This document shows, in pieces, positions 1-64,000 of a stretch of 64,000 bases of DNA. The notes under the pieces were generated by a model. The model worked only from the letters and a program-made list of their open reading frames with translations. It did no database searches and had not been told where the DNA came from. The stretch's first letter is position 1; each line of letters begins with the position of its first letter. Origin of the DNA: Sedimenticola selenatireducens DSM 17993 (GTDB taxonomy: Bacteria; Pseudomonadota; Gammaproteobacteria; Chromatiales; Chromatiaceae); the NCBI RefSeq assembly GCF_000428045.1, contig NZ_ATZE01000022.1, positions 15,148-79,147 on the forward strand, written 5' to 3'. Position numbers and translations under genes: made by a program.

Positions 1-460
1 TCTGCGCCGCCATACGGTCGGTATGGGGGGTCTTGAAGGTCCACTTCTGCACCGGATCGATGATCTTGACCGAACCGGCCAGGGAGATGAAGGGGGTCCC
101 GGCCTTGTCCACCAGCGGCATCACCGAGAGGCTGGAACCGGAGGTGGATCCGCCCACGATCACATCCACCCGGTCCTTCTGGATCAGGCGCTTGGCGAAG
201 TTGACTGCCTCCTTGGCATTGCCGCCGGTGTCATAATGCACCAGCTCCACCTGCCGACCGTCAATACCGCCCTTGGCATTGATGTTCTCAATGTACATCT
301 GCAGGGTCTTCAGCTCCGGATCACCCAGAAACGACGCCGGGCCGGTCACCGCCAAAAAGGTGCCCACCTTGATCGGCTCCGCCGCCACAGCCTGTCCCGC
401 CACGCCCAGGGTGAGTACCGCACCGATGGCCAGGGCAGTTACGCTTTTTTTAATGTTCAT
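1..460 (-). CDS. ABC transporter periplasmic substrate-binding protein, branched-chain amino acid (LivK) type, partial
   Basis: Only the first 153 codons are present; the gene runs off the left edge. The product starts with a signal peptide (positive MNIKKS, then a hydrophobic stretch ending AVA-A near residue 27). It continues with a type-1 periplasmic-binding fold typical of LivK-like proteins: IKVGTFLAVTGPASFLGDPE, then NAKGGIDGR, and VDVIVGGSTSGSS around residues 110-125. A GAGGAGTG ribosome site lies about 9 bases before the ATG at 460. Such proteins bind amino acids, amides or aromatic acids and hand them to a Liv-type permease. The permease genes would lie outside the window, so the substrate cannot be named. 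The family call is firm. Confidence 0.88.
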   Translation of the reverse strand, partial: MNIKKSVTALAIGAVLTLGVAGQAVAAEPIKVGTFLAVTGPASFLGDPELKTLQMYIENINAKGGIDGRQVELVHYDTGGNAKEAVNFAKRLIQKDRVDVIVGGSTSGSSLSVMPLVDKAGTPFISLAGSVKIIDPVQKWTFKTPHTDRMAAQ

Positions 461-948
461 ATCGTATGGTCACTCCTCAATGGTTGTGTCTGTAAGTTCT
501 TGTGAATCGTGCGTTTGAAAGGGTGCTGCCATGCAGTACGCTGTCAATGCAGACCACTACTATACATTTTAATTATTACCGCGCGAAACCTATGGTAGAT
601 ATATCGGTGTCAGTCGAAAGAAATGAAAAATAGTACATATCATTTCGGGTTTTATATGTCCGTTAATGCTTGTTTGGAGGTCGCACATGCACCTGACGGT
701 ACTGAATGTGCAGACCTGATTTGAGGCAAAAACCCTTTAAATGCCACTGCTTAAGGATTCGCGGGGTGAGCATAACGGCTAGGTGTGTTGGGGTCAACAG
801 GATGGAGAAGGGGTGTCGTTAATCTAAAATTAAACTAAAAAAATGTCTAACTCAATGTGAAATAGCTATTAAATATAATTACCCATGTAACAGAATAGTT
901 ATTTTCTGGGGATTTTATGAGGTAATATTGAATTATTTTACTTGGCGT
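461..948. other. AT-rich intergenic region
   Basis: About 490 bases without a credible gene. The stretch from roughly 820 to 945 is strongly AT-rich compared with the flanking genes. It must hold the promoter of the binding-protein gene that starts at 460. I see no confident -35/-10 pair, RNA gene or repeat here. Confidence 0.5.
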
Positions 949-992
949 GACATCAGATGTCGGGAAACATGAAATATTATTCATGTTTCCCG
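949..992. terminator. Two adjacent perfect palindromes 3' of rpoH
   Basis: GACATC-A-GATGTC (949-961) is followed at once by a longer hairpin: CGGGAAACATGAA (961-973), a six-base loop, TTCATGTTTCCCG (980-992). The rpoH stop codon lies only six bases from the second hairpin, so it most likely ends or stabilises the rpoH transcript. There is no proper run of T after it in the rpoH direction, so a Rho-independent terminator is not certain. Confidence 0.55.
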
Positions 993-998
993 GTTGTC

Positions 999-1847
999 TC
1001 AGGCTATCAGGTGCGCCTTCAGTTTACCCATGGCGGCCTTTTCGATTTGCCGGATGCGTTCGGCTGAGACCCCGTATTTATCCGCCAGCTCATGCAGTGT
1101 CATCTTCTTTTCCGCCAGCCAGCGGGCTTCCAGGATCTCCTTGCTGCGCTCATCCAGTCCGTCAAGGGCCAGATAGAGTTGTTTTTTGTCATTCTCCTCC
1201 GTGTCGGTGTTCTCTAACTGACGAGAGGGTTCCATACGCATATCGGCCAGATAGGCTGAGGGTGCTGGTGCCTGGTCATCATCACCGTGATCAATGCCGT
1301 CGAACGCCAGGTCATGGTTGTTGAGGCGGCTCTCCATTTCAAGCACGGTTTCCGGCTTGACGCCGAGATCCTTGGCGACGCCCTCGACCTCTTCCTGGGA
1401 GAACCAGCCCAGCCGTTTTTTTGAGCTGCGCAGATTGAAGAACAACTTGCGCTGTGCCTTGGTGGTGGCCACCTTGACAATGCGCCAGTTGCGCAGGACG
1501 TATTCGTGGATTTCGGCCTTGATCCAGTGGACAGCGAAGGAGACCAGGCGAACGCCGTGGTCGGGATCGAAGCGGCGCACCGCCTTCATCAGACCGACGG
1601 TTCCCTCCTGAATCAGGTCAGGAAGGGCGAGGCCATAACCGGCATAACCCCGTGCAATACGGATGACAAAGCGAAGGTGGGACATCACCAGGGCGCGGGC
1701 TGCCTCAAGATCACCCTCTTCCTGCAGTCTCACTGCCAGGCTACGCTCCTCTTCGGCGCTCAGCATCGGCAACTGATAGGCAGCGCTGATGTAGGCGTCG
1801 ATACTGCCTGTGGGCAGTGTGTTTGCGATAGCGAGTTCTTTGCTCAT
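999..1847 (-). CDS. rpoH: RNA polymerase heat-shock sigma factor sigma-32
   Basis: The 282-residue product has the normal length for RpoH and directs RNA polymerase to heat-shock promoters. Region 2 contains DLIQEG (77-82) and the HWIKAEI segment. The diagnostic RpoH box QRKLFFNLR is at 132-140, and this motif separates RpoH from RpoD and RpoS. Region 4 ends with the helix-turn-helix [16 protein letters not shown]. The gene is separated from ftsX, on the same strand upstream, by 134 bases that hold two CIRCE operators and a TATAAT sequence. This suggests the HrcA repressor controls sigma-32 synthesis, in addition to any FtsH/DnaK-type control, which I cannot see. Confidence 0.97.
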
Positions 1848-1875
1848 CTGAAATACCCTAGTTAATTAGTCTGGT

Positions 1876-1881
1876 ATTATA
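1876..1881 (-). promoter_or_regulatory. Candidate -10 box of the rpoH promoter
   Basis: On the minus strand this reads TATAAT, a perfect sigma-70 -10 hexamer, 29 bases before the rpoH start codon. It directly abuts the proximal CIRCE-like repeat. No good -35 hexamer is visible 16-18 bases upstream, because that space is taken by the operator. Confidence 0.5.
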
Positions 1882-1908
1882 TTAGCACTCTTGAATATGG
1901 AGTGCCAT
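1882..1908. promoter_or_regulatory. CIRCE-like operator, imperfect copy, proximal to rpoH
   Basis: The left arm TTAGCACTC is perfect, the spacer is 9 bases, and the right arm GAGTGCCAT matches GAGTGCTAA at the first six positions. Its left arm begins right next to the TATAAT box, so a bound HrcA repressor would block the promoter. It begins 33 bases from the start of the perfect copy, about three helical turns. Confidence 0.8.
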
Positions 1909-1914
1909 TACATT

Positions 1915-1941
1915 TTAGCACTCGCGGTGTAGGAGTGCTAA
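1915..1941. promoter_or_regulatory. Perfect CIRCE operator (HrcA binding site)
   Basis: TTAGCACTC, nine bases, GAGTGCTAA: an exact match to the CIRCE consensus bound by the heat-shock repressor HrcA. It lies in the 134 bases between ftsX and rpoH. CIRCE is best known before groESL and dnaK operons; here the only gene downstream is rpoH. Confidence 0.92.
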
Positions 1942-1981
1942 TTGCCGGATAAGTTCCAGGAGAGTGGCGCGATCGTTGATT

Positions 1982-2953
1982 TCAGGAGGGTTCAATCTCA
2001 TTCAGATGCCGGCCCACGGCAATCCATGAGCCGGCCAGTCCCAGCAGAGTGCTGCCGCCGAGCAGCATCAGCAGGGTGGAGAAGCCGATGCCGCTTAACT
2101 GGAAGCCGCTTTGGTAGAGCCCGGCGAGCTGTTCGATCGGGTTATCCAGCAGCAGCAGTGAGACGGTGACCATCAGCCAGGCGGAGATGCCGCCAAACAG
2201 ACCATACCAGGCGCCGTTATAGAGGAAGGGTCTGCGTATGAAGGCGTTGGTGCCGCCGATCAGTTTTGTGATCTCGATTTCCGCATGACGGTTCTGAATC
2301 TCCAGCCGGATGGTGTTGCCGACGATCAGCAGGACCGACAGCCCCAGTAGCGATGCCAGGATGATGACACCGCGCTGGGCGATCCTGGTAATGGCGTGAA
2401 AGCGTCTGACCCACTGCAGATCGAGCTGGGCAAACTCTACTTCGCTGTTCTGTCTGAGTCTGGCGAGCAGTGCCTCGGCCGGGACCGGTTCCGCATGTTG
2501 CGCCGTTGGCTCTACGATCAGCAGCGAGGGGAGCGGGTTTTCATCCAGGCTATCCAGGACGCCGGCGAAGCCGCTGAGCTGGCGAAACTCCTCCAGTGCC
2601 TCGGTTCGGCTGATCAATTTGACCTGGTTGATGGCCGGATCGTTTTGCAGTCGGCTGGTGAGTTGCCGTGCCTGTTTGTCGCTGGTTTCCTGCTTCAGAA
2701 ACAGCGAGATGCTGGCAGCGCCATCCCAGTTGCCGCTGAGTGTTTGGACATTGCCCAACAGCAGGTAGAGTCCGGCTGGCAGGGCCAGCGCAATGCCGAT
2801 CACCAGGGTGGTCATCAGGCTGGACAGGGGGGTCCGGATCAGGCGACCCAGGCTGGCCAGGGCTACCTGCAGATGACGCATCAGCCAGACATCCATTCTC
2901 AGGGAGCTGCGTGGACTGATCCTGGCTGACAGTTTCTTGCGGGATCTGCGCAT
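1982..2953 (-). CDS. ftsX: Cell division ABC-type permease FtsX
   Basis: The 323-residue membrane protein partners FtsE to activate septal peptidoglycan hydrolases. A basic cytoplasmic N-terminus (about 45 residues) precedes the first membrane segment (LVIGIALALPAGLYLLL). A periplasmic domain of about 120 residues follows, then three further membrane segments with the FtsX-typical EIEITKLIGGTNAFIRRPFL. The start ATG shares one base with the ftsE stop (TGATG), so the two are translationally coupled. It is the last gene of the ftsY-ftsE-ftsX operon. Confidence 0.96.
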   Translation of the reverse strand: MRRSRKKLSARISPRSSLRMDVWLMRHLQVALASLGRLIRTPLSSLMTTLVIGIALALPAGLYLLLGNVQTLSGNWDGAASISLFLKQETSDKQARQLTSRLQNDPAINQVKLISRTEALEEFRQLSGFAGVLDSLDENPLPSLLIVEPTAQHAEPVPAEALLARLRQNSEVEFAQLDLQWVRRFHAITRIAQRGVIILASLLGLSVLLIVGNTIRLEIQNRHAEIEITKLIGGTNAFIRRPFLYNGAWYGLFGGISAWLMVTVSLLLLDNPIEQLAGLYQSGFQLSGIGFSTLLMLLGGSTLLGLAGSWIAVGRHLNEIEPS

Positions 2954-3630
2954 CAGGTCATCACCTCGGCGGCGCTGTCCCTCGCCAGTCGGCTCTTTTC
3001 CAGTACCAGGATGCGCCGGTTCATGCGTGAGATGAGTTCCAGGTCATGGGTGGCGATCAGCAGGGTGACGCCTACGTCATTGAACTGTTCGAACAGGCTC
3101 ATGATCTCCCGGGATAGCGCGGGGTCCAGATTGCCGGTGGGCTCATCGGCCAATACCACCGGCGGTTTGCTTACCACTGCGCGGGCGATGCCGACCCGCT
3201 GCTGCTCGCCACCGGAGAGGGTGATCGGCAGGTTCTTCTCCTTCGAGAGCAGCCCCACCTTGTCCAGCGCGGCACGCACCCGGCGGCCGATTTCGATATG
3301 ACCGAGGCCGGCCACCACCAGCGGCATGGCGACGTTGTCGAACACCGTGCGGTCATAGAGCAGGCGATGATCCTGAAAGATCATGCCGACCTCGCGACGG
3401 TGATAGGGGATCTGGCCACGGCCCAGCCGGGTCAGATTGCGTCCGGCCACCCGGACCTGTCCGCGGGTGCTGCGTTCCAGCAGTCCGATCAGCTTGAGCA
3501 GGGTACTCTTGCCCGCACCCGAGTGCCCGGTGAGAAACACCATCTCCCCCGGCTCGATATGGAAGCTGACGTTACTCAGCCCCTCATGTCCACCGGGGTA
3601 GCGCTTGGTGACGTTATCAAAGTGGATCAT
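2953..3630 (-). CDS. ftsE: Cell division ATP-binding protein FtsE
   Basis: A 225-residue ABC ATPase of the FtsEX complex. It shows Walker A GHSGAGKS (35-42), the Q-loop at Q86, the signature LSGGEQQR (138-145), Walker B VVLADE (158-163) and the switch histidine H195. The length equals that of typical FtsE. It lies 18 bases after ftsY and overlaps ftsX by one base, the usual gammaproteobacterial ftsYEX order. Confidence 0.97.
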   Translation of the reverse strand: MIHFDNVTKRYPGGHEGLSNVSFHIEPGEMVFLTGHSGAGKSTLLKLIGLLERSTRGQVRVAGRNLTRLGRGQIPYHRREVGMIFQDHRLLYDRTVFDNVAMPLVVAGLGHIEIGRRVRAALDKVGLLSKEKNLPITLSGGEQQRVGIARAVVSKPPVVLADEPTGNLDPALSREIMSLFEQFNDVGVTLLIATHDLELISRMNRRILVLEKSRLARDSAAEVMT

Positions 3631-3648
3631 CCGCCGGACCGCTGTGTG

Positions 3649-4644
3649 TTATTCCGCAAACAGGGCGTTGACGAACTCGGCCCCATCAAAATGCCTGAGA
3701 TCCTCGATGGCCTCGCCAACCCCGATAAAGCGGATCGGCAGGCCGAGCTTCTCGGCAATGGCGAAGACGATGCCGCCCTTGGCCGTTCCATCGAGCTTGG
3801 TCAGGGTAATGCCAGTAATCCCAACGGTCTGGTTGAACTGGGTGGCCTGATTGAGGGCATTCTGCCCGGTGGTGGCATCCAGCACCAGCATCACTTCATG
3901 TGGGGCGTCGGGATCGATCTTTTTCATTACCCGGGCGATCTTGGCCAGCTCTTCCATCAGGTTGCCTTTGGTGTGGAGGCGCCCGGCGGTATCGGCGATC
4001 AGGACATCGATGCCCCGGGAGGTGGCTGCCTGCAGGGCATCAAATATGACCGAAGCAGAGTCCGCTCCGGTGTGCTGGGCCACCACCGGTATCCGGTTGC
4101 GTTCTCCCCAGGTCTGCAGTTGTTCCACCGCTGCGGCTCGGAAGGTGTCGCCGGCGGCCAGCATGACGCTCTGTCCCTCATCCTGCAGCCGCTTGGCCAG
4201 TTTGCCGATGGTGGTGGTCTTGCCTGCCCCGTTGATACCCACCATCAGGATCACCTGAGGCTTGCCGGGTTTTGCCTGGCGGACCGGTTTGTCGCAGTGG
4301 CTGAGGATCTGCTCCAGTTGCTCCTTCAGCACTGCGGTCAGGCGCTCGGGGTCGGAAAGTTCCTTGCGTTTTACCTGTCCGGTCAGGTCGTCAATGATGC
4401 GGCTGGTGGCGTCCACCCCGACATCCGCCATCAGCAGCAGGGTCTCCAGCTCCTCCAGCAGGTCGGTGTCGATACTCTTGCGCCCGAGCACCAGGTTGGC
4501 CAGTCCATCGGTAAAGTTGCTGCGGGTCTTGACCAACCGGTTTTTAAGGCGTGCAAATAACCCCTCCCTGGCTTCAGGTTCTGCTGCGATGCTGGTTTCG
4601 CCGGGAGTGGTCTGGGGTGGTTTTTTCTTTCCAAATCCGAACAT
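3649..4644 (-). CDS. ftsY: Signal recognition particle receptor FtsY
   Basis: The 331-residue SRP-type GTPase receives ribosome-SRP complexes at the inner membrane. The NG domain is complete: P-loop GINGAGKTT (136-144), DTAGR (218-222) and TKLDGTAKGG (282-291). The acidic A domain is very short, only about 30 residues before the N domain, compared with nearly 200 in Escherichia coli; short forms are common outside the enterics. It opens the ftsYEX operon, divergent from the peptidase gene at 4833. Confidence 0.96.
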   Translation of the reverse strand: MFGFGKKKPPQTTPGETSIAAEPEAREGLFARLKNRLVKTRSNFTDGLANLVLGRKSIDTDLLEELETLLLMADVGVDATSRIIDDLTGQVKRKELSDPERLTAVLKEQLEQILSHCDKPVRQAKPGKPQVILMVGINGAGKTTTIGKLAKRLQDEGQSVMLAAGDTFRAAAVEQLQTWGERNRIPVVAQHTGADSASVIFDALQAATSRGIDVLIADTAGRLHTKGNLMEELAKIARVMKKIDPDAPHEVMLVLDATTGQNALNQATQFNQTVGITGITLTKLDGTAKGGIVFAIAEKLGLPIRFIGVGEAIEDLRHFDGAEFVNALFAE

Positions 4645-4832
4645 GCTGGTTTATCCGGTATGCCATTGAACTGATGGCAATACGTCTTGTCTCTTTAAAG
4701 GAAATCCGGCCCTGGACTTTATGCGTGCAGTGAAAATAATCTGCAGGCCGGTTTTTAAGTGTTAGAGTCGATCGTATCATTTTGCGGGGAATCAACCTAT
4801 CCCTCTTACTTCATCGGTAATTAAAGGGTGTC

Positions 4833-6224
4833 ATGGAACACAATATGAGATTACTCCTTAGCGCGGCCCTGTTGCTGCTATCCAGTTCTGCATCGGCCGA
4901 ATCCGTGCTGGCCGATATCAAGGTACATGAGACACGGCTGGATAACGGCATGAAGGTGATAGTAAAGGAGGATCACCGGGCGCCGATCATGGTCTCCCAG
5001 GTTTGGTACAAGGTGGGGGCCTCTTATGAGCCGGATGGTATTACCGGCATTTCCCACGTCCTTGAACACATGATGTTCAAGGGAACCCAATCCCATGCGC
5101 CGGGTGAGTTTTCGCGCATTATTGCCGCCAACGGCGGCACCGAGAACGCCTTTACCGGGCGAGACTACACCGCCTACTTCCAGACGATGTCCAGTGACCG
5201 GCTGGCCATCTCCCTTGAGCTGGAGGCGGACCGGATGCGTAACCTGACCCTGCCGGCCGAAGAGTTTGCCAAGGAGGTCGAGGTAGTCAAGGAGGAGCGA
5301 CGCCTGCGTACCGAGGACAAGCCGACCGGACAGACCTATGAGCAGTTTGCTGCACTTGCCTACCGCAGCCTGCCTTATGCCAATCCTGTAATCGGCTGGA
5401 TGAATGACCTGGATAATATGCAGGTTGAGGACCTGGCCGACTGGTACCGTCTCTGGTATGCACCGAACAACGCCATTCTGGTGGTGGTGGGTGATGTGGT
5501 GCCGGAGGAGGTCTTCAGACTGGCCAGGCAGTATTTCGGTCCACTGAAGCAGGAGCCGGTCCCGGTATTGAAACCCCTGCGGGAACCGCCGCAGAAGGGT
5601 GAGATCCGCTCGCTAGTCAGGATACCCGCCAACGAACCCTACCTGGTGATGGGCTACAAGACCCCGGTGGTCACCACGGCGGAAAAGGATTGGGAGCCTT
5701 ATGCCCTGGAGATGCTGGTGGCGATACTGGATGGTGGTAACAGCGCCCGTTTCAGTAAAAATCTGGTACGTGGCAGCGAGGTGGCGCTCTCTGCCAGTGC
5801 GGAATACAACGCCTTTACCCGTCTGCCGGGCATGCTGATGCTTGATGGAACTCCGGCCAAGGGACGCAGCATTGCCGAACTGGAAGGGGCGTTGCGTGAG
5901 GAAATTGCCCGCCTGCGCACCGATCTGGTGGCGGAAGAGGAGCTGGATCGGGTACGCACCCAGGTAATCGCCTCCAAGGTGTTTGAGCTTGATTCGGTGT
6001 TCTATCAGGCGATGGAGATCGGCATGCTGGAGACTATCGGGTTGGACTGGCGATTGCTGGATCAGTATGTGGAAAAACTCAAGCAGGTGACGCCCGAACA
6101 GGTGCGCGCGGTGGCGCAGCGCTATCTGCAGGATGACAATCTGACGGTTACTCAGCTGGATCCTCAGCCGATGGAAAATGGTAAGCAGGTGCGCCGGTCC
6201 GCAGGGGGGCGTCATGGAGGTTAA
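4833..6224 (+). CDS. Zinc-dependent M16 family peptidase, active subunit
   Basis: A 463-residue periplasmic peptidase. The signal peptide occupies about residues 5-23. The inverted zinc motif HVLEH (75-79) is intact, with the third zinc-ligand glutamate expected in EVVKEERRLRTED about 75 residues later. These are hallmarks of the pitrilysin/insulinase (M16B) family. It is directly followed by a second M16 gene lacking the zinc motif, so the two probably form a heterodimer like mitochondrial processing peptidase. The substrate is unknown. An ATG at 4845 is an alternative start; 4833 is kept for the AAAGGG sequence before it. Confidence 0.92.
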   Translation: MEHNMRLLLSAALLLLSSSASAESVLADIKVHETRLDNGMKVIVKEDHRAPIMVSQVWYKVGASYEPDGITGISHVLEHMMFKGTQSHAPGEFSRIIAANGGTENAFTGRDYTAYFQTMSSDRLAISLELEADRMRNLTLPAEEFAKEVEVVKEERRLRTEDKPTGQTYEQFAALAYRSLPYANPVIGWMNDLDNMQVEDLADWYRLWYAPNNAILVVVGDVVPEEVFRLARQYFGPLKQEPVPVLKPLREPPQKGEIRSLVRIPANEPYLVMGYKTPVVTTAEKDWEPYALEMLVAILDGGNSARFSKNLVRGSEVALSASAEYNAFTRLPGMLMLDGTPAKGRSIAELEGALREEIARLRTDLVAEEELDRVRTQVIASKVFELDSVFYQAMEIGMLETIGLDWRLLDQYVEKLKQVTPEQVRAVAQRYLQDDNLTVTQLDPQPMENGKQVRRSAGGRHGG

Positions 6225-6228
6225 GCGG

Positions 6229-7533
6229 ATGGGCTATCGTGTGTTGATGCTGGTACTGGTGTTGCTGTCGAACCAGATCTGGGCTGGGCCGGCGATCCAG
6301 AGCTGGACCACGGAAAAAGGTGCTCGGGTCCTGTTTGTGTCGGCGCCGGAGCTGCCGATGCTGGATCTGCGGGTGGTGTTTGATGGCGGCAGTGCGCGTG
6401 AAGCGATCCCTGGTGCCGCGGCACTCACCAGTGCCCTGTTGGAAGAGGGGGCAGGTGACTGGGATGCCGATGAGATTGCCCGCCGGCTGGACAGTGTCGG
6501 CGCCAAGATGTCGGTGGATTCCCAGCGCGATATGGCCTGGTTGACGGTACGTACCCTGACCGAGAAGCGGGCGCTGACCGTGACTCTGGATACGGTAGCC
6601 CAGGTACTGGGCGCTCCCGGTTTCGATCCGGTTGCCTTTGAGCGCAATCGAAAAGCGATGCTGGTATCGCTGAATCATGATGAGCAGTCGCCCGGCACGG
6701 TGGCACAAAAGACCTTTATGCACACCCTGTTTGGCGACCATCCCTACGCCTCCCAGGTGGAGGGTACCCAGGAGTCCTTGGAGCGCATTACCCGTGAAGA
6801 TGTGATTGCCCACTATAAAAAGTTCTACGTGGCGCAGAATGCGGTAATCGCCATTGTCGGTGCGGTGGAACAACCGGAGGCCGCGCGCCTTGCAGAACTG
6901 GTGACCGCCGGGCTGCAATCTGGAGAGCGTGCTCCGGAATTGCCCCCGGTATCCGACTTGCAGACTTCGCGGACCCTGAACCTGCCGTTTCCTTCCAGCC
7001 AGTCTCACATCCTGATGGGACAGCCCGGCATGCACCGGGGCGATCCTGACTACTTCGTGCTTTACGTAGGTAATCATATCCTCGGTGGCAGTGGGCTGGT
7101 CTCCCAGTTGAGCGAAGAGGTGCGGGAGAAGCGGGGCCTCTCTTACAGTGTGTACAGTTACTTCTCGCCGATGCGCAGAAACGGGCCGTTTCTGATCGGC
7201 GCCCAGACCCAGAACGCCAAGGCCGGTGAGGCGTTGGAGGTGATCCGCCAAACCCTGGCGCGGTTTATCGAACAGGGGCCGAGCGAGGCGGAACTGACTG
7301 CAGCCAAGCAGAACATCACCGGTGGATTCCCGCTGCGCATCGCCAGCAATAGCAAGATACTGGAACACATCGCTATGCTCGGTTTCTATGACTTGCCGCT
7401 GGACTATCTCGACACCTTCGTCGACAAGGTCAACAGCGTTACCGGTGAACAGATTCGCGACGCCTTCAAGCGTCGTATCAAACCGGATCAGCTGCTCACG
7501 GTCGTGGTGGGCAATGAGCAGCAGGCCAACTGA
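6229..7533 (+). CDS. M16 family peptidase homologue, catalytically inactive partner
   Basis: 434 residues from the ATG at 6229. I chose this start because a GGAGG sequence sits 8 bases ahead and a signal peptide (MGYRVLMLVLVLLSNQIWA) begins exactly there. Longer starts at 6178 or 6214 would bury that peptide. The M16 fold is recognisable, for example in SQLSEEVREKRGLSYSVYSY, but the HxxEH motif is replaced by SALLEEGAG, so no zinc can be bound. It lies 4 bases after the active M16 gene and probably serves as its structural partner. Confidence 0.9.
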   Translation: MGYRVLMLVLVLLSNQIWAGPAIQSWTTEKGARVLFVSAPELPMLDLRVVFDGGSAREAIPGAAALTSALLEEGAGDWDADEIARRLDSVGAKMSVDSQRDMAWLTVRTLTEKRALTVTLDTVAQVLGAPGFDPVAFERNRKAMLVSLNHDEQSPGTVAQKTFMHTLFGDHPYASQVEGTQESLERITREDVIAHYKKFYVAQNAVIAIVGAVEQPEAARLAELVTAGLQSGERAPELPPVSDLQTSRTLNLPFPSSQSHILMGQPGMHRGDPDYFVLYVGNHILGGSGLVSQLSEEVREKRGLSYSVYSYFSPMRRNGPFLIGAQTQNAKAGEALEVIRQTLARFIEQGPSEAELTAAKQNITGGFPLRIASNSKILEHIAMLGFYDLPLDYLDTFVDKVNSVTGEQIRDAFKRRIKPDQLLTVVVGNEQQAN

Positions 7534-7539
7534 GCGGCC

Positions 7540-8115
7540 ATGGCAAAACAGCGGCATCGTACGGGACAGGGCAACCAGGTCCGCATCATCGGTGGCGAGC
7601 ATCGCGGGCGTCGGCTGGAGTTTCCCGACAGCCCCGGACTGCGTCCGACCGCCGACCGTACCCGCGAGACGCTGTTCAACTGGTTGCAGATGCAGCTTCC
7701 CGGAGCGCGATGCCTGGACCTGTTCGCCGGCAGTGGCGCGCTGGGATTTGAGGCGGCGTCCCGTGGCGCCGGGCAGGTGACCCTGCTGGAACAGGATTCA
7801 CGGGTTGCCGCGCAACTGGAGGCAAACCGCGCGCTGCTGGACATGGCGTCGGTCGCAGTGCGCCAGGCCGATGCCATCAAGTGGCTCGATCAAGCGCCGG
7901 AACCGTTCGATATCATTTTTCTGGATCCGCCATTCGCCGATCACCTGCTCACCGACTGTTGCCGGAAGCTGGATCAAGGTGGTTGGCTGGGGCTCGATCC
8001 ACGTATCTATCTGGAGTGGGACCTGCACGGCCCGACCCCTAAACTCCCTCCGCACTGGGTCAATCTGAAAGAGAAAAAGGCCGGTCAAGTGGCCTATGCG
8101 CTTTATACCCGATAG
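7540..8115 (+). CDS. rsmD: 16S rRNA (guanine(966)-N(2))-methyltransferase
   Basis: The 191-residue enzyme methylates G966 of 16S rRNA using S-adenosylmethionine. Visible are the RsmD N-terminal motif VRIIGGEHRGRRL (14-26), the SAM-binding loop LDLFAGSGALGFEA (59-72) and the catalytic DPPF (129-132) of N2-guanine methyltransferases. It begins 6 bases after the M16 pair and precedes coaD, a common arrangement in Gammaproteobacteria. Confidence 0.95.
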   Translation: MAKQRHRTGQGNQVRIIGGEHRGRRLEFPDSPGLRPTADRTRETLFNWLQMQLPGARCLDLFAGSGALGFEAASRGAGQVTLLEQDSRVAAQLEANRALLDMASVAVRQADAIKWLDQAPEPFDIIFLDPPFADHLLTDCCRKLDQGGWLGLDPRIYLEWDLHGPTPKLPPHWVNLKEKKAGQVAYALYTR

Positions 8116-8141
8116 CATACAGGGTTGATAAATTTCCGGAA

Positions 8142-8185
8142 AAATGAGATTTCTCATTTGACATTGTCTCATCCGATACTATTAT
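8142..8185 (+). promoter_or_regulatory. Probable coaD promoter with overlapping palindrome
   Basis: TTGACA (8158-8163) and TATTAT (8180-8185) are separated by 16 bases, a good sigma-70 promoter pointing to coaD. An 18-base palindrome, AAATGAGA-TT-TCTCATTT (8142-8159), overlaps the start of the -35 box and could be an operator. The remainder of the gap to coaD (8186-8363) shows nothing else I can name. Confidence 0.5.
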
Positions 8186-8345
8186 CTCGCACCCTGGGGA
8201 ACAAAACGGGCTCGCTTCGCTGATCAGAAACGGGCCCTTCGCGGTAAGATGCGGCTCTTCAATCAGATGATCGCCGCCATCCCTTACCATATTTTTGTGT
8301 CGTTATGCGATTGCCGTCAGGTTCAGCACCGATACGGGCGACTAA

Positions 8346-8843
<498 letters not shown>

Positions 8844-8857
8844 CCCAGAAAATATGA

Positions 8858-9133
<276 letters not shown>

Positions 9134-9161
9134 TTTGGCCCGCTTCGCCGGTAAAGTTACT

Positions 9162-9188
9162 AAGGCCCTTCATGCAAGGGCCTTTTTT
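9162..9188 (+). terminator. Rho-independent terminator after the ferredoxin gene
   Basis: AAGGCCCTT (9162-9170), loop CATGC, AAGGGCCTT (9176-9184), running into a T tract to 9188. It lies 29 bases after the stop codon. Confidence 0.92.
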
Positions 9189-9232
9189 ATGGCTCCGTCC
9201 CAGTTACCTGTTGCGTGAGGGGCGGTGATTTT

Positions 9233-9258
9233 GTAGGAGCGGATAAATCCGCTCCTAC
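9233..9258. repeat. REP-like palindrome, GTAGGAGC type
   Basis: GTAGGAGCGGAT (9233-9244), AA, ATCCGCTCCTAC (9247-9258): a perfect 12-base stem. The GTAG head and GGAGCG body are shared with three longer palindromes at 47465, 47570 and 48922, and resemble REP elements mobilised by RAYT transposases in other Gammaproteobacteria. No RAYT gene was recognised in the window. Confidence 0.75.
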
Positions 9259-9359
9259 CGGGCGAATCGCCAAGCTAAGCCAAAACAAGACCAACACATA
9301 ATTGGGACAGTGCCTTTCTATACCAAGCGTTCTGATAAGCAGGCTCCCGGCTGGGGGCT

Positions 9360-10205
9360 TTACCCGGTTAAAAACCGCGCGGCCATCTGCTCCAGTGTGG
9401 CTGGGTGCGCGGGGGCGGCATGTTCCGTCCTGGCGTTGGCCGGCGACCGAAAGATCAGGCCTGTCGCCATGCGATCATCCTGTTGCAGGCGCTGGGCCGC
9501 CACAACGCGGTCGGCGGTGGTGGTCTGGGTCTGCTCATGCACGGTCTGCTTCCACGCCTTCTGTTCCGGATGAAAGGTGACGCAGGGACTGAGCACATGA
9601 ATGAAGGCGAAGCCCGGATACTGGATGGCCTCGGTCAGCAGGTCGGTCAGTCCGCTCGGATCACCGGAGAAACCCCGTGCAATGAATCCCGCCCCTGCTG
9701 CCAGCGCAATGGCGGCCGGGTTGAAACTGGGCAGGCCGGTGCCGTGAGGCGTTAGTTTGCTCTCGGTCCAGTCCGGCGGGGTGGTGGGCGAGGCCTGTCC
9801 CTTGGTCATGCCGTACACCTCGTTATCCATCACGATATAGGTCAGATCAAGATTGCGTCGACAGGCGTGCATGAAGTGATTGCCACCGATGGAGAAACCG
9901 TCGCCGTCACCGCCGGTCACCAGCACTGTCAGATCGGGGCGTGCCACCTTCAGTCCGGTGGCGATCGGCAGGGCGCGCCCGTGAATGCCGTGAAATCCAT
10001 ACACATGGGTGTAGGCCGGCAGGCGGGATGAACAGCCAATACCGGAAACCAGGGCCACCTGTTCCCGGGGCAGCGCGAGGTGGGCCAGTGATTTGGTTAT
10101 GGCGCTCAGCACCGCGAAGTGGCCGCAGCCGGCGCACCAGATCGGTTTGACATCCGACTTGTAATCTTTTGCCTTCAGGGGCGGCAGGGGAGGTGGGCCG
10201 TGCAT
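9360..10205 (-). CDS. korB: 2-oxoacid:ferredoxin oxidoreductase beta subunit, 2-oxoglutarate (KorB) type
   Basis: A 281-residue thiamine-diphosphate subunit. Cysteines C24 and C27 (WCAGCG) and C58 can hold the [4Fe-4S] cluster, and the TPP/Mg motif GDGDG (99-103) continues to SIGGNH. With KorA it would oxidatively decarboxylate 2-oxoglutarate to succinyl-CoA and reduce ferredoxin, or run in reverse in the reductive TCA cycle. The tail after about residue 235 is unusually rich in Ala, Gln and Thr. It lies one base after korA, so the two form an operon. Confidence 0.88.
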   Translation of the reverse strand: MHGPPPLPPLKAKDYKSDVKPIWCAGCGHFAVLSAITKSLAHLALPREQVALVSGIGCSSRLPAYTHVYGFHGIHGRALPIATGLKVARPDLTVLVTGGDGDGFSIGGNHFMHACRRNLDLTYIVMDNEVYGMTKGQASPTTPPDWTESKLTPHGTGLPSFNPAAIALAAGAGFIARGFSGDPSGLTDLLTEAIQYPGFAFIHVLSPCVTFHPEQKAWKQTVHEQTQTTTADRVVAAQRLQQDDRMATGLIFRSPANARTEHAAPAHPATLEQMAARFLTG

Positions 10206-10206
10206 T

Positions 10207-11937
10207 TTATAGTCCTTTCATGATGTGGTTGACGATTTCCTGGGGCCGTAATGGCAGCGGCCCGGGTCGGGCAAGAGAGCCGGCGGTCGGGGGCAACACC
10301 TTGCGCGCGTTGAGATAATCATAGAATTGAGCGCCGTGATTCTGTTCTACAACCAGCTGGTGGGTTGTGCCCTCGATGGCGGCGCTGAACCGGGCGATCG
10401 GTAGCGGGGAGAGCAGGCGAACCGCAACGGTGCGGGTCGGGTAGCCCGCCCGGGTGAGCCGTTCAGCCGCCTCCCGGGCGGCGCCACTGGCGGAGCCCCA
10501 GGTGATGAGACAGATATCGCCTTCGCCGCCGATATCTGCCCAGTCGTCGCCGTAATCAAATCCGCTCAGTTTATTGCGCCTTTTGTCCAGCTGCAGTTGA
10601 TGGTCCGTGGCGGTTGCCGAGGGGGTGCCGAGTTGATTGTGCTCCAGACCGTCCGCGGTATACATGCAGTCGGCGTCGCCCGGTATGGCCATCGGCGAGA
10701 CGGCGTCTTCCGTCAGTGCATAACGTCGATAATCCGCGTGTTCAACGGCCAGTTTGCGTTTGCCTTCCAGCATGGGTGAAGTGGGCGGATCGATCACCGC
10801 CCGGGCCTGGCCCTGCGACTGGTCGCTCAGCACTATCGCCACGGTCTGCAGTGTCTCGGCCAGTTTTACCGCCCATTCGGTAGTAAACACGCTGTCCCGG
10901 ATGGAGAGGGCAGACAAAACCAGGTGCGGGGCATCACCATGCAGGCCGTACAGGGCCAGGTTCAGGTCTGACTGCTCGGATTTTGTGGGAATGCCGGTGG
11001 AGGGACCGCCGCGCATCACATTGCTGACCACCACCGGGGTTTCGCTGGCAACCGCCAGGCCAAGTCCCTCCATCATCAGGCTGAGGCCGGGGCCGGAGGT
11101 GGCGGTGAGTGAGGGGACGCCGCCGAAGGAGGCGCCGATGATCATGTTGACGGAGGCCAGCTCATCCTCCGCCTGAACCAGTCCGCCACCCAGCCGTTCC
11201 AGGTTCGGTGCCAGCCACTCCAGCAGTTCACTGGCTGGGGTGATGGGATAGGCGGCCACAAAACGTATGCCGCCCTGCACGGCACCCAGTCCGCTCGCCT
11301 CGTTGCCACTGATATTCCAGCGTGTCGTGGGTGATGCGGGTTGTGTCAGCGGGGTGACGATTTTTTTCTCCGGTGCCTGCCCGTAGCCCTGTTCGATACA
11401 GAGCAGGCTGGATGCTAGGACGGCATCTCCTTTCCGTTTCAGGATATCCTGCGCGGTCTCTTTAACCGTTTCCAGTGGCAGGCCCATTAGCTGCGCCAGC
11501 AGACCAAGCCCCACCATATTGGCGCGGCCGTTTTCGGATTCAGCGGCCAGTTGCGAGAGCGGGGCCGCCAGCTGTTGCTCCGGCGAAAGATTAAAGCGTG
11601 GCGGCACCTCGCCTTGGTCACTGTCGCGCAGAATGATCGATTCGGTGCTGATCGGTAGTTCGTCGGCAAAGCGGTCGACGTTCAGCCAGTCCAGTGCCAG
11701 CAGGAGATCGAAATGGTCATCCAGGCTGGCCACCGGCCGGTCTGCCACCCGCAGCATGATGGCCGATTCTCCGCCCCTGATCTGGGGCCCTGATGAGCGG
11801 GTCATCAACGCATAAAGGCCAAACCGTGCGATACTCTCGAGCAGTATTTTTCCAGTCGTCACCACCCCGCTCCCACCGGAACCAATAATGGCCACCGAGA
11901 GGCTGCGGGTTTCGCTCAAATCGGTTTTCCTGTCCAT
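10207..11937 (-). CDS. korA: 2-oxoacid:ferredoxin oxidoreductase, fused gamma-alpha subunit (KorA type)
   Basis: 576 residues. Residues about 14-190 are the gamma domain (IIGSGGSGVVTTGK, then SSGPQIRGGES). Residues from about 212 form the alpha pyrimidine-binding domain (AAYPITPASELLEWLAP, then EDELASVNMIIGASFGG). This gamma-alpha fusion is standard for bacterial KorA. Substrate assignment to 2-oxoglutarate rests on the fused layout and should be taken as likely, not proven. A 240-base gap separates its start from the sirtuin gene and shows no clear feature. Confidence 0.88.
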   Translation of the reverse strand: MDRKTDLSETRSLSVAIIGSGGSGVVTTGKILLESIARFGLYALMTRSSGPQIRGGESAIMLRVADRPVASLDDHFDLLLALDWLNVDRFADELPISTESIILRDSDQGEVPPRFNLSPEQQLAAPLSQLAAESENGRANMVGLGLLAQLMGLPLETVKETAQDILKRKGDAVLASSLLCIEQGYGQAPEKKIVTPLTQPASPTTRWNISGNEASGLGAVQGGIRFVAAYPITPASELLEWLAPNLERLGGGLVQAEDELASVNMIIGASFGGVPSLTATSGPGLSLMMEGLGLAVASETPVVVSNVMRGGPSTGIPTKSEQSDLNLALYGLHGDAPHLVLSALSIRDSVFTTEWAVKLAETLQTVAIVLSDQSQGQARAVIDPPTSPMLEGKRKLAVEHADYRRYALTEDAVSPMAIPGDADCMYTADGLEHNQLGTPSATATDHQLQLDKRRNKLSGFDYGDDWADIGGEGDICLITWGSASGAAREAAERLTRAGYPTRTVAVRLLSPLPIARFSAAIEGTTHQLVVEQNHGAQFYDYLNARKVLPPTAGSLARPGPLPLRPQEIVNHIMKGL

Positions 11938-12177
11938 GGGCCTTCCTGTTTAAGCTCTCAATCCGTTCCGGGCGGAACAGCGCCAAGTTATTTCTGCTGC
12001 TCCTTATACTCGCATGTTCGGGTTTATAAGGTAATGATAATAATCATCTGCTGGTAAGTAGCAGCCAGTCGGTTATGGTGGTTTTCGACACACTGCCCCT
12101 GTGTGCAGCGGGACAGATTCCTGGCGCAGTAATTCCCGGCTTATGAAGCAAACGTCATGTGACCGGAGCGGCAGACT

Positions 12178-12990
12178 TCACTCCGGCAGGCTGGCGGACA
12201 GCGCCGTCAGGGTATCACCGACGGGTTGTTCTATTTTTAATTGAAACAGGTGGTCCGCCCGTGTTTTTCCCTGGTTGATTGCCGCAATCGGCTTGCCCAG
12301 TCGGGATGCTTCACGGATAAACTGAAACGCTGAGAACACCATCAGGGAAGTGCCTGCCACCAGCAGCGCATCCGCCTGGCGCAGGGCGTCATAGACCGCT
12401 GCGATGCGGCTGCGCGGCACCTGCTCACCATAGAACACCACGTCAGGCTTCAGGATGCCGCCACAGATCGGGCAGCCGGGTATGGTTATGCGGCTGAAAT
12501 CGATCTCCAGATCGGCATCGCCGTCTGGCGCGGTGGTGGCGCTCAGTGCGTCGATCCCGGGATTGAGTGAGGCCAGCTTCTGTTGCATCCAGTGGCGTGA
12601 TTCCAGCTCGCCGCAGGACTGGCAGCAGAGCTGCTCCAGCCGGCCGTGCAGGTCGATGACCCGGCGGCTGCCCGCCTTCTGATGCAGGCCGTCCACGTTC
12701 TGGGTGACCAGTTGGCCTATTCTGCCCTGTGATTCCAGGCGGGCCAGGGCGTGGTGCGCGGGATTTGGAATGGCCTGACTGAACGGCTGCCAGCCCAGGT
12801 AACTGCGAGCCCAGTAGCGCTGGCGGGTGGCCTCGCTGCCCATGAACTCCTGGTAGAGAATCGGTTTGCGGCGTTTCCACAGACCCTCGCCATCACGATA
12901 GTCGGGGATGCCGGAGTCGGTGCTGCAGCCGGCACCGGTCAGTACCAGCAGCTGCCGGTGTTGTGCGATGAATTGTTGAAGGAGCTGCAT
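12178..12990 (-). CDS. NAD-dependent protein deacylase, SIR2 family
   Basis: 270 residues when started at 12990; the longer frame to 13122 would overlap the divergent gene. Motifs: GAGCSTDSGIPDYR (19-32), TQNVDGLH (96-103), catalytic H115 in DLHG, and zinc cysteines C123/C126 and C173/C176. The GAGxSTxSGIPDYR form is that of class II (SIRT4-like) sirtuins, which may favour acyl groups other than acetyl. Targets cannot be read from the sequence. Confidence 0.9.
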   Translation of the reverse strand: MQLLQQFIAQHRQLLVLTGAGCSTDSGIPDYRDGEGLWKRRKPILYQEFMGSEATRQRYWARSYLGWQPFSQAIPNPAHHALARLESQGRIGQLVTQNVDGLHQKAGSRRVIDLHGRLEQLCCQSCGELESRHWMQQKLASLNPGIDALSATTAPDGDADLEIDFSRITIPGCPICGGILKPDVVFYGEQVPRSRIAAVYDALRQADALLVAGTSLMVFSAFQFIREASRLGKPIAAINQGKTRADHLFQLKIEQPVGDTLTALSASLPE

Positions 12991-13105
12991 CAGAGGAGCC
13001 GTCCGCCCGTGGTTCTTGAATTTAGTGTATCGTATTAGCCCATGAGCAGGGCAGTCAGGGATGGCTGTCTGACCCGAATCGGATGATGTCGCAACAGAGA
13101 AAACC

Positions 13106-13798
13106 ATGACCAAGATAGCCATCCTGATTGTTATCGTGCTGATTGTCGCGGCCGGTGTCTATACGGAACTGCAGCGGAGCAATAATCTGGAGCATACCGC
13201 CAAACGACTGGGGCTGGCTTTCAGTTCAGGCCTGCAGCCCATATCCGCCGACTTGAGTGCGCTGGAGTTTGACCTGCTGGCACAGGGCAACCGGGAGATC
13301 GCCAACCGGATGTCGGGAAAGCAGCAGGGTGATCAGATTGATATCTTCGACTACAGCTACGACGCCATGGCGGCAGGTGAGGGCTATGGCGCCCACCCGG
13401 CAGCCGATGATCCGGTCAGTATGGAGCGGCGCAATCAGACCGTTATTCGCGTGCAGTCGACAATGCGCTTTGCCGATTTTGATGTCAGTCCCACTCGGAG
13501 TCACCAGCGTCAGGTCGCTGCCCGGTTCGGCTTCTCGCCGCTGTTCTTTGAAGAGGCGCGAGCGTTCAGTCAGGCCTATCATCTGCTGGTGAGGGACGGT
13601 GTCCGTTGCCGGATGCTGTTTAACCCCGAGGTGCGGGCGTTTCTGCTGAATCACCCCGGACTGGTCGTGGAGGGGCGGGGCCATGATCTGCTGTTCTATC
13701 GTTTTGGCCAGCGTCTGAAGGCCAAGGAGCTGCCGGCGTTTCTGCAGGAGGCGCAGGAGTTGGTACGGCTTCTCGAAGCGGCTATGGACGCCGGCTGA
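13106..13798 (+). CDS. Membrane-anchored protein of unknown function
   Basis: 230 residues. A single N-terminal membrane anchor (residues 4-19, IAILIVIVLIVAAGVY) precedes a soluble domain facing either side. I do not recognise a catalytic motif. The domain shows a two-strand pattern with FDYSYD near residues 87-92 and VIRVQSTMRFADFDVSP near 114-130, reminiscent of uncharacterised DUF3137-like proteins; that likeness is weak. It is divergent from the sirtuin gene and ends 4 bases before the convergent lipoprotein gene. Confidence 0.7.
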   Translation: MTKIAILIVIVLIVAAGVYTELQRSNNLEHTAKRLGLAFSSGLQPISADLSALEFDLLAQGNREIANRMSGKQQGDQIDIFDYSYDAMAAGEGYGAHPAADDPVSMERRNQTVIRVQSTMRFADFDVSPTRSHQRQVAARFGFSPLFFEEARAFSQAYHLLVRDGVRCRMLFNPEVRAFLLNHPGLVVEGRGHDLLFYRFGQRLKAKELPAFLQEAQELVRLLEAAMDAG

Positions 13799-13802
13799 GC
13801 GG

Positions 13803-14255
13803 TTATCGGGATATGCCGTCTTCCAACTCTTTGTCCAGGGTTTCCAACAGTAGTCTGAGATTGATCAACTGTGCCTTGACCTCCTGTCTCTCTTCCTCTG
13901 ATAGCGGCTTATAGCCCCTGCCGTAGGACCAGCCGTAGCCCCAGCGAAAGGATGTAGGCCAGTAGGGTGACCCTCCGACCCGCACGCCCGCCAGCATCAG
14001 ATCGGCAATCTGCCTTTCCCCGACCTGCTGTACACAGCGTTGCAGTGACCTGTCTGCCTGCACACGCTGTGCATAACTGCCGCCCTTCCAGTAGGCCAGA
14101 TCGTGTCTTATGCAGCAGGTCACCCAGCGTGACTGCTGTTGCAGGGTGCCATCGGGAAAGGCGCTGCAACCGTCACTGGTGAAGGGCTTCAGCGTATCGC
14201 TACAGGCTGTGAATGCAGCCAGGCAGAGTAGTGCCGCGATGAGTGATCGGGTCAT
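13803..14255 (-). CDS. Small probable lipoprotein with phospholipase A2-like Cys-Cys-His-Asp motif
   Basis: 150 residues. The N-terminus is a signal peptide ending in a lipobox-like FTAC, with Cys18 as the putative lipid anchor. The core holds SDGCSAFPDG (27-36), then TCCIRHDLAYWKGG (46-59), followed by AD at 67-68 and C74. This is the CCxxHD active-site pattern of phospholipase A2, with H51/D52 as the likely dyad and D68 as a possible third residue. The start overlaps the histidine kinase stop by 4 bases (ATGA), so it is co-transcribed with the two-component system. The enzymatic role is inferred. Confidence 0.75.
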   Translation of the reverse strand: MTRSLIAALLCLAAFTACSDTLKPFTSDGCSAFPDGTLQQQSRWVTCCIRHDLAYWKGGSYAQRVQADRSLQRCVQQVGERQIADLMLAGVRVGGSPYWPTSFRWGYGWSYGRGYKPLSEEERQEVKAQLINLRLLLETLDKELEDGISR

Positions 14256-15586
14256 GGTTGTGGCTCACAGCTTTTTCGGTTCAGGCTGATGGTGGCTGTT
14301 GTGCCGCTCTCCGGCTTGGCCTGCAGTGTCACATCCCATCCATAGGCCAGTGCCAGTTGCCGGACGATGGCAAGTCCCAGGCCGCTGCCGCCGGTACCCT
14401 GGTTGCGCGACTGTTCCAGGCGGTAGAAGGGGCGGAAGACATTTTCCAGTTCCTCTTCAGGGATGCCTGGCCCCTGGTCCGAGACCGCAATGACCACTCC
14501 TTTTTCGGTACAGCCGCAAGTCACGGAGATAGGTGATCCTTCTCCATAGCGCAGGGCGTTTTCCAGCAGATTGGAGACGATGCGGGTCAATGCCATGGCG
14601 TTGACCTCCTGGCGACAGCCGGGGCAGGGTTGCCAGTGGATGGTGACGCCATGTTCCCTGAATTTTCGGACCAGTTCGTCCAGCAGCGGCTCGATCAGCA
14701 GGTTCTCACTCTGTCTCCCCTCCAGTCCCCGGCTGATATCCAGAAACATGCCGATCAACCGGTTCATCCGCTCCAGATCGCGGCGAATGCCGGCCAGCAG
14801 TTCGGCATCGCCTCCTTCATCGGGCAACATTGCCAGGGCCAGTTGAATCTGCGTGATGGGGGTGCGCAGGTCATGGGAGATGCCGGCCAACAGAGTGGTG
14901 CGGTTGGCCAGCAGTTCTCGCACCTGCCCGGTCATGCGGTTGAAGCTGCGGGCCAGGTTGGCCAGCTCATCGGGACCCCGTTCGGCAATCGGATCAGGCC
15001 ACTCACCGGACCCCAGGGTGCGGACCGCCTTGGATAGTGACTCCAGCGGCGCGGTCTGGCGCTTGACCAGGACCACGGCAGTGATCAGGGTTACGCCGAC
15101 ACCGACAATCAGCACCAGCAGGATGGCGACAGGCGGGCGGACGCCGATTCGGGAGCGTGGAAAGCCGAGCCGTATCAGTTGCCCCCTGATTGGGATATCG
15201 ACCCAGAACCACTGTCCCTGGCTGACCGAGCGTTCCTCCAGCAGCCGAATCGGTTGCCCGGTGCGCTGGCTCAGGGCCTGTTCAAGAAAGAAGCGGTAGG
15301 GTAGCCAGCTGTTGCTGGGTGGATGGGATTGGTCGCTACCGGTCAGGGTGATGTGGTAGCGATTGACGAACATCGCCTCCAGCGCGGGGCGTTCAGAGCC
15401 GGCTGTCTGCCACTGTTCCGCACTGGCGATCATCAGGGCCGCCAGGTCATCCGCGGAGCGCTGCCCGAGGGGAATCAGCAGCAGTGAGCCGATCACCATC
15501 AGCATGAACACCAGAAAGCCGATGGAAACCACGGCGATGGTGTTCAGGGTGCGGCCGAACAGGGTGCGTGGCTTCAGGAACGTCAC
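14252..15586 (-). CDS. Sensor histidine kinase, EnvZ-like
   Basis: 444 residues: two membrane segments (about 16-39 and 153-174) flank a periplasmic sensor of roughly 110 residues. A HAMP linker follows, then the H-box ISHDLRTP with phospho-accepting H238. The ATPase domain has the N-box around 339-346, DQGPGIP (370-376) and GGSGLGLAIV (399-408). It would respond to an envelope signal and phosphorylate the OmpR-type regulator encoded 9 bases upstream. Downstream lies the lipoprotein gene, which may be part of the same response. Confidence 0.93.
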   Translation of the reverse strand: MTFLKPRTLFGRTLNTIAVVSIGFLVFMLMVIGSLLLIPLGQRSADDLAALMIASAEQWQTAGSERPALEAMFVNRYHITLTGSDQSHPPSNSWLPYRFFLEQALSQRTGQPIRLLEERSVSQGQWFWVDIPIRGQLIRLGFPRSRIGVRPPVAILLVLIVGVGVTLITAVVLVKRQTAPLESLSKAVRTLGSGEWPDPIAERGPDELANLARSFNRMTGQVRELLANRTTLLAGISHDLRTPITQIQLALAMLPDEGGDAELLAGIRRDLERMNRLIGMFLDISRGLEGRQSENLLIEPLLDELVRKFREHGVTIHWQPCPGCRQEVNAMALTRIVSNLLENALRYGEGSPISVTCGCTEKGVVIAVSDQGPGIPEEELENVFRPFYRLEQSRNQGTGGSGLGLAIVRQLALAYGWDVTLQAKPESGTTATISLNRKSCEPQP

Positions 15587-15595
15587 AGGGCAGGA

Positions 15596-16303
15596 TTACG
15601 TATCGGGGGAGAAAAGATAACCCGCGCCCCAAATGGTGCGCAGGTAGTGCGGCTCGGAGACATCCGTCTCGATCTTGCGGCGCAGCCGGTTGACCCGTAC
15701 ATCGATACTGCGGTCGAAGGGAGCGCGCTCATAGCCCTTGGTCAGATTGAGCAGGCGATCCCGGCTCAATACGCTGTTCGGGTGCTGGACAAAAATGCGC
15801 AGCAGTTCAAATTCACCGGCGGTGAGCGGAATGTCCGTCTGTCCCCGGCTCAGTTTATGGCTGTAGAGATTGAGTTCAAACGGTCCGAAGCGGATCACTT
15901 CCCCGGGAGTAGCGTGAGTGGGCTGTGTCTGCGGGCTGCGCCGCAGGACCGCGCGTACCCGCGCCAGCAATTCGCGTGGATTGAACGGTTTGGTCAGGTA
16001 GTCATCAGCTCCTACCTCGAGTCCGACGATCTTGTCCACTTCGTCGCCCCGGGCGGAGAGCATGATGATGGCCTGGTCCCCCTGCTGGCGTAAGCGCCTG
16101 GCCAGGGTCAAACCGTCATCACCCGGCATCATCAGATCGAGAATGATCAGGTCCACCGGCTGCTTTTTCAGATAACGCTCCATGGCCGCGCCGTCGGCCA
16201 CCGCCTCGACCTGGTAACCCTGTTCGGTCAGATAACGTTTCAGCAATGCCCGCAGTTCAGGTTCGTCATCCACCACCAGCAGACGGCCGGTCTGCTCACT
16301 CAT
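15596..16303 (-). CDS. Response regulator, OmpR family
   Basis: 235 residues from the ATG at 16303; the frame extends to 16360, but homology begins at MSEQTGRLLVVDDE. The receiver domain has acidic D12-D13, phosphorylation site D56 and K105. The winged-helix DNA-binding domain occupies about 135-230 (SVDVRVNRLRRKIE-like helix, then LRTIWGAGYLF). The gene is divergent from the cytochrome gene at 16474, a possible target of the regulator. Confidence 0.94.
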   Translation of the reverse strand: MSEQTGRLLVVDDEPELRALLKRYLTEQGYQVEAVADGAAMERYLKKQPVDLIILDLMMPGDDGLTLARRLRQQGDQAIIMLSARGDEVDKIVGLEVGADDYLTKPFNPRELLARVRAVLRRSPQTQPTHATPGEVIRFGPFELNLYSHKLSRGQTDIPLTAGEFELLRIFVQHPNSVLSRDRLLNLTKGYERAPFDRSIDVRVNRLRRKIETDVSEPHYLRTIWGAGYLFSPDT

Positions 16304-16473
16304 GGCCGTTCCGATCGGATATATGTAACCGCTTTGAAACAATTTGAAACAACATGACACCTCAGCGCAATCAAATCCGCATAACTCTTCGACAATCTCA
16401 CCAGTTACAACAAAACCAACAGACAGTCCATGTTTTTCATGCCGTTGTGCAACCGCAGAAGAGGTCTCATTTT

Positions 16474-17088
16474 ATGCAAAACCCGATAAAACAGTTTCAA
16501 GGTACTATCAAAAAAGGTGCGGTGCTACTCGCCGCCATCAGTCTGTCCGCCAGCGTCAGCGTGGCGCAGGCCCAAAATGCTGCGCCCGATATGCAGAAAC
16601 TGCAACAGATGATGGGTCAGCAGATCAGTTTAATGAAACCGGAGCTGCAGGAAAAGGTCAAGGCACTGTCACCCCAGACCAAGAAACTGTTGCTGCAGAT
16701 CTATGGCCAGCATACCCGTCATAGCGACAAGGTGACCCTGCGCCAGGTGATGCATGAGGTGCTGTCGGATTACCATAGCATGGTCACCGGTGTCCTTACC
16801 GACAATGCCGAGCAGGCCGCTGACAGCGCTCGTCGTCTGGCCAACCACCGCATCCCCATCGGTGGCCTGGTGCCCTATCTGGATATCAAGTTTGTCAATG
16901 ACGAAGGTCTCAGTGCGCTGGCCGGGTTCAATGATGCCGTGGAGGGCAATGCCAAGCGTTTGGCAGCGGCCGCGGATGAAGGGGATATGATCAAGGCATC
17001 CGCGCTGGTCGGGGATATCACCCAGGGTTGCTTCAGTTGCCACAGTATATTCCGCGGTGTGCCCGGAAAGTCCGCACTGCTCCGCTAA
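16474..17088 (+). CDS. Periplasmic monohaem cytochrome, cytochrome c'-like
   Basis: 204 residues from the ATG at 16474; an upstream in-frame ATG would hide the signal peptide, which ends near AQAQ (31-34). The single haem motif CFSCH is at 186-190, close to the C-terminus, and is followed by SIFRG. A C-terminal CxxCH-xxFR in a mostly helical protein is the layout of cytochrome c' and c-556 four-helix bundles. The role could be electron transfer or NO binding. A FadL-type porin gene follows after 49 bases. Confidence 0.8.
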   Translation: MQNPIKQFQGTIKKGAVLLAAISLSASVSVAQAQNAAPDMQKLQQMMGQQISLMKPELQEKVKALSPQTKKLLLQIYGQHTRHSDKVTLRQVMHEVLSDYHSMVTGVLTDNAEQAADSARRLANHRIPIGGLVPYLDIKFVNDEGLSALAGFNDAVEGNAKRLAAAADEGDMIKASALVGDITQGCFSCHSIFRGVPGKSALLR

Positions 17089-17137
17089 ACAACAAAAACA
17101 AACAGCCACATAAAACCATCAATTGGAGGAGAATATA

Positions 17138-18283
17138 ATGCAGAAATTATACTGCAGACTGTCAGTAGCCATGGCACTTGGTATCATCAGCGCCCCGTCT
17201 TTCGCTACCAATGGCGACCAGATGCTGGGTGTAACCGCCATGCAGTGGGGTATGGCTGGTGCTCACACCGCCGCGCCCCAGGACGCGGCCACCGTACTGA
17301 CCAACCCGGCCGGCCTGGCCGACCTGTCGATGCAGGAGTTTCGGGCCGATTTTGGTTTCGGCATCCTGAACCCGCCGCGCAAGGTGAACAACCAGGAGAG
17401 TGATTCGGATTACTATCTGATGCCGGCAGGCGCGCTCGCCTATCGGCCGAATGAGAAGCTGACCCTGGGCATGGGCATGGCCGGACTCTCCGGCATGGGG
17501 GTGGATTTTCCGGACACGCAGCCAGCTCCCGGTTTCCAGTCGATTGTCACCACCAAGCAGTTTTACAAGATCGCCCCGGGATTCGGTTATCAGGTGAATG
17601 ACAAGCTGGCGGTGGGTGCCGCCCTGAATATCGATTATCAGAGCCTGGCGCTGGCCACTCCTGCGTTCCAGCTGCCACAGAATCAGGTATATGGTTTTGG
17701 TGCCACCTTTGGTCTGACCTATAAACCCAGTCCCCGTTTCACCATCGGTGCCTCCTATACCACCAAGCAGGAGATGGATGAGTTCAAGTGGAACACCACG
17801 GCGGGTACTTATGGCATGACCATGGATGCGCCGCCGATCTTCAGCGTAGGTCTCGCCTTCAAGCCGATGCCGGGTCTGCTGATCGAGGCCGATATCAAGC
17901 ATATCGCCTTCAGTGATGTGCTGGACAAGGTCGCCTTCAAGACCCCCGCGGGTATGGGACAGATGGATTTCGGCTGGTCGGATCAGACCGTGTTTGCCAT
18001 CGGTGTGCAGAAACAGGTTAATCCAAAAACCACCGTGCGCGCAGGCTTCAACTATGGGGAATCGCCTATCGGCCCGGAAGACGTGGACCGCAACATCGGC
18101 TCCCTGGCGGTCACCGAGGCACACCTGACACTGGGTCTGACCCGCCAGCTCGGTCAGCGCCTGTTCACCTCGCTCTCCTATGCCCACGCCTTCCATAACG
18201 AGGTGACTTCGAGCAGCGGCAGTGGCAACAAGATCGAGCTGGAGCAGAATGTGGTGAATCTGCAGATGTCCTATCGCTTCTAA
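17138..18283 (+). CDS. Outer-membrane transport protein, OmpP1/FadL/TodX family
   Basis: 381 residues from the ATG at 17138, which has GGAGGAG seven bases ahead. The signal peptide ends APSFA-T near residue 24. The mature N-terminus TNGDQMLGVTAMQWGMAGAH and the DAATVLTNPAGLA segment are typical of FadL-family barrels. The C-terminus ends in an aromatic (SYRF), as outer-membrane barrels do. These proteins import long-chain fatty acids or aromatic hydrocarbons, so it may feed the aromatic pathway in this window; that link is only inferred. Confidence 0.9.
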   Translation: MQKLYCRLSVAMALGIISAPSFATNGDQMLGVTAMQWGMAGAHTAAPQDAATVLTNPAGLADLSMQEFRADFGFGILNPPRKVNNQESDSDYYLMPAGALAYRPNEKLTLGMGMAGLSGMGVDFPDTQPAPGFQSIVTTKQFYKIAPGFGYQVNDKLAVGAALNIDYQSLALATPAFQLPQNQVYGFGATFGLTYKPSPRFTIGASYTTKQEMDEFKWNTTAGTYGMTMDAPPIFSVGLAFKPMPGLLIEADIKHIAFSDVLDKVAFKTPAGMGQMDFGWSDQTVFAIGVQKQVNPKTTVRAGFNYGESPIGPEDVDRNIGSLAVTEAHLTLGLTRQLGQRLFTSLSYAHAFHNEVTSSSGSGNKIELEQNVVNLQMSYRF

Positions 18284-18313
18284 TCATCATAGTCAATCGG
18301 GAGATTGAGACTA

Positions 18314-18517
18314 ATGACAGTTGATCGAATCGTACATATTGTGGCGGGACTGATGGTATTGATCAGTATCGCCCTGGCCCATTTTGTTCACCCCAACTGG
18401 ATATTTCTGGGGGTGTTTGTTGGGTTGAACCTGGCACAGAGTGGGTTCACCAACTTCTGTCCCCTGGCGAGTATTCTGAAGCGCCTGGGGGTACAGGAGG
18501 GGAGCTGCTGCTCCTGA
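18314..18517 (+). CDS. Small membrane protein, DUF2892 family
   Basis: 67 residues from the ATG at 18314, with GGGAGA upstream. Two membrane segments flank a short turn (HFVHPNW), and GVNL-type FVGLNLAQSGFTNFCPL gives the DUF2892 signature also found at the C-terminus of YgaP rhodaneses. It ends with SCCS. It sits 30 bases after the porin gene, before a strong terminator. Function is unknown. Confidence 0.85.
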   Translation: MTVDRIVHIVAGLMVLISIALAHFVHPNWIFLGVFVGLNLAQSGFTNFCPLASILKRLGVQEGSCCS

Positions 18518-18583
18518 TAGAAGGTAAAAAGTGAAGGTAGGCTGACTCCGGTGGTAATGATCGATAGGGATCACCACCGGTTC

Positions 18584-18632
18584 AAGGGATCGTCGGGTTA
18601 GGCAGTAGTTAACCCGACTATCCCTTTTTTTT
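18584..18632 (+). terminator. Rho-independent terminator
   Basis: AAGGGATCGTCGGGTTA (18584-18600) pairs with TTAACCCGACTATCCCTT (18609-18626) with one mismatch, followed by eight T. A second hairpin, CCGGTGGT/ACCACCGG (18549-18580), lies just before it. They end the cytochrome-porin-DUF2892 transcript. Confidence 0.92.
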
Positions 18633-18779
18633 GCGCGATGAGCTAGTGGTGTTGTGTCGGACAGGCCCGGCCGGCGGTCAGAGAGCGAACTGCATGTTGC
18701 CACGCGCCGGTTTCCGGTAGAATGCGCGGCTGACCTGTATCCACCATGCCAATGATCCGCACCGGAGTATCCGTCATCC

Positions 18780-19673
18780 ATGCGCGCCTTCGCCTACTTT
18801 GTTCTGCTCCTGCTGGTGTCCCTGTTTCTCAGCGCCCTGATCAACTATCCGCTCTACAATCTGCTGCAGGAGAGCATGAGCAATGGACCGCACAAGTTGA
18901 TCAATACCGTGGCAAAGCTGATTGCCATACCAGGGTTTATTCTCATCATCCGGCACTTTGCCATCGACAACAGGATCGGGCTTGGCTATGGCCTCGCGAA
19001 ATCGGAATTTCTGCGCGATCTGCTGCGAGGCTGGCTCAGTGGCCTGCTGATCCTGATGCTGTTAAGTGTCGCCCTGATCCTGTTTGGCGTGCGCACCGTC
19101 AGTATTCCAGCGGAGGCATGGTTACCCCTGCTGCTGAAAACTACGCTGGTTGCCCTGATCGGCGGCTTGCTGATCGGTTTTATCGAGGAGACCTTCTTCC
19201 GTGGTGGGCTGTTTGGTGCCATCCGCAGGGATCACGGCTTTGCAGTAACCCTGTTACTCTCCAGCCTGTTCTATGCCGGGCTGCATTTTATTAAACCGCT
19301 GCCGGTGTCAGGCGATGCGGCGGGGGCCTGGTACAGTGGATTGTTGATTCTGTCCGGTGCCTTTGTGCAGTTTACCGAATGGCAGATAGCCGATTCATTC
19401 ATCGCCCTGTTTGGATTGGGCGCCTTTTTTGCCGTGGTACGGGAGCGCACCGGCAATATCGCCTATTGCATTGGGGCGCATGCCGGCTTTGTGTTTGTGA
19501 TCAAAATCGTACGAAAATTCACCGACCTAAATCCGGACAGCATGTTCAACTTTATGGTGGGAAATTATGACGGCATGATCGGCTACCTGTCGGCAGCCGG
19601 TCTTCTGATTCACACCCTGATCGTCTATCGTTTCTGGCGCCGTCCACATGCCGGGCGGACAGTTACGCAATAG
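18780..19673 (+). CDS. CPBP family intramembrane metalloprotease
   Basis: 297 residues, about eight membrane segments. The family motifs are intact: EETFFR (136-141), a histidine at 169 in FYAGLHF, and H234 in IGAHAG. CPBP proteins are homologues of CAAX prenyl protease 2; bacterial members serve in peptide maturation or self-immunity. No bacteriocin genes are nearby, so the substrate is open. Confidence 0.88.
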   Translation: MRAFAYFVLLLLVSLFLSALINYPLYNLLQESMSNGPHKLINTVAKLIAIPGFILIIRHFAIDNRIGLGYGLAKSEFLRDLLRGWLSGLLILMLLSVALILFGVRTVSIPAEAWLPLLLKTTLVALIGGLLIGFIEETFFRGGLFGAIRRDHGFAVTLLLSSLFYAGLHFIKPLPVSGDAAGAWYSGLLILSGAFVQFTEWQIADSFIALFGLGAFFAVVRERTGNIAYCIGAHAGFVFVIKIVRKFTDLNPDSMFNFMVGNYDGMIGYLSAAGLLIHTLIVYRFWRRPHAGRTVTQ

Positions 19674-19682
19674 CGGCCGTGC

Positions 19683-20153
19683 TCATTCAGGCAGGGCGGG
19701 CGGGTTGTCGTTGAACTGGCTCAGGAAAGCGATAAGGTTGGCGCGCTCTGCATCACGCCGGATGCCGCGAAAGTCCATTAACCTGCCGGGTATTGCCTGT
19801 TCCGTATTGGTGAGGTAATAGTTAAGGGCATTGATACTCCAGGTGTGGCCGCTGTCGCGCATGGCGGCGGAGAATTCAAACCCCGCCACCGTACCGGCCT
19901 TGCGCCCCATCAGGTTCCACAAGTGCGGCCCCTTGCCGTGACCGCCCTCTTGCTTAAGGTCGTGGCAGGATGAGCATTTGCGCATGAAGGTATTCTCTCC
20001 GGCGGCAAGATCCGCCTCTCTGAGTTGCTGCTTGAATGATTCGCTCAATGGCGGCTGATACTGGCTCAGTGGCCCGGTTGCATCAGCGGCCAGTGTACCT
20101 GAGATCATCAGCATTGCGGCGGCCAGGCCTAATCGGTGTATTTTCACAGTCAT
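19683..20153 (-). CDS. Class I cytochrome c
   Basis: 156 residues with a signal peptide cut near LAA-DA (about 23). The haem motif CSSCH is at 60-64, and the methionine of PGRLMDF (M126) is the likely sixth ligand. The size and the HLWNLMGRKAG segment match mitochondrial-type cytochromes c (c550). It is convergent with the CPBP gene, 9 bases apart. It may feed the cytochrome oxidase encoded at 23052. Confidence 0.9.
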   Translation of the reverse strand: MTVKIHRLGLAAAMLMISGTLAADATGPLSQYQPPLSESFKQQLREADLAAGENTFMRKCSSCHDLKQEGGHGKGPHLWNLMGRKAGTVAGFEFSAAMRDSGHTWSINALNYYLTNTEQAIPGRLMDFRGIRRDAERANLIAFLSQFNDNPPALPE

Positions 20154-20459
20154 GGTGCTTCCAGTCGGTTGTTCCGCTCGGGTGTTTATGAGCAGATTGG
20201 TTTATTCCATAGTGTGGCAATCTGTAACACGGTTAGTTTCATAAAACCATTATTTACCATGTATCCGCTCCTTCGCGTCCCGGGCAACGGGAATTTTTTC
20301 TGGAATCTGTCGGCACGCTCCGCTCTTTGCTCCAGTAAAAAGTGGAGCTGACGACCCATCTGATCCAGCTGTGTTCAGGGGCGATGCCAGCCATGCGTGA
20401 ACGCAAGTCACCGTGCGGCTGAGCCTTCTATACTTAAATCGTGAGAAGGTGGGACAGGT
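20154..20459. other. Intergenic region between cytochrome c and nfeD
   Basis: 306 bases between divergent genes, so both promoters should lie here. One small hairpin is visible: GCTCCA (20329-20334) with TGGAGC (20343-20348). I see no gene. Confidence 0.4.
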
Positions 20460-21854
20460 ATGAATATATTGGATTCCACACTCCGGCTATTGCTGCTGGT
20501 ATTGCTGATTGCATCGGGAGTATCGGTCCAGGCCGAAGAGCAGGAGCGCGTGCCGGCGGGTGCACTCTGGATGCTGAAACTGGATGGCACGGTCGGTCCT
20601 TCAACGGCTGACTACCTGGTGCGCGGACTGGAGCAGGCGGCCGGGTCCGGCGCGGCAGCGGTAATGTTGAGGATCAATACGCCAGGCGGGCTGGACAGCT
20701 CCATGCGCGATATGGTCGCAGCGGTTCTGGCCGCGCCGATACCGGTGATTTGTCATGTGGCACCCGGCGGCGCGCGCGCGGCCAGTGCCGGTACTTTTCT
20801 GCTCTACAGCTGCCATATAGCGGCCATGGCGCCGGCCACCAATCTGGGCGCGGCGACCCCGGTTTCGATCGGTGCGCCGCTGACCCCGGCACCGGGTGGG
20901 GAAAGTCCGAAGCCGGAGGCTGGCGGTGATGCCGCGGGTGACGACAAGCCGGCAGCCCCGGCCTCCAAGAGCGCGATGGAGCGCAAGGTGACCAACGATG
21001 CCGTCGCCTATATCCGCAGTCTCGCCGAACTGCGTGGCCGCAATGCCGACTGGGCGGAAAAGGCGGTACGGGAGGGGGCCAGCCTGAGTGCTGCGCGCGC
21101 CCTGGAGATGGGCGTGATCGACCTGGTTGCGGCGGATACCGAAGCACTGCTCAAAGCACTGAGGGATAAGCGCATCAAGATCGGCTCACGGGAAATCAGT
21201 CTGGATCTGGTCACCGCACCCCGGGTGGTGCATAACCCGGACTGGCGCAGTGAGTTCCTCGCCGTGATTACCAACCCCAATGTCGCCTATGTGCTGATGT
21301 TGATCGGCCTCTATGGACTGATCTTCGAGTTCTCCAATCCCGGCTTCGGCCTGCCCGGTATACTCGGCGCAACCTGCCTGCTGGTGGCGCTCTACGCCTT
21401 TCAGATACTGCCGATCAGCTATGCCGGACTCGGTCTCATGCTGCTCGGTGTGGGGTTGATCGCGGCCGAGGTGATGATGCCGAGTTTTGGCGTGTTTGGG
21501 GTCGGTGGGCTGATCGCCTTTGTGGTCGGCTCGATCATGCTGATGGACACCGAAATTCCCGCTTATCAGGTGGCGATGCCGGTCATCGTGGCCCTGTCGG
21601 TTATCACCGGTGTGCTGCTGTTTGTGATTCTGAGTATGGCCATGCGCGCCCACCGGCGACCCCGGGTCTTCGGCGCGGAGTCGGTGATCAACCAGTGTGC
21701 CACAATTGAACGGGTGAGTGCCGATCAGGTGATGGCGCGGCTTGAAGGTGAGCTCTGGTCGGTGCGTTGTGCCGACCCGCTGGTCGTGGGCGACCGGGTC
21801 CGGGTCCGGGCGATGGATGGATTGACCCTGGTCGTCGACAAGCTGGAGGATTGA
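20460..21854 (+). CDS. NfeD-family membrane-bound serine protease (long form)
   Basis: 464 residues. Signal peptide to about 25, then a ClpP/SppA-like protease domain with the nucleophile S109 in [11 protein letters not shown] and a low-complexity Pro/Gly/Ala loop near 138-165. Four to five membrane segments follow, then the C-terminal OB-fold NfeD domain (about 390-464). Long NfeD proteins cleave stomatin-like proteins and are encoded next to them. That partner follows one base later but is frameshifted. Confidence 0.93.
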
Positions 21855-21855
21855 C

Positions 21856-22639
21856 ATGATAGGCATACAGTACTTTGCTCTGACGTTGATCGTTGCTGTT
21901 GTATTACTGATGATCACGATGTTTCGCATCCTGCGCGAGTATGAGCGCGGCGTCATCTTTATGCTCGGGCGCTTCTACAAGGTGAAGGGGCCGGGGCTGG
22001 TGGATTGTGGTGCCGGTGATTCAGCAGATGGTGCGTGTCGATCTGCGAACCCTGGTGATGGACGTGCCGACCCAGGATGTCATCTCGCTGGACAACGTTT
22101 CGGTCAAGGTCAATGCGGTACTCTATTTCCGGGTAGTGGATCCGGAGCGGGCTATCATCCATGTGGAAAACTATCTGGAGGCGACCAGCCAGCTCTCCCA
22201 GACCACCCTGCGATCGGTGCTTGGCCAACATGAGCTGGATGACATGCTGTCCGCACGTGACAAGCTCAATGCCGATATTCAGCAGATCCTGGACAAGCAG
22301 ACCGACGCCTGGGGCATCAAGGTGGCCAACGTGGAGATCAAGCACGTCGACCTGGATGAGAGCATGATCCGCGCCATCGCCAAACAGGCCGAGGCGGAGC
22401 GTTCCAGGCGCGCCAAGGTGATCCATGCCAGCGGTGAACTGGAGGCGGCCGAAAAACTGCTCAATGCGGCGCAGATCCTGGCGAAACAACCGCAGGCGCT
22501 GCAGTTACGCTACATGCAGACCCTGACCGAGATTGCCGGCCAGAATACCCACACCATTGTTTTCCCGTTGCCGGTCGATCTGATCAATCAGTGGACCAAA
22601 AGCGGTGGTGCCGACGGGCCGGATAACAGCGAGAAATAG
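21856..22639 (+). pseudogene. Slipin (stomatin/SPFH family protein), single-base frameshift
   Basis: The N-terminal part reads normally to KVKGPGLV, about residue 49. It then enters a wrong frame that ends at 22233. The rest of the protein, from [17 protein letters not shown] to the end, is in the next frame. Removing one G from the GGTGG near 21999-22003 restores [14 protein letters not shown] and an uninterrupted protein of about 260 residues, the normal slipin length. The downstream part is well conserved (SPFH core, [18 protein letters not shown]), so the lesion is recent or a sequencing error. The partner protease NfeD is intact. Confidence 0.88.
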
Positions 22640-23051
22640 GCTGTCCCGTGGGCACTGGCCGGATATCCGGCCGCATGGATAGGCAGATTGGCAGAACGGG
22701 TGGATCGTTAAATTGTGGAATACGATTCGTCTCTGGATGCATCCTGTGGTACCGCTAAATCATATGAGGATACCGGTGGATAGTCAGGATACAAGACCGG
22801 TTCCAATAATTGAATAACGCCATTCATCAACTATGCTTAGGGTGCTGTCTCGATAGTAGCATCAAGTCCTTGGCATCCTTCTGCTGTCTGTGGCGCGCCT
22901 GCCACCAGACCTGCCATTCATCGCTACTTTCAGGGTAAGCATCAAGGCTGCAGCCAGAATTGGCCACCACATCTTTGGTGTTTGACAATGTGAATCTCCG
23001 GCCAATCAAAGCCGTCGCGGCTATGCGAAAACGCTATGGTTGGAGGCTCTG
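22640..23051. other. Intergenic region before the cytochrome oxidase operon
   Basis: About 410 bases. It should hold the coxB promoter. A short minus-strand frame at 22827-23009 (60 codons, TTG start, no ribosome site) encodes several tryptophans but matches nothing I know. No RNA gene or repeat was recognised. Confidence 0.4.
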
Positions 23052-24173
23052 TTGAACGGGATAAAACGGATAGTCACCGGTCTTACCGCGGTGCTGCTGG
23101 TTCAGGCGGCACCAGTTGTTCAGGCGGATTACACCCTTAACCTGCGTCAGGGCGTGACCCCGATCAGCCGGGAGATCTATGACCTGCATATGATTATCCT
23201 GTGGATCTGCGTGGCGATTGGCGTGCTGGTGTTTGGCGTCATGTTTTACAGCGTTCTCCGCCACCGTCGTTCACAAGGAGCGGTGGCCGCGCAGTTTCAC
23301 GAAAGCACCTTTGTGGAGATTATCTGGACCCTGGTGCCGAGCCTGATTCTGGTGGCGATGGCGATACCGGCAACCAAAACGCTGATCGCCATGGAGGATA
23401 CCAGCAATCCTGACCTGACCATCCAGGTCACCGGTTATCAGTGGAAATGGCACTATCGCTATCTGGATGATGAGGTCAGCTTTTTCAGTCTGCTGGCGAC
23501 CCCTCGTGACCAGATCGAAAACCGCTCGCCCAAGGGCGAACACTATCTGTTGGAAGTCGATCAGCCGCTGGTTGTGCCGACGCAGAAAAAGATACGCTTT
23601 CTGCTCGGTTCCAATGATGTCATCCACTCCTGGTGGGTGCCCGACCTGGGTTGGAAACGCGATGCCATTCCCGGCTTTATCAATGAATCCTGGGCCTGGA
23701 TAGAGGAGCCCGGTACCTACCGCGGTCAATGTGCCGAGCTGTGTGGCCGGGATCACGGCTTTATGCCTATCGTGGTCGTGGCCAAAGCCGAGGACGAATA
23801 CCGGCAGTGGGTCGCAAGTCAGAAAGTGGCCCAGCAGAGTGAGCAGGCGTTGTCAGAGCAGGAGTGGAGCCTGGAACAACTGGTGGCGCGGGGTGAGGAA
23901 ATCTACAACAAGACCTGTGTCGCCTGCCATCAGCCTGGGGGTGTCGGTGTACCCAACGTATTCCCGCCCCTCAAGGGCAGCCCGGTGGCGACCGGCCCCC
24001 TTGAGGCTCATATCAACATCGTGCTGAACGGCAAGCAGGGCACAGCCATGCAGGCGTTTGCCGGTCAGCTCTCGGACCTGGATCTGGCGGCGGTCATCAG
24101 CTATGAACGCAACGCCTTCGGAAATAACACCGGAGATCATGTTCAGCCGACGCAGATAAAGGCAGCGCGGTGA
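23052..24173 (+). CDS. coxB: Cytochrome c oxidase subunit II with C-terminal cytochrome c domain
   Basis: 373 residues. I prefer the TTG at 23052 because GGAGG lies 5 bases ahead; the frame also has a TTG at 23040. A signal peptide ends near VQA-D. Two membrane segments are followed by the CuA domain with CAELCGRDHGFM as the copper-binding loop. A fused cytochrome c domain near residue 280 holds CVACH and a later methionine ligand. This makes it a caa3/aa3-type subunit II that accepts electrons directly from soluble cytochrome c. Confidence 0.95.
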   Translation: MNGIKRIVTGLTAVLLVQAAPVVQADYTLNLRQGVTPISREIYDLHMIILWICVAIGVLVFGVMFYSVLRHRRSQGAVAAQFHESTFVEIIWTLVPSLILVAMAIPATKTLIAMEDTSNPDLTIQVTGYQWKWHYRYLDDEVSFFSLLATPRDQIENRSPKGEHYLLEVDQPLVVPTQKKIRFLLGSNDVIHSWWVPDLGWKRDAIPGFINESWAWIEEPGTYRGQCAELCGRDHGFMPIVVVAKAEDEYRQWVASQKVAQQSEQALSEQEWSLEQLVARGEEIYNKTCVACHQPGGVGVPNVFPPLKGSPVATGPLEAHINIVLNGKQGTAMQAFAGQLSDLDLAAVISYERNAFGNNTGDHVQPTQIKAAR

Positions 24174-24183
24174 GGAGACAGTC

Positions 24184-25779
24184 ATGACGGACTCGATACA
24201 GGCACACGCAGATGAGAAACCGGCCGGTCTCTGGCGCTGGGTGGTGACCACCAATCACAAGGATATAGGTACCCTCTACCTGCTGTTCGCACTGCTGATG
24301 TTCTTTATCGGCGGCACCATGTCGATGGTGATCCGTACCGAGCTGTTTCAGCCGGGTCTGCAGTTTACCGATCCGCTGTTTTTCAACCAGATGACCACCA
24401 TGCATGCATTGGTGATGATCTTCGGGGCGGTGATGCCGGCCTTTGTCGGCCTGGCCAACTGGCAGATTCCCTTGATGATCGGTGCGCCGGATATGGCCTT
24501 TCCGCGCATGAACAACTGGAGTTTCTGGTTGTTGCCGTTCGCCTTCAGCATGCTGTTGAGCACCCTGTTCATGCCCGGTGGCGCACCCGCCGGTGGTTGG
24601 ACCATGTATCCGCCGCTGGTGCTGATGACCGGCGATGCGTTTCCCTACCTGATCTTCTCGATTCACCTGATGGGGCTCTCCTCACTCATGGGTGCCATCA
24701 ATATCATTGTGACCATTCTCAATATGCGCACCCCGGACATGCCGCTGATGAAAATGCCGCTGTTTGTCTGGACCTGGCTGGTGACCGCCTTTCTGCTGAT
24801 TGCCGCCATGCCGGTACTGGCCGGTGTGGTGACCATGCTGCTGACCGACCGCTATTTCGGCAGCAGTTTCTTCAACGCCGCCGGGGGCGGAGACCCGGTG
24901 ATGTTTCAGCATATCTTCTGGTTCTTCGGGCATCCCGAGGTCTATATCATGATCCTGCCCGCCTTCGGCGTGGTCTCGACCATCATTCCCACCTTTGCCC
25001 GCAAACCGCTGTTCGGCTACGCCTCGATGGTCTATGCAACCGCCTCCATCGCCTTCCTGTCATTCATTGTCTGGGCCCATCACATGTTCACCGTGGGTAT
25101 GCCTTTGGTTGCCGAGCTGTTTTTCATGTACAGCACCATGCTGATTGCCATCCCCACCGGGGTGAAGATCTTCAACTGGGTCTCGACCATGTGGCGCGGT
25201 TCCATGACCTTCGAGACGCCGATGCTGTGGGCGATCTCTTTTGTCGTGCTGTTTACCATCGGCGGACTGTCCGGGGTGATGCTGGCCATCACGCCGGCCG
25301 ATTTTCAATATCAGGACACCTATTTTGTCGTCGCCCATTTCCATTATGTGCTGGTTACCGGATCGGTGTTCGGCATCTTCGGTGCAGTCTACTACTGGCT
25401 GCCGAAATGGACCGGGAATATGTACAACGAACGACTGGGCAAGATCCATTTCTGGTGCTCGGTGGTATTCTCCAACCTGCTCTATTTCCCGCAACATTTT
25501 CTCGGTCTGGCCGGTATGCCGCGACGAATCCCGGACTATGCCATCCAGTTCACCGACTGGAACCAGGTCTCTTCCATTGGAGGATTCGGTTTTGGGCTCA
25601 GTCAGTTGATCTTTGTCTATGTCGTGTTTCACGCGATACGCGCGGGGCGCAAGGCGCCGGCCCGGGTCTGGGATGGGGCAGTTGGACTGGAGTGGAGTGT
25701 GCCTTCGCCGGCACCCTATCACACGTTTCAGGAGCCGCCGAAATTGGCGGATGGGCAGTTGCAAAGTGAGGGGGTTTAG
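24184..25779 (+). CDS. ctaD: Cytochrome c oxidase subunit I
   Basis: 531 residues, twelve membrane segments. Visible ligands and motifs: the haem a histidine in MTTMHALVMIFG, the CuB histidine with cross-linked tyrosine in FWFFGHPEVYIMILP, the HH pair in WAHHMFTVGM, and the haem histidines in VVAHFHYVLVTG. The EVYI form is that of A1-type haem-copper oxidases. It reduces oxygen to water while pumping protons. It begins 10 bases after coxB. Confidence 0.97.
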   Translation: MTDSIQAHADEKPAGLWRWVVTTNHKDIGTLYLLFALLMFFIGGTMSMVIRTELFQPGLQFTDPLFFNQMTTMHALVMIFGAVMPAFVGLANWQIPLMIGAPDMAFPRMNNWSFWLLPFAFSMLLSTLFMPGGAPAGGWTMYPPLVLMTGDAFPYLIFSIHLMGLSSLMGAINIIVTILNMRTPDMPLMKMPLFVWTWLVTAFLLIAAMPVLAGVVTMLLTDRYFGSSFFNAAGGGDPVMFQHIFWFFGHPEVYIMILPAFGVVSTIIPTFARKPLFGYASMVYATASIAFLSFIVWAHHMFTVGMPLVAELFFMYSTMLIAIPTGVKIFNWVSTMWRGSMTFETPMLWAISFVVLFTIGGLSGVMLAITPADFQYQDTYFVVAHFHYVLVTGSVFGIFGAVYYWLPKWTGNMYNERLGKIHFWCSVVFSNLLYFPQHFLGLAGMPRRIPDYAIQFTDWNQVSSIGGFGFGLSQLIFVYVVFHAIRAGRKAPARVWDGAVGLEWSVPSPAPYHTFQEPPKLADGQLQSEGV

Positions 25780-25782
25780 GCT

Positions 25783-25902
25783 GTGCAGCGACAAATCGAT
25801 ACAGCTCAAGCCAGCCGTCGGCGCAACAACATCCTGCTGGCGCTGGGCCTGTTCATTGTCGCCCTGCTGTTTTTCAGTCTCACACTTCTGAGCCATCTTT
25901 GA
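25783..25902 (+). CDS. Small single-pass membrane protein, probable cytochrome oxidase small assembly protein
   Basis: 39 residues from a GTG start, 3 bases after the ctaD stop: a basic N-terminus (QASRRRNN) and one membrane helix (ILLALGLFIVALLFFSLTLL). A tiny membrane protein between subunit I and ctaG is a recurring feature of proteobacterial aa3 operons and is thought to help assembly. The position, tight spacing and composition all support a real gene. Confidence 0.8.
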   Translation: MQRQIDTAQASRRRNNILLALGLFIVALLFFSLTLLSHL

Positions 25903-25905
25903 GCC

Positions 25906-26460
25906 ATGAAAAATTCAACCCGACAACAGACGAACCGGAAACTGGCAGTGCGGCTGGCCGGCGTCACTCTTGCCATGTTTGCTTTCGGTTTCGCCCTGGT
26001 CCCGTTGTATGACGTGTTTTGTGATATCACCGGCCTGAATGGCAAGGACGTAAACCGGATCAGTGCGGTGGAGCCGGTCGCGGTTGACGGCAGTCGTTGG
26101 GTAACAGTGGAATTTTTGTCCAACAGCAATGCGGCAGGCAGCTGGGAGTTTCACCCCAGCATCAGCAAGTTGCGGGTGCAGCCGGGGAAACTCTACTCGG
26201 TCAGTTACAGGGCCCACAACCCGACCAATCGGTCGATGACCATGCGGGCGGTTTCCAGTATCGCGCCTGGCACGGCGGCCGGATATGTCAACAAGCTGGA
26301 GTGTTTCTGTTTTCGGCAGCAGCGTTTTGCCGCGAATGAGCAGCGCCTGATGCCGCTGCGTTTCATGGTGGACAATAGGCTGCCGCCTGAGGTGGGCACC
26401 GTCAGTATCGCCTATACCCTGTTTGACAGCCTGGACGGAGAGTCCGCGCCCGGCTCCTGA
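25906..26460 (+). CDS. ctaG: Cytochrome c oxidase copper chaperone CtaG/Cox11
   Basis: 184 residues. One N-terminal membrane helix (VTLAMFAFGFALVPLYDVFC) anchors a periplasmic immunoglobulin-like domain. The copper-binding motif KLECFCFRQQ, with its paired cysteines, is intact, and the periplasmic MPLRFMVD follows. It delivers copper to the CuB site of subunit I. It starts 3 bases after the small membrane protein. Confidence 0.95.
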   Translation: MKNSTRQQTNRKLAVRLAGVTLAMFAFGFALVPLYDVFCDITGLNGKDVNRISAVEPVAVDGSRWVTVEFLSNSNAAGSWEFHPSISKLRVQPGKLYSVSYRAHNPTNRSMTMRAVSSIAPGTAAGYVNKLECFCFRQQRFAANEQRLMPLRFMVDNRLPPEVGTVSIAYTLFDSLDGESAPGS

Positions 26461-26519
26461 ATGGTCCAGGGTTTTCCGGTTCGTAACCCAGCCATGTTGA
26501 TGGCTGAAGGTGTTATGCC

Positions 26520-27395
26520 ATGTCTTCAGTAAACGATAGATACTATGTGCCGCATAACAGCTACTGGCCGATCCTGGGGTCGATTGGTTTATGCGCGTTG
26601 TTCGTCGGGTTTGCCCGCGTACTCACTGGTGAAAATATTGGCAGCACTTTGATGGTCGTGGGCGGTCTGATCATGGTGCTGATGCTGGTCGGCTGGTTCG
26701 GCACGGTGATTCGTGAGAGTCAGTCCGGCAGCTACAACCAGCAGGTGGGACGGTCATTCCGCTGGGGCATGTGCTGGTTTATCTTCTCCGAGGTGATGTT
26801 CTTCGGTGCTTTTTTTGCCGCGCTTTTCTATGCCCGCGTGCTCTCGGTCCCCTGGCTGGGAGGCGAAGGCAGTGGCTTCAGCACCCACCTGTACGTCTGG
26901 CCCGATTTTCTTGCTGCCTGGCCGCTGCTGCAACTGCCTGATCCCAGTCAGTTCGATGTCGCCAAGGCACCCATGGCCGCCGCCGGAATTCCCGCACTGA
27001 ACACCCTGATACTGCTCTCCAGTGCGGCCACGGTGACCTGGGCGCACTGGGGGTTGAAGGCCGGTCGCCGGCGCCAACTGATTGTGGGGTTGGCGCTGAC
27101 CATTGCCCTCGGTCTGCTGTTTCTCGGGCTGCAGGCCTATGAGTACCGGCACGCCTTCACCGATCTCAATTTGAGCATCAGCTCCGGCATCTATGGCACT
27201 ACCTTCATCATGCTGACCGGCTTTCATGGTCTGCATGTGACGGTGGGGGCGATTATGCTGATGGTTATCCTGGGGCGCAGTCTGGCCGGGCATTTTACCC
27301 CGCTGGGCCATTTTGCCTTTGAGGCCAGCGCCTGGTACTGGCACTTCGTGGATGTGGTCTGGCTGATCCTGTTTACCTTTGTCTACTGGCTATGA
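26520..27395 (+). CDS. ctaE: Cytochrome c oxidase subunit III
   Basis: 291 residues with seven membrane segments. The subunit III signatures are FIFSEVMFFGAFFAALFYAR and GFHGLHVTVG, and the C-terminus ends WYWHFVDVVWLILFTFVYWL. It overlaps the SURF1 gene by 4 bases (ATGA). Confidence 0.96.
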   Translation: MSSVNDRYYVPHNSYWPILGSIGLCALFVGFARVLTGENIGSTLMVVGGLIMVLMLVGWFGTVIRESQSGSYNQQVGRSFRWGMCWFIFSEVMFFGAFFAALFYARVLSVPWLGGEGSGFSTHLYVWPDFLAAWPLLQLPDPSQFDVAKAPMAAAGIPALNTLILLSSAATVTWAHWGLKAGRRRQLIVGLALTIALGLLFLGLQAYEYRHAFTDLNLSISSGIYGTTFIMLTGFHGLHVTVGAIMLMVILGRSLAGHFTPLGHFAFEASAWYWHFVDVVWLILFTFVYWL

Positions 27396-28219
27396 AACCT
27401 GTTGATGCAGAGCGTCGCAAAGACTCCGGTCTGCTGGTCGGCGGCCCGGGTGGTTGGCGTGGACTGGTAATTCGCCATCCCTCTATTCATCTGGGGCGCT
27501 ACTGTTTCCAGCCGGGCTGGTCCATGACATTGTTGACCCTGGTGCTGGTCTCGTTGCTGGTGATGTTGGGTTTCTGGCAATTGGCTCGTGCGGAGGCAAA
27601 GGTACAGCTGATCGACCGCTATGAGAAAAACAGCGCCCTGCCGGCGGTGGATCTGAATGCCGGGGATTTGAATGGTCAGCAGCTGGACTATCGCTTTGCA
27701 GCGGCTGACGGCGAGTATCGGGATGCCCCCCTCATTCTGCTCAATAACCAGATCTATCAGGGACGGGTCGGCTTTCATCTGCTGAATCTGTTCCGACTGG
27801 CGGAATCCGACCAGTACCTGCTGATCAACCAGGGCTGGGTTCCCGCGACCGCTGAGGGTAAACCGATGATCACGGCTTCCCGGTTCAACCTCTACAACAA
27901 CCAGAAGGTGCAGGGCATGCTGGTACCCGTGCCGCGTGTCGGACTGCGCCTCGGGGAATTGCGTTATCAACCCGAGGCCCCGGTAATGGAGTTGCCCTAT
28001 CTTGACCTGTCCTGGTTGGGGCAGGTATTGCATGTGGATCTGCGGTCGTCTGTCTTATTGCAGGATGCGCAATTAGTGGGCCAGTACAGGCAACAGCGGG
28101 AGACGTTCTGGCTAGATCCGGAACGGCACCGGGGTTATGCGCTGCAGTGGTTCTCTCTGGCGCTGGCCCTGGTGATTATTTACCTGGTAACCAATCTGAA
28201 ACGGCCTGATTCAAGCTGA
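27392..28219 (+). CDS. SURF1-family cytochrome oxidase assembly protein
   Basis: 275 residues with one membrane helix at each end (about 43-63 and 250-268). Between them is the periplasmic domain with LLINQGWVPA and GYALQWFSLALAL, both SURF1 hallmarks. It is thought to help haem a insertion. The first 30 residues are poorly conserved, so the true start could lie a little further downstream, but the ATGA overlap supports 27392. Confidence 0.92.
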   Translation: MKPVDAERRKDSGLLVGGPGGWRGLVIRHPSIHLGRYCFQPGWSMTLLTLVLVSLLVMLGFWQLARAEAKVQLIDRYEKNSALPAVDLNAGDLNGQQLDYRFAAADGEYRDAPLILLNNQIYQGRVGFHLLNLFRLAESDQYLLINQGWVPATAEGKPMITASRFNLYNNQKVQGMLVPVPRVGLRLGELRYQPEAPVMELPYLDLSWLGQVLHVDLRSSVLLQDAQLVGQYRQQRETFWLDPERHRGYALQWFSLALALVIIYLVTNLKRPDSS

Positions 28220-28293
28220 CCGGCACAGATTTCGCCGGGCCGGGTGTGATCGGGTTTTGGACCGCGGATGCGGGTCTGCGGAGGAGGTTCAGT

Positions 28294-28827
28294 ATGGTGA
28301 TGCATTATGAACTGCCCAATTCACAGGGTGAGGTGTTCATTGTTCGCCCGAATAACTCGTTGAAGTGGCGGCACGCCAAGTGGTTGTTCAATATTATTGC
28401 CCTGGGCATGCTCGCTATCGCGCTGGCCTTCTGGTCGATTGGGGCCTGGCTGGTCTTTCCCTTTGTCGTCGCGGAGTTGGCGGTGCTCGCGTTTGCGCTC
28501 TACCGAACCTCGTTGAAGGCGTACTCCAGGGAGGTGATCTCGGTTGAAGCAGAATCGGTGCGGGTACAGCAGGGCCGGGATCACCCGGAGTTTCAGATGA
28601 TCCTGCCCCATGCGCATGTCAATCTGCAAAGAGGGGAAGGCCCGTTGGGTTCCGGTCACCTCTACCTGCGGTCAGCGGATTCCGAAGTTGAAATAGGTGG
28701 TTGCCTGGTTGAGTCAGAGCGTGAAACACTGGCCGGTGATCTGGCCCGTGCGGTTGCCGCCTGCCGGGTGCTGGCTGGCTCACCTCTGCGGTCATCAGGC
28801 CATGGCTGGGGCTGGCGGGTACCCTGA
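28294..28827 (+). CDS. DUF2244 family membrane protein
   Basis: 177 residues from the ATG at 28294, chosen because GGAGG lies 6 bases ahead. Two adjacent membrane segments (about 29-45 and 48-66) are followed by a soluble domain with RVQQGRDHPE and SEVEIGGCLVESERETLA, typical of DUF2244 proteins. These are common near cytochrome oxidase genes. The function is not known. Confidence 0.82.
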   Translation: MVMHYELPNSQGEVFIVRPNNSLKWRHAKWLFNIIALGMLAIALAFWSIGAWLVFPFVVAELAVLAFALYRTSLKAYSREVISVEAESVRVQQGRDHPEFQMILPHAHVNLQRGEGPLGSGHLYLRSADSEVEIGGCLVESERETLAGDLARAVAACRVLAGSPLRSSGHGWGWRVP

Positions 28828-28967
28828 ACGGCAGTGCGAATACATTAGTAGTTTTGTGGTTTGGCTTTCCCTATAAGCTGATTCCAATTACTTCTTTTGG
28901 ATGAACTCTGGGCCGGGTTATGGTCTTACAACCAGTACCGCAAATTTTCCAGGACAGGTTTTATCCA

Positions 28968-29741
28968 ATGAGTAATATTATTCGTGAACGGGTTACCAGT
29001 GTTCATCACTGGAACGAGACACTATTCAGCTTTAAGACCAGTCGCAACGACTCGTTTCGCTTTCACAATGGCCACTTCACCATGATCGGTATCGAGGTGG
29101 AGGGGAGGCCGCTGATGCGAGCCTACAGCATCGCCAGCGCAAACTATGAAGACGAATTGGAGTTTTTCAGCATCAAGGTGCCAGACGGCCCACTCACTTC
29201 ACGCCTGCAGAAAATCCGGGCCGGTGATGAACTGCTGCTCAGTAAAAAATCCACCGGTACGCTGATAGCGGATCATCTGTTACCGGGCAAACGTCTCTAC
29301 CTGTTGGCGACAGGGACTGGTCTGGCCCCATTTCTGAGTATTATCAAGGACCCCGATATCTACGAGCGCTACGAAAAGGTGATCCTGACGCATGGAGTAC
29401 GCTATGTATCCGAGCTTGCCTATCAAAATATGATCCTTGATGAGTTGCCTCAGAATGAATTCTTTGGCGACCTGGTGGCCGACAAGCTCATCTATTATCC
29501 CACTGTTACCCGGGAATCCTTCCGTAACCAGGGGCGGCTGACCGATTTGATGGAGAGCGGCAAGCTGTTCAGTGATATTGGTCTGCCGGCATTTGATCAT
29601 GAGCATGATCGCTTCATGATCTGTGGCAGTCCAAGCATGTTGAAAGATACCTGCAATATTCTGAAAAGCAGGGGATTTGACGAATCCCGCAATGGGGTGG
29701 TGGGACGTTATGTTATTGAACGGGCGTTCGTGGAGTCCTGA
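28968..29741 (+). CDS. fpr: Ferredoxin--NADP+ reductase
   Basis: 257 residues from the ATG at 28968. The FAD motif RAYSIAS (about 48-54) and NADP motif GTGLAPFLSI are clear, and the C-terminus ends VIERAFVES, as in subclass I bacterial Fpr. It exchanges electrons between NADPH and ferredoxin or flavodoxin. It stands alone, after 140 bases without features. Confidence 0.95.
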   Translation: MSNIIRERVTSVHHWNETLFSFKTSRNDSFRFHNGHFTMIGIEVEGRPLMRAYSIASANYEDELEFFSIKVPDGPLTSRLQKIRAGDELLLSKKSTGTLIADHLLPGKRLYLLATGTGLAPFLSIIKDPDIYERYEKVILTHGVRYVSELAYQNMILDELPQNEFFGDLVADKLIYYPTVTRESFRNQGRLTDLMESGKLFSDIGLPAFDHEHDRFMICGSPSMLKDTCNILKSRGFDESRNGVVGRYVIERAFVES

Positions 29742-29773
29742 TCGCCATATCTGTTCTTCTATTTTCCTGGTGC

Positions 29774-30751
29774 TCAAGCCTCCCTGATGATGGTTGTCCG
29801 GCGAAACTCATCATCAGGAAAGACCCGGCCTGATATCAGGGTTTCGAAAATGTGCTCAAATACCAGTCCGGGCTGGCCCTTCTTTCTGCCGGACCGGAAA
29901 TAGGAGTGCCCCTTGGGGCTATCGTAAATATTATTCACATCATCGCAGTCCACGGTATACACGTTGGCTGGGGTGAGCCGCATGTCCTCCGGGCCGGTAT
30001 GTCCCAACCGGCGGGAGGCGATCTTGTTCTTGAGGTTGGATGCTTTGCTGGCGCGCAGCGCAAGATCATCGGACGCGAAGTAGACAATTACATTGCGTGA
30101 AGCGTGGCATATCAATTCGCCGGGTTCACCCACATGCAGGGATTCATTGACAATATCTGCCGCCACAAGAAAAGTATTTCTGAAAATAAGCGGAACCCCA
30201 TCGGCCAGGTCATATCTGTTCCATGTGGAGAGGGTCTCGCGTAACACCCGGTTGCCCATCGAATGGGAGAGCACGTTGATTCGCTTGAAGCAGGGATCGG
30301 CTTGCGGATTGTACTCTTCAGAATTCCTCCAGGTTAAAAATTTTTCCAGAATCCTGGCAAACGAGTAGGCGCTTGAGTCGGCCGCCTTCTGATCATCCCA
30401 GTAATCCTGAACGATCCCGATATCGTTATCGCATGGCCAGATCAACGGCACGACCAGCACCTCCTGCTTCTTCTTTTTTTCGCACAGTTTCTGAAACTCC
30501 TCTACGGCACTGAACACCTCCTCAGGGAGATTTGAGAAGCCGTGAATGTAAATGAGTACCTGCCGGTAAGGAGCGATCTTGAGCCTGGAAAGAAATTCAA
30601 TACTGCCTATTTCCGTATAGGCGGTATCGCCAGTCCTCTCGCAAAAAAAGACAGAGTTGCTTGCTGCATTATTATCAAGATTGAAATCAAACTTCCGTCC
30701 CACGCGGGTGCGTATACTCTGCTTAGGAAAACGGTTGGTGATGAACAGCAT
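29774..30751 (-). CDS. Alpha/beta hydrolase, DUF900 type
   Basis: 325 residues. The oxyanion segment VLIYIHGF (65-72) and the nucleophile elbow SHSMG with S164 are visible, and H315-like residues near the end could supply the triad. DUF900 proteins are uncharacterised serine hydrolases. There is no signal peptide. Codon use is less GC-rich than the neighbours, suggesting an acquired gene. Confidence 0.8.
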   Translation of the reverse strand: MLFITNRFPKQSIRTRVGRKFDFNLDNNAASNSVFFCERTGDTAYTEIGSIEFLSRLKIAPYRQVLIYIHGFSNLPEEVFSAVEEFQKLCEKKKKQEVLVVPLIWPCDNDIGIVQDYWDDQKAADSSAYSFARILEKFLTWRNSEEYNPQADPCFKRINVLSHSMGNRVLRETLSTWNRYDLADGVPLIFRNTFLVAADIVNESLHVGEPGELICHASRNVIVYFASDDLALRASKASNLKNKIASRRLGHTGPEDMRLTPANVYTVDCDDVNNIYDSPKGHSYFRSGRKKGQPGLVFEHIFETLISGRVFPDDEFRRTTIIREA

Positions 30752-31138
30752 TGGTATTATCTCCCTCTATATCTACGCCACGTCATCCAACAGTGGATCC
30801 TGTACTAAACGTGAAAATCACAGAATTATTATCCACGACAAAACTCTGTCAGATTATGTGTTCCCCGGCATGGATCGACTGCCACCCGCACTGAAGTGGA
30901 AGAACAGCCTCGTGGCAGGATCATTAAAAGCGAGCGGTATCCTGTCCGTGGCCATACTCCCTCTGTCACTAATGAGATTAGCAGAGAATTGAAATTGATT
31001 GCACTTTTCGAAAAATTGCCCGTATGGTCGGTTTATCCGACCCGCTATTAACCGCCGTTACACTTTATTACAAGCCAGACATATGCCAGAAAAACAGCTC
31101 CCCTACACTGAAGTCTCAAATTTTGAGGGGAAGTCAAC
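30752..31138. other. Intergenic region
   Basis: 387 bases between divergent genes with lower GC than the coding regions. Promoters for both sides are expected. I could not place convincing boxes, and the short frames here look spurious. Confidence 0.4.
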
Positions 31139-31669
31139 ATGGCAAGTCAATTCAACACAGGTGTTGTAAAAGTGTTTCCGCGAAGAGTCATTACGCCTGT
31201 CACAGGAGCCCTGGCGCTGGTTATCGGTGTCAGTGGCGGTATGCTGTTCTTTCATCTGGGCGAGGGGCTGGTCAAGGTGGCCCATGAATGGCTGGGCTTG
31301 CTGTTCGTGGCAGCCATGCTGATTCACATACTCTCCAACTGGAAAGCATTTACCCAGCACTTCAGACAGAGTACTGCCAGGGCGGGGGTGCTTTCGGTAC
31401 TACTGCTAACGGGAGTTTTTCTTGGCAGTGGCGCTATCAGCCAGCCGGGTGGTCCAAACGTCATATACAGTGCCTTGGGGGATGCGCCGATCGCATCGCT
31501 GGCGGTGTTGTTCAAAGTCGACGAATCGCTCTTGATAAAAGAGCTTGGGAGTCGTGGTATCCCTGTAGCCGCAAATGATCAGAGCATACGCGATGCCGCT
31601 GTGCTGGCAGGAATGAACGAACGCGATGCCGTGAAACAGCTGGTCAGCAGTGTAGGCAGCATGCGCTGA
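31139..31669 (+). CDS. DUF4405-like membrane protein
   Basis: 176 residues. Three membrane segments in the first 100 residues with histidines in HLGEGLVKVAHEWLGL and ILIHILSNWKAF-type positions, a pattern seen in DUF4405 and small cytochrome b-like proteins that may bind haem. The last 75 residues form a soluble domain with SLAVLFKVDESLL. A GAGGGGAAG ribosome site precedes the ATG. No partner gene is adjacent. Confidence 0.75.
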   Translation: MASQFNTGVVKVFPRRVITPVTGALALVIGVSGGMLFFHLGEGLVKVAHEWLGLLFVAAMLIHILSNWKAFTQHFRQSTARAGVLSVLLLTGVFLGSGAISQPGGPNVIYSALGDAPIASLAVLFKVDESLLIKELGSRGIPVAANDQSIRDAAVLAGMNERDAVKQLVSSVGSMR

Positions 31670-31696
31670 TTTATGGATCTGGATAGTGTCTCGAGG

Positions 31697-32908
31697 TTAT
31701 ATTTTTATCGGCTTGTTTGTCGCCAGACGTTGAAACAGCAGTGATATCACTATGATGCCACATGCACTGGCCAGCATGAGCCAGCGCGTCTCCTGCCAGC
31801 TGCCCGTATAGGTGGCCAGTGCGGCCAGTGCCGGGGGGCCGAGTAACTGCCCCATGTGCGAGCCCTGTACCATCATGCCATTGACAGTGCCGATCTGCCC
31901 GCGTGTCGGGGCCACGACGGGAGCACCGGAGAGTACAGAGCCCGGTGTCATGCCGCCAAAGAATGAGAAGGCCAGACACAGTAGAAAGCGCGACAGATCA
32001 GAAAATCCGTCATTGAAAATGCCAAGCGCGGTAATGCCGAGACCGGCGCCGGAGATTATCAATGTGGTTGAACGCGTCAATCCCCATCGGAACAGCCAGC
32101 CCACCGTCAGGTTACCGGGGATATTGGCAGCCACCACCAGCGCGGTTAGCAGGCCCGTTGCTTCAAGTGACAGACCGCGCTGCTCGACCATGAAGCTGGG
32201 CAACCAGGCCATCAATGAGATCCATTGGATGGTGTAAAAGCCAAAACCGATGCTCAACAGCCAGGTGCCGGGACTGCGGATGGTCAGCATAATATTTTCC
32301 AGCAGGCCATGTTCCGGGGCGGCGGTAACATTGCCCGATTGTTTTCCGCTGTCGGTTTTTAACCAGAGAAGCGAGAGCCAGAGCAGTGTGGTGGCCGAGG
32401 AGAGTATCCAGAATGCACGCCATCCCATGGCGGCAACCATGATGGGTGTAAATATCATGGAGAGTGCCATACCCACCGGCATGTAAGTGGTCCATATGCC
32501 CAGCGAGAGTTGCAGATCATTGAGTGATGCGGCGCGCATAATCAGAATAGGTGCCGAGACAGCTACCGAGATGAAGCCAAAACCCTCGATAACCCGACTG
32601 AGCAGTAGTATTTCACCGGAATCAGCCAGCCCTCCTATAAGGCTGCCCAGGCTCAAGGTTCCCAGTCCAAGCATGGCCACCTGCTTCGCCCCCAGTCGAT
32701 CGGCAAAGGTACCCGCTGCGATACCGAATACCATGCCTGTCAGGCTGAAGACTGACATCACCCAGCCGCCGACAATGAGGCTGATGGGTATCTGTGATCG
32801 GATCTCCGGCAATGCGGTTGGCGCCTTGCCATAATGAGCCGCCGCAAATATGCCGGCGGCCAGTGCGATGATGACGGCTCCCCAGTTGGTCTTTGATGGT
32901 TGTTTCAT
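31697..32908 (-). CDS. Major facilitator superfamily transporter
   Basis: 403 residues, twelve predicted membrane helices. I chose the ATG at 32908 (GAGG lies 5 bases ahead) over the in-frame TTG at 32917. The MFS loop motif GTFADRLGAKQVA lies between helices 2 and 3. Overall it resembles the cyanate/nitrate-type CynX-NarK branch, but the substrate cannot be told. Confidence 0.88.
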   Translation of the reverse strand: MKQPSKTNWGAVIIALAAGIFAAAHYGKAPTALPEIRSQIPISLIVGGWVMSVFSLTGMVFGIAAGTFADRLGAKQVAMLGLGTLSLGSLIGGLADSGEILLLSRVIEGFGFISVAVSAPILIMRAASLNDLQLSLGIWTTYMPVGMALSMIFTPIMVAAMGWRAFWILSSATTLLWLSLLWLKTDSGKQSGNVTAAPEHGLLENIMLTIRSPGTWLLSIGFGFYTIQWISLMAWLPSFMVEQRGLSLEATGLLTALVVAANIPGNLTVGWLFRWGLTRSTTLIISGAGLGITALGIFNDGFSDLSRFLLCLAFSFFGGMTPGSVLSGAPVVAPTRGQIGTVNGMMVQGSHMGQLLGPPALAALATYTGSWQETRWLMLASACGIIVISLLFQRLATNKPIKI

Positions 32909-33133
32909 TGGCCTCAATAACTGATCGATGGTAACCGGCTATTGTCACTTGCAATCCGTTATTTTTCACGCACTTTTACTCTTTCTTCCTGATCCCTCTT
33001 GTGGAGGAAGTACCGGAGCTGGGGGCGATAGCCGTGTCGATGAAGCTTTCGGCAAAAAGGTTTTGGCCTGCCGTCTGGTTGAATATACCTTGACCGGGCC
33101 AGGATGCGGCCGCCGAGATGTTAAACGGGCGGA

Positions 33134-33880
33134 TTACCGGTAATCCGGGTTCGGGTGGTCAAAATTGCAGCCCGCCTCCCACTTGTCGCGTTGATTGCCA
33201 TGCGCAGGAATGCCGCGATTTTCCTCCAGCATTCGGGCCATGTGCAGCAGGTTCCAGGTCATGAAAGTGGTATTGCGTTGGGTGAATTCGTTCTCGGGTC
33301 CGCCTGATCCTTGATCGGCGTAGGAGGGCCCAGGTCCTGCTTCACCAATCCAGCCGGCGTCTGCCTGCGGCGGGATGGTGTAACCGAGATGCTGCAGGGC
33401 ATACAGCACGCTCATGGCGCAGTGTTTCACGCCATCTTCGTTGCCGGTGATTATGGTTCCACCCACTTTTCCGTAATAGACATATTGCCCGTGTCTGTTC
33501 AGTTTTCCCGACTCACCGTAAAGGCGCTCAATGACGCGGCGACAGACGGAACTCTCCTCTCCCAGCCAGATTGGTGTGCCGATCACCAGAATGTTGGCCG
33601 CCATGACCTTGCGGCAAAGACCTGGCCAGTCATCCCGTTCGAAGCCATGTTCTGTCATGTCGGGGTAGACGCCGGGAGGCAACAGATAATCGACAGGGCG
33701 CAGGATCTCGGTTTTGACTTTGTTGGCCGCCATGATGGAGCGGGAGACATCGATCAGGGCTTCGGTGTTTGAGGTCACGCCGGTTGGCTTGAGTGTGCAG
33801 TTGAGAAAAAGGGCGGATAGTCCCGTAAAGTCAAAGGGATGATTGTCACAAAGTGTCTGTTGTTCGCTGTTCAATTGCAT
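33134..33880 (-). CDS. Flavodoxin-fold NADPH-dependent FMN reductase
   Basis: 248 residues. The N-terminal strand LSALFLNCTLKP and the FMN-binding loop GTPIWLGEESSVCRRVIERL are those of the NADPH-dependent FMN reductase/WrbA superfamily; the GGTIITGNEDG segment gives a second FMN contact. GGGAGG precedes the ATG. Likely a quinone or nitro reductase, substrate unknown. Confidence 0.83.
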   Translation of the reverse strand: MQLNSEQQTLCDNHPFDFTGLSALFLNCTLKPTGVTSNTEALIDVSRSIMAANKVKTEILRPVDYLLPPGVYPDMTEHGFERDDWPGLCRKVMAANILVIGTPIWLGEESSVCRRVIERLYGESGKLNRHGQYVYYGKVGGTIITGNEDGVKHCAMSVLYALQHLGYTIPPQADAGWIGEAGPGPSYADQGSGGPENEFTQRNTTFMTWNLLHMARMLEENRGIPAHGNQRDKWEAGCNFDHPNPDYR

Positions 33881-34429
33881 GATAGCGATCCTCCCGCCGC
33901 GTGTAGGCCCATGAACAGGGTCATCCTGTTTAGAAAATATAGGCTATTCAGCGCAGACCAGAATCCACAAAGACCGGCCGGTGGCTCCCGCCATGCATCA
34001 GTCACCTGAAACTGAGCGTCTATAATGATCGGAAGGTGTATCCGGTTTCCGATAGATCCGAACTGAAAATGGTGCACAAATAGCAGCAAGCGGACCATTC
34101 AGACATGTTTTTACTGCACAACAATTTGACTCGCTACAGTCGGCTGTCCTTGGAAAATGACTGTTGCAGCTGCAATCTCGGCAGCAACAGAGTGCAGTAC
34201 CCGGGCAGGGTTGTACCCCGCTTCAGCTCTTCAATCCGCGCTGAAAAGGGCGTCCAAGCCGGAGAAACCACCGAACCAGCCACCCAAGCCGGAGAAACCG
34301 CCCAAACCTCCGGCCGACCCGGGACAGCTGCCAGTGGTGGTGGCAGGCTTGCACGCAGGGTGTTTGCCCCATCTGTTTCCGACGGATGCAGACCGTACGG
34401 AACATTGTCGGTAGTGGAGTTTTCAAGTC
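33881..34429. other. Intergenic region with a proline-rich short frame
   Basis: 549 bases. A plus-strand frame at 34157-34414 (85 codons) carries two near-identical Lys-Pro-Glu-Lys-Pro-Pro segments that come from a short direct DNA repeat around 34255-34310. It lacks a signal peptide and recognisable homology, so I do not call it a gene with confidence. Otherwise nothing was recognised. Confidence 0.35.
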
Positions 34430-35794
34430 ATGATGATCAGTTCAATCAACCCCGCAACGGGTCACGAGATACAGTCTTACGAACAGCTCTCTGCGGATGA
34501 CCTGTCAACCCTGTGCGTGAATGCATCACACGCACAGGGTGACTGGATGGCGCTGACAATCGATCAGCGTGCCGCACTGTTACGCGAAGTTGCCCGGCAA
34601 CTGGAGACGGGGAAGCGGCAGCTGGCAAAGCTCATTACCTCAGAGATGGGCAAGCTCATTGGCGAAGCCGAGAGTGAAGTCGAAAAATGTGCCTGGGTCT
34701 GTCATTACTATGCCGACACGGCCAATCAGTTTCTCGCGGATGAGGTTATCGAGTCCGATGCCAGCCGCAGTATGCTGGTCAAACAGCCGCTGGGTTTGGT
34801 GCTGGCCATCATGCCGTGGAATTTCCCTTTCTGGCAGGTTTTTCGCTGTGCCGCCCCGGCGCTGATGGCCGGCAACGGCGTCTTGTTAAAGCATGCCTCC
34901 AATGTGCCGGGCTGCGCGCTGATGCTGGAGCAGCTATTCCAGGATGCGGGATTTCCGAGCAGTGTTTTCTCAACCCTGCTGATTTCATCAGGCCAGGTGG
35001 CCGACCTGGTGGCCGATGCACAGATACACGCCATCAGCCTCACCGGCTCCGAGGCGGCCGGCCGCAGCGTGGCCTCGGTAGCGGGGAAAAATCTGAAAAA
35101 GTTAGTCCTTGAACTGGGAGGTTCAGATGCCTTTGTGGTGCTGGATGACGCAGATCTTGATGCCGCGGTAAAGGCGGCCGTACAGTCCCGTTTTCTCAAT
35201 TGCGGGCAAAGCTGTATTGCCGCCAAGCGGTTTGTTGTGGTGGATGGGATAGGCGACCGTTTTGTCGAAAAGTTTCACGCCGCTATCAACAACCTGCGAG
35301 TCGGTGACCCGCTGGATGCGGAGACCACGCTGGGTCCCATGGCGCGGGATGATCTGCGTGAGACCTTGCATCGGCAGGTAACCGACAGTATCGATCAGGG
35401 TGCCCTGCTGCTTGCGGGTGGCCAGTTCCTGCCCCGGCCGGGCTGGTTCTATGCCGCTACCCTGCTGGACCAGGTAACACCCGGTATGCCGGCCTATGAA
35501 GAGGAGCTGTTTGGGCCGGTGGCTGCGGTGATACGGGCCACCGATGAGCAGGATGCCCTGCGCATTGCCAATGACAGCCGATTTGGTCTGGGCGGCAGCG
35601 TGTGGACAGGAGATGCGGCACGCGGCGAAGAATTTGCGCGCCGCATGGCGTGCGGTTCCGCCTTCGTTAACGGCCTGGTCAAAAGCGACCCAAGATTGCC
35701 CTTTGGCGGCATAAAGCATTCCGGCTACGGCCGTGAGTTGTCCCGTCTGGGTATTCAGGAGTTCATCAACGCCAAAACCGTGTGGATAAAATAG
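34430..35794 (+). CDS. NAD(P)-dependent aldehyde dehydrogenase, succinate-semialdehyde dehydrogenase-like
   Basis: 454 residues. Motifs: PWNFP (129-133), LELGGSD with general base E228, and the nucleophile C262 in NCGQSCIAAKR. The short N-terminus and INPATGHEI opening match the Sad/GabD-like succinate-semialdehyde dehydrogenases. A flavin reductase follows 16 bases later, so the two may be co-expressed. The substrate is inferred only from family likeness. Confidence 0.88.
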   Translation: MMISSINPATGHEIQSYEQLSADDLSTLCVNASHAQGDWMALTIDQRAALLREVARQLETGKRQLAKLITSEMGKLIGEAESEVEKCAWVCHYYADTANQFLADEVIESDASRSMLVKQPLGLVLAIMPWNFPFWQVFRCAAPALMAGNGVLLKHASNVPGCALMLEQLFQDAGFPSSVFSTLLISSGQVADLVADAQIHAISLTGSEAAGRSVASVAGKNLKKLVLELGGSDAFVVLDDADLDAAVKAAVQSRFLNCGQSCIAAKRFVVVDGIGDRFVEKFHAAINNLRVGDPLDAETTLGPMARDDLRETLHRQVTDSIDQGALLLAGGQFLPRPGWFYAATLLDQVTPGMPAYEEELFGPVAAVIRATDEQDALRIANDSRFGLGGSVWTGDAARGEEFARRMACGSAFVNGLVKSDPRLPFGGIKHSGYGRELSRLGIQEFINAKTVWIK

Positions 35795-35810
35795 CGGGGG
35801 GATAATAGGC

Positions 35811-36476
35811 ATGACCTACACCACAACACTATTGATGAGCGAATTTGTCACCCATGATGTAAAGCGCTTCATCGTGGAAAAACCGGATGGGTTCACATTC
35901 ACCCCCGGCCAGGGGGTGGAGTTGGCGATTGACAACAGCCGCTGGAGAGACCAGGGACGGCCGTTCACGCCGACATCCCTGGCGGACGACCGTGTGCTTG
36001 AATTTATAATCAAACGGTATCCGGAGCATCAGGGGGTCACACAGGCGCTGCATGAGCTACCGCCCGGCGCAACACTGACCCTGAGTGACCCTTTCGGTAC
36101 CATCGAATACAAGGGGCCCGGTGTTTTTATCGCCGGTGGCGCCGGCATCACTCCCTTTATCGCCATTCTCAGGGATCTGTCCATACAGAAGAAACTCAAG
36201 CATCAGACGCTGATGTTTTCCAACAAAACCCCGGCGGATGTTATTAACGAAAAGGAGTTCAGATACACGTTGGCTGAACGCTGCCTGCTGACCTGCACCC
36301 AGGCCAATGTGCCGGGTTATGACCATCAGCGAATCGACAGGACGTTTCTTGAGAAAAAGCTTACTGATTTTGACCAGCATTTTTATATCTGTGGACCCGA
36401 TCCATTTACCAAAGCCATAACAGATGCCCTGGCGTCGCTGGGTGCGAAATCGGATGCGCTGGTGTTCGAGCAGTAG
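35811..36476 (+). CDS. FAD/NAD(P)-binding oxidoreductase (ferredoxin reductase-like)
   Basis: 221 residues. The FAD-binding segment RPFTPTS (about 50-56) and the NAD(P) motif GGAGITPFIAIL (about 108-119), then CGPDPF near the C-terminus, define the ferredoxin-reductase-like fold without an iron-sulphur domain. It probably passes electrons from NAD(P)H to a separate partner protein that cannot be identified here. Confidence 0.88.
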   Translation: MTYTTTLLMSEFVTHDVKRFIVEKPDGFTFTPGQGVELAIDNSRWRDQGRPFTPTSLADDRVLEFIIKRYPEHQGVTQALHELPPGATLTLSDPFGTIEYKGPGVFIAGGAGITPFIAILRDLSIQKKLKHQTLMFSNKTPADVINEKEFRYTLAERCLLTCTQANVPGYDHQRIDRTFLEKKLTDFDQHFYICGPDPFTKAITDALASLGAKSDALVFEQ

Positions 36477-36580
36477 CAGTCGCTGCCAGTGCCGGCCATG
36501 CGATGGCCGCTGTTGCTAATTGTTGATCAGGGAAATACTTTGTAACTGAAACCCTTCAGGTTTATACGGCAGGTGATGTC

Positions 36581-36805
36581 ATGACGAAAGCAACCCCACT
36601 GGACTGGTATTCGGAAGCCATACCATTCGAGGAGCTATTGCAGATTGCCCGTTCCCGGATCACGCTGTGCAACGCCCACTCCCGGCCAGAGGTATATCAG
36701 TGTGCGCTACAGGTAGTCCGGCAAAAATTATGCCCCTGCGTGGCGTCGGAAGAGCAGATTGTCAACGCCTTGGTGGATGAGTTTCTGCATACGGCAGGGC
36801 GGTGA
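36581..36805 (+). CDS. Small protein of unknown function
   Basis: 74 residues with AGGTGA before the ATG. It has two closely spaced cysteines (LCPC, about 50-53) and two further cysteines. No signal peptide or membrane segment. A hairpin CCAGACC/GGTCTGG (36860-36876) lies between its end and the convergent OmpA-domain gene. I do not recognise the family. Confidence 0.55.
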   Translation: MTKATPLDWYSEAIPFEELLQIARSRITLCNAHSRPEVYQCALQVVRQKLCPCVASEEQIVNALVDEFLHTAGR

Positions 36806-36881
36806 ACCTGTCACACAAACCCTTCCTGGTCCTTGTTCTGCCGAGCGGGACAACTGACTCCAGACCATTGGTCTGGCCGCA

Positions 36882-38159
36882 CTAGCGTGCCGTCAGCTTG
36901 ATCTCGATACGGCGGTTTTGCCGGTAGGCCGCCTCGTTGTTCGCCGGATTCAGCGGGTGGAACTCGGCAAAGCCGGTGGCGGCCATGCGCTGTTGGGAAA
37001 TGCCCCGCGCCGCCAGATGGCGCAATACCGACACGGCCCGTGCCGTGGAGAGCTCCCAGTTGGAGGCAAATACGGCGCTCTTGATCGGTACCCGGTCGGT
37101 GTGTCCATCAATGCGTAAAATCCAGTCGATCTGATCCGGGATGATCTTGATCACATCACGCAGCACCCGGGCCAGCTCATCAAGCTGTTGCTGGCCTGCT
37201 TCGCCCAGTTGCGCCGAACCCGAATCAAACAATAGTTCTGACTGGAACAGGAAGCGGTCCCCCTTCACCTGGATGTAGGGGTTGGATTTAAGCAGGCTGC
37301 TTAGCTGACCAAAGAAATCCGAGCGATAGCGCTCCAGTTCGTTGACGCGCCGCGCCAGTTCGACATTCAGCCGTTTGCCAAGATCGGTGATTTCGGCCGC
37401 TTGCGCTATTTTTTGTTTCTCGGCAAGCGCCAGGGCCTGGCTGATCTCCTTGAGCTGGGCGCTGAGTCCGTCGATTTTCTGTTTGAGCAGCGCCACCTCG
37501 GCCTGGGCGTCGGCGGAGAGCCGTCGCTCCTCTCTCAGCGCCTGTGACTGTTCGCCAACCAGGGCACTGAGGGCCTGGATACGGATCTCCCGGTCCTCGA
37601 CCTCCACCTGTGCCAGATGGGTGCGTTCGTTCGCCTCGGCCAGGCGTGCCTCCAGTGCCTTGCTGCGATCACGCAGTTGGGTCGCCTCATCGGTCTGCTG
37701 CCGGAGATTGGCGCTCAGGCTGCCGATCTGCGCTTCCAGTTCCGTCCGCAGTTGCCGGAGCCGGTCGATGTCCTGTTGCAGGCTGGCGATGTTCAGCAAC
37801 TGTTGTTCGATCTGCTGACGATCGGCTGCCTGCGCCTGCTTCAGTTGATCCATCTGGCTGGTGAGATCATAGCGCTCTTCGGTGAGCTGACTGATCATCC
37901 CGGATAGATTCTCTACATTAGCCGACAGCGCCTGGTTCTTCTGCTGCTCCAGTCCGAGCTCAATGGTCAGTTGATTGAGGCGTCGTTCCAGGTCGCCCAG
38001 TTCGCTCTCCTGGCTGGAGAGGATCTGGGTCAGCATGAACTGGGCGAAGGTGAAGACCAGCAGAACGAAGATGACCAGCATGAGCAGGGCGGCCAGGGCA
38101 TCCACATAGCCGGGCCAGACGTTGACGCTGAGACGGCTGCGGCGTGAGTAGGCTGACAT
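36882..38159 (-). CDS. OmpA/MotB-domain protein with long coiled coil
   Basis: 425 residues. A single membrane anchor (about 19-45) follows the WPGYVDALAALLMLVIFVLL segment, whose buried aspartate (D20) is the proton-binding type seen in MotB. About 230 residues of coiled coil follow (about 50-285). The C-terminal OmpA peptidoglycan-binding domain has LLFDSGSAQL, IDGHTDRVP and NRRIEIKL. It lies 6 bases after a MotA/TolQ-type gene. The pair should form a proton-driven stator anchored to the wall. Confidence 0.88.
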   Translation of the reverse strand: MSAYSRRSRLSVNVWPGYVDALAALLMLVIFVLLVFTFAQFMLTQILSSQESELGDLERRLNQLTIELGLEQQKNQALSANVENLSGMISQLTEERYDLTSQMDQLKQAQAADRQQIEQQLLNIASLQQDIDRLRQLRTELEAQIGSLSANLRQQTDEATQLRDRSKALEARLAEANERTHLAQVEVEDREIRIQALSALVGEQSQALREERRLSADAQAEVALLKQKIDGLSAQLKEISQALALAEKQKIAQAAEITDLGKRLNVELARRVNELERYRSDFFGQLSSLLKSNPYIQVKGDRFLFQSELLFDSGSAQLGEAGQQQLDELARVLRDVIKIIPDQIDWILRIDGHTDRVPIKSAVFASNWELSTARAVSVLRHLAARGISQQRMAATGFAEFHPLNPANNEAAYRQNRRIEIKLTAR

Positions 38160-38165
38160 GGGATA

Positions 38166-39023
38166 TCACTCCGCGCCGCTGCCAGGCTGTTTTCCAGCCA
38201 CCGCCTCATCGGTGGCTGGTTGCATCTGCGACGACTGGTTGCGTTGCCCCAGCTTCTCCTCGATGAGCAGGCTGAGACGCTGCTCCATATCATCAGGGTC
38301 CTCCACGGGGGGACGGCCACCGGGTTCGTCGATCAACTGGGTGACGCCGGAAAGCCACTCCTCCAGATCGTTGAAAAAGCGGTTCTGGGCATGCCCGGCG
38401 AGGATATCGATGAATCCCAGCACCAGGGAGCCGCCGAGGCCGAACAGGGATGAGCTGAAGGCGGTGCCCATGCCGTTCAGGGGTTGCTGCAGTCCGGCCT
38501 TGAGCTGTCCGAAGACGGCCGCAAAGTCCCGATTGCCCACGTCCAGCCCACCAATGACACTGCTCACCGAGGAGATGGTGCCGAGCAGCCCCCAGAAGGT
38601 ACCGAGCAGGCCGAGAAAGACCAGCAGACCGATCATGTAGCGGGAGATCTCGCGGGACTCATCGAGGCGCGCGCGAATGCCGTCCAGTACCGTGCGCAAT
38701 GACAGGGCGGAGAGACGGAAACGGTCCTTGCGCCGTCCATGCAGATGGCGGGCCAGCCCTTTCATCAGGCGCGGGCTTTCGGCAACGGAAATCCCCGCCT
38801 CCCCGGTCCGGAACAGGGTGATCCAGCGGATCTCCGGTTCCAGGATCACCACATGGCGTATGTTGATGATAATGCCGATCAGCAGGGCGCCGATAATCAG
38901 TGAGTTGAAACCCCAGTTGGCCATGAAGGCGCTTTGCAGCGGCGCAAACAGCAACAGGCAGACGCCGGCCACCAGGGCCAGATAAATACCCATCCAGAGC
39001 AGGGAATGGCGTGGATTACTCAT
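38166..39023 (-). CDS. MotA/TolQ/ExbB proton channel family protein
   Basis: 285 residues. Two membrane segments near the N-terminus (about 12-33 and 36-55) and two later (about 130-155 and 185-215, with GLLGTFWGLLGTISSVSS). The GTFWGLLGT segment and the GMGTAFSSSLFGLGGSLVLGF helix are the MotA/TolQ/ExbB signature. With the following OmpA-domain protein it makes a MotAB-like unit. No flagellar, Tol or Zorya genes are adjacent. Confidence 0.88.
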   Translation of the reverse strand: MSNPRHSLLWMGIYLALVAGVCLLLFAPLQSAFMANWGFNSLIIGALLIGIIINIRHVVILEPEIRWITLFRTGEAGISVAESPRLMKGLARHLHGRRKDRFRLSALSLRTVLDGIRARLDESREISRYMIGLLVFLGLLGTFWGLLGTISSVSSVIGGLDVGNRDFAAVFGQLKAGLQQPLNGMGTAFSSSLFGLGGSLVLGFIDILAGHAQNRFFNDLEEWLSGVTQLIDEPGGRPPVEDPDDMEQRLSLLIEEKLGQRNQSSQMQPATDEAVAGKQPGSGAE

Positions 39024-39269
39024 GTCTTGAGAAACCTCCCGAAAGCAGAGTTGCCACCATACTCCGGGACGGCAGGGGGTTCAACGGGGCGCATGGCCCC
39101 GCCATGTGTGGCGCGCCGGCAAATCACGAATCTGTGATCGGCTCGATTAATTTGCCCGGGCGGAAGAAAAGGGTGGCCTGACCGGATGACTTCCCATCGT
39201 GCCGCACAGGCCATATCACCCGGTGGCGGCAGTCCGTTAGGGTGCGGGCGGTCCGGGTTAACACGGTTG

Positions 39270-40070
39270 TTAAGTTGCTGGCTTTACCGCCTCAATCGCT
39301 GCGGAAACGATATAGTCTGAAATATCAGTCCCCGGCACCCATTCACGGATGAATGATCTGCTTTCATCCTTTGGGGCAACATGAATGCTCGTGAACCCTG
39401 CTTCTGCCAGCATCCGCTCAATCTCCGGCACCGGGGATGCACCCGCCATGCACCCCGCATACAGCGCCATGTCTTCACGAACCTCTTGCGGCAGTTCCGT
39501 AGCGGCAACCACGTCCGAAATTGCCAGTCTGCCGCCGGGTTTCAGGACACGGTAAGCCTCGGAAAATACCCTGGGCTTGTCTGGTGACAAATTGATGACA
39601 CAGTTTGAAATGATCACATCGACACTGCCATCGGCGACCGGCAGGTTCTCGATCTCGGCGAGGCGAAACTCCACATTCCGGTAGTTGCCCTGGTCCGCAT
39701 TGGCGCGTGCCTTGGTGATCATTTCAGGGGTCATATCCACGCCGATGACGTGTCCCGTGTCTCCTACCTGTCGGGCTGCAAGAAAACAGTCGAAGCCGCC
39801 ACCGCTACCCAGATCAAGGACGATTTCACCTGCCTTGAGTGCAGCAATTGCTTGCGGGTTTCCACATCCAAGCCCCATGTTTGCTCCTTGGGGGGTGGAC
39901 GTAACATCGTCAGTGCTGTAACCCATTTCTTGTGAAATGGCCTCGGCACTTGGCGTGGAGGCATCACAGCAGGTTGTGCCACAACCGCAGCCCGCACTTT
40001 CACTCTCTGCCACTTGCCCATACCGCCGGCGCACCGCCTGGCGGATCTCATCATTTCTCACATAACCCAT
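39270..40070 (-). CDS. arsM: Arsenite S-adenosylmethyltransferase
   Basis: 266 residues from the ATG at 40070, which has GGAGA six bases ahead; the frame extends to 40148. The SAM loop is LDLGSGGGFDCF (85-96). Cysteines C69 (GLGCGNP), C157 (NCVINL) and C207 (GCMAGA) match the arsenite-binding set of ArsM, with the 50-residue spacing of the last two. An additional CxC-x3-CC cluster (28-35) is near the N-terminus. It methylates As(III) to volatile or less toxic species. It lies 81 bases after sigZ on the same strand. Confidence 0.93.
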   Translation of the reverse strand: MGYVRNDEIRQAVRRRYGQVAESESAGCGCGTTCCDASTPSAEAISQEMGYSTDDVTSTPQGANMGLGCGNPQAIAALKAGEIVLDLGSGGGFDCFLAARQVGDTGHVIGVDMTPEMITKARANADQGNYRNVEFRLAEIENLPVADGSVDVIISNCVINLSPDKPRVFSEAYRVLKPGGRLAISDVVAATELPQEVREDMALYAGCMAGASPVPEIERMLAEAGFTSIHVAPKDESRSFIREWVPGTDISDYIVSAAIEAVKPAT

Positions 40071-40151
40071 TGGTTTCTCCTGTCGCTTGGGTACCGACGC
40101 TGGTTGCGTCATACCCATATAGACGGAGACATAGCAAAAAAGACGCAAAAT

Positions 40152-40697
40152 TCACGAGCACCGTCCATTGCATTCTTTTTGACGCGGCTCATAGTCGACG
40201 ACGCCGTTTTGTCCGGTTTCGATCACGCAACAGTCGTGCAAGCGCTGCCGTAATTGGTCACGGCCCCGCTGTATCCTCGATTTCGCTCCGGAATAGGAGA
40301 GCCCAAGGTGCGTTGCTACCTCCTTTTGGGATAACCCCTCAATCTCGGACAGCGTCAGGGCCAAGCGGTAGGTCTCCGGCAGGTCGTCAATAAGCGGCTG
40401 GAGACAGCTAGCCAGTTCCTCTACCGGGTCGCGCTCCCATTCCGGGGCGGTCAATTCCTCCGGCAGTTCAGTCCAGGGTTTCTGCGATCGGTAGTGATCG
40501 GCGATGACGTTTGATGCTATCCGATACAACCACGGTGCGACGCTACCGCGCACCCGCAGTGAATGGAGGTTTTCATACGCCTTAATAAATACCTCTTGGA
40601 GGATATCATCCACCACGTCCGGTTCAGGTACGCGTCTGACCACGTAAGCGCGTAAACGCGCCTTGTGTTCGTCCCATATGTCAGATATCGGGTGCAT
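40152..40697 (-). CDS. sigZ: ECF sigma factor, SigZ-like
   Basis: 181 residues. Region 2 has DDILQEVFIKAYENL and PWLYRIASNVIADHYR; region 4 has LSEIEGLSQKEVATHLGLS and KSRIQRGRDQLRQRL. The C-terminus carries C156-C157 and C176-x3-C180, a cysteine cluster typical of SigZ. It could bind a metal or metalloid. No anti-sigma gene adjoins; instead arsM follows, suggesting that this sigma factor responds to arsenic. That is inference. Confidence 0.88.
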   Translation of the reverse strand: MHPISDIWDEHKARLRAYVVRRVPEPDVVDDILQEVFIKAYENLHSLRVRGSVAPWLYRIASNVIADHYRSQKPWTELPEELTAPEWERDPVEELASCLQPLIDDLPETYRLALTLSEIEGLSQKEVATHLGLSYSGAKSRIQRGRDQLRQRLHDCCVIETGQNGVVDYEPRQKECNGRCS

Positions 40698-40751
40698 GGT
40701 TTTCTCAATTTAAGGAGCGTTTGGTCATAAGCAGGATTAGGCCTTTGATTC

Positions 40752-40853
40752 TCAGGCACCTGTTAAAATCCCATCGAAGAATCGGGTAAGACCAGCAAAA
40801 TCATCCACCGGCAGAATATTCGCAATGTACTGATCCGGATGGACAAGGATCAT
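40752..40853 (-). pseudogene. C-terminal remnant of a FAD-dependent aromatic hydroxylase
   Basis: The last 33 codons read ILVHPDQYIANILPVDD, then FFDGILTGA-stop. The LVRPDQYVAxVLP ending is diagnostic of phenol/3-hydroxyphenylpropionate-type FAD monooxygenases. Upstream in frame the homology stops within seven codons, at a repeat copy (40874-40894). The gene was therefore cut off by the event that placed the repeat and tehB here. Confidence 0.72.
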
Positions 40854-40873
40854 ACAAACCAAAGTATGGCAAA

Positions 40874-40894
40874 ATATGGGGTCAAATGAAAAAC
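40874..40894 (-). repeat. Dispersed repeat, TTTTTCATCTGACCCCAAT type, inverted copy
   Basis: The minus strand reads GTTTTTCATTTGACCCCATA, one or two changes from the consensus seen at 44841-44859 and 44954-44972. It abuts the broken hydroxylase gene and is inverted relative to the other copies. Confidence 0.65.
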
Positions 40895-40921
40895 TATTCA
40901 TGGACCTGCGTGTGCGATATT

Positions 40922-40947
40922 GGGTTTCTCATCCGACCCCAATTTTT
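40922..40947 (+). repeat. Dispersed repeat, TTTTTCATCTGACCCCAAT type
   Basis: GGGTTTCTCATCCGACCCCA, then ATTTTT: a diverged copy, 28 bases after the inverted one. The two together form an imperfect inverted pair just before tehB. Confidence 0.65.
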
Positions 40948-41031
40948 GTTAATAGCTTTGGCTATTGCCATTTAACTGCGCCTAAAAAGTAGTAACATAC
41001 AGGTCCTCATTTCAAAAACTAAGTGGTTGCC

Positions 41032-41598
41032 ATGACAGTTGACCTAAATAGCCGTTACGGCTTAAATCCTGCGCATAGTGAAGTGGTAGAGGCGTGCAAA
41101 ATTATTGAGCCATGCAATGCCTTGGATATGGGCTGTTCCAATGGACGCAATGCCTTATATCTCAACCAGCTTGGCTTTAACGTGATCGCAGTAGACAACA
41201 ACCCCAGCGCTATCGATATGCTGCAGCAGATTGTGAGCGAAGAGGGGATAGCCAACATTAAGGCGCAGGTGTACGACATCAATAATGCCGGGCTTGGTGT
41301 GGATTATGGCTTTATTGCCAGCACCGTAACCTTAATGTTTCTCGACCCAACTCGTGTTGATGCTGTTATTGCCGATATGCAAGAGCATACTCTGCCCGGC
41401 GGTTATAACCTGATTGTTTGCGCCATGAGCACTGAAGAACACCCATGCCCAGTCCCCTTCGCTTTTACCCTGAAAGCAGGGCAGTTGCGTGAGGCTTACG
41501 CGGGGTGGGAGCTGATTAAGTACAATGAAGATTTAGGTACCATGCACAATGGCGCGCAATTGCAGTTTGCGACCATGTTGGCGCGGAAACCTGGGTAG
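41032..41598 (+). CDS. tehB: Tellurite/SAM-dependent methyltransferase TehB
   Basis: 188 residues. The SAM motif LDMGCSNGRNALYL (31-44) and the conserved GGYNLIVCAMSTEEHPCPV, then GWELIKYNEDLG and FATMLARKPG follow TehB along its whole length. It can detoxify tellurite or methylate selenium and arsenic compounds. The ATG at 41032 is preferred over an in-frame GTG at 41023. AT content is higher than in the neighbours, and the gene lies between copies of a dispersed repeat, which suggests acquisition. Confidence 0.92.
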   Translation: MTVDLNSRYGLNPAHSEVVEACKIIEPCNALDMGCSNGRNALYLNQLGFNVIAVDNNPSAIDMLQQIVSEEGIANIKAQVYDINNAGLGVDYGFIASTVTLMFLDPTRVDAVIADMQEHTLPGGYNLIVCAMSTEEHPCPVPFAFTLKAGQLREAYAGWELIKYNEDLGTMHNGAQLQFATMLARKPG

Positions 41599-41869
41599 TT
41601 AAATGAATGATGAAGGCCGTTGTTACCTCAGCGGTCGACATAACCACACCGCATAAAGATTCAACAGACTACCTAGCCATAACTGGCTCCAATGCACGTT
41701 TTGGCCCTCCCAAGAGATGAAAAAGCAGACGCGCCATCGGTGGTCTCATCATCTACCGGGGCGGCGTCTCGTCAGAGAAACCCTCGCTCCGTTGACTAAA
41801 GGCGGCTAATGGGTGACCCTGAATATTCGTGTCAGGTTGTGGTTCTCGAATTTTCTCGGTGTTTCCCAG
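41599..41869. other. Intergenic region
   Basis: 271 bases between convergent genes. I see no RNA gene, repeat copy or strong terminator. Confidence 0.35.
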
Positions 41870-43009
41870 TCAATTTTGTCCTATCTGCTTTTTTGATTGA
41901 ATTTGCCCCGCCAATCCAGATTTTACTGGCACCCTGATATAGCATTCCCTGTTCGCATCCGCCGAATCAGGATAACTGTTTCTGAATTCAAAACCCGTTG
42001 AAAATCTTTTTCCACCGGAAGCGGGAGTCGTTACAAATGATATGGACACTTCTGTTGAAATATAGTCGTAGCTTTTGGTTTCAGGTGTGCTGTTTCCACG
42101 CAGATAACGAGCGTCACGGATTTTTTTCATCACGATCTCGGCATTGATTTGCGAAACAGGTGGATGAAACCGGTCCTGTTTCCCGATATAGCATTGCAGA
42201 TAGATGAGGTCCTGGTGGTCGGCGGCGTGAAACTCACAGTCATCCTTGTCAAAAACTATTTGACCACGCCCGTCATGCCCCTGAAAGAACTGGATGGTGT
42301 CTTTGATATCTTCGATTGTTCCCGAATCATGGTAATCGTTGATTTTTACGGGGTATTCTGCTTTCCGCTGATCTATGGAAGAACTCTCACTCTCCCAACC
42401 GAGAATATACTCATCTGCCGTGTTATATACAGCCACTATATGGCGCGGGCCTTGAGTCAGAGGATTACTGTCATTTGATACACATGCCAGGATCTTGTCG
42501 TTGGTGTTTATATTTTTTACCGAGCGATAACGCTCGTAGCCGGTTGTGGCTCCAAATGCCAATTTCCGTGGAAAAATCACATACTTGGAAATGTTTATCG
42601 ACACCTTTTCCCGTGTAGCGAGATTTTGGCAGTTTCCCAATAAAACCAGGCGAGCCCGTTCAACAGTTTTTTTGTTTTTGATCCGGTTGATGTCATCTGT
42701 CCTTTTGACGATAAAACCCGTGCATTTGATTGGGTTGCCTTGCAGATTGAAACTGACGTCATAAACATCGATGGGACTTATTGCCTTATCGGCAAATATG
42801 GCGTCCTGATAAACAATCAGTTTCTCCAGGTCGTCAATCAGCAAGTCACTTGTCTTAACAGTGATGGCAGAAGTGTCGGTTGGTCCAAAATCGAGCAGAA
42901 TATCCATGAAGTAATCTTGTACCAGGGGTGTCCAAATACTCCCAGACTCAGCGCATGGTGCAAATTGCGGGAATATAAAAATCAGCAACCCTAAGTATGT
43001 GGTCTTCAT
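41870..43009 (-). CDS. Secreted protein of unknown function
   Basis: 379 residues from the ATG at 43009, which has GGGAGG eight bases ahead; ATG/GTG codons at 43015 and 43018 are alternatives. An N-terminal signal peptide (TYLGLLIFIFPQFAPC-A) targets it to the periplasm, and the cysteine could be a lipid anchor, although the lipobox is poor. The body is rich in Asp, Asn and Lys with several cysteines and no motif I know. Its base composition is much more AT-rich than the chromosome average here, a sign of horizontal origin. Confidence 0.7.
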   Translation of the reverse strand: MKTTYLGLLIFIFPQFAPCAESGSIWTPLVQDYFMDILLDFGPTDTSAITVKTSDLLIDDLEKLIVYQDAIFADKAISPIDVYDVSFNLQGNPIKCTGFIVKRTDDINRIKNKKTVERARLVLLGNCQNLATREKVSINISKYVIFPRKLAFGATTGYERYRSVKNINTNDKILACVSNDSNPLTQGPRHIVAVYNTADEYILGWESESSSIDQRKAEYPVKINDYHDSGTIEDIKDTIQFFQGHDGRGQIVFDKDDCEFHAADHQDLIYLQCYIGKQDRFHPPVSQINAEIVMKKIRDARYLRGNSTPETKSYDYISTEVSISFVTTPASGGKRFSTGFEFRNSYPDSADANRECYIRVPVKSGLAGQIQSKKQIGQN

Positions 43010-43544
43010 CGGCATCACCTCCCTTTAAAGGCCCCAGCTTGGCGAGGTAGTAAAATTGAAGCGCCAACAGCCAAAGTTCCATTCAATGGGGTATGAAGTT
43101 CCTTGTGCATATTCTTAATCCATGTGACCGATTACTTTGAAGAGGCACGGCAAACGGCCAAAAGCCCAGTAACGTCGCATAGAGATAAGCAAGTATCGGG
43201 CCATGTAATATAAATCAATAACTTATATCTATTGCCATGATTAACATGTAAAACGGGTCGTCTCCCCCGAACGGGGGATATGGGCAATGCCGGATTATGA
43301 AAAGAAGAGACGGTCAGCGTAAGCGGCACAATTAACCGTGCGCCAAGATTGCACTCATCCAGCATGTGTCGATCGGTATCGGCAGACACCAAGTTCTTGG
43401 CAATTTCGAAGGTGTCACTGATCGATCGGCAATTCTCACGATGGCGAGAATAGACCGGTGAGAGCTTGGGCTATATGCGCAAGGCATTGCATCTTTAGTT
43501 TTGTTCCGTCCGAAGTCTTGAATTGATAAGCCTGTGTCGGTTCT
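43010..43544. other. AT-rich intergenic region
   Basis: About 535 bases between the unknown gene's start and the end of the LuxR-type gene. It should contain the promoter of the former. A small GC-rich hairpin, CCCCCG-AA-CGGGGG (43264-43277), stands out in otherwise AT-rich DNA. The short frames here look random. Confidence 0.4.
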
Positions 43545-44687
43545 TCAGGATGGAAAGCTGCGCATCACCACTGAAATGAGTTCGCTTTGTCGGTGGGTGT
43601 TGGTTTTTTTGAAAATATGTTTCAAGTGAGATTTCAAGGTTTCACGAGAAATTTTCATGGCATCGGCAATCTCCTTGCCGGTATAACCCTGAACCAGCAT
43701 GATCGTTACCTTGGTTTCCGACACCGTCAAGTTGTAGCGGTGTCGGATCAATTCCTCCCTGGATTCACTAGCGGCATCAGGATCATGAATAAAAATAACA
43801 ACCGCATTATCACGCTTACTATTGATATTTGTTTGTTCATAGGCTGGTGCAATCAGCAATTCAAAGGGGCGTTTTCCTGATGGGCGGAGAACAGGAAAGG
43901 ACCGGCCATGGGTGATGGCTTCACCCTGAATCGTTTTGCATATGCCATTGATAAGTCTATAGAGCGCAGTATCCTCGCCGGGAAGCATGGTGTGGAGCTC
44001 ATGATTTCTGAGATGCAGTCCATCTGCCCGTTCAAGCATCACTCTTGCTGCATCATTGATTTCCAGTACCTGGCCAGAGATATCCAGAAGTACAACGCCT
44101 TGAAGAACCGTGTCGACAACTCTGGATAGCCGGTCAAGTCGCGCATCTATATGAGAAATTTTTGTGTGCAGCTGTAACGCGGTTTGCAGGTGAGGAAGTA
44201 TGAGTTCGCAGAACCTCAATCGACTTGCCGGATCCAAATGTCGCTTATCCTTGGCATAGTGTAGAGCGATAGTTGAATGTACCTGTCCCGTTTTTTGTAA
44301 GGTGATTCGGATGGCATTCCGAACCGTTAAACCTTGTGGTGACACATGATCATTGAAGAATTCACCCTTCTCCACCTCTTTATCGGGGATCAGATCAGCT
44401 AGCAAACCCAGCGTACCGGGGTTAGGCAGTAGCGACGGGTGGATGGAGATATATGGGTTGATGTACTGGTAGTAAGCGTCATACTCCTGTGCATACCGCT
44501 CTTCCAGGTTGATGCAGCACTCCAGATTTGTCTGGCGTATGGATGAGTTGTGGTGAACGAACAATCCCTGGTCTGCACCGACGGTTTGACAGATTGCCGT
44601 TATGACGTTGCGCCAAGCCTCATCATCTCCAGCAGCTTGATAGATGAGCGGGATCAGGTTGAGTACGGCCTGCTGCATATCCTGCAT
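43545..44687 (-). CDS. LuxR-family transcriptional regulator with PAS-like domain
   Basis: 380 residues. The C-terminal helix-turn-helix is clear: LTVSETKVTIMLVQGYTGKE, then IADAMKISRETLKSHLKHIF and KKTNTHRQSELI (about 317-370). A PAS-like sensory domain precedes it (VLLDISGQVLEINDAARVML, about 198-218). The N-terminal 180 residues form an unknown sensing region. The target is not apparent; neighbours are unrelated. Confidence 0.85.
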   Translation of the reverse strand: MQDMQQAVLNLIPLIYQAAGDDEAWRNVITAICQTVGADQGLFVHHNSSIRQTNLECCINLEERYAQEYDAYYQYINPYISIHPSLLPNPGTLGLLADLIPDKEVEKGEFFNDHVSPQGLTVRNAIRITLQKTGQVHSTIALHYAKDKRHLDPASRLRFCELILPHLQTALQLHTKISHIDARLDRLSRVVDTVLQGVVLLDISGQVLEINDAARVMLERADGLHLRNHELHTMLPGEDTALYRLINGICKTIQGEAITHGRSFPVLRPSGKRPFELLIAPAYEQTNINSKRDNAVVIFIHDPDAASESREELIRHRYNLTVSETKVTIMLVQGYTGKEIADAMKISRETLKSHLKHIFKKTNTHRQSELISVVMRSFPS

Positions 44688-44834
44688 GGCATCGAACCTC
44701 CTTGTCGCGGTTGAACAATCTATCTGTAACCCCAGGTTTCCCGGGCAACTGCGTGAGTCGTTAGCTGCGCTACCCTTAAGAATAGGATATGTATGGCGCC
44801 CTGCAACCTGGCATCAAGGGACCAAAAGTGCGGT

Positions 44835-44859
44835 ATTGGGTTTTTCATCTGACCCCAAT
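44835..44859 (+). repeat. Dispersed repeat with inverted ends
   Basis: ATTGGG, then TTTTTCATCTGACCCCAAT: the best copy, ending with CCCCAAT that pairs with the opening ATTGGG. GGGGTCAGA-type sequences of this kind are often seen around REP-associated tyrosine transposases, as I recall; that association cannot be tested here. Confidence 0.7.
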
Positions 44860-44953
44860 GGTGTTTTCATTTTTATCTTTCGATAGACGATTTATTAAAA
44901 TGACAAGCGCCCACGGATTTCACAATGCAGAGCGCTAAAATAGCCCCATTGTG

Positions 44954-44972
44954 TTTTTCATCTGACCCCAAT
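44954..44972 (+). repeat. Dispersed repeat, TTTTTCATCTGACCCCAAT copy
   Basis: Identical over 19 bases to the copy ending at 44859. It is preceded by CCCCATTG. Confidence 0.7.
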
Positions 44973-45119
44973 TATTTGAAGGGTGTAGGTACTTGATGTT
45001 TCCAATAGATGCGATGTAATAGTCTTCTTGAGATCTGTCATGTCGATGGCCTTTCGGGGCGTGGTGAGTTGCCCATAAACACAGTCTTCCTTAAATGATA
45101 AATTTTGCCGTTTCTGGGC

Positions 45120-45140
45120 TCTATATGACCCCAATTATTA
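45120..45140 (+). repeat. Dispersed repeat, partial copy
   Basis: Keeps TGACCCCAATTATT, identical to the sequence following the copy at 44954, but has lost the TTTTTCATC half. Confidence 0.6.
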
Positions 45141-45276
45141 AGCCTCCTGCCCTAGGGATTGCCCATTGACGCTAAAAGTTACCAGTTTACGGCGAGGGAA
45201 GGAATGCCTTTCTTGTTAGTGGGTTGGATGGGGTAAGGGGAGAAGCGTTCCAGCCCTAAGCGGGTCTGCAAGAAGA

Positions 45277-45304
45277 AGCCGGTATCACGCAAGCGATACC
45301 GGCT
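45277..45304 (-). terminator. Terminator after the acyl-CoA ligase operon
   Basis: AGCCGGTATC (45277-45286), eight-base loop, GATACCGGCT (45295-45304), a perfect 10-base stem. On the minus strand it is followed by TCTTCTT. It lies 67 bases after the ligase stop codon, so it closes the long minus-strand block. A CTGTTTTGT tail on the other side may let it work both ways. Confidence 0.78.
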
Positions 45305-45371
45305 CTGTTTTGTACAGCCTCTTGTTGGTTCAGGGCACCACTACGAGACGCTCCGAGGCCCTGTCAACATG

Positions 45372-47426
45372 TCAACCAAACCGCTTCCGGATCTCCTCCG
45401 CCCGCAGCCGTGCCCGGGTGTAGCTGGACAGCGCCTTGACGCCGGCGCCGCAGGAACGGAACACGCAGACGCCCTGGTCTTTCATTTTTGCCACCAGGGG
45501 TTCGTAGAGTTCGCCGCCATCGACAATCCCGATCAGCGGCTTGTCCAGTGCAGCGACCATCTTCGGCATCTGGTGGGCGATGCTCTGCTCGTCACCCAGG
45601 TCATAGCCGGGGCGCAGCTTGTTCTCCACCAGAGTGCGCATCACGGGTGACATGGGATCGAGTCCCACCACAACGGCGTCGATATTGGGATCCTTCGCCA
45701 TCGCCTCGGCACATTGCAGGTGCGCTTCGTCGTCGGCGCCTGGGTTGATGTCCATCGGGTTACGGATCTCCATCAGGGCGTCCAGCCGTTTCGCTTTCAG
45801 GATCTCGCCAATGCGGGTCTCGGTCTCGGCCGAGAGGGCGGCCACTTCGAGTGAGAAGTTGTCCGACTGAACGTTGTCGGCCATACCCACGGCCTCGAAG
45901 CCGGCGCCGCTGACTGCGCCCAGCCGGTTACCGCCGATGGTCTTGTCGTGCAGGCAGTCGGCTATGTAGAACAGGTCGTTGAAGCGGTCGAAGTCGTCGC
46001 AGACCATGCCGCCGGCCTGGGTGATCACCGCTTCCAGCAGTGCGAAGTCTCCTGCGATCGAGGCGGTGTGGCCCATGGTGGCGTTGGCGCCGAACTCGGA
46101 GCGGCCCGCCTTGTAGAGCACCACTTGCTTGCCCTTCAGCACCGCCTTGCGCACGCCCTTGGCGAAGTGCAGGCCATCCAGGTCGCGGAAGCCCTCGGCA
46201 TAGACGCCGATGGTGTCTATGCCGTCCAGCTCGGCGAAATAGTTGACCATGTCGCCGTGGGTGAGGTCGTTCTGGTTGCCCAGCGCGGTCATGTAGGCGG
46301 GGTCGAGCCAGGGATTATGGCTGATACGGGTGATCATGAAGGCGCCGCTCTGACTGATCAGGGCCGAGTTGCGTTGCGCCTTCTTTTGCCCCTGGGGCAG
46401 GCGGTTCTTGGGGATAAACCAGGTGTCGTACTCACCGGGATGGGAAACGATGCCGAGGCAGTTGCCGCCGAGGAAAACCGGGCCGCCGTCCTCGCTGTGA
46501 TGCGCCTCGTTGATGCGTTTCATCATGGCCGCCGCCGGTTCCCGACTGGCGGTGGTCTCGCCCAGTCCGCCGGGGATCAGCATCACCGCCTCGGCGGCGT
46601 TGGTGGCGATCACCTCGTCCACCAGGTCGTAGACTGCGTCGGCGGCAATGGCAACCACGAACAGGTCCAGCTTGTGCTCCAGGGAGGCGAGGCTCTCGGC
46701 GCATTTGACGCCGTCGATCTCATCCTCGTTGGGGCGGATGATGGTGATCTGCGAAGCCGGGTAGCCACTGGCCAGAATATTCTTGAGGATGATGCGACCG
46801 AAGTTCATCTTGCTGCCGGAGACACCGATAATGCCGATCGATTTTGGATGCAGCATCTTGCCGATTTTCTTTACCGGGCGCGGAGCCGGCACCGGGGTGG
46901 GACGGCTGTACTCGCAGACGCCCTCACCGAGGGCGATCCGGTTATCGATAAAGCTGAACGGGTTGAGTTCCAGGCACTCCAGCACGAACGGGGCGTCCGG
47001 GTTGGTCGGGGCGTAGTGTCGGGCCAGGCTGATGAAGGCGGTGAAGCAGTCGCTCAGGTTCTGGTCGTCTACCTTTCCTTCCAGTTTGCGATAGGCGATG
47101 GTCGCCTTGAATGCCTGCAGCAGATCTTCACCGCTGGTCAGGTCGGCGGCGGCACTGACGCCGCCCTGGCCCTTACGCAGGGCGCTGGCCAGCAGTTCGC
47201 CGGTCTCGCCACCCAGCCCGGCACTGATCACAATGCCGAATTCGCGGGTGTTACGGATAGCGAGGGAGAGCTCAATGCCGGTGCCGGGTTCGACACTGGC
47301 CAGCGGCAGGCCGGCCATCTCCAGCAACTGCCGCAGGTCGGCGTCGTGCAGGGTCTGGTGGCCGTCGCCGGTGCGGGTCTGCAGCAGGGCGGTGATGCCG
47401 TCCAGGTCGTGGGTGTTGTTTGTCAT
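45372..47426 (-). CDS. NDP-forming acyl-CoA synthetase-like protein with partial ATP-grasp domain
   Basis: 684 residues. Residues about 190-330 are the CoA-binding Rossmann domain (KSIGIIGVSGSKMNFGR). Residues about 350-680 are the succinyl-CoA-ligase-like domains with the phospho-accepting histidine H453 in GHTASIAGD. Residues 1-175 match only the second half of an ATP-grasp domain (GIELSLAIRNTREFGIVISA, then LELNPFSF); the ATP-binding first lobe is absent. The usual enzyme couples acyl-CoA hydrolysis to ATP formation. It follows the thiolase on the same strand, after two REP elements, and may act on an acyl-CoA from aromatic breakdown. The reaction is uncertain. Confidence 0.78.
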   Translation of the reverse strand: MTNNTHDLDGITALLQTRTGDGHQTLHDADLRQLLEMAGLPLASVEPGTGIELSLAIRNTREFGIVISAGLGGETGELLASALRKGQGGVSAAADLTSGEDLLQAFKATIAYRKLEGKVDDQNLSDCFTAFISLARHYAPTNPDAPFVLECLELNPFSFIDNRIALGEGVCEYSRPTPVPAPRPVKKIGKMLHPKSIGIIGVSGSKMNFGRIILKNILASGYPASQITIIRPNEDEIDGVKCAESLASLEHKLDLFVVAIAADAVYDLVDEVIATNAAEAVMLIPGGLGETTASREPAAAMMKRINEAHHSEDGGPVFLGGNCLGIVSHPGEYDTWFIPKNRLPQGQKKAQRNSALISQSGAFMITRISHNPWLDPAYMTALGNQNDLTHGDMVNYFAELDGIDTIGVYAEGFRDLDGLHFAKGVRKAVLKGKQVVLYKAGRSEFGANATMGHTASIAGDFALLEAVITQAGGMVCDDFDRFNDLFYIADCLHDKTIGGNRLGAVSGAGFEAVGMADNVQSDNFSLEVAALSAETETRIGEILKAKRLDALMEIRNPMDINPGADDEAHLQCAEAMAKDPNIDAVVVGLDPMSPVMRTLVENKLRPGYDLGDEQSIAHQMPKMVAALDKPLIGIVDGGELYEPLVAKMKDQGVCVFRSCGAGVKALSSYTRARLRAEEIRKRFG

Positions 47427-47464
47427 AGTGCTGTTCCTGATAGTGGTCAGTATGTTTGCTGCAT

Positions 47465-47511
47465 GTAGGAGCGGCGCCCCGCCGCGACTCGGCCCGGGGC
47501 GGGCCTCCTAC
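47465..47511. repeat. REP-like palindrome
   Basis: GTAGGAGCGGCGCCCCG at one end pairs with CGGGGCGGGCCTCCTAC at the other with few mismatches. It is the first of two tandem copies between the thiolase and ligase genes and shares its GTAGGAGC head with the element at 9233. Confidence 0.82.
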
Positions 47512-47569
47512 AGGTTGTTGTTAGCGCGGCAAAAGATGGATAAGACGCAGCCATCGATCGTCGTTGTCC

Positions 47570-47631
47570 GTAGGAGCGGCGCCCCCGCCGCGAATGTGTC
47601 GCGGCATATCGGCCCGGGGCGGGACTCCTAC
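47570..47631. repeat. REP-like palindrome, longer copy
   Basis: Starts GTAGGAGCGGCGCCCC and ends CGGGGCGGGACTCCTAC, in the same orientation as its neighbour and with an added inner hairpin (CGCGAATGTGTCGCGG). It ends 25 bases from the thiolase stop codon. Confidence 0.82.
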
Positions 47632-47656
47632 AGGTCGTTTTTAGCGCTGGGTGGCA

Positions 47657-48862
47657 TCAAACCCGCTCAATCACCACGGCTATGCCCTGGCCAACGCCGA
47701 TACACATGGTGCAGAGGGCATAGCGGCCCCCGCTGCGATGCAGCTGGTAAGTGGCGGTGGTGAGCAGGCGTGCGCCGCTCATGCCAAGAGGGTGTCCCAG
47801 GGCGATCGCGCCGCCGTTGGGATTGATGCGCGCGTCGTCATCGGCCAGTCCCAGGTGCCGTGTCACCGCCAGGGCCTGGGCGGCAAACGCCTCGTTGAGT
47901 TCGATGACATCCATCTGGTCCAGGGTCAGTCCGAGCCGTTTCAGCAGCTTTTCGCTCGCGGGTGCCGGGCCAAAGCCCATGGTGCGCGGCGGAACACCGG
48001 CGGTGGCCATGCCGAGGATGCGGGCGCGAGGTGTCAGCCCCTGTTGCCGGGCCGCCTGCTTGGAGGCGATCAGCAGTGCACAGGCACCGTCATTGACGCC
48101 CGAGGCGTTACCAGCGGTGACGCTCCCCTCGGGATGGACGATGGGGCGCAGTTTCGTCAGCTGATCGATTCGGGTCTGGGGACGGGCGTGTTCGTCCTGA
48201 CTGAAGATGACCGGGTCGCCCTTGCGTTGGGGAAGGGTGACAGGGATGATCTCTTCGGCCAGCCGACCCGCCTCCTGGGCGGCGCCGGTGAGTTGCTGGG
48301 AGCGCAGGGCGAAGGCATCCTGATCCTCGCGACTGATGCCGAACTCGACTGCCAGATTCTCGGCGGTTTCGGGCATTGAATCGACACCGTACATCTCCTT
48401 CATTTTCCTGTTGATGAAGCGCCAGCCGATGGTGGTGTCGAAAATCTCCGCCTGGCGCGAGAAGGCGCTCTCCGCCTTGCCCATGACGAACGGGGCGCGG
48501 GACATGGACTCCACACCGCCGGCAATCATCAATTCCGCCTCGCCGCTCTTGATGGCGCGGGCGGCTGTGCCTACCGCATCCATGCCGGAACCGCACAGCC
48601 GGTTCAGGGTGCCGCCGGGCACGGCATCGGGCAGGCCGGCCAGCAGGGCGGTCATGCGTGCCACGTTGCGGTTATCCTCGCCTGCCTGATTGGCGCAGCC
48701 GTAGAGCAGATCGTCCAGCTGATACCAGTCGACATCAGGATTGCGCTCCATCAGCGCCTGGACCGGCAGGGCGGCAAGATCGTCAGTGCGCAGGGCAGCG
48801 AGGGTGCCGCCATAGCGACCGATCGGGGTGCGGATGGCATCGCAGATAAAGGCTTCGGGCAT
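47657..48862 (-). CDS. Acetyl-CoA C-acyltransferase, 3-oxoadipyl-CoA thiolase (PcaF/PaaJ) type
   Basis: 401 residues from the ATG at 48862, which has AAAGGAGC ahead; the open frame runs on to 49003 through a REP element and is not coding there. Catalytic residues: C90 in LNRLCGSGMDAVGTA, the histidine in GHPLGMSGAR (about 357), and C387 in CTMCIGVGQG. The N-terminus FICDAIRTPIGRYGG and the NRLCGSGMDA form are those of PcaF/PaaJ enzymes that split beta-oxoadipyl-CoA. Here it could serve the lower benzoyl-CoA pathway. Confidence 0.9.
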   Translation of the reverse strand: MPEAFICDAIRTPIGRYGGTLAALRTDDLAALPVQALMERNPDVDWYQLDDLLYGCANQAGEDNRNVARMTALLAGLPDAVPGGTLNRLCGSGMDAVGTAARAIKSGEAELMIAGGVESMSRAPFVMGKAESAFSRQAEIFDTTIGWRFINRKMKEMYGVDSMPETAENLAVEFGISREDQDAFALRSQQLTGAAQEAGRLAEEIIPVTLPQRKGDPVIFSQDEHARPQTRIDQLTKLRPIVHPEGSVTAGNASGVNDGACALLIASKQAARQQGLTPRARILGMATAGVPPRTMGFGPAPASEKLLKRLGLTLDQMDVIELNEAFAAQALAVTRHLGLADDDARINPNGGAIALGHPLGMSGARLLTTATYQLHRSGGRYALCTMCIGVGQGIAVVIERV

Positions 48863-48921
48863 GTTTATGCTCCTTTGGTTGAATGTTGGTTGTCCAATGT
48901 TGTTCAGTGATCCGTCGGCCT

Positions 48922-48984
48922 GTAGAAGCGACGCCCCCGTCGCGAACGTTTCGTGGTCGCATCGGCCCGGGGCGGGCCTCCTAC
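48922..48984. repeat. REP-like palindrome
   Basis: Starts GTAGAAGCGACGCCCCCG and ends CGGGGCGGGCCTCCTAC. It lies between the thiolase and the regulator gene. A further degraded copy of its right half follows near 49010-49035 (CGGCCCGGACGTGGGCCTCC). Confidence 0.8.
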
Positions 48985-49122
48985 AGCAATTGTCTCGGAC
49001 CACGGCGATTTCGGCCCGGACGTGGGCCTCCTGCCGGTATGGCTTGGCTATGGGAATTCAGTGTGGGAAAAGGCAGGTGTAGCCGGTCGGGCCGGCCGGG
49101 TAGCAAAACGAACGCTGGCCGG

Positions 49123-50016
49123 TCAGTTGCCCTGCAAGTAGGGCGCGCACTGCTGAATCAGCACTTCGAGACTCTGCTCGATGGTCTGGCCCGAGGTCAT
49201 GATCTCGAAATTCGCCAGACGGTAGTCCGCTTCCCGTTCATCCAATATCAGTTTCAGATCATCCATCGCCTGCTGGCTGCCTGCCATCGGACGCATGTCA
49301 CCCTGTTCAATGACACGGTTCATGTGATCCTCCGGCAGCGCACGCACCCAGATGGTGTAGAAGTGCTCCCGCAGCATCCGGAAGGTCTCCGCCTCGGAGA
49401 TCAGACTGCCGCCGGTCTCCAGCACCACGTGCCGATAGTCGGTAATGGTCTGCTGCAGCGCCTGCAGCTCCAGCCGGCGGTAGTTGCCCTGGCCGGTGAG
49501 GGAGATCAACTCGCCTATGTCCATCCCCGCCAGTCGTGAGGTCACGTTCTGCAAGCGGATGAACGGCACCTGGAAATGCTTTGCCAGCAGTTCACCCAGG
49601 GTACTTTTGCCACTGCCGCGCATCCCGATCAGGGCTACGCCGCGATAGACGCCCTGGCCAGGCGAGAAGGCGTTACGCAACAGCTTGAACGCCTTCTCCT
49701 GTATCTCGGGAGTGAAGGTATCGATCAACTCGCCGAGCGGCGGGTACTTGATGCAGGTCTCTTCCTGCTCAGGTAGCAGTGAGCCGATACGTACCCCGAG
49801 AGCGTTGGCGATACGTGATAGCAGGGCCAGTGAGACATTGGCGGTGCCGCGTTCCAGCTGGGCCAGATAACGCTCCGAGACGTCCGAATGAAAGGCCAGG
49901 TTCTTGCGTGTCAGCCCGCGCCGCGAACGCACGGAACGCACCCGAGAGCCGACCACTTCGGTGAGCTCTTCAATACCTGCGTCTTCCCCTGTGGGGGGGT
50001 TGATTGTCTCGGTCAT
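49123..50016 (-). CDS. XRE-family regulator with shikimate-kinase-like domain (BoxR/BzdR type)
   Basis: 297 residues. The helix-turn-helix is at about 25-85 (SRRGLTRKNLAFHSDVSERY, then LAQLERGTANVSLALLSRIA). The C-terminal half is a shikimate-kinase-like domain with P-loop GMRGSGKST (131-139). This two-domain layout defines the BzdR/BoxR regulators of benzoate degradation, which bind benzoyl-CoA and derepress their targets. Its place after the pad operon, whose end product is benzoyl-CoA, fits well. BoxR and BzdR cannot be told apart by sight. Confidence 0.92.
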   Translation of the reverse strand: MTETINPPTGEDAGIEELTEVVGSRVRSVRSRRGLTRKNLAFHSDVSERYLAQLERGTANVSLALLSRIANALGVRIGSLLPEQEETCIKYPPLGELIDTFTPEIQEKAFKLLRNAFSPGQGVYRGVALIGMRGSGKSTLGELLAKHFQVPFIRLQNVTSRLAGMDIGELISLTGQGNYRRLELQALQQTITDYRHVVLETGGSLISEAETFRMLREHFYTIWVRALPEDHMNRVIEQGDMRPMAGSQQAMDDLKLILDEREADYRLANFEIMTSGQTIEQSLEVLIQQCAPYLQGN

Positions 50017-50107
50017 GCCTTCACGTTCCTATGAGTAACCTCTCCAGCCTGATATTACCATGATACTGATATTTGTACCTTTTCCACATTGATTTCTGTC
50101 TATATAT

Positions 50108-52441
50108 TTACCCCCCCGCCAGCATCGGTACCAGACTCACTTCGTCGCCATTGTGCAGGGTCATTCCCTGTTCAGAGGCGACTACCAGATGATCGTTGAT
50201 GGAGATACCGAACGAACTGTCGCCCAGCGCCTCAGCCGCCTGCGGCAGGCTGTTTTTCAGGCGCTGCCTCAGCTCCCGGATATCTTTCACCGGCCGGTTG
50301 ATGACCAGGCTGTTGCGTTTGACCCCGGGCAGTTTCGGCAGATTTACCTTCAGGCTGTAACCGGTCAGCACCTGGGAGAGGCTGTCCCACCAGTCGCTGC
50401 TGGGCAGTCCATCCGGTTCGAAGCCGGAAACTTCGTAGAAACGCTGTTTCATCTCATCGAACGCCTGCTGATCGATCTTTTCGCCGCTGAATGGGCCGGC
50501 GCTGTTGGGTTCCTCGAACCAGCGTCTGGGCAGGGTGTCGTCGGCATCGGTGAGACCGCGCAGGGCATTGATCATGCGCTCCACGGCGATCACGTTGCGA
50601 CCGCTGTTGAGCAGGTCGTCGCTGCTCATCTCGATCCCGGTCAGCAACTTGAGCTGCTGCGCAAACTCCTCGGTACCGGTCAGGGACGGCGAGTTGAACA
50701 GCTTGGTGGTAAAGCGGCACATGCCTACCGAGTCGCCGACCGCGAAGGTGTCCTCACAGCGGCGTACCGCGTACTCCTTGCCGCCGTACTGATTCGGTTC
50801 CGCGGAGACCTTGCCGCCATACAGGGCGGTCTTGAACTCGGCGTCGTCGTTGATACGGGCGTTGATCTCCAGGGTGACCCGGTTGCGCAGGTGATCCATG
50901 CCGCGGGTCGCCACCGCCAGCCCCAGGGCAAACGCCTTGAGGATGCGGCTGTCATGGGGGTCGGATTGGAACAGCCCCTTAACGGTCATGCGATAGTCCA
51001 GTGCCTCGGGCGGATACTTGCCGGTGGCCACCGCCTGGCTGGAATCGGCCACCACGTCACCGAAGCCTTCGCGCCGGGCCAGCATGAACAGCAGTTTTTC
51101 TACCGCCTCATAGTTGCCCCAGCTCAGGTCAAGGCCGCCGGTAGTGGTCTGGTCGATAACGCCGCGCTGGTAGAGCTCCATGGCCCAACCGATGGCGCCT
51201 CCGGTACCGGAGGAGTCGAGTCCCAGGTCGTTGAGGATGTTGTTCAGCCGCAGCACCTTTTCCGGTTCCGTGATGCCAATGTTGGGGCCGAACTTGCCGA
51301 CGGTGACATATTCCGGACCATCGCCCTTGTCGTACCGGTCGAATACCCCGTCGCCCTTGATGCCCTGGTAGCTGGCGGTGTGTTCATGCTGCACCTCCGC
51401 CTGCGAGGTATCGTAGCTGGCGTTGCCGGTCACGCCTTTCAGCGCGTTGGCGCCAAAGCCACCCTTGGCGCCGGGAGTCATGTCGTTCAACGGCCGGCAC
51501 TTCACCGGGCACTTGTAACAACCGTCCATGCCGGTGCGGTAGCCGTCGAAATTGTCGGCGTCCAGGTCCTCCACCCAGGTGTTCTCCTGGTTGTTCTTGG
51601 TGCCGATGGCACCAAGGATACGGCTTGGCTTGTACAGAAACGGGGTGCCAACGGTCTTCAGTGCGTTGTGAATCACGCTGGTGCTGATCACCTTGTTGCT
51701 GATCTCCTTGGCTCCCAGCTTGAACTCCTTGGAGGTGGCGATCTTGCCCGGCGCGCCATCGATCATGATCGCCTTGAGACCCAGCGAGCCCATCTTGGCG
51801 CCGGGGCCGCCACGCGCCCAGATCGCCTTGATACCACCCATGATGCCGGCACTCAGGGCCAGGTTCTCGCCGGCGCTGGTGATACGCGCCAGGGCCATGT
51901 CCTTGCGCTCGGTGCGTTCGAAATCTCGCTCGATCGCCTCGGTAACGTCCAGGTTGTCCATCCCGATGTAGGGGGTGGCATCAAGGAACTGCACGTCGTC
52001 GAATGAGATCTTCAACAGGGTCCACTGCGGGTTGCGCCCATAAACTACCAGGTGGTCATAACCGTGGTGGCGCATGAAGGCGGGGAAATAGTCGCCGACA
52101 TTACTGTCGAGGATGGCGTCACTCTCCGGAGAGAGGCTGGTGACATTGCCCCGGGTGGCGGAGGCCATGTAGCCGGTGAAGACCCCGCTGCCGAAGATCA
52201 ACGGTACCTGTGGATCGAGAGGTTTGAGCGGTTCCGCCTGCTCGGTTGCGAGCAGATTGTAGAGCAGGTACATGTTGGCACCGCGGCCGCTGAGGAAGGT
52301 GGTCAACACCTCCTTCGGCAGATAGGCCTTGCGGTGGCTGCGCCGCTCCAGATCCACGAACAGTACAGCACCCTGAGTGGGGTACTGGGGTGCATCATGC
52401 AGGCGGTTCAGCAATGCGTCGACGCGATCTCTGGTATTCAT
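50108..52441 (-). CDS. Aldehyde:ferredoxin oxidoreductase (tungsten type) fused to a C-terminal MoaD/ThiS-like domain
   Basis: 777 residues. The AOR part (1 to about 690) has the cluster cysteines C308, C311 and C315 (GCYKCPVKC) with C575 as the fourth, and cofactor-binding segments such as SGENLALSAG-like 189-199 and GLDSSGTGG (407-415). From about 696 to the end is a ubiquitin-like MoaD/ThiS domain (SLKVNLPKLPG, then HNGDEVSLVPMLAGG) that ends in the Gly-Gly typical of sulphur carriers. It would oxidise phenylacetaldehyde to phenylacetate. It follows the small cysteine-protein gene after 227 bases. No AorA- or AorC-like subunit is encoded nearby. Confidence 0.9.
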   Translation of the reverse strand: MNTRDRVDALLNRLHDAPQYPTQGAVLFVDLERRSHRKAYLPKEVLTTFLSGRGANMYLLYNLLATEQAEPLKPLDPQVPLIFGSGVFTGYMASATRGNVTSLSPESDAILDSNVGDYFPAFMRHHGYDHLVVYGRNPQWTLLKISFDDVQFLDATPYIGMDNLDVTEAIERDFERTERKDMALARITSAGENLALSAGIMGGIKAIWARGGPGAKMGSLGLKAIMIDGAPGKIATSKEFKLGAKEISNKVISTSVIHNALKTVGTPFLYKPSRILGAIGTKNNQENTWVEDLDADNFDGYRTGMDGCYKCPVKCRPLNDMTPGAKGGFGANALKGVTGNASYDTSQAEVQHEHTASYQGIKGDGVFDRYDKGDGPEYVTVGKFGPNIGITEPEKVLRLNNILNDLGLDSSGTGGAIGWAMELYQRGVIDQTTTGGLDLSWGNYEAVEKLLFMLARREGFGDVVADSSQAVATGKYPPEALDYRMTVKGLFQSDPHDSRILKAFALGLAVATRGMDHLRNRVTLEINARINDDAEFKTALYGGKVSAEPNQYGGKEYAVRRCEDTFAVGDSVGMCRFTTKLFNSPSLTGTEEFAQQLKLLTGIEMSSDDLLNSGRNVIAVERMINALRGLTDADDTLPRRWFEEPNSAGPFSGEKIDQQAFDEMKQRFYEVSGFEPDGLPSSDWWDSLSQVLTGYSLKVNLPKLPGVKRNSLVINRPVKDIRELRQRLKNSLPQAAEALGDSSFGISINDHLVVASEQGMTLHNGDEVSLVPMLAGG

Positions 52442-52668
52442 GACATATCCTCTGACATTCTCCTGTTACCGATTCGGCAGCAGGCGGGCCGGGCGTGTAC
52501 AGGCCTCCGTTGCCTGCATACGCCCACTCCCTGTGTAGCTCCCTTTGCCGGAAGCCGCTGTTGATCCATGTTTACCCGAGGGGCGGAGTCAACGCCGACC
52601 CCGACCTTTCGGTGGCGGAGCTGGTCCGCCCTGCGGACGCCCTGCGGGCGCCGATCCGTTTTGAATCG

Positions 52669-52875
52669 CTACTTCTGTTGAAACAGATTGCAACCGAACT
52701 CGCCACGCATCTGTATCCCGGCGAATTCATCATCGGTGCGCACCAGGGCGCGCAGCGGATTTGAGCGCATCTGCTCGAACAGTTCGCAAACGCCGAACCC
52801 TTCCTGCTCATGCTCATTGCGCAGGACGACGTTCTCCTCATAACGCCAGTGACTACAGCTGTGACAAAAGCTCAC
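52669..52875 (-). CDS. Small cysteine-containing protein within the pad cluster
   Basis: 68 residues from a GTG start with AGGAGG six bases ahead, a strong ribosome site. It begins 9 bases after padJ. Four cysteines: C4 and C7 (CHSC), C30 and C62 (FGC). This spacing could bind zinc or an iron-sulphur cluster. No signal peptide. I do not recognise the family. The tight spacing between padJ and the aldehyde oxidoreductase gene supports a role in that pathway, possibly as an electron carrier or cofactor-handling protein. Confidence 0.78.
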   Translation of the reverse strand: MSFCHSCSHWRYEENVVLRNEHEQEGFGVCELFEQMRSNPLRALVRTDDEFAGIQMRGEFGCNLFQQK

Positions 52876-52884
52876 GAGTGCCTC

Positions 52885-54195
52885 CTATTTTTTTCGCAGA
52901 TCGCGAACCCGAATGGCCTTGCCCTGGGAACGGGGAACCTCGCCGGTATCCAGTACGTTGACTGTACAGGTCACACCGATCATCGACTTGATGTGGTGTT
53001 TCACTTCCGCGCCGAGCGCCTTTCTGTCACCGATGAAATCGGGTTCCGGCTCGATATCCACGCTCAGGGTGTCCATGATGCCCTCACGCTGGATCACCAG
53101 CTGGTAGTGGGGCGCCACGCCGGCAACACTCACCAGCACCGACTCGATCTGTGACGGATAGACGTTGACGCCGCGGATGATCATCATGTCGTCGTTGCGA
53201 CCGGTGACGCGCAGGATGCGCACATGGGAGCGGCCGCAGCTGCACGGCTCATCGGTCAGCTTGGTGATGTCGTGAGTACGGTAGCGGATGATCGGCAGCG
53301 CTTCCTTGGTCAGGGTGGTGATCACCAGTTCGCCCACCTCGCCATAGGGCAGGGGCTGCAGCGTTTCGGGATCGACGATCTCGAACAGGAAGTGATCCTC
53401 CCAGCCGTGCAGGCCGTTCTGCTCGGTACATTCGCAGGCCACGCCCGGGCCCATGATCTCGGACAGGCCATAGATATCCATCGCCTTCACGCCAAGCTGT
53501 TTCTCCAGCTCGCCACGAATCTCGTCGCTCCAGGGCTCGGCACCGAATATGCCTACGCGCAGTGGTCCGGCCGCCAGGTCCACGCCCTCACTCCTGGCCA
53601 CCTCGGCTATGTTGAGGGCGTAGGAGGGGGTGGAGAGCAGTACGTGGGAGCCAAAATCGCTCATCACCGCAATCTGCTTCTCGGTATTGCCACCGGACAT
53701 GGGGGTGACGGTGCACTTCAGCCGCTCGGCACCGTAATGGGCGCCCAGCCCGCCGGTGAACAGGCCGTAACCATAGGCGTTGTGCACAATGTCGCCGGGG
53801 CGGGCGCCGGCACAGGAGATGCTGCGTGCCATCAGGTCGGCCCAGTTATTGATGTCCCCATCGGTGTAACCAACCACGGTCGGCTTGCCGGTGGTGCCGG
53901 AAGAGGCGTGCAGCCGGGAGATCTGTTCCCGGGGCACGGCGAACATGTTGAACGGGTAGGCGTCGCGCAGATCGTTCTTTACCGTGAAGGGAAACTTGGC
54001 GAGATCTTCCAGGTTTTCCAGGTCATGAGGCTTCACACCCTGTGCATCGAACGCCTCCCGATAGTGCGGGACGTTGTCATAGGCGTGCTGCAGGCGTGTC
54101 TTCAGTCGCTGCAACTGCAGTTGCAACAACTGCTCACGCGGCATGCATTCGGCTTCTTGATCAAAATAATAATTATCGGCACCAGTATCTGACAT
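52885..54195 (-). CDS. padJ: Phenylacetate--CoA ligase
   Basis: 436 residues, the length of PaaK/PadJ ligases. The adenylate-forming motif SSGTTGKP (98-105) is intact, followed by YGYGLFTGGLGAHYGAERL, YGLSEIMGPGV and the C-terminal GKAIRVRDLRK. It converts phenylacetate, ATP and CoA to phenylacetyl-CoA, AMP and pyrophosphate in the cytoplasm. It is the last pad gene, 25 bases after padI. The pad name is used rather than paaK because of the operon. Confidence 0.94.
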   Translation of the reverse strand: MSDTGADNYYFDQEAECMPREQLLQLQLQRLKTRLQHAYDNVPHYREAFDAQGVKPHDLENLEDLAKFPFTVKNDLRDAYPFNMFAVPREQISRLHASSGTTGKPTVVGYTDGDINNWADLMARSISCAGARPGDIVHNAYGYGLFTGGLGAHYGAERLKCTVTPMSGGNTEKQIAVMSDFGSHVLLSTPSYALNIAEVARSEGVDLAAGPLRVGIFGAEPWSDEIRGELEKQLGVKAMDIYGLSEIMGPGVACECTEQNGLHGWEDHFLFEIVDPETLQPLPYGEVGELVITTLTKEALPIIRYRTHDITKLTDEPCSCGRSHVRILRVTGRNDDMMIIRGVNVYPSQIESVLVSVAGVAPHYQLVIQREGIMDTLSVDIEPEPDFIGDRKALGAEVKHHIKSMIGVTCTVNVLDTGEVPRSQGKAIRVRDLRKK

Positions 54196-54220
54196 GGTGT
54201 CACACTCCTCGTTGTATTTT

Positions 54221-55552
54221 TTAGTTTAGTCCGGCAAAGCGTTTTAGGGATTTCACCCGTTCATTGACCTGCTCCTGTATGTGAGCCAACTGCTCTTTGC
54301 TCACATGGCGGTACTTGCCACTCAGGTTCAGATAAGCCTCGACCGGCAGGGGGTTATCGATGGAGTGGGTGAAGCGCAGTTCACCCCCCCGCTCATACTC
54401 CCAGAGGGGAGCAAAGTTGGTCTCCACGCCCTTGCGGCAGACCTCGATGGTCTGGGACGACGGGAAGCGCCAGCCGGTGGGACAGGGAGAGTAGATGTGC
54501 AGATAGGCAAAGCCGCGTTCGGAGGCGGCCAGTGCCTTGTCCAGTTTTTCATAATAGTCCTCAACGAAGGCGGTAGAGGCGGTGGCCACGTACTCGCAGT
54601 TGTGGTTCATCATGATCATGGCGAGATTTTTCTGGCTGGTGCGCTTGCCTTTCATCTCGGTGCCCACCGGCGTGGTGGTGGTCCAGGAGCCGTAGGAGGT
54701 GCTGCCGGATGCCTGCATGCCGGTGTTCATGTAGCCTTCGTTGTCGACACAGATAAACAGGATCTGATCATTGCGCTCGGCCGCACCGGAGAGCGACTGG
54801 AAGCCCACGTCACCGGCTCCGCCATCGCCCGCCAGTGCCATGGCGGTGACATTGCGGCCCATGCGGTTGTACTGCTTTTTCACCCCCGCCAGCATCGAAG
54901 CAGTGTTGGTCAGCAGCGGATGGAATACCGGGACCTTGGTGCCGGTGGTGCCGTTGAATCCGACTGAACCCATGCCGGGGATGCAGCCGGGCGGGGTGGC
55001 CAGCACCGTGTCGGGTCCCACCTTGCGCAACGAGTGGCGCATGATCATCTCGGAGTTGCAGCCCTGACAGGCGGAGAGCCCGGGTACGAACAGGTCTTCC
55101 CGCTCATGCTGCTCGTTGAAAATACTGGCCGAGGTGATATAGGTCAGCGCGCCGCTCGGGCACGCCTTGACGCAGGCCGGGTCGCCATCGCAATGATCGC
55201 ACTTGGCCACATGCTTCAGTTCGGCGTTGTAGGTGATGCCGCCGTAGGTACAGCCGACGGTGCAGAGCAGGCAGTCGATACAGAGACTCTCGTCCCAGTC
55301 GATCAGGCCGGTCTCCGGGTTCTTGGTCAGGGCGGTGGAGGGGCAGCTCTTGGTGCACTCCGGGTCGCCGCATTGACGGCACAGGGCCAGTTCCGGAGGG
55401 TTGCCGTTGAAGCCGGCGACAATCTTGATCCGTGAGTGCAGCAGGTCGTCGGTACCTGCCTTGATCTGGGAACAGGCGGTCATGCAGGCATTGCAGTCGT
55501 TGCACAGTTCGCAGCGCGACGGATCGAAGGCGATGGTGTTATAAGCGGTCAT
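54221..55552 (-). CDS. padI: Phenylglyoxylate:acceptor oxidoreductase, TPP-binding/iron-sulphur subunit
   Basis: 443 residues. Residues 1-140 are a ferredoxin-like region with four CxxC-type clusters (from C14; C58-C70; C91-C101; C118-C131). Residues about 155-443 are the beta subunit of a 2-oxoacid oxidoreductase, with C162/C165/C190 and the TPP motif GDGGAGD (242-248). With PadE-PadH it oxidises phenylglyoxylate to benzoyl-CoA and CO2, reducing NAD. The fusion of ferredoxin and TPP domains is the known PadI layout. Confidence 0.93.
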   Translation of the reverse strand: MTAYNTIAFDPSRCELCNDCNACMTACSQIKAGTDDLLHSRIKIVAGFNGNPPELALCRQCGDPECTKSCPSTALTKNPETGLIDWDESLCIDCLLCTVGCTYGGITYNAELKHVAKCDHCDGDPACVKACPSGALTYITSASIFNEQHEREDLFVPGLSACQGCNSEMIMRHSLRKVGPDTVLATPPGCIPGMGSVGFNGTTGTKVPVFHPLLTNTASMLAGVKKQYNRMGRNVTAMALAGDGGAGDVGFQSLSGAAERNDQILFICVDNEGYMNTGMQASGSTSYGSWTTTTPVGTEMKGKRTSQKNLAMIMMNHNCEYVATASTAFVEDYYEKLDKALAASERGFAYLHIYSPCPTGWRFPSSQTIEVCRKGVETNFAPLWEYERGGELRFTHSIDNPLPVEAYLNLSGKYRHVSKEQLAHIQEQVNERVKSLKRFAGLN

Positions 55553-55567
55553 AAATCTGTTCTCCCG

Positions 55568-56821
55568 TTATCGCCAGGTGCTGGACATGAGGGCGCGGCC
55601 GGTTTCCAGCGGTCGGGCGATAAAGGCATCTTTTACCGGGGTGAGATCGATCTTGCGCAGGATCAGTTGCCACATGATGCCGGCATCCATCTCTTCATTG
55701 ATGCTGGAGATGCCATGCAGCCGGTTATCCTTGAGCAGGATCTTCAGGTAGCGCTGGTTATCGTCATCGGTCCGGGTCAGTTCTTCCAGTTGCGCATCGG
55801 CCATGCACTGGCCGACCGAAATCGCCTGTTGGCCGAAGAAGGTGTAGGTGTTGATCGGCACACCGCCCACGTAGGGTGCGAGTGCATGATCCTCGGCCAT
55901 ATCCATGGCGGCAATCGCGCCCTGGGTAACGGCATCCGGCAGGATGCCCATCATCACCTTGTCCTCGCCATAGAAGTCGGCGGCCTGGGCGACATCGCCG
56001 GCGGCCCAGATATTCGGTGCGTCGGTGCGCATGTTGCGATCCACCAGGACGCCCTGGTCCACCTGGACCGAGGTGCCCTTGAGATAATCGAGTTGCGGTT
56101 TCACGCCGGTGGCTACCAGCAGCAGGTCGGCCTCCAGGCTGTTGCCATTCTCCAGGGTGATCCGACAGCCGTTATCCTGTGATTCAACTTTAACTACCCG
56201 GCTACCCATCACCATGTGGATGCCGTTGTCGTTGAAGGCGGTCTCGATGACCGAAGCGGCGCGCGGGTCGAAATAACCCGGCAGCACCTGGTCACACATC
56301 TCCACGATGGTGACATCGAGACCGGCGTGGCGCAGGTTCTCCGCGCCGTGCATGCCGATCAGACCGGCACCCAGCACCACGGCGCGCTTTGCCTTGCCGG
56401 CATGCTCACGCAGATCAATGGCGTGCTGCATGGTGCGCAGGACATGGAACGGTGTCTCGCTGAGTCCCGGAATCGGCGGGATGATCGGGTCGGCCCCGGT
56501 GGCCAGCAGCAGTTTTTCATACTGCCACTGGTCGCCGGATTTGAGGCTGGCGACCCGGTCGTTCTCATTAATGGCCACCAGTTCGTTGTCGCTGATCAGG
56601 GTGACGTTGTGTTGGGTGAAATAATCCGCCTTGCGCAGCACCACCCGCTCCGGGGCACTCTGTCCCGACACCACGTAGGGCAGGATGGTGGGTGAGTAGG
56701 GTGCGTGGGCATCGCGGGTCACCAGGGTGATGGGGGATGTCTCATCCACCAGGCGAATCCGGTGGACCGCTTCCAGGCCGGCATGACTGGCACCGGCGAT
56801 GAGATAGTGGGTCGTGTTCAT
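55568..56821 (-). CDS. padH: Phenylglyoxylate:acceptor oxidoreductase, FAD/NAD(H)-binding subunit
   Basis: 417 residues. The FAD motif GASHAG (10-15) opens the protein and the NAD motif VVLGAGLIGMHGA lies near residue 148; the later GDVAQAADFY matches the flavin-binding GD box. It resembles NADH:rubredoxin/ferredoxin reductases and should pass electrons from the iron-sulphur subunits to NAD. It is 10 bases after padG. Confidence 0.92.
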   Translation of the reverse strand: MNTTHYLIAGASHAGLEAVHRIRLVDETSPITLVTRDAHAPYSPTILPYVVSGQSAPERVVLRKADYFTQHNVTLISDNELVAINENDRVASLKSGDQWQYEKLLLATGADPIIPPIPGLSETPFHVLRTMQHAIDLREHAGKAKRAVVLGAGLIGMHGAENLRHAGLDVTIVEMCDQVLPGYFDPRAASVIETAFNDNGIHMVMGSRVVKVESQDNGCRITLENGNSLEADLLLVATGVKPQLDYLKGTSVQVDQGVLVDRNMRTDAPNIWAAGDVAQAADFYGEDKVMMGILPDAVTQGAIAAMDMAEDHALAPYVGGVPINTYTFFGQQAISVGQCMADAQLEELTRTDDDNQRYLKILLKDNRLHGISSINEEMDAGIMWQLILRKIDLTPVKDAFIARPLETGRALMSSTWR

Positions 56822-56831
56822 CGGGTGCTCC

Positions 56832-58070
56832 TCAATCGTTCTCGTTCAGCCACACCGGGCCGTCGAATTCAGTACCCGCCAGCAATTGCGCGGTGCGCTC
56901 GATGGCGCGGGCGAAGTGGCCTTCGGTCAGGTCGGCACCGGCCAGTCCGCCAATGAAGGAGCCGGAGGCAACCGGTTTGCCGGCGCGGTAGAGGCAGCTC
57001 AGTACCTCCTGGTAGAGCGGTCCGCAATCCCAGCCGTAGTGCACAGAGCGATCCACCACGCCGACCGCCTCGACCTTTTTCAGGGCGCGGGTCATGGCCT
57101 CGACGGGGAACGGGCGGAAGGTCTTGATCTTGATCAGGCCGACCCGTTCACCGCGTAGCCGGGCGCTGTCGATGGCATCCTTGGCGGCACCGGTCATGGA
57201 GCCGATGGTGACCAGGGCGTAGTCGGCGTCATCCAGCCGATACTCCTCCACCAGCGGGGCATAGTCGCGACCGAAAATATCCGCCCAGTCGGCATGGGCC
57301 TGTTCGATCACGCCGAGGGCGTTCTGCATGCCTTCACAGAGACCCTTGCGATAGGCGACGAACTTGCTCGGCCCCGGACCGCCGGCGCCACCGGTGAGCG
57401 GATCGACGGCCATGGGCCGCATGGGATCCAGTGCCACATGCCAGTTGACGTCCTTCTCGCCCAGGTAGTCATCCACAGCGGACTGCTCCGGCACGTCCAC
57501 CTGGGTGACGCCGTAGGAGAGATAGTTGCCGTCATGGCAGATATTCACCGGCAGCATCACGTCGTGATGCTCGGCAATGCGGTAGGCCATGATGGTGGTG
57601 TCCAGCACCTCCTGCACGGTCTCACAGTAGATCTGGATCCAGCCGGTCTCCTTCATGGTCATGGCGTCCTGCTGGCCACCCCAGACGCATTGCGGGGTGA
57701 TGCCGTCGCGGGTGACCAGCGAGGCGACGATCGGCAGGCGCATGCCCGGCGTGCGCCAGTAGGGTTCAAACATGAAGGCGAGACCGGGACCGCAGGTGGC
57801 GGTATAGGTGCGGCCACCCGCGAGGGCGGCGCCGTGCAGGGCGGAGAGCACGCTGTGCTCACCCTCCACGTTCATCAGTTCCGCCTGTATCTTGCCGTCG
57901 GCAATAAACTGGGAGACGTACTCCACCAGCGAGGACTGGGGGGTGATCGGATACACCGCCACCAGGTCGGGGCGGGCCAGGGCGACGGCCCAGGCGGCCG
58001 CCTCGTTGCCGTCACAGACAATGGACTGGGCGCAGCCGGGGTGTTTCATCTTCAGGGCAGGCGTGGCCAT
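56832..58070 (-). CDS. padG: Phenylglyoxylate:acceptor oxidoreductase, alpha subunit
   Basis: 412 residues. The alpha-subunit pyrimidine-binding motif YPITPQSSLVEYVSQFI (40-56) and CDGNEAAAWAVALARPDLVA ahead of it are clear. The rest follows pyruvate:ferredoxin oxidoreductase alpha subunits. Its start overlaps the padF stop by one base. Confidence 0.93.
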   Translation of the reverse strand: MATPALKMKHPGCAQSIVCDGNEAAAWAVALARPDLVAVYPITPQSSLVEYVSQFIADGKIQAELMNVEGEHSVLSALHGAALAGGRTYTATCGPGLAFMFEPYWRTPGMRLPIVASLVTRDGITPQCVWGGQQDAMTMKETGWIQIYCETVQEVLDTTIMAYRIAEHHDVMLPVNICHDGNYLSYGVTQVDVPEQSAVDDYLGEKDVNWHVALDPMRPMAVDPLTGGAGGPGPSKFVAYRKGLCEGMQNALGVIEQAHADWADIFGRDYAPLVEEYRLDDADYALVTIGSMTGAAKDAIDSARLRGERVGLIKIKTFRPFPVEAMTRALKKVEAVGVVDRSVHYGWDCGPLYQEVLSCLYRAGKPVASGSFIGGLAGADLTEGHFARAIERTAQLLAGTEFDGPVWLNEND

Positions 58071-58378
58071 TACTTGATCTCCTCAATCATCTTGATGGCA
58101 TTGTGCGGACACTCCACGGCACAGATACCGCAACCCTTGCAGGTGTCGTAGTTGACATCGAACCAGGCCGGCTTCTCGACGATGCACTGCACGGGGCAGA
58201 AGATCCAGCAGATGGCGCACTTGACGCATTTGGCGCGGTCGACGATTGGCCGCTCGGCGCGCCAGTCGCCTGGCAGCATGCCGTTCTCGATGATGGCGAC
58301 CGGGCAGAGGTTGTCCGGCACCTGGCTCATATCGGGACGCGGGTGGGCTTTCATTTTGTAATCCGGGTCGTTGCTCAT
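58070..58378 (-). CDS. padF: Phenylglyoxylate:acceptor oxidoreductase, delta (2[4Fe-4S]) subunit
   Basis: 102 residues from the ATG at 58378, which overlaps the padE stop (ATGA). Two ferredoxin motifs: C51-C54-C57-C61 and C80-C83-C86-C90. Longer frames upstream are not coding. It carries electrons between the TPP subunit and the NAD-linked subunit. Confidence 0.93.
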   Translation of the reverse strand: MSNDPDYKMKAHPRPDMSQVPDNLCPVAIIENGMLPGDWRAERPIVDRAKCVKCAICWIFCPVQCIVEKPAWFDVNYDTCKGCGICAVECPHNAIKMIEEIK

Positions 58379-58977
58379 ACCCACTCTCCTCCCTGTCGCT
58401 GTTTCACTATTGATTCGTTGAAGCCGCGCTCGACCGCGATCAGATTCTGCTCCAGGCCGGCGTCGCGGAAATTGGCCGACTCCAGTCCGGCGCGCAGTCC
58501 CTCCATGGTGACGATGCCGGTGGCCTTGGCGAAGGCGCCGAGCATAATGGTATTGGTGATGGGGCGGCGGAACACCTCCATGCCAATGGTGACTGCGTCG
58601 CACAGCACCACCCTGGTGACCTGTTCGGGGCAGTTGAGCGACTCGGCCGACTGGCGCGTGGCCTGGATCAGGGTGCTGTTCGGCTGCACCCCGGCAAAGA
58701 TATCCACCGCCTTGGGGATGCTCGGATCGATACAGATAATGTAATCCGGCGCATAGATATTGGTGACCGCCCGCAAGGGTCGATCGGAATAGCGCAAGAA
58801 GGCGGCCACCGGCGCGCCGCGCCGCTCGAAGCCGAAGGCCGGGATGGCGGTGACATGCTGTCCGCTCATGACTATGGCCTTGGCGAGGATCTTGGAGGCG
58901 AGCACCGCGCCCTGTCCGCCGCGACCATGCAGGCGTACCTCGTGGGTGGTTTTTTGTTCTACTGCGGTTATTGTCAT
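58375..58977 (-). CDS. padE: Phenylglyoxylate:acceptor oxidoreductase, gamma subunit
   Basis: 200 residues. The ATG at 58977 overlaps the padD stop (ATGA); the open frame extends far further upstream inside padD, but only this part is homologous. HGRGGQGAVLASKILAKA (17-34) and FERRGAPVAAFLR are gamma-subunit signatures of 2-oxoacid:ferredoxin oxidoreductases. Confidence 0.93.
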   Translation of the reverse strand: MTITAVEQKTTHEVRLHGRGGQGAVLASKILAKAIVMSGQHVTAIPAFGFERRGAPVAAFLRYSDRPLRAVTNIYAPDYIICIDPSIPKAVDIFAGVQPNSTLIQATRQSAESLNCPEQVTRVVLCDAVTIGMEVFRRPITNTIMLGAFAKATGIVTMEGLRAGLESANFRDAGLEQNLIAVERGFNESIVKQRQGGEWV

Positions 58978-59858
58978 TGTGGCAATCTCCAGCCGGGTTT
59001 CAGTCCGGGGCCGGGCTTGCCGCCGCCCCGCGCCGGGGTGTGAGTGATGGCAAAGCCCTGGTAGTAGGCCGCATAGATGATGATCTGGTACTTGCAGAAC
59101 CAGCCGCACAGCACCATGAAAAATCCGGCTACCGCCGCCAGCGGTAACTGATAGGCCGCGTAACTCTTGCCCAGGAACAGCAGCACGAGCGGCGTGGCTA
59201 TACCAAGCAGGGTGATGACGATGTTGGCCCGTTCCAGCACCTGCAGCGTCTGCTCCGGTGCGTTGTTGGCCAGTGAGTAGCGGTAGTTGAGCCAGGCCGC
59301 GCCGCGCAGGAATACCAGCGAGAGGGCGATGATCCAGCCATAGCCGACGAACAGGGCGGCCACGTTGCCTTCCACCAGCCCGGCAAATATCAGCAACACA
59401 CCCATGCCCTCGGTCAGGCCGGTGGTCACGATCAGCGGATTGATGGCATTGGTGCGCCAGGCCGGGATGCCCTTGGCCATGTGCAGGATACGCGCCTGGG
59501 CATACAGAAACAGGGCCGCCGGGATGGCGCTCAGGATCAGCAGGGAAGTGGAGCCGGTAAAGAAGGTGAGGATGCCCAGTGGCAGCAGCAGCATGGCCAC
59601 CATGCCTTCGCGGGTCATCCAGGAGGTGGCCGGGTTGCGGAACACGTTCATGGAGCGCAGCGGGCGGCCGATCTCCAGCCATACCAGACCCAGGCCGGTG
59701 GCGACGAAGGCGCTGGCGAGCAGGGCGTAGCCGGTGGTGTGCAGCCCCAGGGCCGACAACAGGGCTGCGACCACCAGCAGACCGGAGCCGGTGCCGCCGC
59801 AGATGAAGTTGCCGGCAGCGCGCCAGTCCCAGCGTTTCTGTAGAGTAGGACCTAACAT
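58974..59858 (-). CDS. padD: Phenylacetyl-CoA:acceptor oxidoreductase, NrfD-like membrane anchor
   Basis: 294 residues, about eight membrane helices, NrfD/PsrC fold. The opening WDWRAAGNFICGGTGSGLL and WLEIGRPLRSMNVFRNPATS are characteristic of this family. It should connect PadB/PadC to the quinone pool. The start overlaps padC by one base. Confidence 0.92.
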   Translation of the reverse strand: MLGPTLQKRWDWRAAGNFICGGTGSGLLVVAALLSALGLHTTGYALLASAFVATGLGLVWLEIGRPLRSMNVFRNPATSWMTREGMVAMLLLPLGILTFFTGSTSLLILSAIPAALFLYAQARILHMAKGIPAWRTNAINPLIVTTGLTEGMGVLLIFAGLVEGNVAALFVGYGWIIALSLVFLRGAAWLNYRYSLANNAPEQTLQVLERANIVITLLGIATPLVLLFLGKSYAAYQLPLAAVAGFFMVLCGWFCKYQIIIYAAYYQGFAITHTPARGGGKPGPGLKPGWRLPQ

Positions 59859-60511
59859 TATTTACGTTCCCACAGGTAATAGAAGCCCGAGCCGGTTTCC
59901 AGCTCTTCGTGCATCTGGAAGTGTTCATGTGTGCGCAGCAGCTGGGACACGTTGCTCTCCGGATCGTCGATGTCGCCGAAAATCAGGGCATTGGCGATAC
60001 AGCTGTTGGCGCAGGCCGGCGTGGCGTCCGGGTCGATGCCCGGCGTGAGGCCGTTGGCGGTGCCATAGTCGATGCGGTCAACGCAGAAGGTGCACTTCTG
60101 CGCCACCGCGCGGCGTTCGCTGTGGGGCACTTTCTGCTCATGTTTCATCTGACCGAACTGCTTGCCATAGGCCTTGTTGGGTATGTCTACCCGGTCCCGG
60201 GCCTGATAGGGGCAGGCCTGGATACAGTAGGCACAGCCGATACAGAGATCGTAGTCGATGGAGACGATGCCGTCGGGCCGCTTGTAGGTGGCCAGGGTGG
60301 GGCAGACATCGGCACAGGGCGCATCCAGGCAGTGGTTGCAACCCACCGGAATGAAGGCGCGGCGTACATTGGGGTAGGTGCCGACTTCAAAATCCAGTAC
60401 CTTGCGCCACTGCACGCCGGGCGCCGTGGCATTGGTGTGCTTGCAGGCCGCGGTGCAGGTCTGGCAACCGACACAGCGGTTGATATCGGCGACCATCACA
60501 TAACGGGTCAT
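59858..60511 (-). CDS. padC: Phenylacetyl-CoA:acceptor oxidoreductase, iron-sulphur subunit
   Basis: 217 residues with four [4Fe-4S] motifs: C13-C16-C19-C23, C58-C61-C66-C70, C90-C93-C96-C100 and C140-C143-C167-C171, the usual arrangement of the electron-transfer subunit of molybdopterin oxidoreductases. There is no signal peptide. The start overlaps padB by 4 bases (ATGA). Confidence 0.94.
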   Translation of the reverse strand: MTRYVMVADINRCVGCQTCTAACKHTNATAPGVQWRKVLDFEVGTYPNVRRAFIPVGCNHCLDAPCADVCPTLATYKRPDGIVSIDYDLCIGCAYCIQACPYQARDRVDIPNKAYGKQFGQMKHEQKVPHSERRAVAQKCTFCVDRIDYGTANGLTPGIDPDATPACANSCIANALIFGDIDDPESNVSQLLRTHEHFQMHEELETGSGFYYLWERK

Positions 60512-63243
60512 TTGGCATCTCCAATCTTCTTGATCTTGACTCGGGCCAGATCCGCGCCGGAACCGCTGGAGTCGGTCAGATCCAGCAGCATCGGTACCAG
60601 GGAGTTCATGCTCGGTACGTCAAAATCCTTGGCAAACGGGGTCGCCCAATGGTCGAACTGGCCCATCAGCATCAGGGTGTCGGGGCGAATGCCCTGGCGG
60701 GTGACCAGGATGCCCCGGGTGGCGCTGAGCGGTGAGGTGATCTCCACCCGGTCGCCATCCTTGAGGCCCAGCTTGTGCGCCTGACCGGTGTTCATCACCA
60801 GGCCGCCATGGGTACCGATGTTCTGGGATACTTCGCGGATCATCTGGATCGAGACATTGCCGCCCCAGGCGTACTGCATACTGCGGGAGGTGACCAGCCA
60901 GAACGGATAATCGCTGATATCGACACCGAAGTTGCGCTCCAGCGCCCCTTCCCAGAGTGCCTGGAAATCCATCATGTCGGGCAGTCCCTCGTACTCTTCC
61001 AACTGCTCGTCCCACCAGCTGATGCCGCGCTCGTGCAGGCGCCGACCCAGCTGTACGCCGACCCGCTTCAGGGTCTCCTGGTAGGGCAGTTCATAGCGCA
61101 CACCCTCATCCTCCATCTTGGCGGTGAGGTACCACTTGATGCGCGGGAAGCCGGTGAGTCGGTAGCCCTTCTCCTTGTAGTAGTCGAGGCCCTGGCTCTC
61201 CTTGCCGCCGGTAATCTCGGCACTGGCCGCCTTGCAGTTGGCGTCCCAGATGGTCTCGACGTCGTGGGCCTGGCTCTCGTCCAGGCTGAAATCGTAATAG
61301 TCGGTCTTCAGTGCGACGCCGGCGGCGCCGCGGTTGACGGCCTTGTTGTACTTCTCCAGCACGCCACAGCGTCGTGCCAGCTCGGTACTGATCCAGGTAA
61401 AGTCGCGGGTGTCGCCCTGCGGCTCGGTCACCGGCTGGCGCAGGGCAAAGCCCTGATGATCCCAGAACTGTTCGATAAATTTGGTACCGCCGATACGGAT
61501 CAGCTGCAGCCCCTCCAGGTCGGTGCGATCCGGCAGCAGGATATCCGCCATGTGGTTGGTCTCGTCGCGGGTATAGGCGAAACAGACCGTGAACGGGAAG
61601 GTGGCGATGGTTTCGGTGATCTGCTCGGTATCCCAGAAGGAGATGGCCGGATTGGTGCGATAGACGAACCAGAGGGCCGGCTTGGTGGCCTGTGGCCAAT
61701 GCTCCGGCCCCTTCTCCTGCTGCATCCAGGCCAGATGAGTCGGCCCCAGGGCCTGGCTCCAGGCCGAGTTACCGACCAGCGGCACCAGGGTGCGGTTGGC
61801 GTTACGTACCTCCGGCTTGGCGACCCAGTTCTCCTTGTCGGTCGGATTCATCGGATAGGCGAGGAAGCCGTCCTCGGAAAGCTTGACGCTGTCGTTGCGA
61901 TCGGAGGCGGGGCGGTTGATACGCACGGTGGTGCCGATGGTACCACCCGGCACTTCCAGTGCACCCACCAGCACTGCCAGCATGGTACGGGCCCAGCAGC
62001 AGTGGAAGCCGCCCCAGCCGTTGTTGACGGTCTTGCCGAGGGTGACCGCGACCGGGCGCAGCGGCATGGTGCGCCCGTCCACCTCGATGGTCTCGCCGAT
62101 GCGGGCGTGATCCAGGTACTCCAGGGCGATGCGGCGGATGATCTTGTGGTCCACATCGCAGACCCGTCCGGCCCATAGCGGGGTGAACGGCTTCATGTGT
62201 TCAACCAGTTTCTCAAAGGCCGTGGTGACCTTGATATCCTGGTGCTCCCAGCGATCCTCGTCGGCGCCCAGCTCGATGCCGCTGAGGATGTACTGTCCCT
62301 CCAGGGCCGGTTCGGTATCCGGCGTATCAAAGGGCACCGCCTGCTTGCTTTTCAGGTCATAGATCAGCGGCTTTTTGCTCTCCGGGTCACGCAGGTAGTA
62401 GCCGTTGGGCGCCACCAGGTAGGGGGAGCCGGTGCGATCACGCAGGAACACCTTGTCCAGGCGGTCGCGCTGCTCATGCAGCAGCACATGGATGAGTGCG
62501 AACATGAATGCCGGATCGGTCTTCGGCCTGATCGGCACCCATTCGGAGGAGGCGGCACCGGTCTGGGAGAGATGCGGTTCAACCTGAATCCGTTTGACTC
62601 CCCGGTCGCGGGCGTCGGCATGCCGTTTTACACCGCACACACCACCGGAGGCCTCGATATTCATGCCGAAGGAGATAATGTAATCGCACTTCGGTGTATC
62701 CGGGGTGACGATGAAGGCGCGGTGCCAGAGCTCACCGTAAAGATGCTCCGAATGGTAGCACTTGACGCCCTGGCCGCTGCCGAATCCCATGTCGATCGGG
62801 GTGATGGCACTGAGGAATGCGGGGAAGGTGCCCATGTAGTAGGTGGAGGTGCCGCCGCCGCCGAAACTGGCGGCGATCTTGGGGTAGCCCGCCTCGTCGG
62901 TCTTGCCTTCGACCTGGATCTGTTTCACCTTGTCGGCGATGGTGTCCAGCGCCTCGTCCCAGCTGATCGGGACAAACTTCGGATCTTCGTTGCGCCCCTT
63001 CTTCGGATTGGTCCGCTTCATCGGGGTGAGAATGCGATGCGGATTGTAGACCTTCTGAATCAGTCCAAACGCCTTGACGCACACCTTGCCAGCGGCCGGT
63101 GTGCAGTCCGCCGCGTCGAAGTTGGGTTGCACCTCGGTGGCGATACCGTCTTCGACCCGGACGTTGAGCAGGTCGGGACCGGCGACGCACTGATAACAGT
63201 ATGTCGGGATCTTGGTCTTGCCTGTGGGTGATTCAGTGGTCAT
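60508..63243 (-). CDS. padB: Phenylacetyl-CoA:acceptor oxidoreductase, catalytic molybdopterin subunit
   Basis: 911 residues, DMSO-reductase family. N-terminal cysteines C16 and C19 with C47 and C55 are candidate ligands for the [4Fe-4S] cluster; the third position of the usual CxxCxxxC is an aspartate (D23). The GSGQGVKCYHSEHLYG segment (155-170) places C162 as a possible molybdenum ligand. No twin-arginine signal is present, so the enzyme should face the cytoplasm, where CoA esters are. It oxidises phenylacetyl-CoA at the alpha-carbon, giving phenylglyoxylate and CoA. It follows the thioesterase gene after 12 bases. Confidence 0.94.
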   Translation of the reverse strand: MTTESPTGKTKIPTYCYQCVAGPDLLNVRVEDGIATEVQPNFDAADCTPAAGKVCVKAFGLIQKVYNPHRILTPMKRTNPKKGRNEDPKFVPISWDEALDTIADKVKQIQVEGKTDEAGYPKIAASFGGGGTSTYYMGTFPAFLSAITPIDMGFGSGQGVKCYHSEHLYGELWHRAFIVTPDTPKCDYIISFGMNIEASGGVCGVKRHADARDRGVKRIQVEPHLSQTGAASSEWVPIRPKTDPAFMFALIHVLLHEQRDRLDKVFLRDRTGSPYLVAPNGYYLRDPESKKPLIYDLKSKQAVPFDTPDTEPALEGQYILSGIELGADEDRWEHQDIKVTTAFEKLVEHMKPFTPLWAGRVCDVDHKIIRRIALEYLDHARIGETIEVDGRTMPLRPVAVTLGKTVNNGWGGFHCCWARTMLAVLVGALEVPGGTIGTTVRINRPASDRNDSVKLSEDGFLAYPMNPTDKENWVAKPEVRNANRTLVPLVGNSAWSQALGPTHLAWMQQEKGPEHWPQATKPALWFVYRTNPAISFWDTEQITETIATFPFTVCFAYTRDETNHMADILLPDRTDLEGLQLIRIGGTKFIEQFWDHQGFALRQPVTEPQGDTRDFTWISTELARRCGVLEKYNKAVNRGAAGVALKTDYYDFSLDESQAHDVETIWDANCKAASAEITGGKESQGLDYYKEKGYRLTGFPRIKWYLTAKMEDEGVRYELPYQETLKRVGVQLGRRLHERGISWWDEQLEEYEGLPDMMDFQALWEGALERNFGVDISDYPFWLVTSRSMQYAWGGNVSIQMIREVSQNIGTHGGLVMNTGQAHKLGLKDGDRVEITSPLSATRGILVTRQGIRPDTLMLMGQFDHWATPFAKDFDVPSMNSLVPMLLDLTDSSGSGADLARVKIKKIGDAK

Positions 63244-63255
63244 GGCTGTCTGCCT

Positions 63256-63660
63256 TTAGCTGGTTGCTTTTGCGGCCTTGGATTTAAGCCGTGCGGCGGT
63301 CTGCTCGGTATCCACGATAAAGCGGGTATGTTTGCCCCTGGCGACATTCTCCAGCGCGTCACGGGCGGTGAACTCGTAGCTCACCATGCGACCCTTTACC
63401 TCGGTGATGGTGCTGGTGATCTCCACCCACATACCGAGCAGGGTGGCGCCGGTGTGATCCATTTCAACCCGGGTGCCGACCGAGTCCTCACCTGCATCCA
63501 GATGCTCCAGCAGCAGGTTGCGGCTGGTCACTTCCATATCGTAGATCAGGCTGGGTGTTGAATAGACCGCGCAGTCGTCGCCGACAAAGTTTACGGTACG
63601 AGCCTTGTCAATCTCGTAGCGGTCGGTTCTTGCCAGTCCTTCCTTCAAGCTCTCTTTCAT
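63256..63660 (-). CDS. Hotdog-fold thioesterase, FlK (fluoroacetyl-CoA thioesterase) type
   Basis: 134 residues. T35, E43 and H69 have the same 8- and 26-residue spacing as the T42/E50/H76 catalytic triad of FlK, and the TLLGMWVEITSTITEVKGRM core fits the hotdog fold. It is the first gene of the pad operon, 12 bases before padB. Phenylacetyl-CoA oxidation can yield phenylglyoxylyl-CoA, which must be hydrolysed to phenylglyoxylate; this protein is a good candidate for that step or for rescuing stalled CoA esters. Substrate inferred only. Confidence 0.82.
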   Translation of the reverse strand: MKESLKEGLARTDRYEIDKARTVNFVGDDCAVYSTPSLIYDMEVTSRNLLLEHLDAGEDSVGTRVEMDHTGATLLGMWVEITSTITEVKGRMVSYEFTARDALENVARGKHTRFIVDTEQTAARLKSKAAKATS

Positions 63661-63708
63661 TGCCTATGCCTTCGTCTGTTATTGTTCAAGTAAGGGTTTT
63701 GAATCGTC

Positions 63709-63721
63709 TTGTCAGTGACAA
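63709..63721. promoter_or_regulatory. TTGTCA-G-TGACAA palindrome before the pad operon
   Basis: A perfect 13-base palindrome, 48 bases before the thioesterase start, where a repressor would block the promoter. It shares its half-sites with the palindrome at 63823. Confidence 0.6.
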
Positions 63722-63822
63722 TCCGATACAGTTTTCATGTTCGCATTTATTATTATTGATTTAGTTTCAAAATAAACTATTTGGTGCAATCGTCAACCGG
63801 TTTTTGTTCCAATTGAGTTGTT

Positions 63823-63838
63823 TCTGACAATTGTCAGA
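63823..63838. promoter_or_regulatory. TCTGACAATTGTCAGA palindrome
   Basis: A perfect 16-base palindrome in the AT-rich gap upstream of the pad operon, using the same TGACA/TGTCA half-sites as the site at 63709 but in the opposite arrangement. The two centres are about 115 bases apart. Confidence 0.6.
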
Positions 63839-63958
63839 TGATCCTGGGATGGTACGTGGTCAGATGTAAAGTCCGCAGAATCTGACGAGTAAAACGAACC
63901 CCGTCGACCACGTGATAATCTCCTTTTTAAAAAGTTATTAAAGAAACTATCTGTTGCT
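63839..63958. other. Remainder of the intergenic gap at the right edge
   Basis: An inverted pair ACGTGGTC (63853-63860) and GACCACGT (63906-63913) with a 45-base interval is visible. No gene is supported. A CTTTTTAAAAAG palindrome lies near 63923. Confidence 0.35.
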
Positions 63959-64000
63959 TTACTCAAGCAGCAAGGGTGGATCCTCATCCTCGTCCCAGCC
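63959..64000 (-). CDS. Possible C-terminal end of a gene continuing beyond the window
   Basis: An open frame entering from the right edge ends WDEDEDPPLLLE-stop. The acidic ending and the lack of earlier stops in the 14 codons visible are suggestive, but there is too little to identify it. Confidence 0.35.
   Translation of the reverse strand, partial: GWDEDEDPPLLLE

Follow-up and report, generated by a model that had tools for sequence, protein, structure and literature searches.

An AOR/WOR-family enzyme with a built-in MoaD-like domain and an altered active site beside the pad genes of Sedimenticola selenatireducens

Why should an enzyme of the AOR/WOR family carry a MoaD-like domain of its own, and which reaction does such an enzyme catalyse? 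Both questions are raised by a gene on the minus strand at positions 50108..52441 of a 64,000-nucleotide stretch of DNA (hereafter the window) from Sedimenticola selenatireducens DSM 17993, contig NZ_ATZE01000022.1, positions 15,148 to 79,147. What precisely the WorX/ThiS-like genes beside WORs do has been stated as unknown (PMC13328260), and a natural fusion makes their role directly testable in one protein. On balance, the likeliest reading of the product is a WOR that oxidises aryl(acet)aldehydes, with a former WorX/MoaD partner kept in cis for cofactor maturation; we infer the substrate, the metal and the maturation in cis.

The gene is single and intact: it starts with ATG, its homologues align from the first residues, and its 777 codons specify a protein of 777 aa, in which a catalytic subunit is followed in frame by the MoaD-like part. 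An AFOR_N domain (Pfam PF02730, E 5e-44) occupies residues 25-229 (51755..52369), an AFOR_C domain (PF01314, E 1.4e-90) residues 245-688 (50378..51709), and a MoaD/ThiS-like beta-grasp domain the last 84 residues, 694-777 (50111..50362), all on the minus strand. AFOR_C contains C308, C311, C315 and C575, which are present in every alignment row having a letter there and align with P. furiosus AOR cysteines that we take to be the [4Fe-4S] cluster ligands. For the fold, a first AF2 run (16 rows, pLDDT 59.7) was set aside and a second model was used (23-row alignment, pLDDT 76.9, pTM 0.85); its body retrieved AOR structures with Foldseek at E <= 1e-27, with TM by target of 0.83 for 1aor_A and 0.84 for 9g7j_A. 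Both AFOR domains, the four [4Fe-4S] cysteines and the match to the AOR fold place the protein among the AOR/WOR large subunits (WorL). Since the active-site stretches and the insert region described below have pLDDT under 50 in this model, no claim is made about active-site geometry.

Within the whole protein the tail matches the Pfam ThiS model at residues 718-777 with E 0.0023 and 18.8 bits, below the curated 22.5, and was therefore examined further. Scanned alone it scored 23.8 bits, above the cut-off, and all 24 homologous tails scanned matched the same model at E <= 0.01 (best E 2.8e-11). A profile built from 24 tails had as its best match among solved chains 1nvi_D/1fm0_D, molybdopterin converting factor subunit 1 (MoaD), presumably the E. 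coli protein, at E 1.8e-4. Of the 12 chains it matched at E <= 0.1, eleven were MoaD/ThiS-like (MoaD, ThiS and SAMP chains) and the remaining one was a chance viral chain (E 0.072); the profile aligned the MoaD, ThiS and SAMP chains to their last residue, and 1nvi_D/1fm0_D to its terminal GG. Profile comparison of the tails with seven free MoaD/WorX-like proteins gave 96% probability at 19% identity. In Foldseek the tail of the model retrieved MoaD chains with prob 1.00 and TM by target of 0.60-0.78, but at E of only 0.0026-0.065 (1nvi_D and 1fm0_D both at TM 0.78, with E 0.0068 and 0.021, respectively). Pfam, tail profile and AF2 model thus agree with the first-pass annotation, which had placed at exactly these coordinates an AOR-family enzyme with a fused MoaD-like C-terminal domain ending in Gly-Gly. 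With a beta-grasp fold homologous to MoaD and a free C-terminal Gly776-Gly777 (50111..50116, minus strand) directly followed by the stop codon, the tail looks by sequence like a functional MoaD/WorX domain and is a putative sulphur carrier of the MoaD/ThiS type.

The fusion is no novelty: this architecture has been on record since 2006, when Iyer, Burroughs & Aravind stated, in one sentence and a comment in Table 1, that a MoaD of Azoarcus is fused carboxyl-terminal to an aldehyde ferredoxin oxidoreductase (PMC1779556); the window enzyme is built alike, with MoaD at the carboxyl end in both. A Rhodocyclaceae MAG (L027) carries the fused clade studied here. AORs have been described as showing little diversity of architecture (PMC1949818). 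The WorX found next to class I WORs is likewise ThiS-like, accompanies a WOR large subunit and has a predicted part in pterin synthesis, but it is a separate gene, and is spoken of only as such in the passages of the 2026 WOR classification on which we draw (PMC13328260), whereas the carrier of the window enzyme is its own domain. The first-pass annotation was right that other aor operons encode the carrier separately: the A. aromaticum aor operon includes the MoaD-like aorD/aorE (PMC6365974), and the cluster of the second AOR of the present genome encodes a free ThiS-family protein of 115 aa with GG at its end. AorABC(DE) of A. aromaticum shares the AOR family with the window enzyme but has, besides the separate carrier, Fe-S and FAD subunits (PMC6365974, PMC10413684). 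In the open-licence literature we found no paper on how the fused clade is distributed, on its conserved GG, or on its neighbourhood and second shell, and to the extent of this search a subfamily with such an active site is not described.

The first-pass annotation named as its refuting case a stop codon that had been missed, in which event other strains would lack the fusion; this origin and a sequencing error are both ruled out, as all 26 complete C-termini of the subfamily (window, L017-L032, L038, L047-L052, L116-L117) are fused and have GG directly before the stop. Omitted from this count were L053 (truncated at the end of its contig), L046 (the same protein as L038) and L061-L065 (duplicates of L030, L021, L029, L017 and L022). 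The 26 include closely related proteins, and the tails of L021 and L029 are identical. A scan of GTDB genomes returned 22 loci, namely 17 from Proteobacteria of various groups, all fused with GG at the stop, and five from Chloroflexi/Anaerolineales, unfused and of ~40% identity. The class survey (369 genomes) found the subfamily at E <= 1e-100 in nine, with GG in 8/8 complete C-termini and one cut by a contig end. The order survey (147 genomes) found it in six, all with GG, comprising the genome itself, four of the five other same-genus genomes listed and one from another genus of the family; the order of genome G332 (53 genomes) gave three, all with GG, one of them having part of the gene masked. 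Across the phylum survey of 398 genomes the fused subfamily occurred in none besides the genome itself, and the five further genomes with matches at E <= 1e-30 all had frames of unfused length (616-645 aa). Searches of one-genome groups gave no further members, and a scan of viral_contigs found no more AORs. The suggested search for other fusions has led to one clade of Proteobacteria.

That the fusion is common among AORs was ruled out for our sample: at E <= 0.01 the tail profile matched 25 of 82 AOR frames, all in the fused group, whose 26th frame (L053) is cut, and none of the 56 unfused ones (30 AorB-type, 20 further WORs, five Chloroflexi and Thermovirga). The AorB-type rows are the second AOR of this genome and the 29 best-scoring loci returned among AFOR_N matches, while the 20 further WORs were hand-picked from lower-scoring AFOR_N matches, the remote ones (L096, L110-L115) aligning poorly. 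Three long frames (L075, L087, L089) have their extra length upstream, since their C-termini end like ordinary AORs. It should also be added that the unfused L100 ends in GGG but lacks a MoaD-like tail. When 78 AOR bodies, trimmed of their tails, were placed in a tree by a quick method without bootstrap and with some long branches outside the fused group, 22 fused rows formed one group (SH-aLRT 100) with the five Chloroflexi proteins as sister (97). Within the sample, the fusion is therefore of single origin.

The second question concerns the reaction, and here the active site of the clade departs from that of known AORs. Residue equivalences were taken from the alignment with P. furiosus AOR, the numbering of which is consistent with the residues named in PMC12096430. 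The window enzyme keeps Thr243 (T266), Glu311 (E377) and His448 (His517, 50891..50893), and has Val379 (51305..51307) for Glu313, His496 (50954..50956) for Tyr427 and Arg521 for Tyr452, all on the minus strand. Thus, from the second-shell set of AOR sensu stricto (Thr243/Glu313/Tyr427/His448), Thr and His are kept, and Glu313 and Tyr427 are replaced. The widely conserved Glu313 is the proton acceptor in proposed AOR mechanisms (PMC12096430), so that its loss in a whole clade is a natural test of these. In the 82-row alignment the Glu313 column of the 26 fused rows (L046 repeating L038) holds V 21, A 2 and T 1, with two rows uncovered; Glu is therefore absent in 24/24 fused rows with a letter there, as well as in L116 (T) and L117 (V). 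Elsewhere this column has S in 5/5 Chloroflexi, E in 30/30 AorB-type rows and in Thermovirga, and E 17, L 2 and H 1 among the 20 further WORs; Glu also stands there in five alignments of solved WORs. The A. aromaticum AOR, a distant relative at 24% by Foldseek, keeps Glu313, unlike the window enzyme. The rows with Leu (L097, L098) and the one with His (L096, on a very long branch and badly aligned) adjoin the fused-plus-Chloroflexi group in the tree with support of 82-92, so the loss of Glu313 may predate the fusion. At the Tyr427 column H was found in 26/26 fused and 5/5 Chloroflexi rows and Y in 30/30 AorB-type rows; at the Tyr452 column, R in the 26 fused and five Chloroflexi rows, and Y 23, D 6 and N 1 in AorB-type rows.

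The clade is furthermore distinguished by an insert of ~50 residues (321-371; 51329..51481, minus strand), the long form of which is confined to it among the rows compared. Counted over residues 320-372 inclusive, the region has 53 residues in 22 of the 24 fused rows that span it (the remaining two have 38 and 50, and a further two rows lack coverage), three in 5/5 Chloroflexi, 18-22 in 30/30 AorB-type rows and eight in Thermovirga; the comparison covers these four sets.

The gene lies among genes of anaerobic phenylacetate metabolism; those given with coordinates below are all on the minus strand. On one side is a BzdR/PRK08154-type regulator with HTH and shikimate-kinase-like parts (49123..50016), which matches the NCBIfam model NF006015, 'anaerobic benzoate catabolism transcriptional regulator', above its cut-off (E 1.3e-98). 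On the other side, upstream, are a phenylacetate--CoA ligase (PadJ/PaaK-like; 52885..54195; TIGR02155, E 2.5e-182, at 606 bits short of the curated 646) and the phenylglyoxylate dehydrogenase subunits PadI (beta; 54221..55552; NF045766, 790 bits, cut-off 700), PadH (epsilon, FAD/NAD; 55568..56821; NF045765, 708 bits, cut-off 475) and PadG (alpha; 56832..58070; NF045764, 808 bits, cut-off 700). Further on is a molybdopterin oxidoreductase (60508..63243), matched only by general molybdopterin-oxidoreductase models and always below the cut-offs, which by its position would be PadB; it is adjoined by Fe-S and membrane proteins in an order that fits padB-padD. A pcaF-like thiolase and an NDP-forming acyl-CoA-synthetase-like protein are also encoded near the fused gene, and bcrC, bcrB, bcrA and bcrD follow on the same contig beyond the window end, 4/4 above NCBIfam cut-offs. 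Sequence of at least 10 kb was available for 12 fused loci, of which 10 have one or more pad, bcr or BzdR-type regulator genes: pad in L017, L021, L022, L026, L027, L029 and L030, bcr in L023 and L038, and a BzdR-like gene in L024. No gene of this set was present in L025 and L028, the latter having xanthine-dehydrogenase-type molybdoenzyme genes and an acyl-CoA synthetase near the fused gene. The clade puts a WOR into an anaerobic phenylacetate/benzoyl-CoA gene neighbourhood.

Electron-transfer and FAD subunits had been noted as missing nearby, and indeed no AorA/AorC-like gene adjoins the fused gene, the Fe-S/FAD proteins next door scoring as PadI and PadH; yet this is no peculiarity, as class I WORs, 55 of 92 clades, are defined by the lack of further subunits (PMC13328260). 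Among its adjoining genes, which are pad genes and the regulator, the window enzyme is likewise a large subunit only, without S/N/ABC subunit genes. In the fused loci no homologues of moeB, moeA or tupA were found at E <= 1e-8, which counts against the favoured reading; for WorX the divergence of the query is too great for a lack of matches to mean absence. Rfam returned nothing at gathering score for 44000-64000, hence no known riboswitch family is indicated there, and counts from a promoter and terminator scan were near chance.

This neighbourhood fits oxidation of phenylacetaldehyde; the labels 'tungsten-type' and phenylacetaldehyde oxidation of the first-pass annotation are nevertheless less certain than claimed, since Glu313 is absent in the clade and plain AOR aldehyde oxidation may be wrong. 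The missing glutamate weighs enough for us to consider, as a possible though lesser reading, that these proteins are a WOR subfamily matured as proposed but not oxidising simple aldehydes, with a different aromatic intermediate from the pad/benzoyl-CoA pathways as substrate. This reading is supported by the second-shell replacements common to the clade (loss of Glu313, Tyr427 to His, Tyr452 to Arg), by the long insert and by a neighbourhood varying between pad, bcr and, in L028, xanthine-dehydrogenase-type molybdoenzyme genes, as well as by BamB and YdhV, clades reported to lack the usual second shell and to have another or an unknown reaction (PMC12096430). BamB (4z3w), a class II benzoyl-CoA reductase, is also a WOR-family member of aromatic metabolism. 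Against this reading, the equivalents of Thr243, Glu311 and His448 are kept, and two characterised aldehyde-active enzymes also have His for Tyr427 (PMC12096430). BamB and YdhV have a Cys ligand to the metal (PMC12096430); no Cys was seen in the Val379 stretch of the window enzyme in the P. furiosus-based alignment, and BamB is a weaker sequence match to the window enzyme than AORs are. A MoaD tail is not mentioned for BamB in the passages cited. More tentatively still, the clade could be a WOR subfamily of anaerobic aromatic degraders in which the catalytic glutamate was given up for other active-site chemistry, with an aromatic intermediate oxidised or reduced in a non-standard way, and in which a built-in sulphur carrier matures the pterin cofactor in cis. 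Coupling of cofactor assembly in cis by a built-in sulphur carrier is, to our knowledge, known in no characterised pterin enzyme.

For the favoured aldehyde-oxidising enzyme with its carrier in cis, the following course can be proposed. A MoeB-like enzyme would adenylate the terminal glycine of the tail, and a thiocarboxylate would be formed, as with free MoaD. The genome encodes a single MoaE, beside a free MoaD, together with three ThiF-family proteins above cut-off, so the tail would have to share MoaE; thiocarboxylated, it would work with this MoaE to form the pterin cofactor's dithiolene, and cofactor synthesis or handover would thereby be tied to the apo-enzyme carrying the tail. Delivery through the shared MoaE held close and direct sulphuration on the enzyme appear equally likely. 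The mature enzyme would then oxidise an aromatic aldehyde arising upstream of the pad pathway, with phenylacetaldehyde as first candidate, and pass electrons to ferredoxin, from which the ATP-dependent benzoyl-CoA reductase of this contig could be supplied as well. Thiocarboxylation, the effect in cis, the metal, the substrate and the electron acceptor are thus what we infer.

A carrier in cis would not be needed for supply, since the genome has both the free MoaD and a WorX-like protein. The cluster of the second AOR, a close AorB homologue (8c0z_A, 1019 bits), encodes besides the free ThiS-family protein an ABC transporter with a TupA-like binding protein, a pyridine-nucleotide oxidoreductase and, judged by eye, a moeA-like product; the TupA-like protein of the genome matches NF041772 at E 1.1e-81 and 274 bits, below the curated 400. 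All nine class-survey genomes with the fused enzyme hold at least one additional AFOR_N match.

The presence of other MoaD-like proteins in the genome leaves room for a tail that has lost sulphur carriage and is a structural or regulatory module serving assembly, degradation tagging or partner docking. The tail has diverged far: pairs among 24 rows are 24-100% identical (median 43%), only 6 of 88 positions are invariant (T, G, P, G, G, G), and body identity in pairs of 16 rows is 61-98% (median 69%). In four Sedimenticola pairs with finite values dN/dS was 0.16-0.24 for the tail vs 0.035-0.093 for the body; the tail value was 1.7-4.5 times that of the body in six of the seven finite pairs, which favours such a module, the order being reversed in L025/L028 (0.04 tail vs 0.24 body), and reached up to 0.63 in distant pairs, all these values being rough because dS is high in most pairs. 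The tail is nonetheless under selective constraint, with dN/dS below 1 though above that of the body, and its terminal glycines outlast most of it, as GG is invariant in 26/26 while tail pairs fall to 24% identity; the GG codons showed silent variation in the 14 genes looked at. Such invariance is most readily explained by chemistry at the terminal glycine, which makes loss of sulphur carriage improbable. A ubiquitin-like role, in which the activated tail would couple the enzyme covalently to other proteins, has a precedent in archaeal MoaD-like protein modifiers, the SAMPs (PMC2948915), and is very improbable here, no JAB or E2-like domain having been found among the nine window proteins scanned with Pfam.

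Separate carriers also occur beside the unfused relatives, which supports the favoured reading. In four of the five Chloroflexi loci the AOR gene is closely preceded by a gene of its own for an 83-87-aa MoaD-like protein with AGG as its last residues, at distances from a 26-nt overlap to a 291-nt gap; in the fifth (L034) the upstream MoaD-like frame continues ten codons beyond its GG. With ~1.5 kb of flank, a free MoaD-like gene was found just downstream in 3 of 29 AorB-type loci (L071, L077, L079). On a Thermovirga plasmid the MoaD-like gene lies 15 nt downstream of the AOR in a common frame; fusion of this pair by one lost stop is ruled out, because two in-frame stops intervene. In the AorB-type loci and Thermovirga the free carrier is thus downstream, on the side where the fusion has its tail, and in Chloroflexi upstream.

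The fused enzyme (50108-52441 of the window, minus strand) is surrounded by a Pad-type phenylacetate cluster at 45372-63660, and bcrCBAD follows further on along the same contig, past the window end (L043, 6414-11072). This contig also carries two separate 2-oxoacid:ferredoxin oxidoreductase-like gene pairs, one at 9360-11937 of the window and the other at 622-3224 of L043. The former encodes one protein that combines POR and POR_N domains, plus a TPP-binding beta subunit; the latter was recognized by eye only.

Among the unfused Chloroflexi sisters of the fused clade, a MoaD-AOR gene pair was present in L033, L035 and L036 (around 8-15 kb), with AORs whose active site was devoid of the P. furiosus second-shell residue Glu313, as in the fused clade. 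Close to these pairs, genes for one or another of the following proteins were present: HMGL-like, aconitase-family, POR-domain, acyl-CoA dehydrogenase and phenylacetate-CoA-ligase-like. In another such sister locus, L034, the AOR gene is preceded by a MoaD-like frame (4723-5019) that continues for ten codons beyond its GG; this extension is either genuine or due to misassembly. On the Thermovirga lienii plasmid pTLIE01 (L054, 155-2227), AOR and MoaD genes share the frame, with a gap of 15 nt and two stop codons between them.

A second, AorB-like AOR was found in the genome of S. selenatireducens (L039, 239-9928; C35:34000-52000). Its gene cluster also encodes a TupA-like ABC transporter and a pyridine-nucleotide oxidoreductase, and it contains a moeA-like gene. 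A 115-aa ThiS-family protein with a GG end is encoded there by a gene of its own and scored higher with Pfam Ub-Mut7C than with ThiS. The fifth ThiS-family match of this genome (C1:121875-122093; 27.4 bits) falls within a frame of 226 aa that runs antisense to other open frames.
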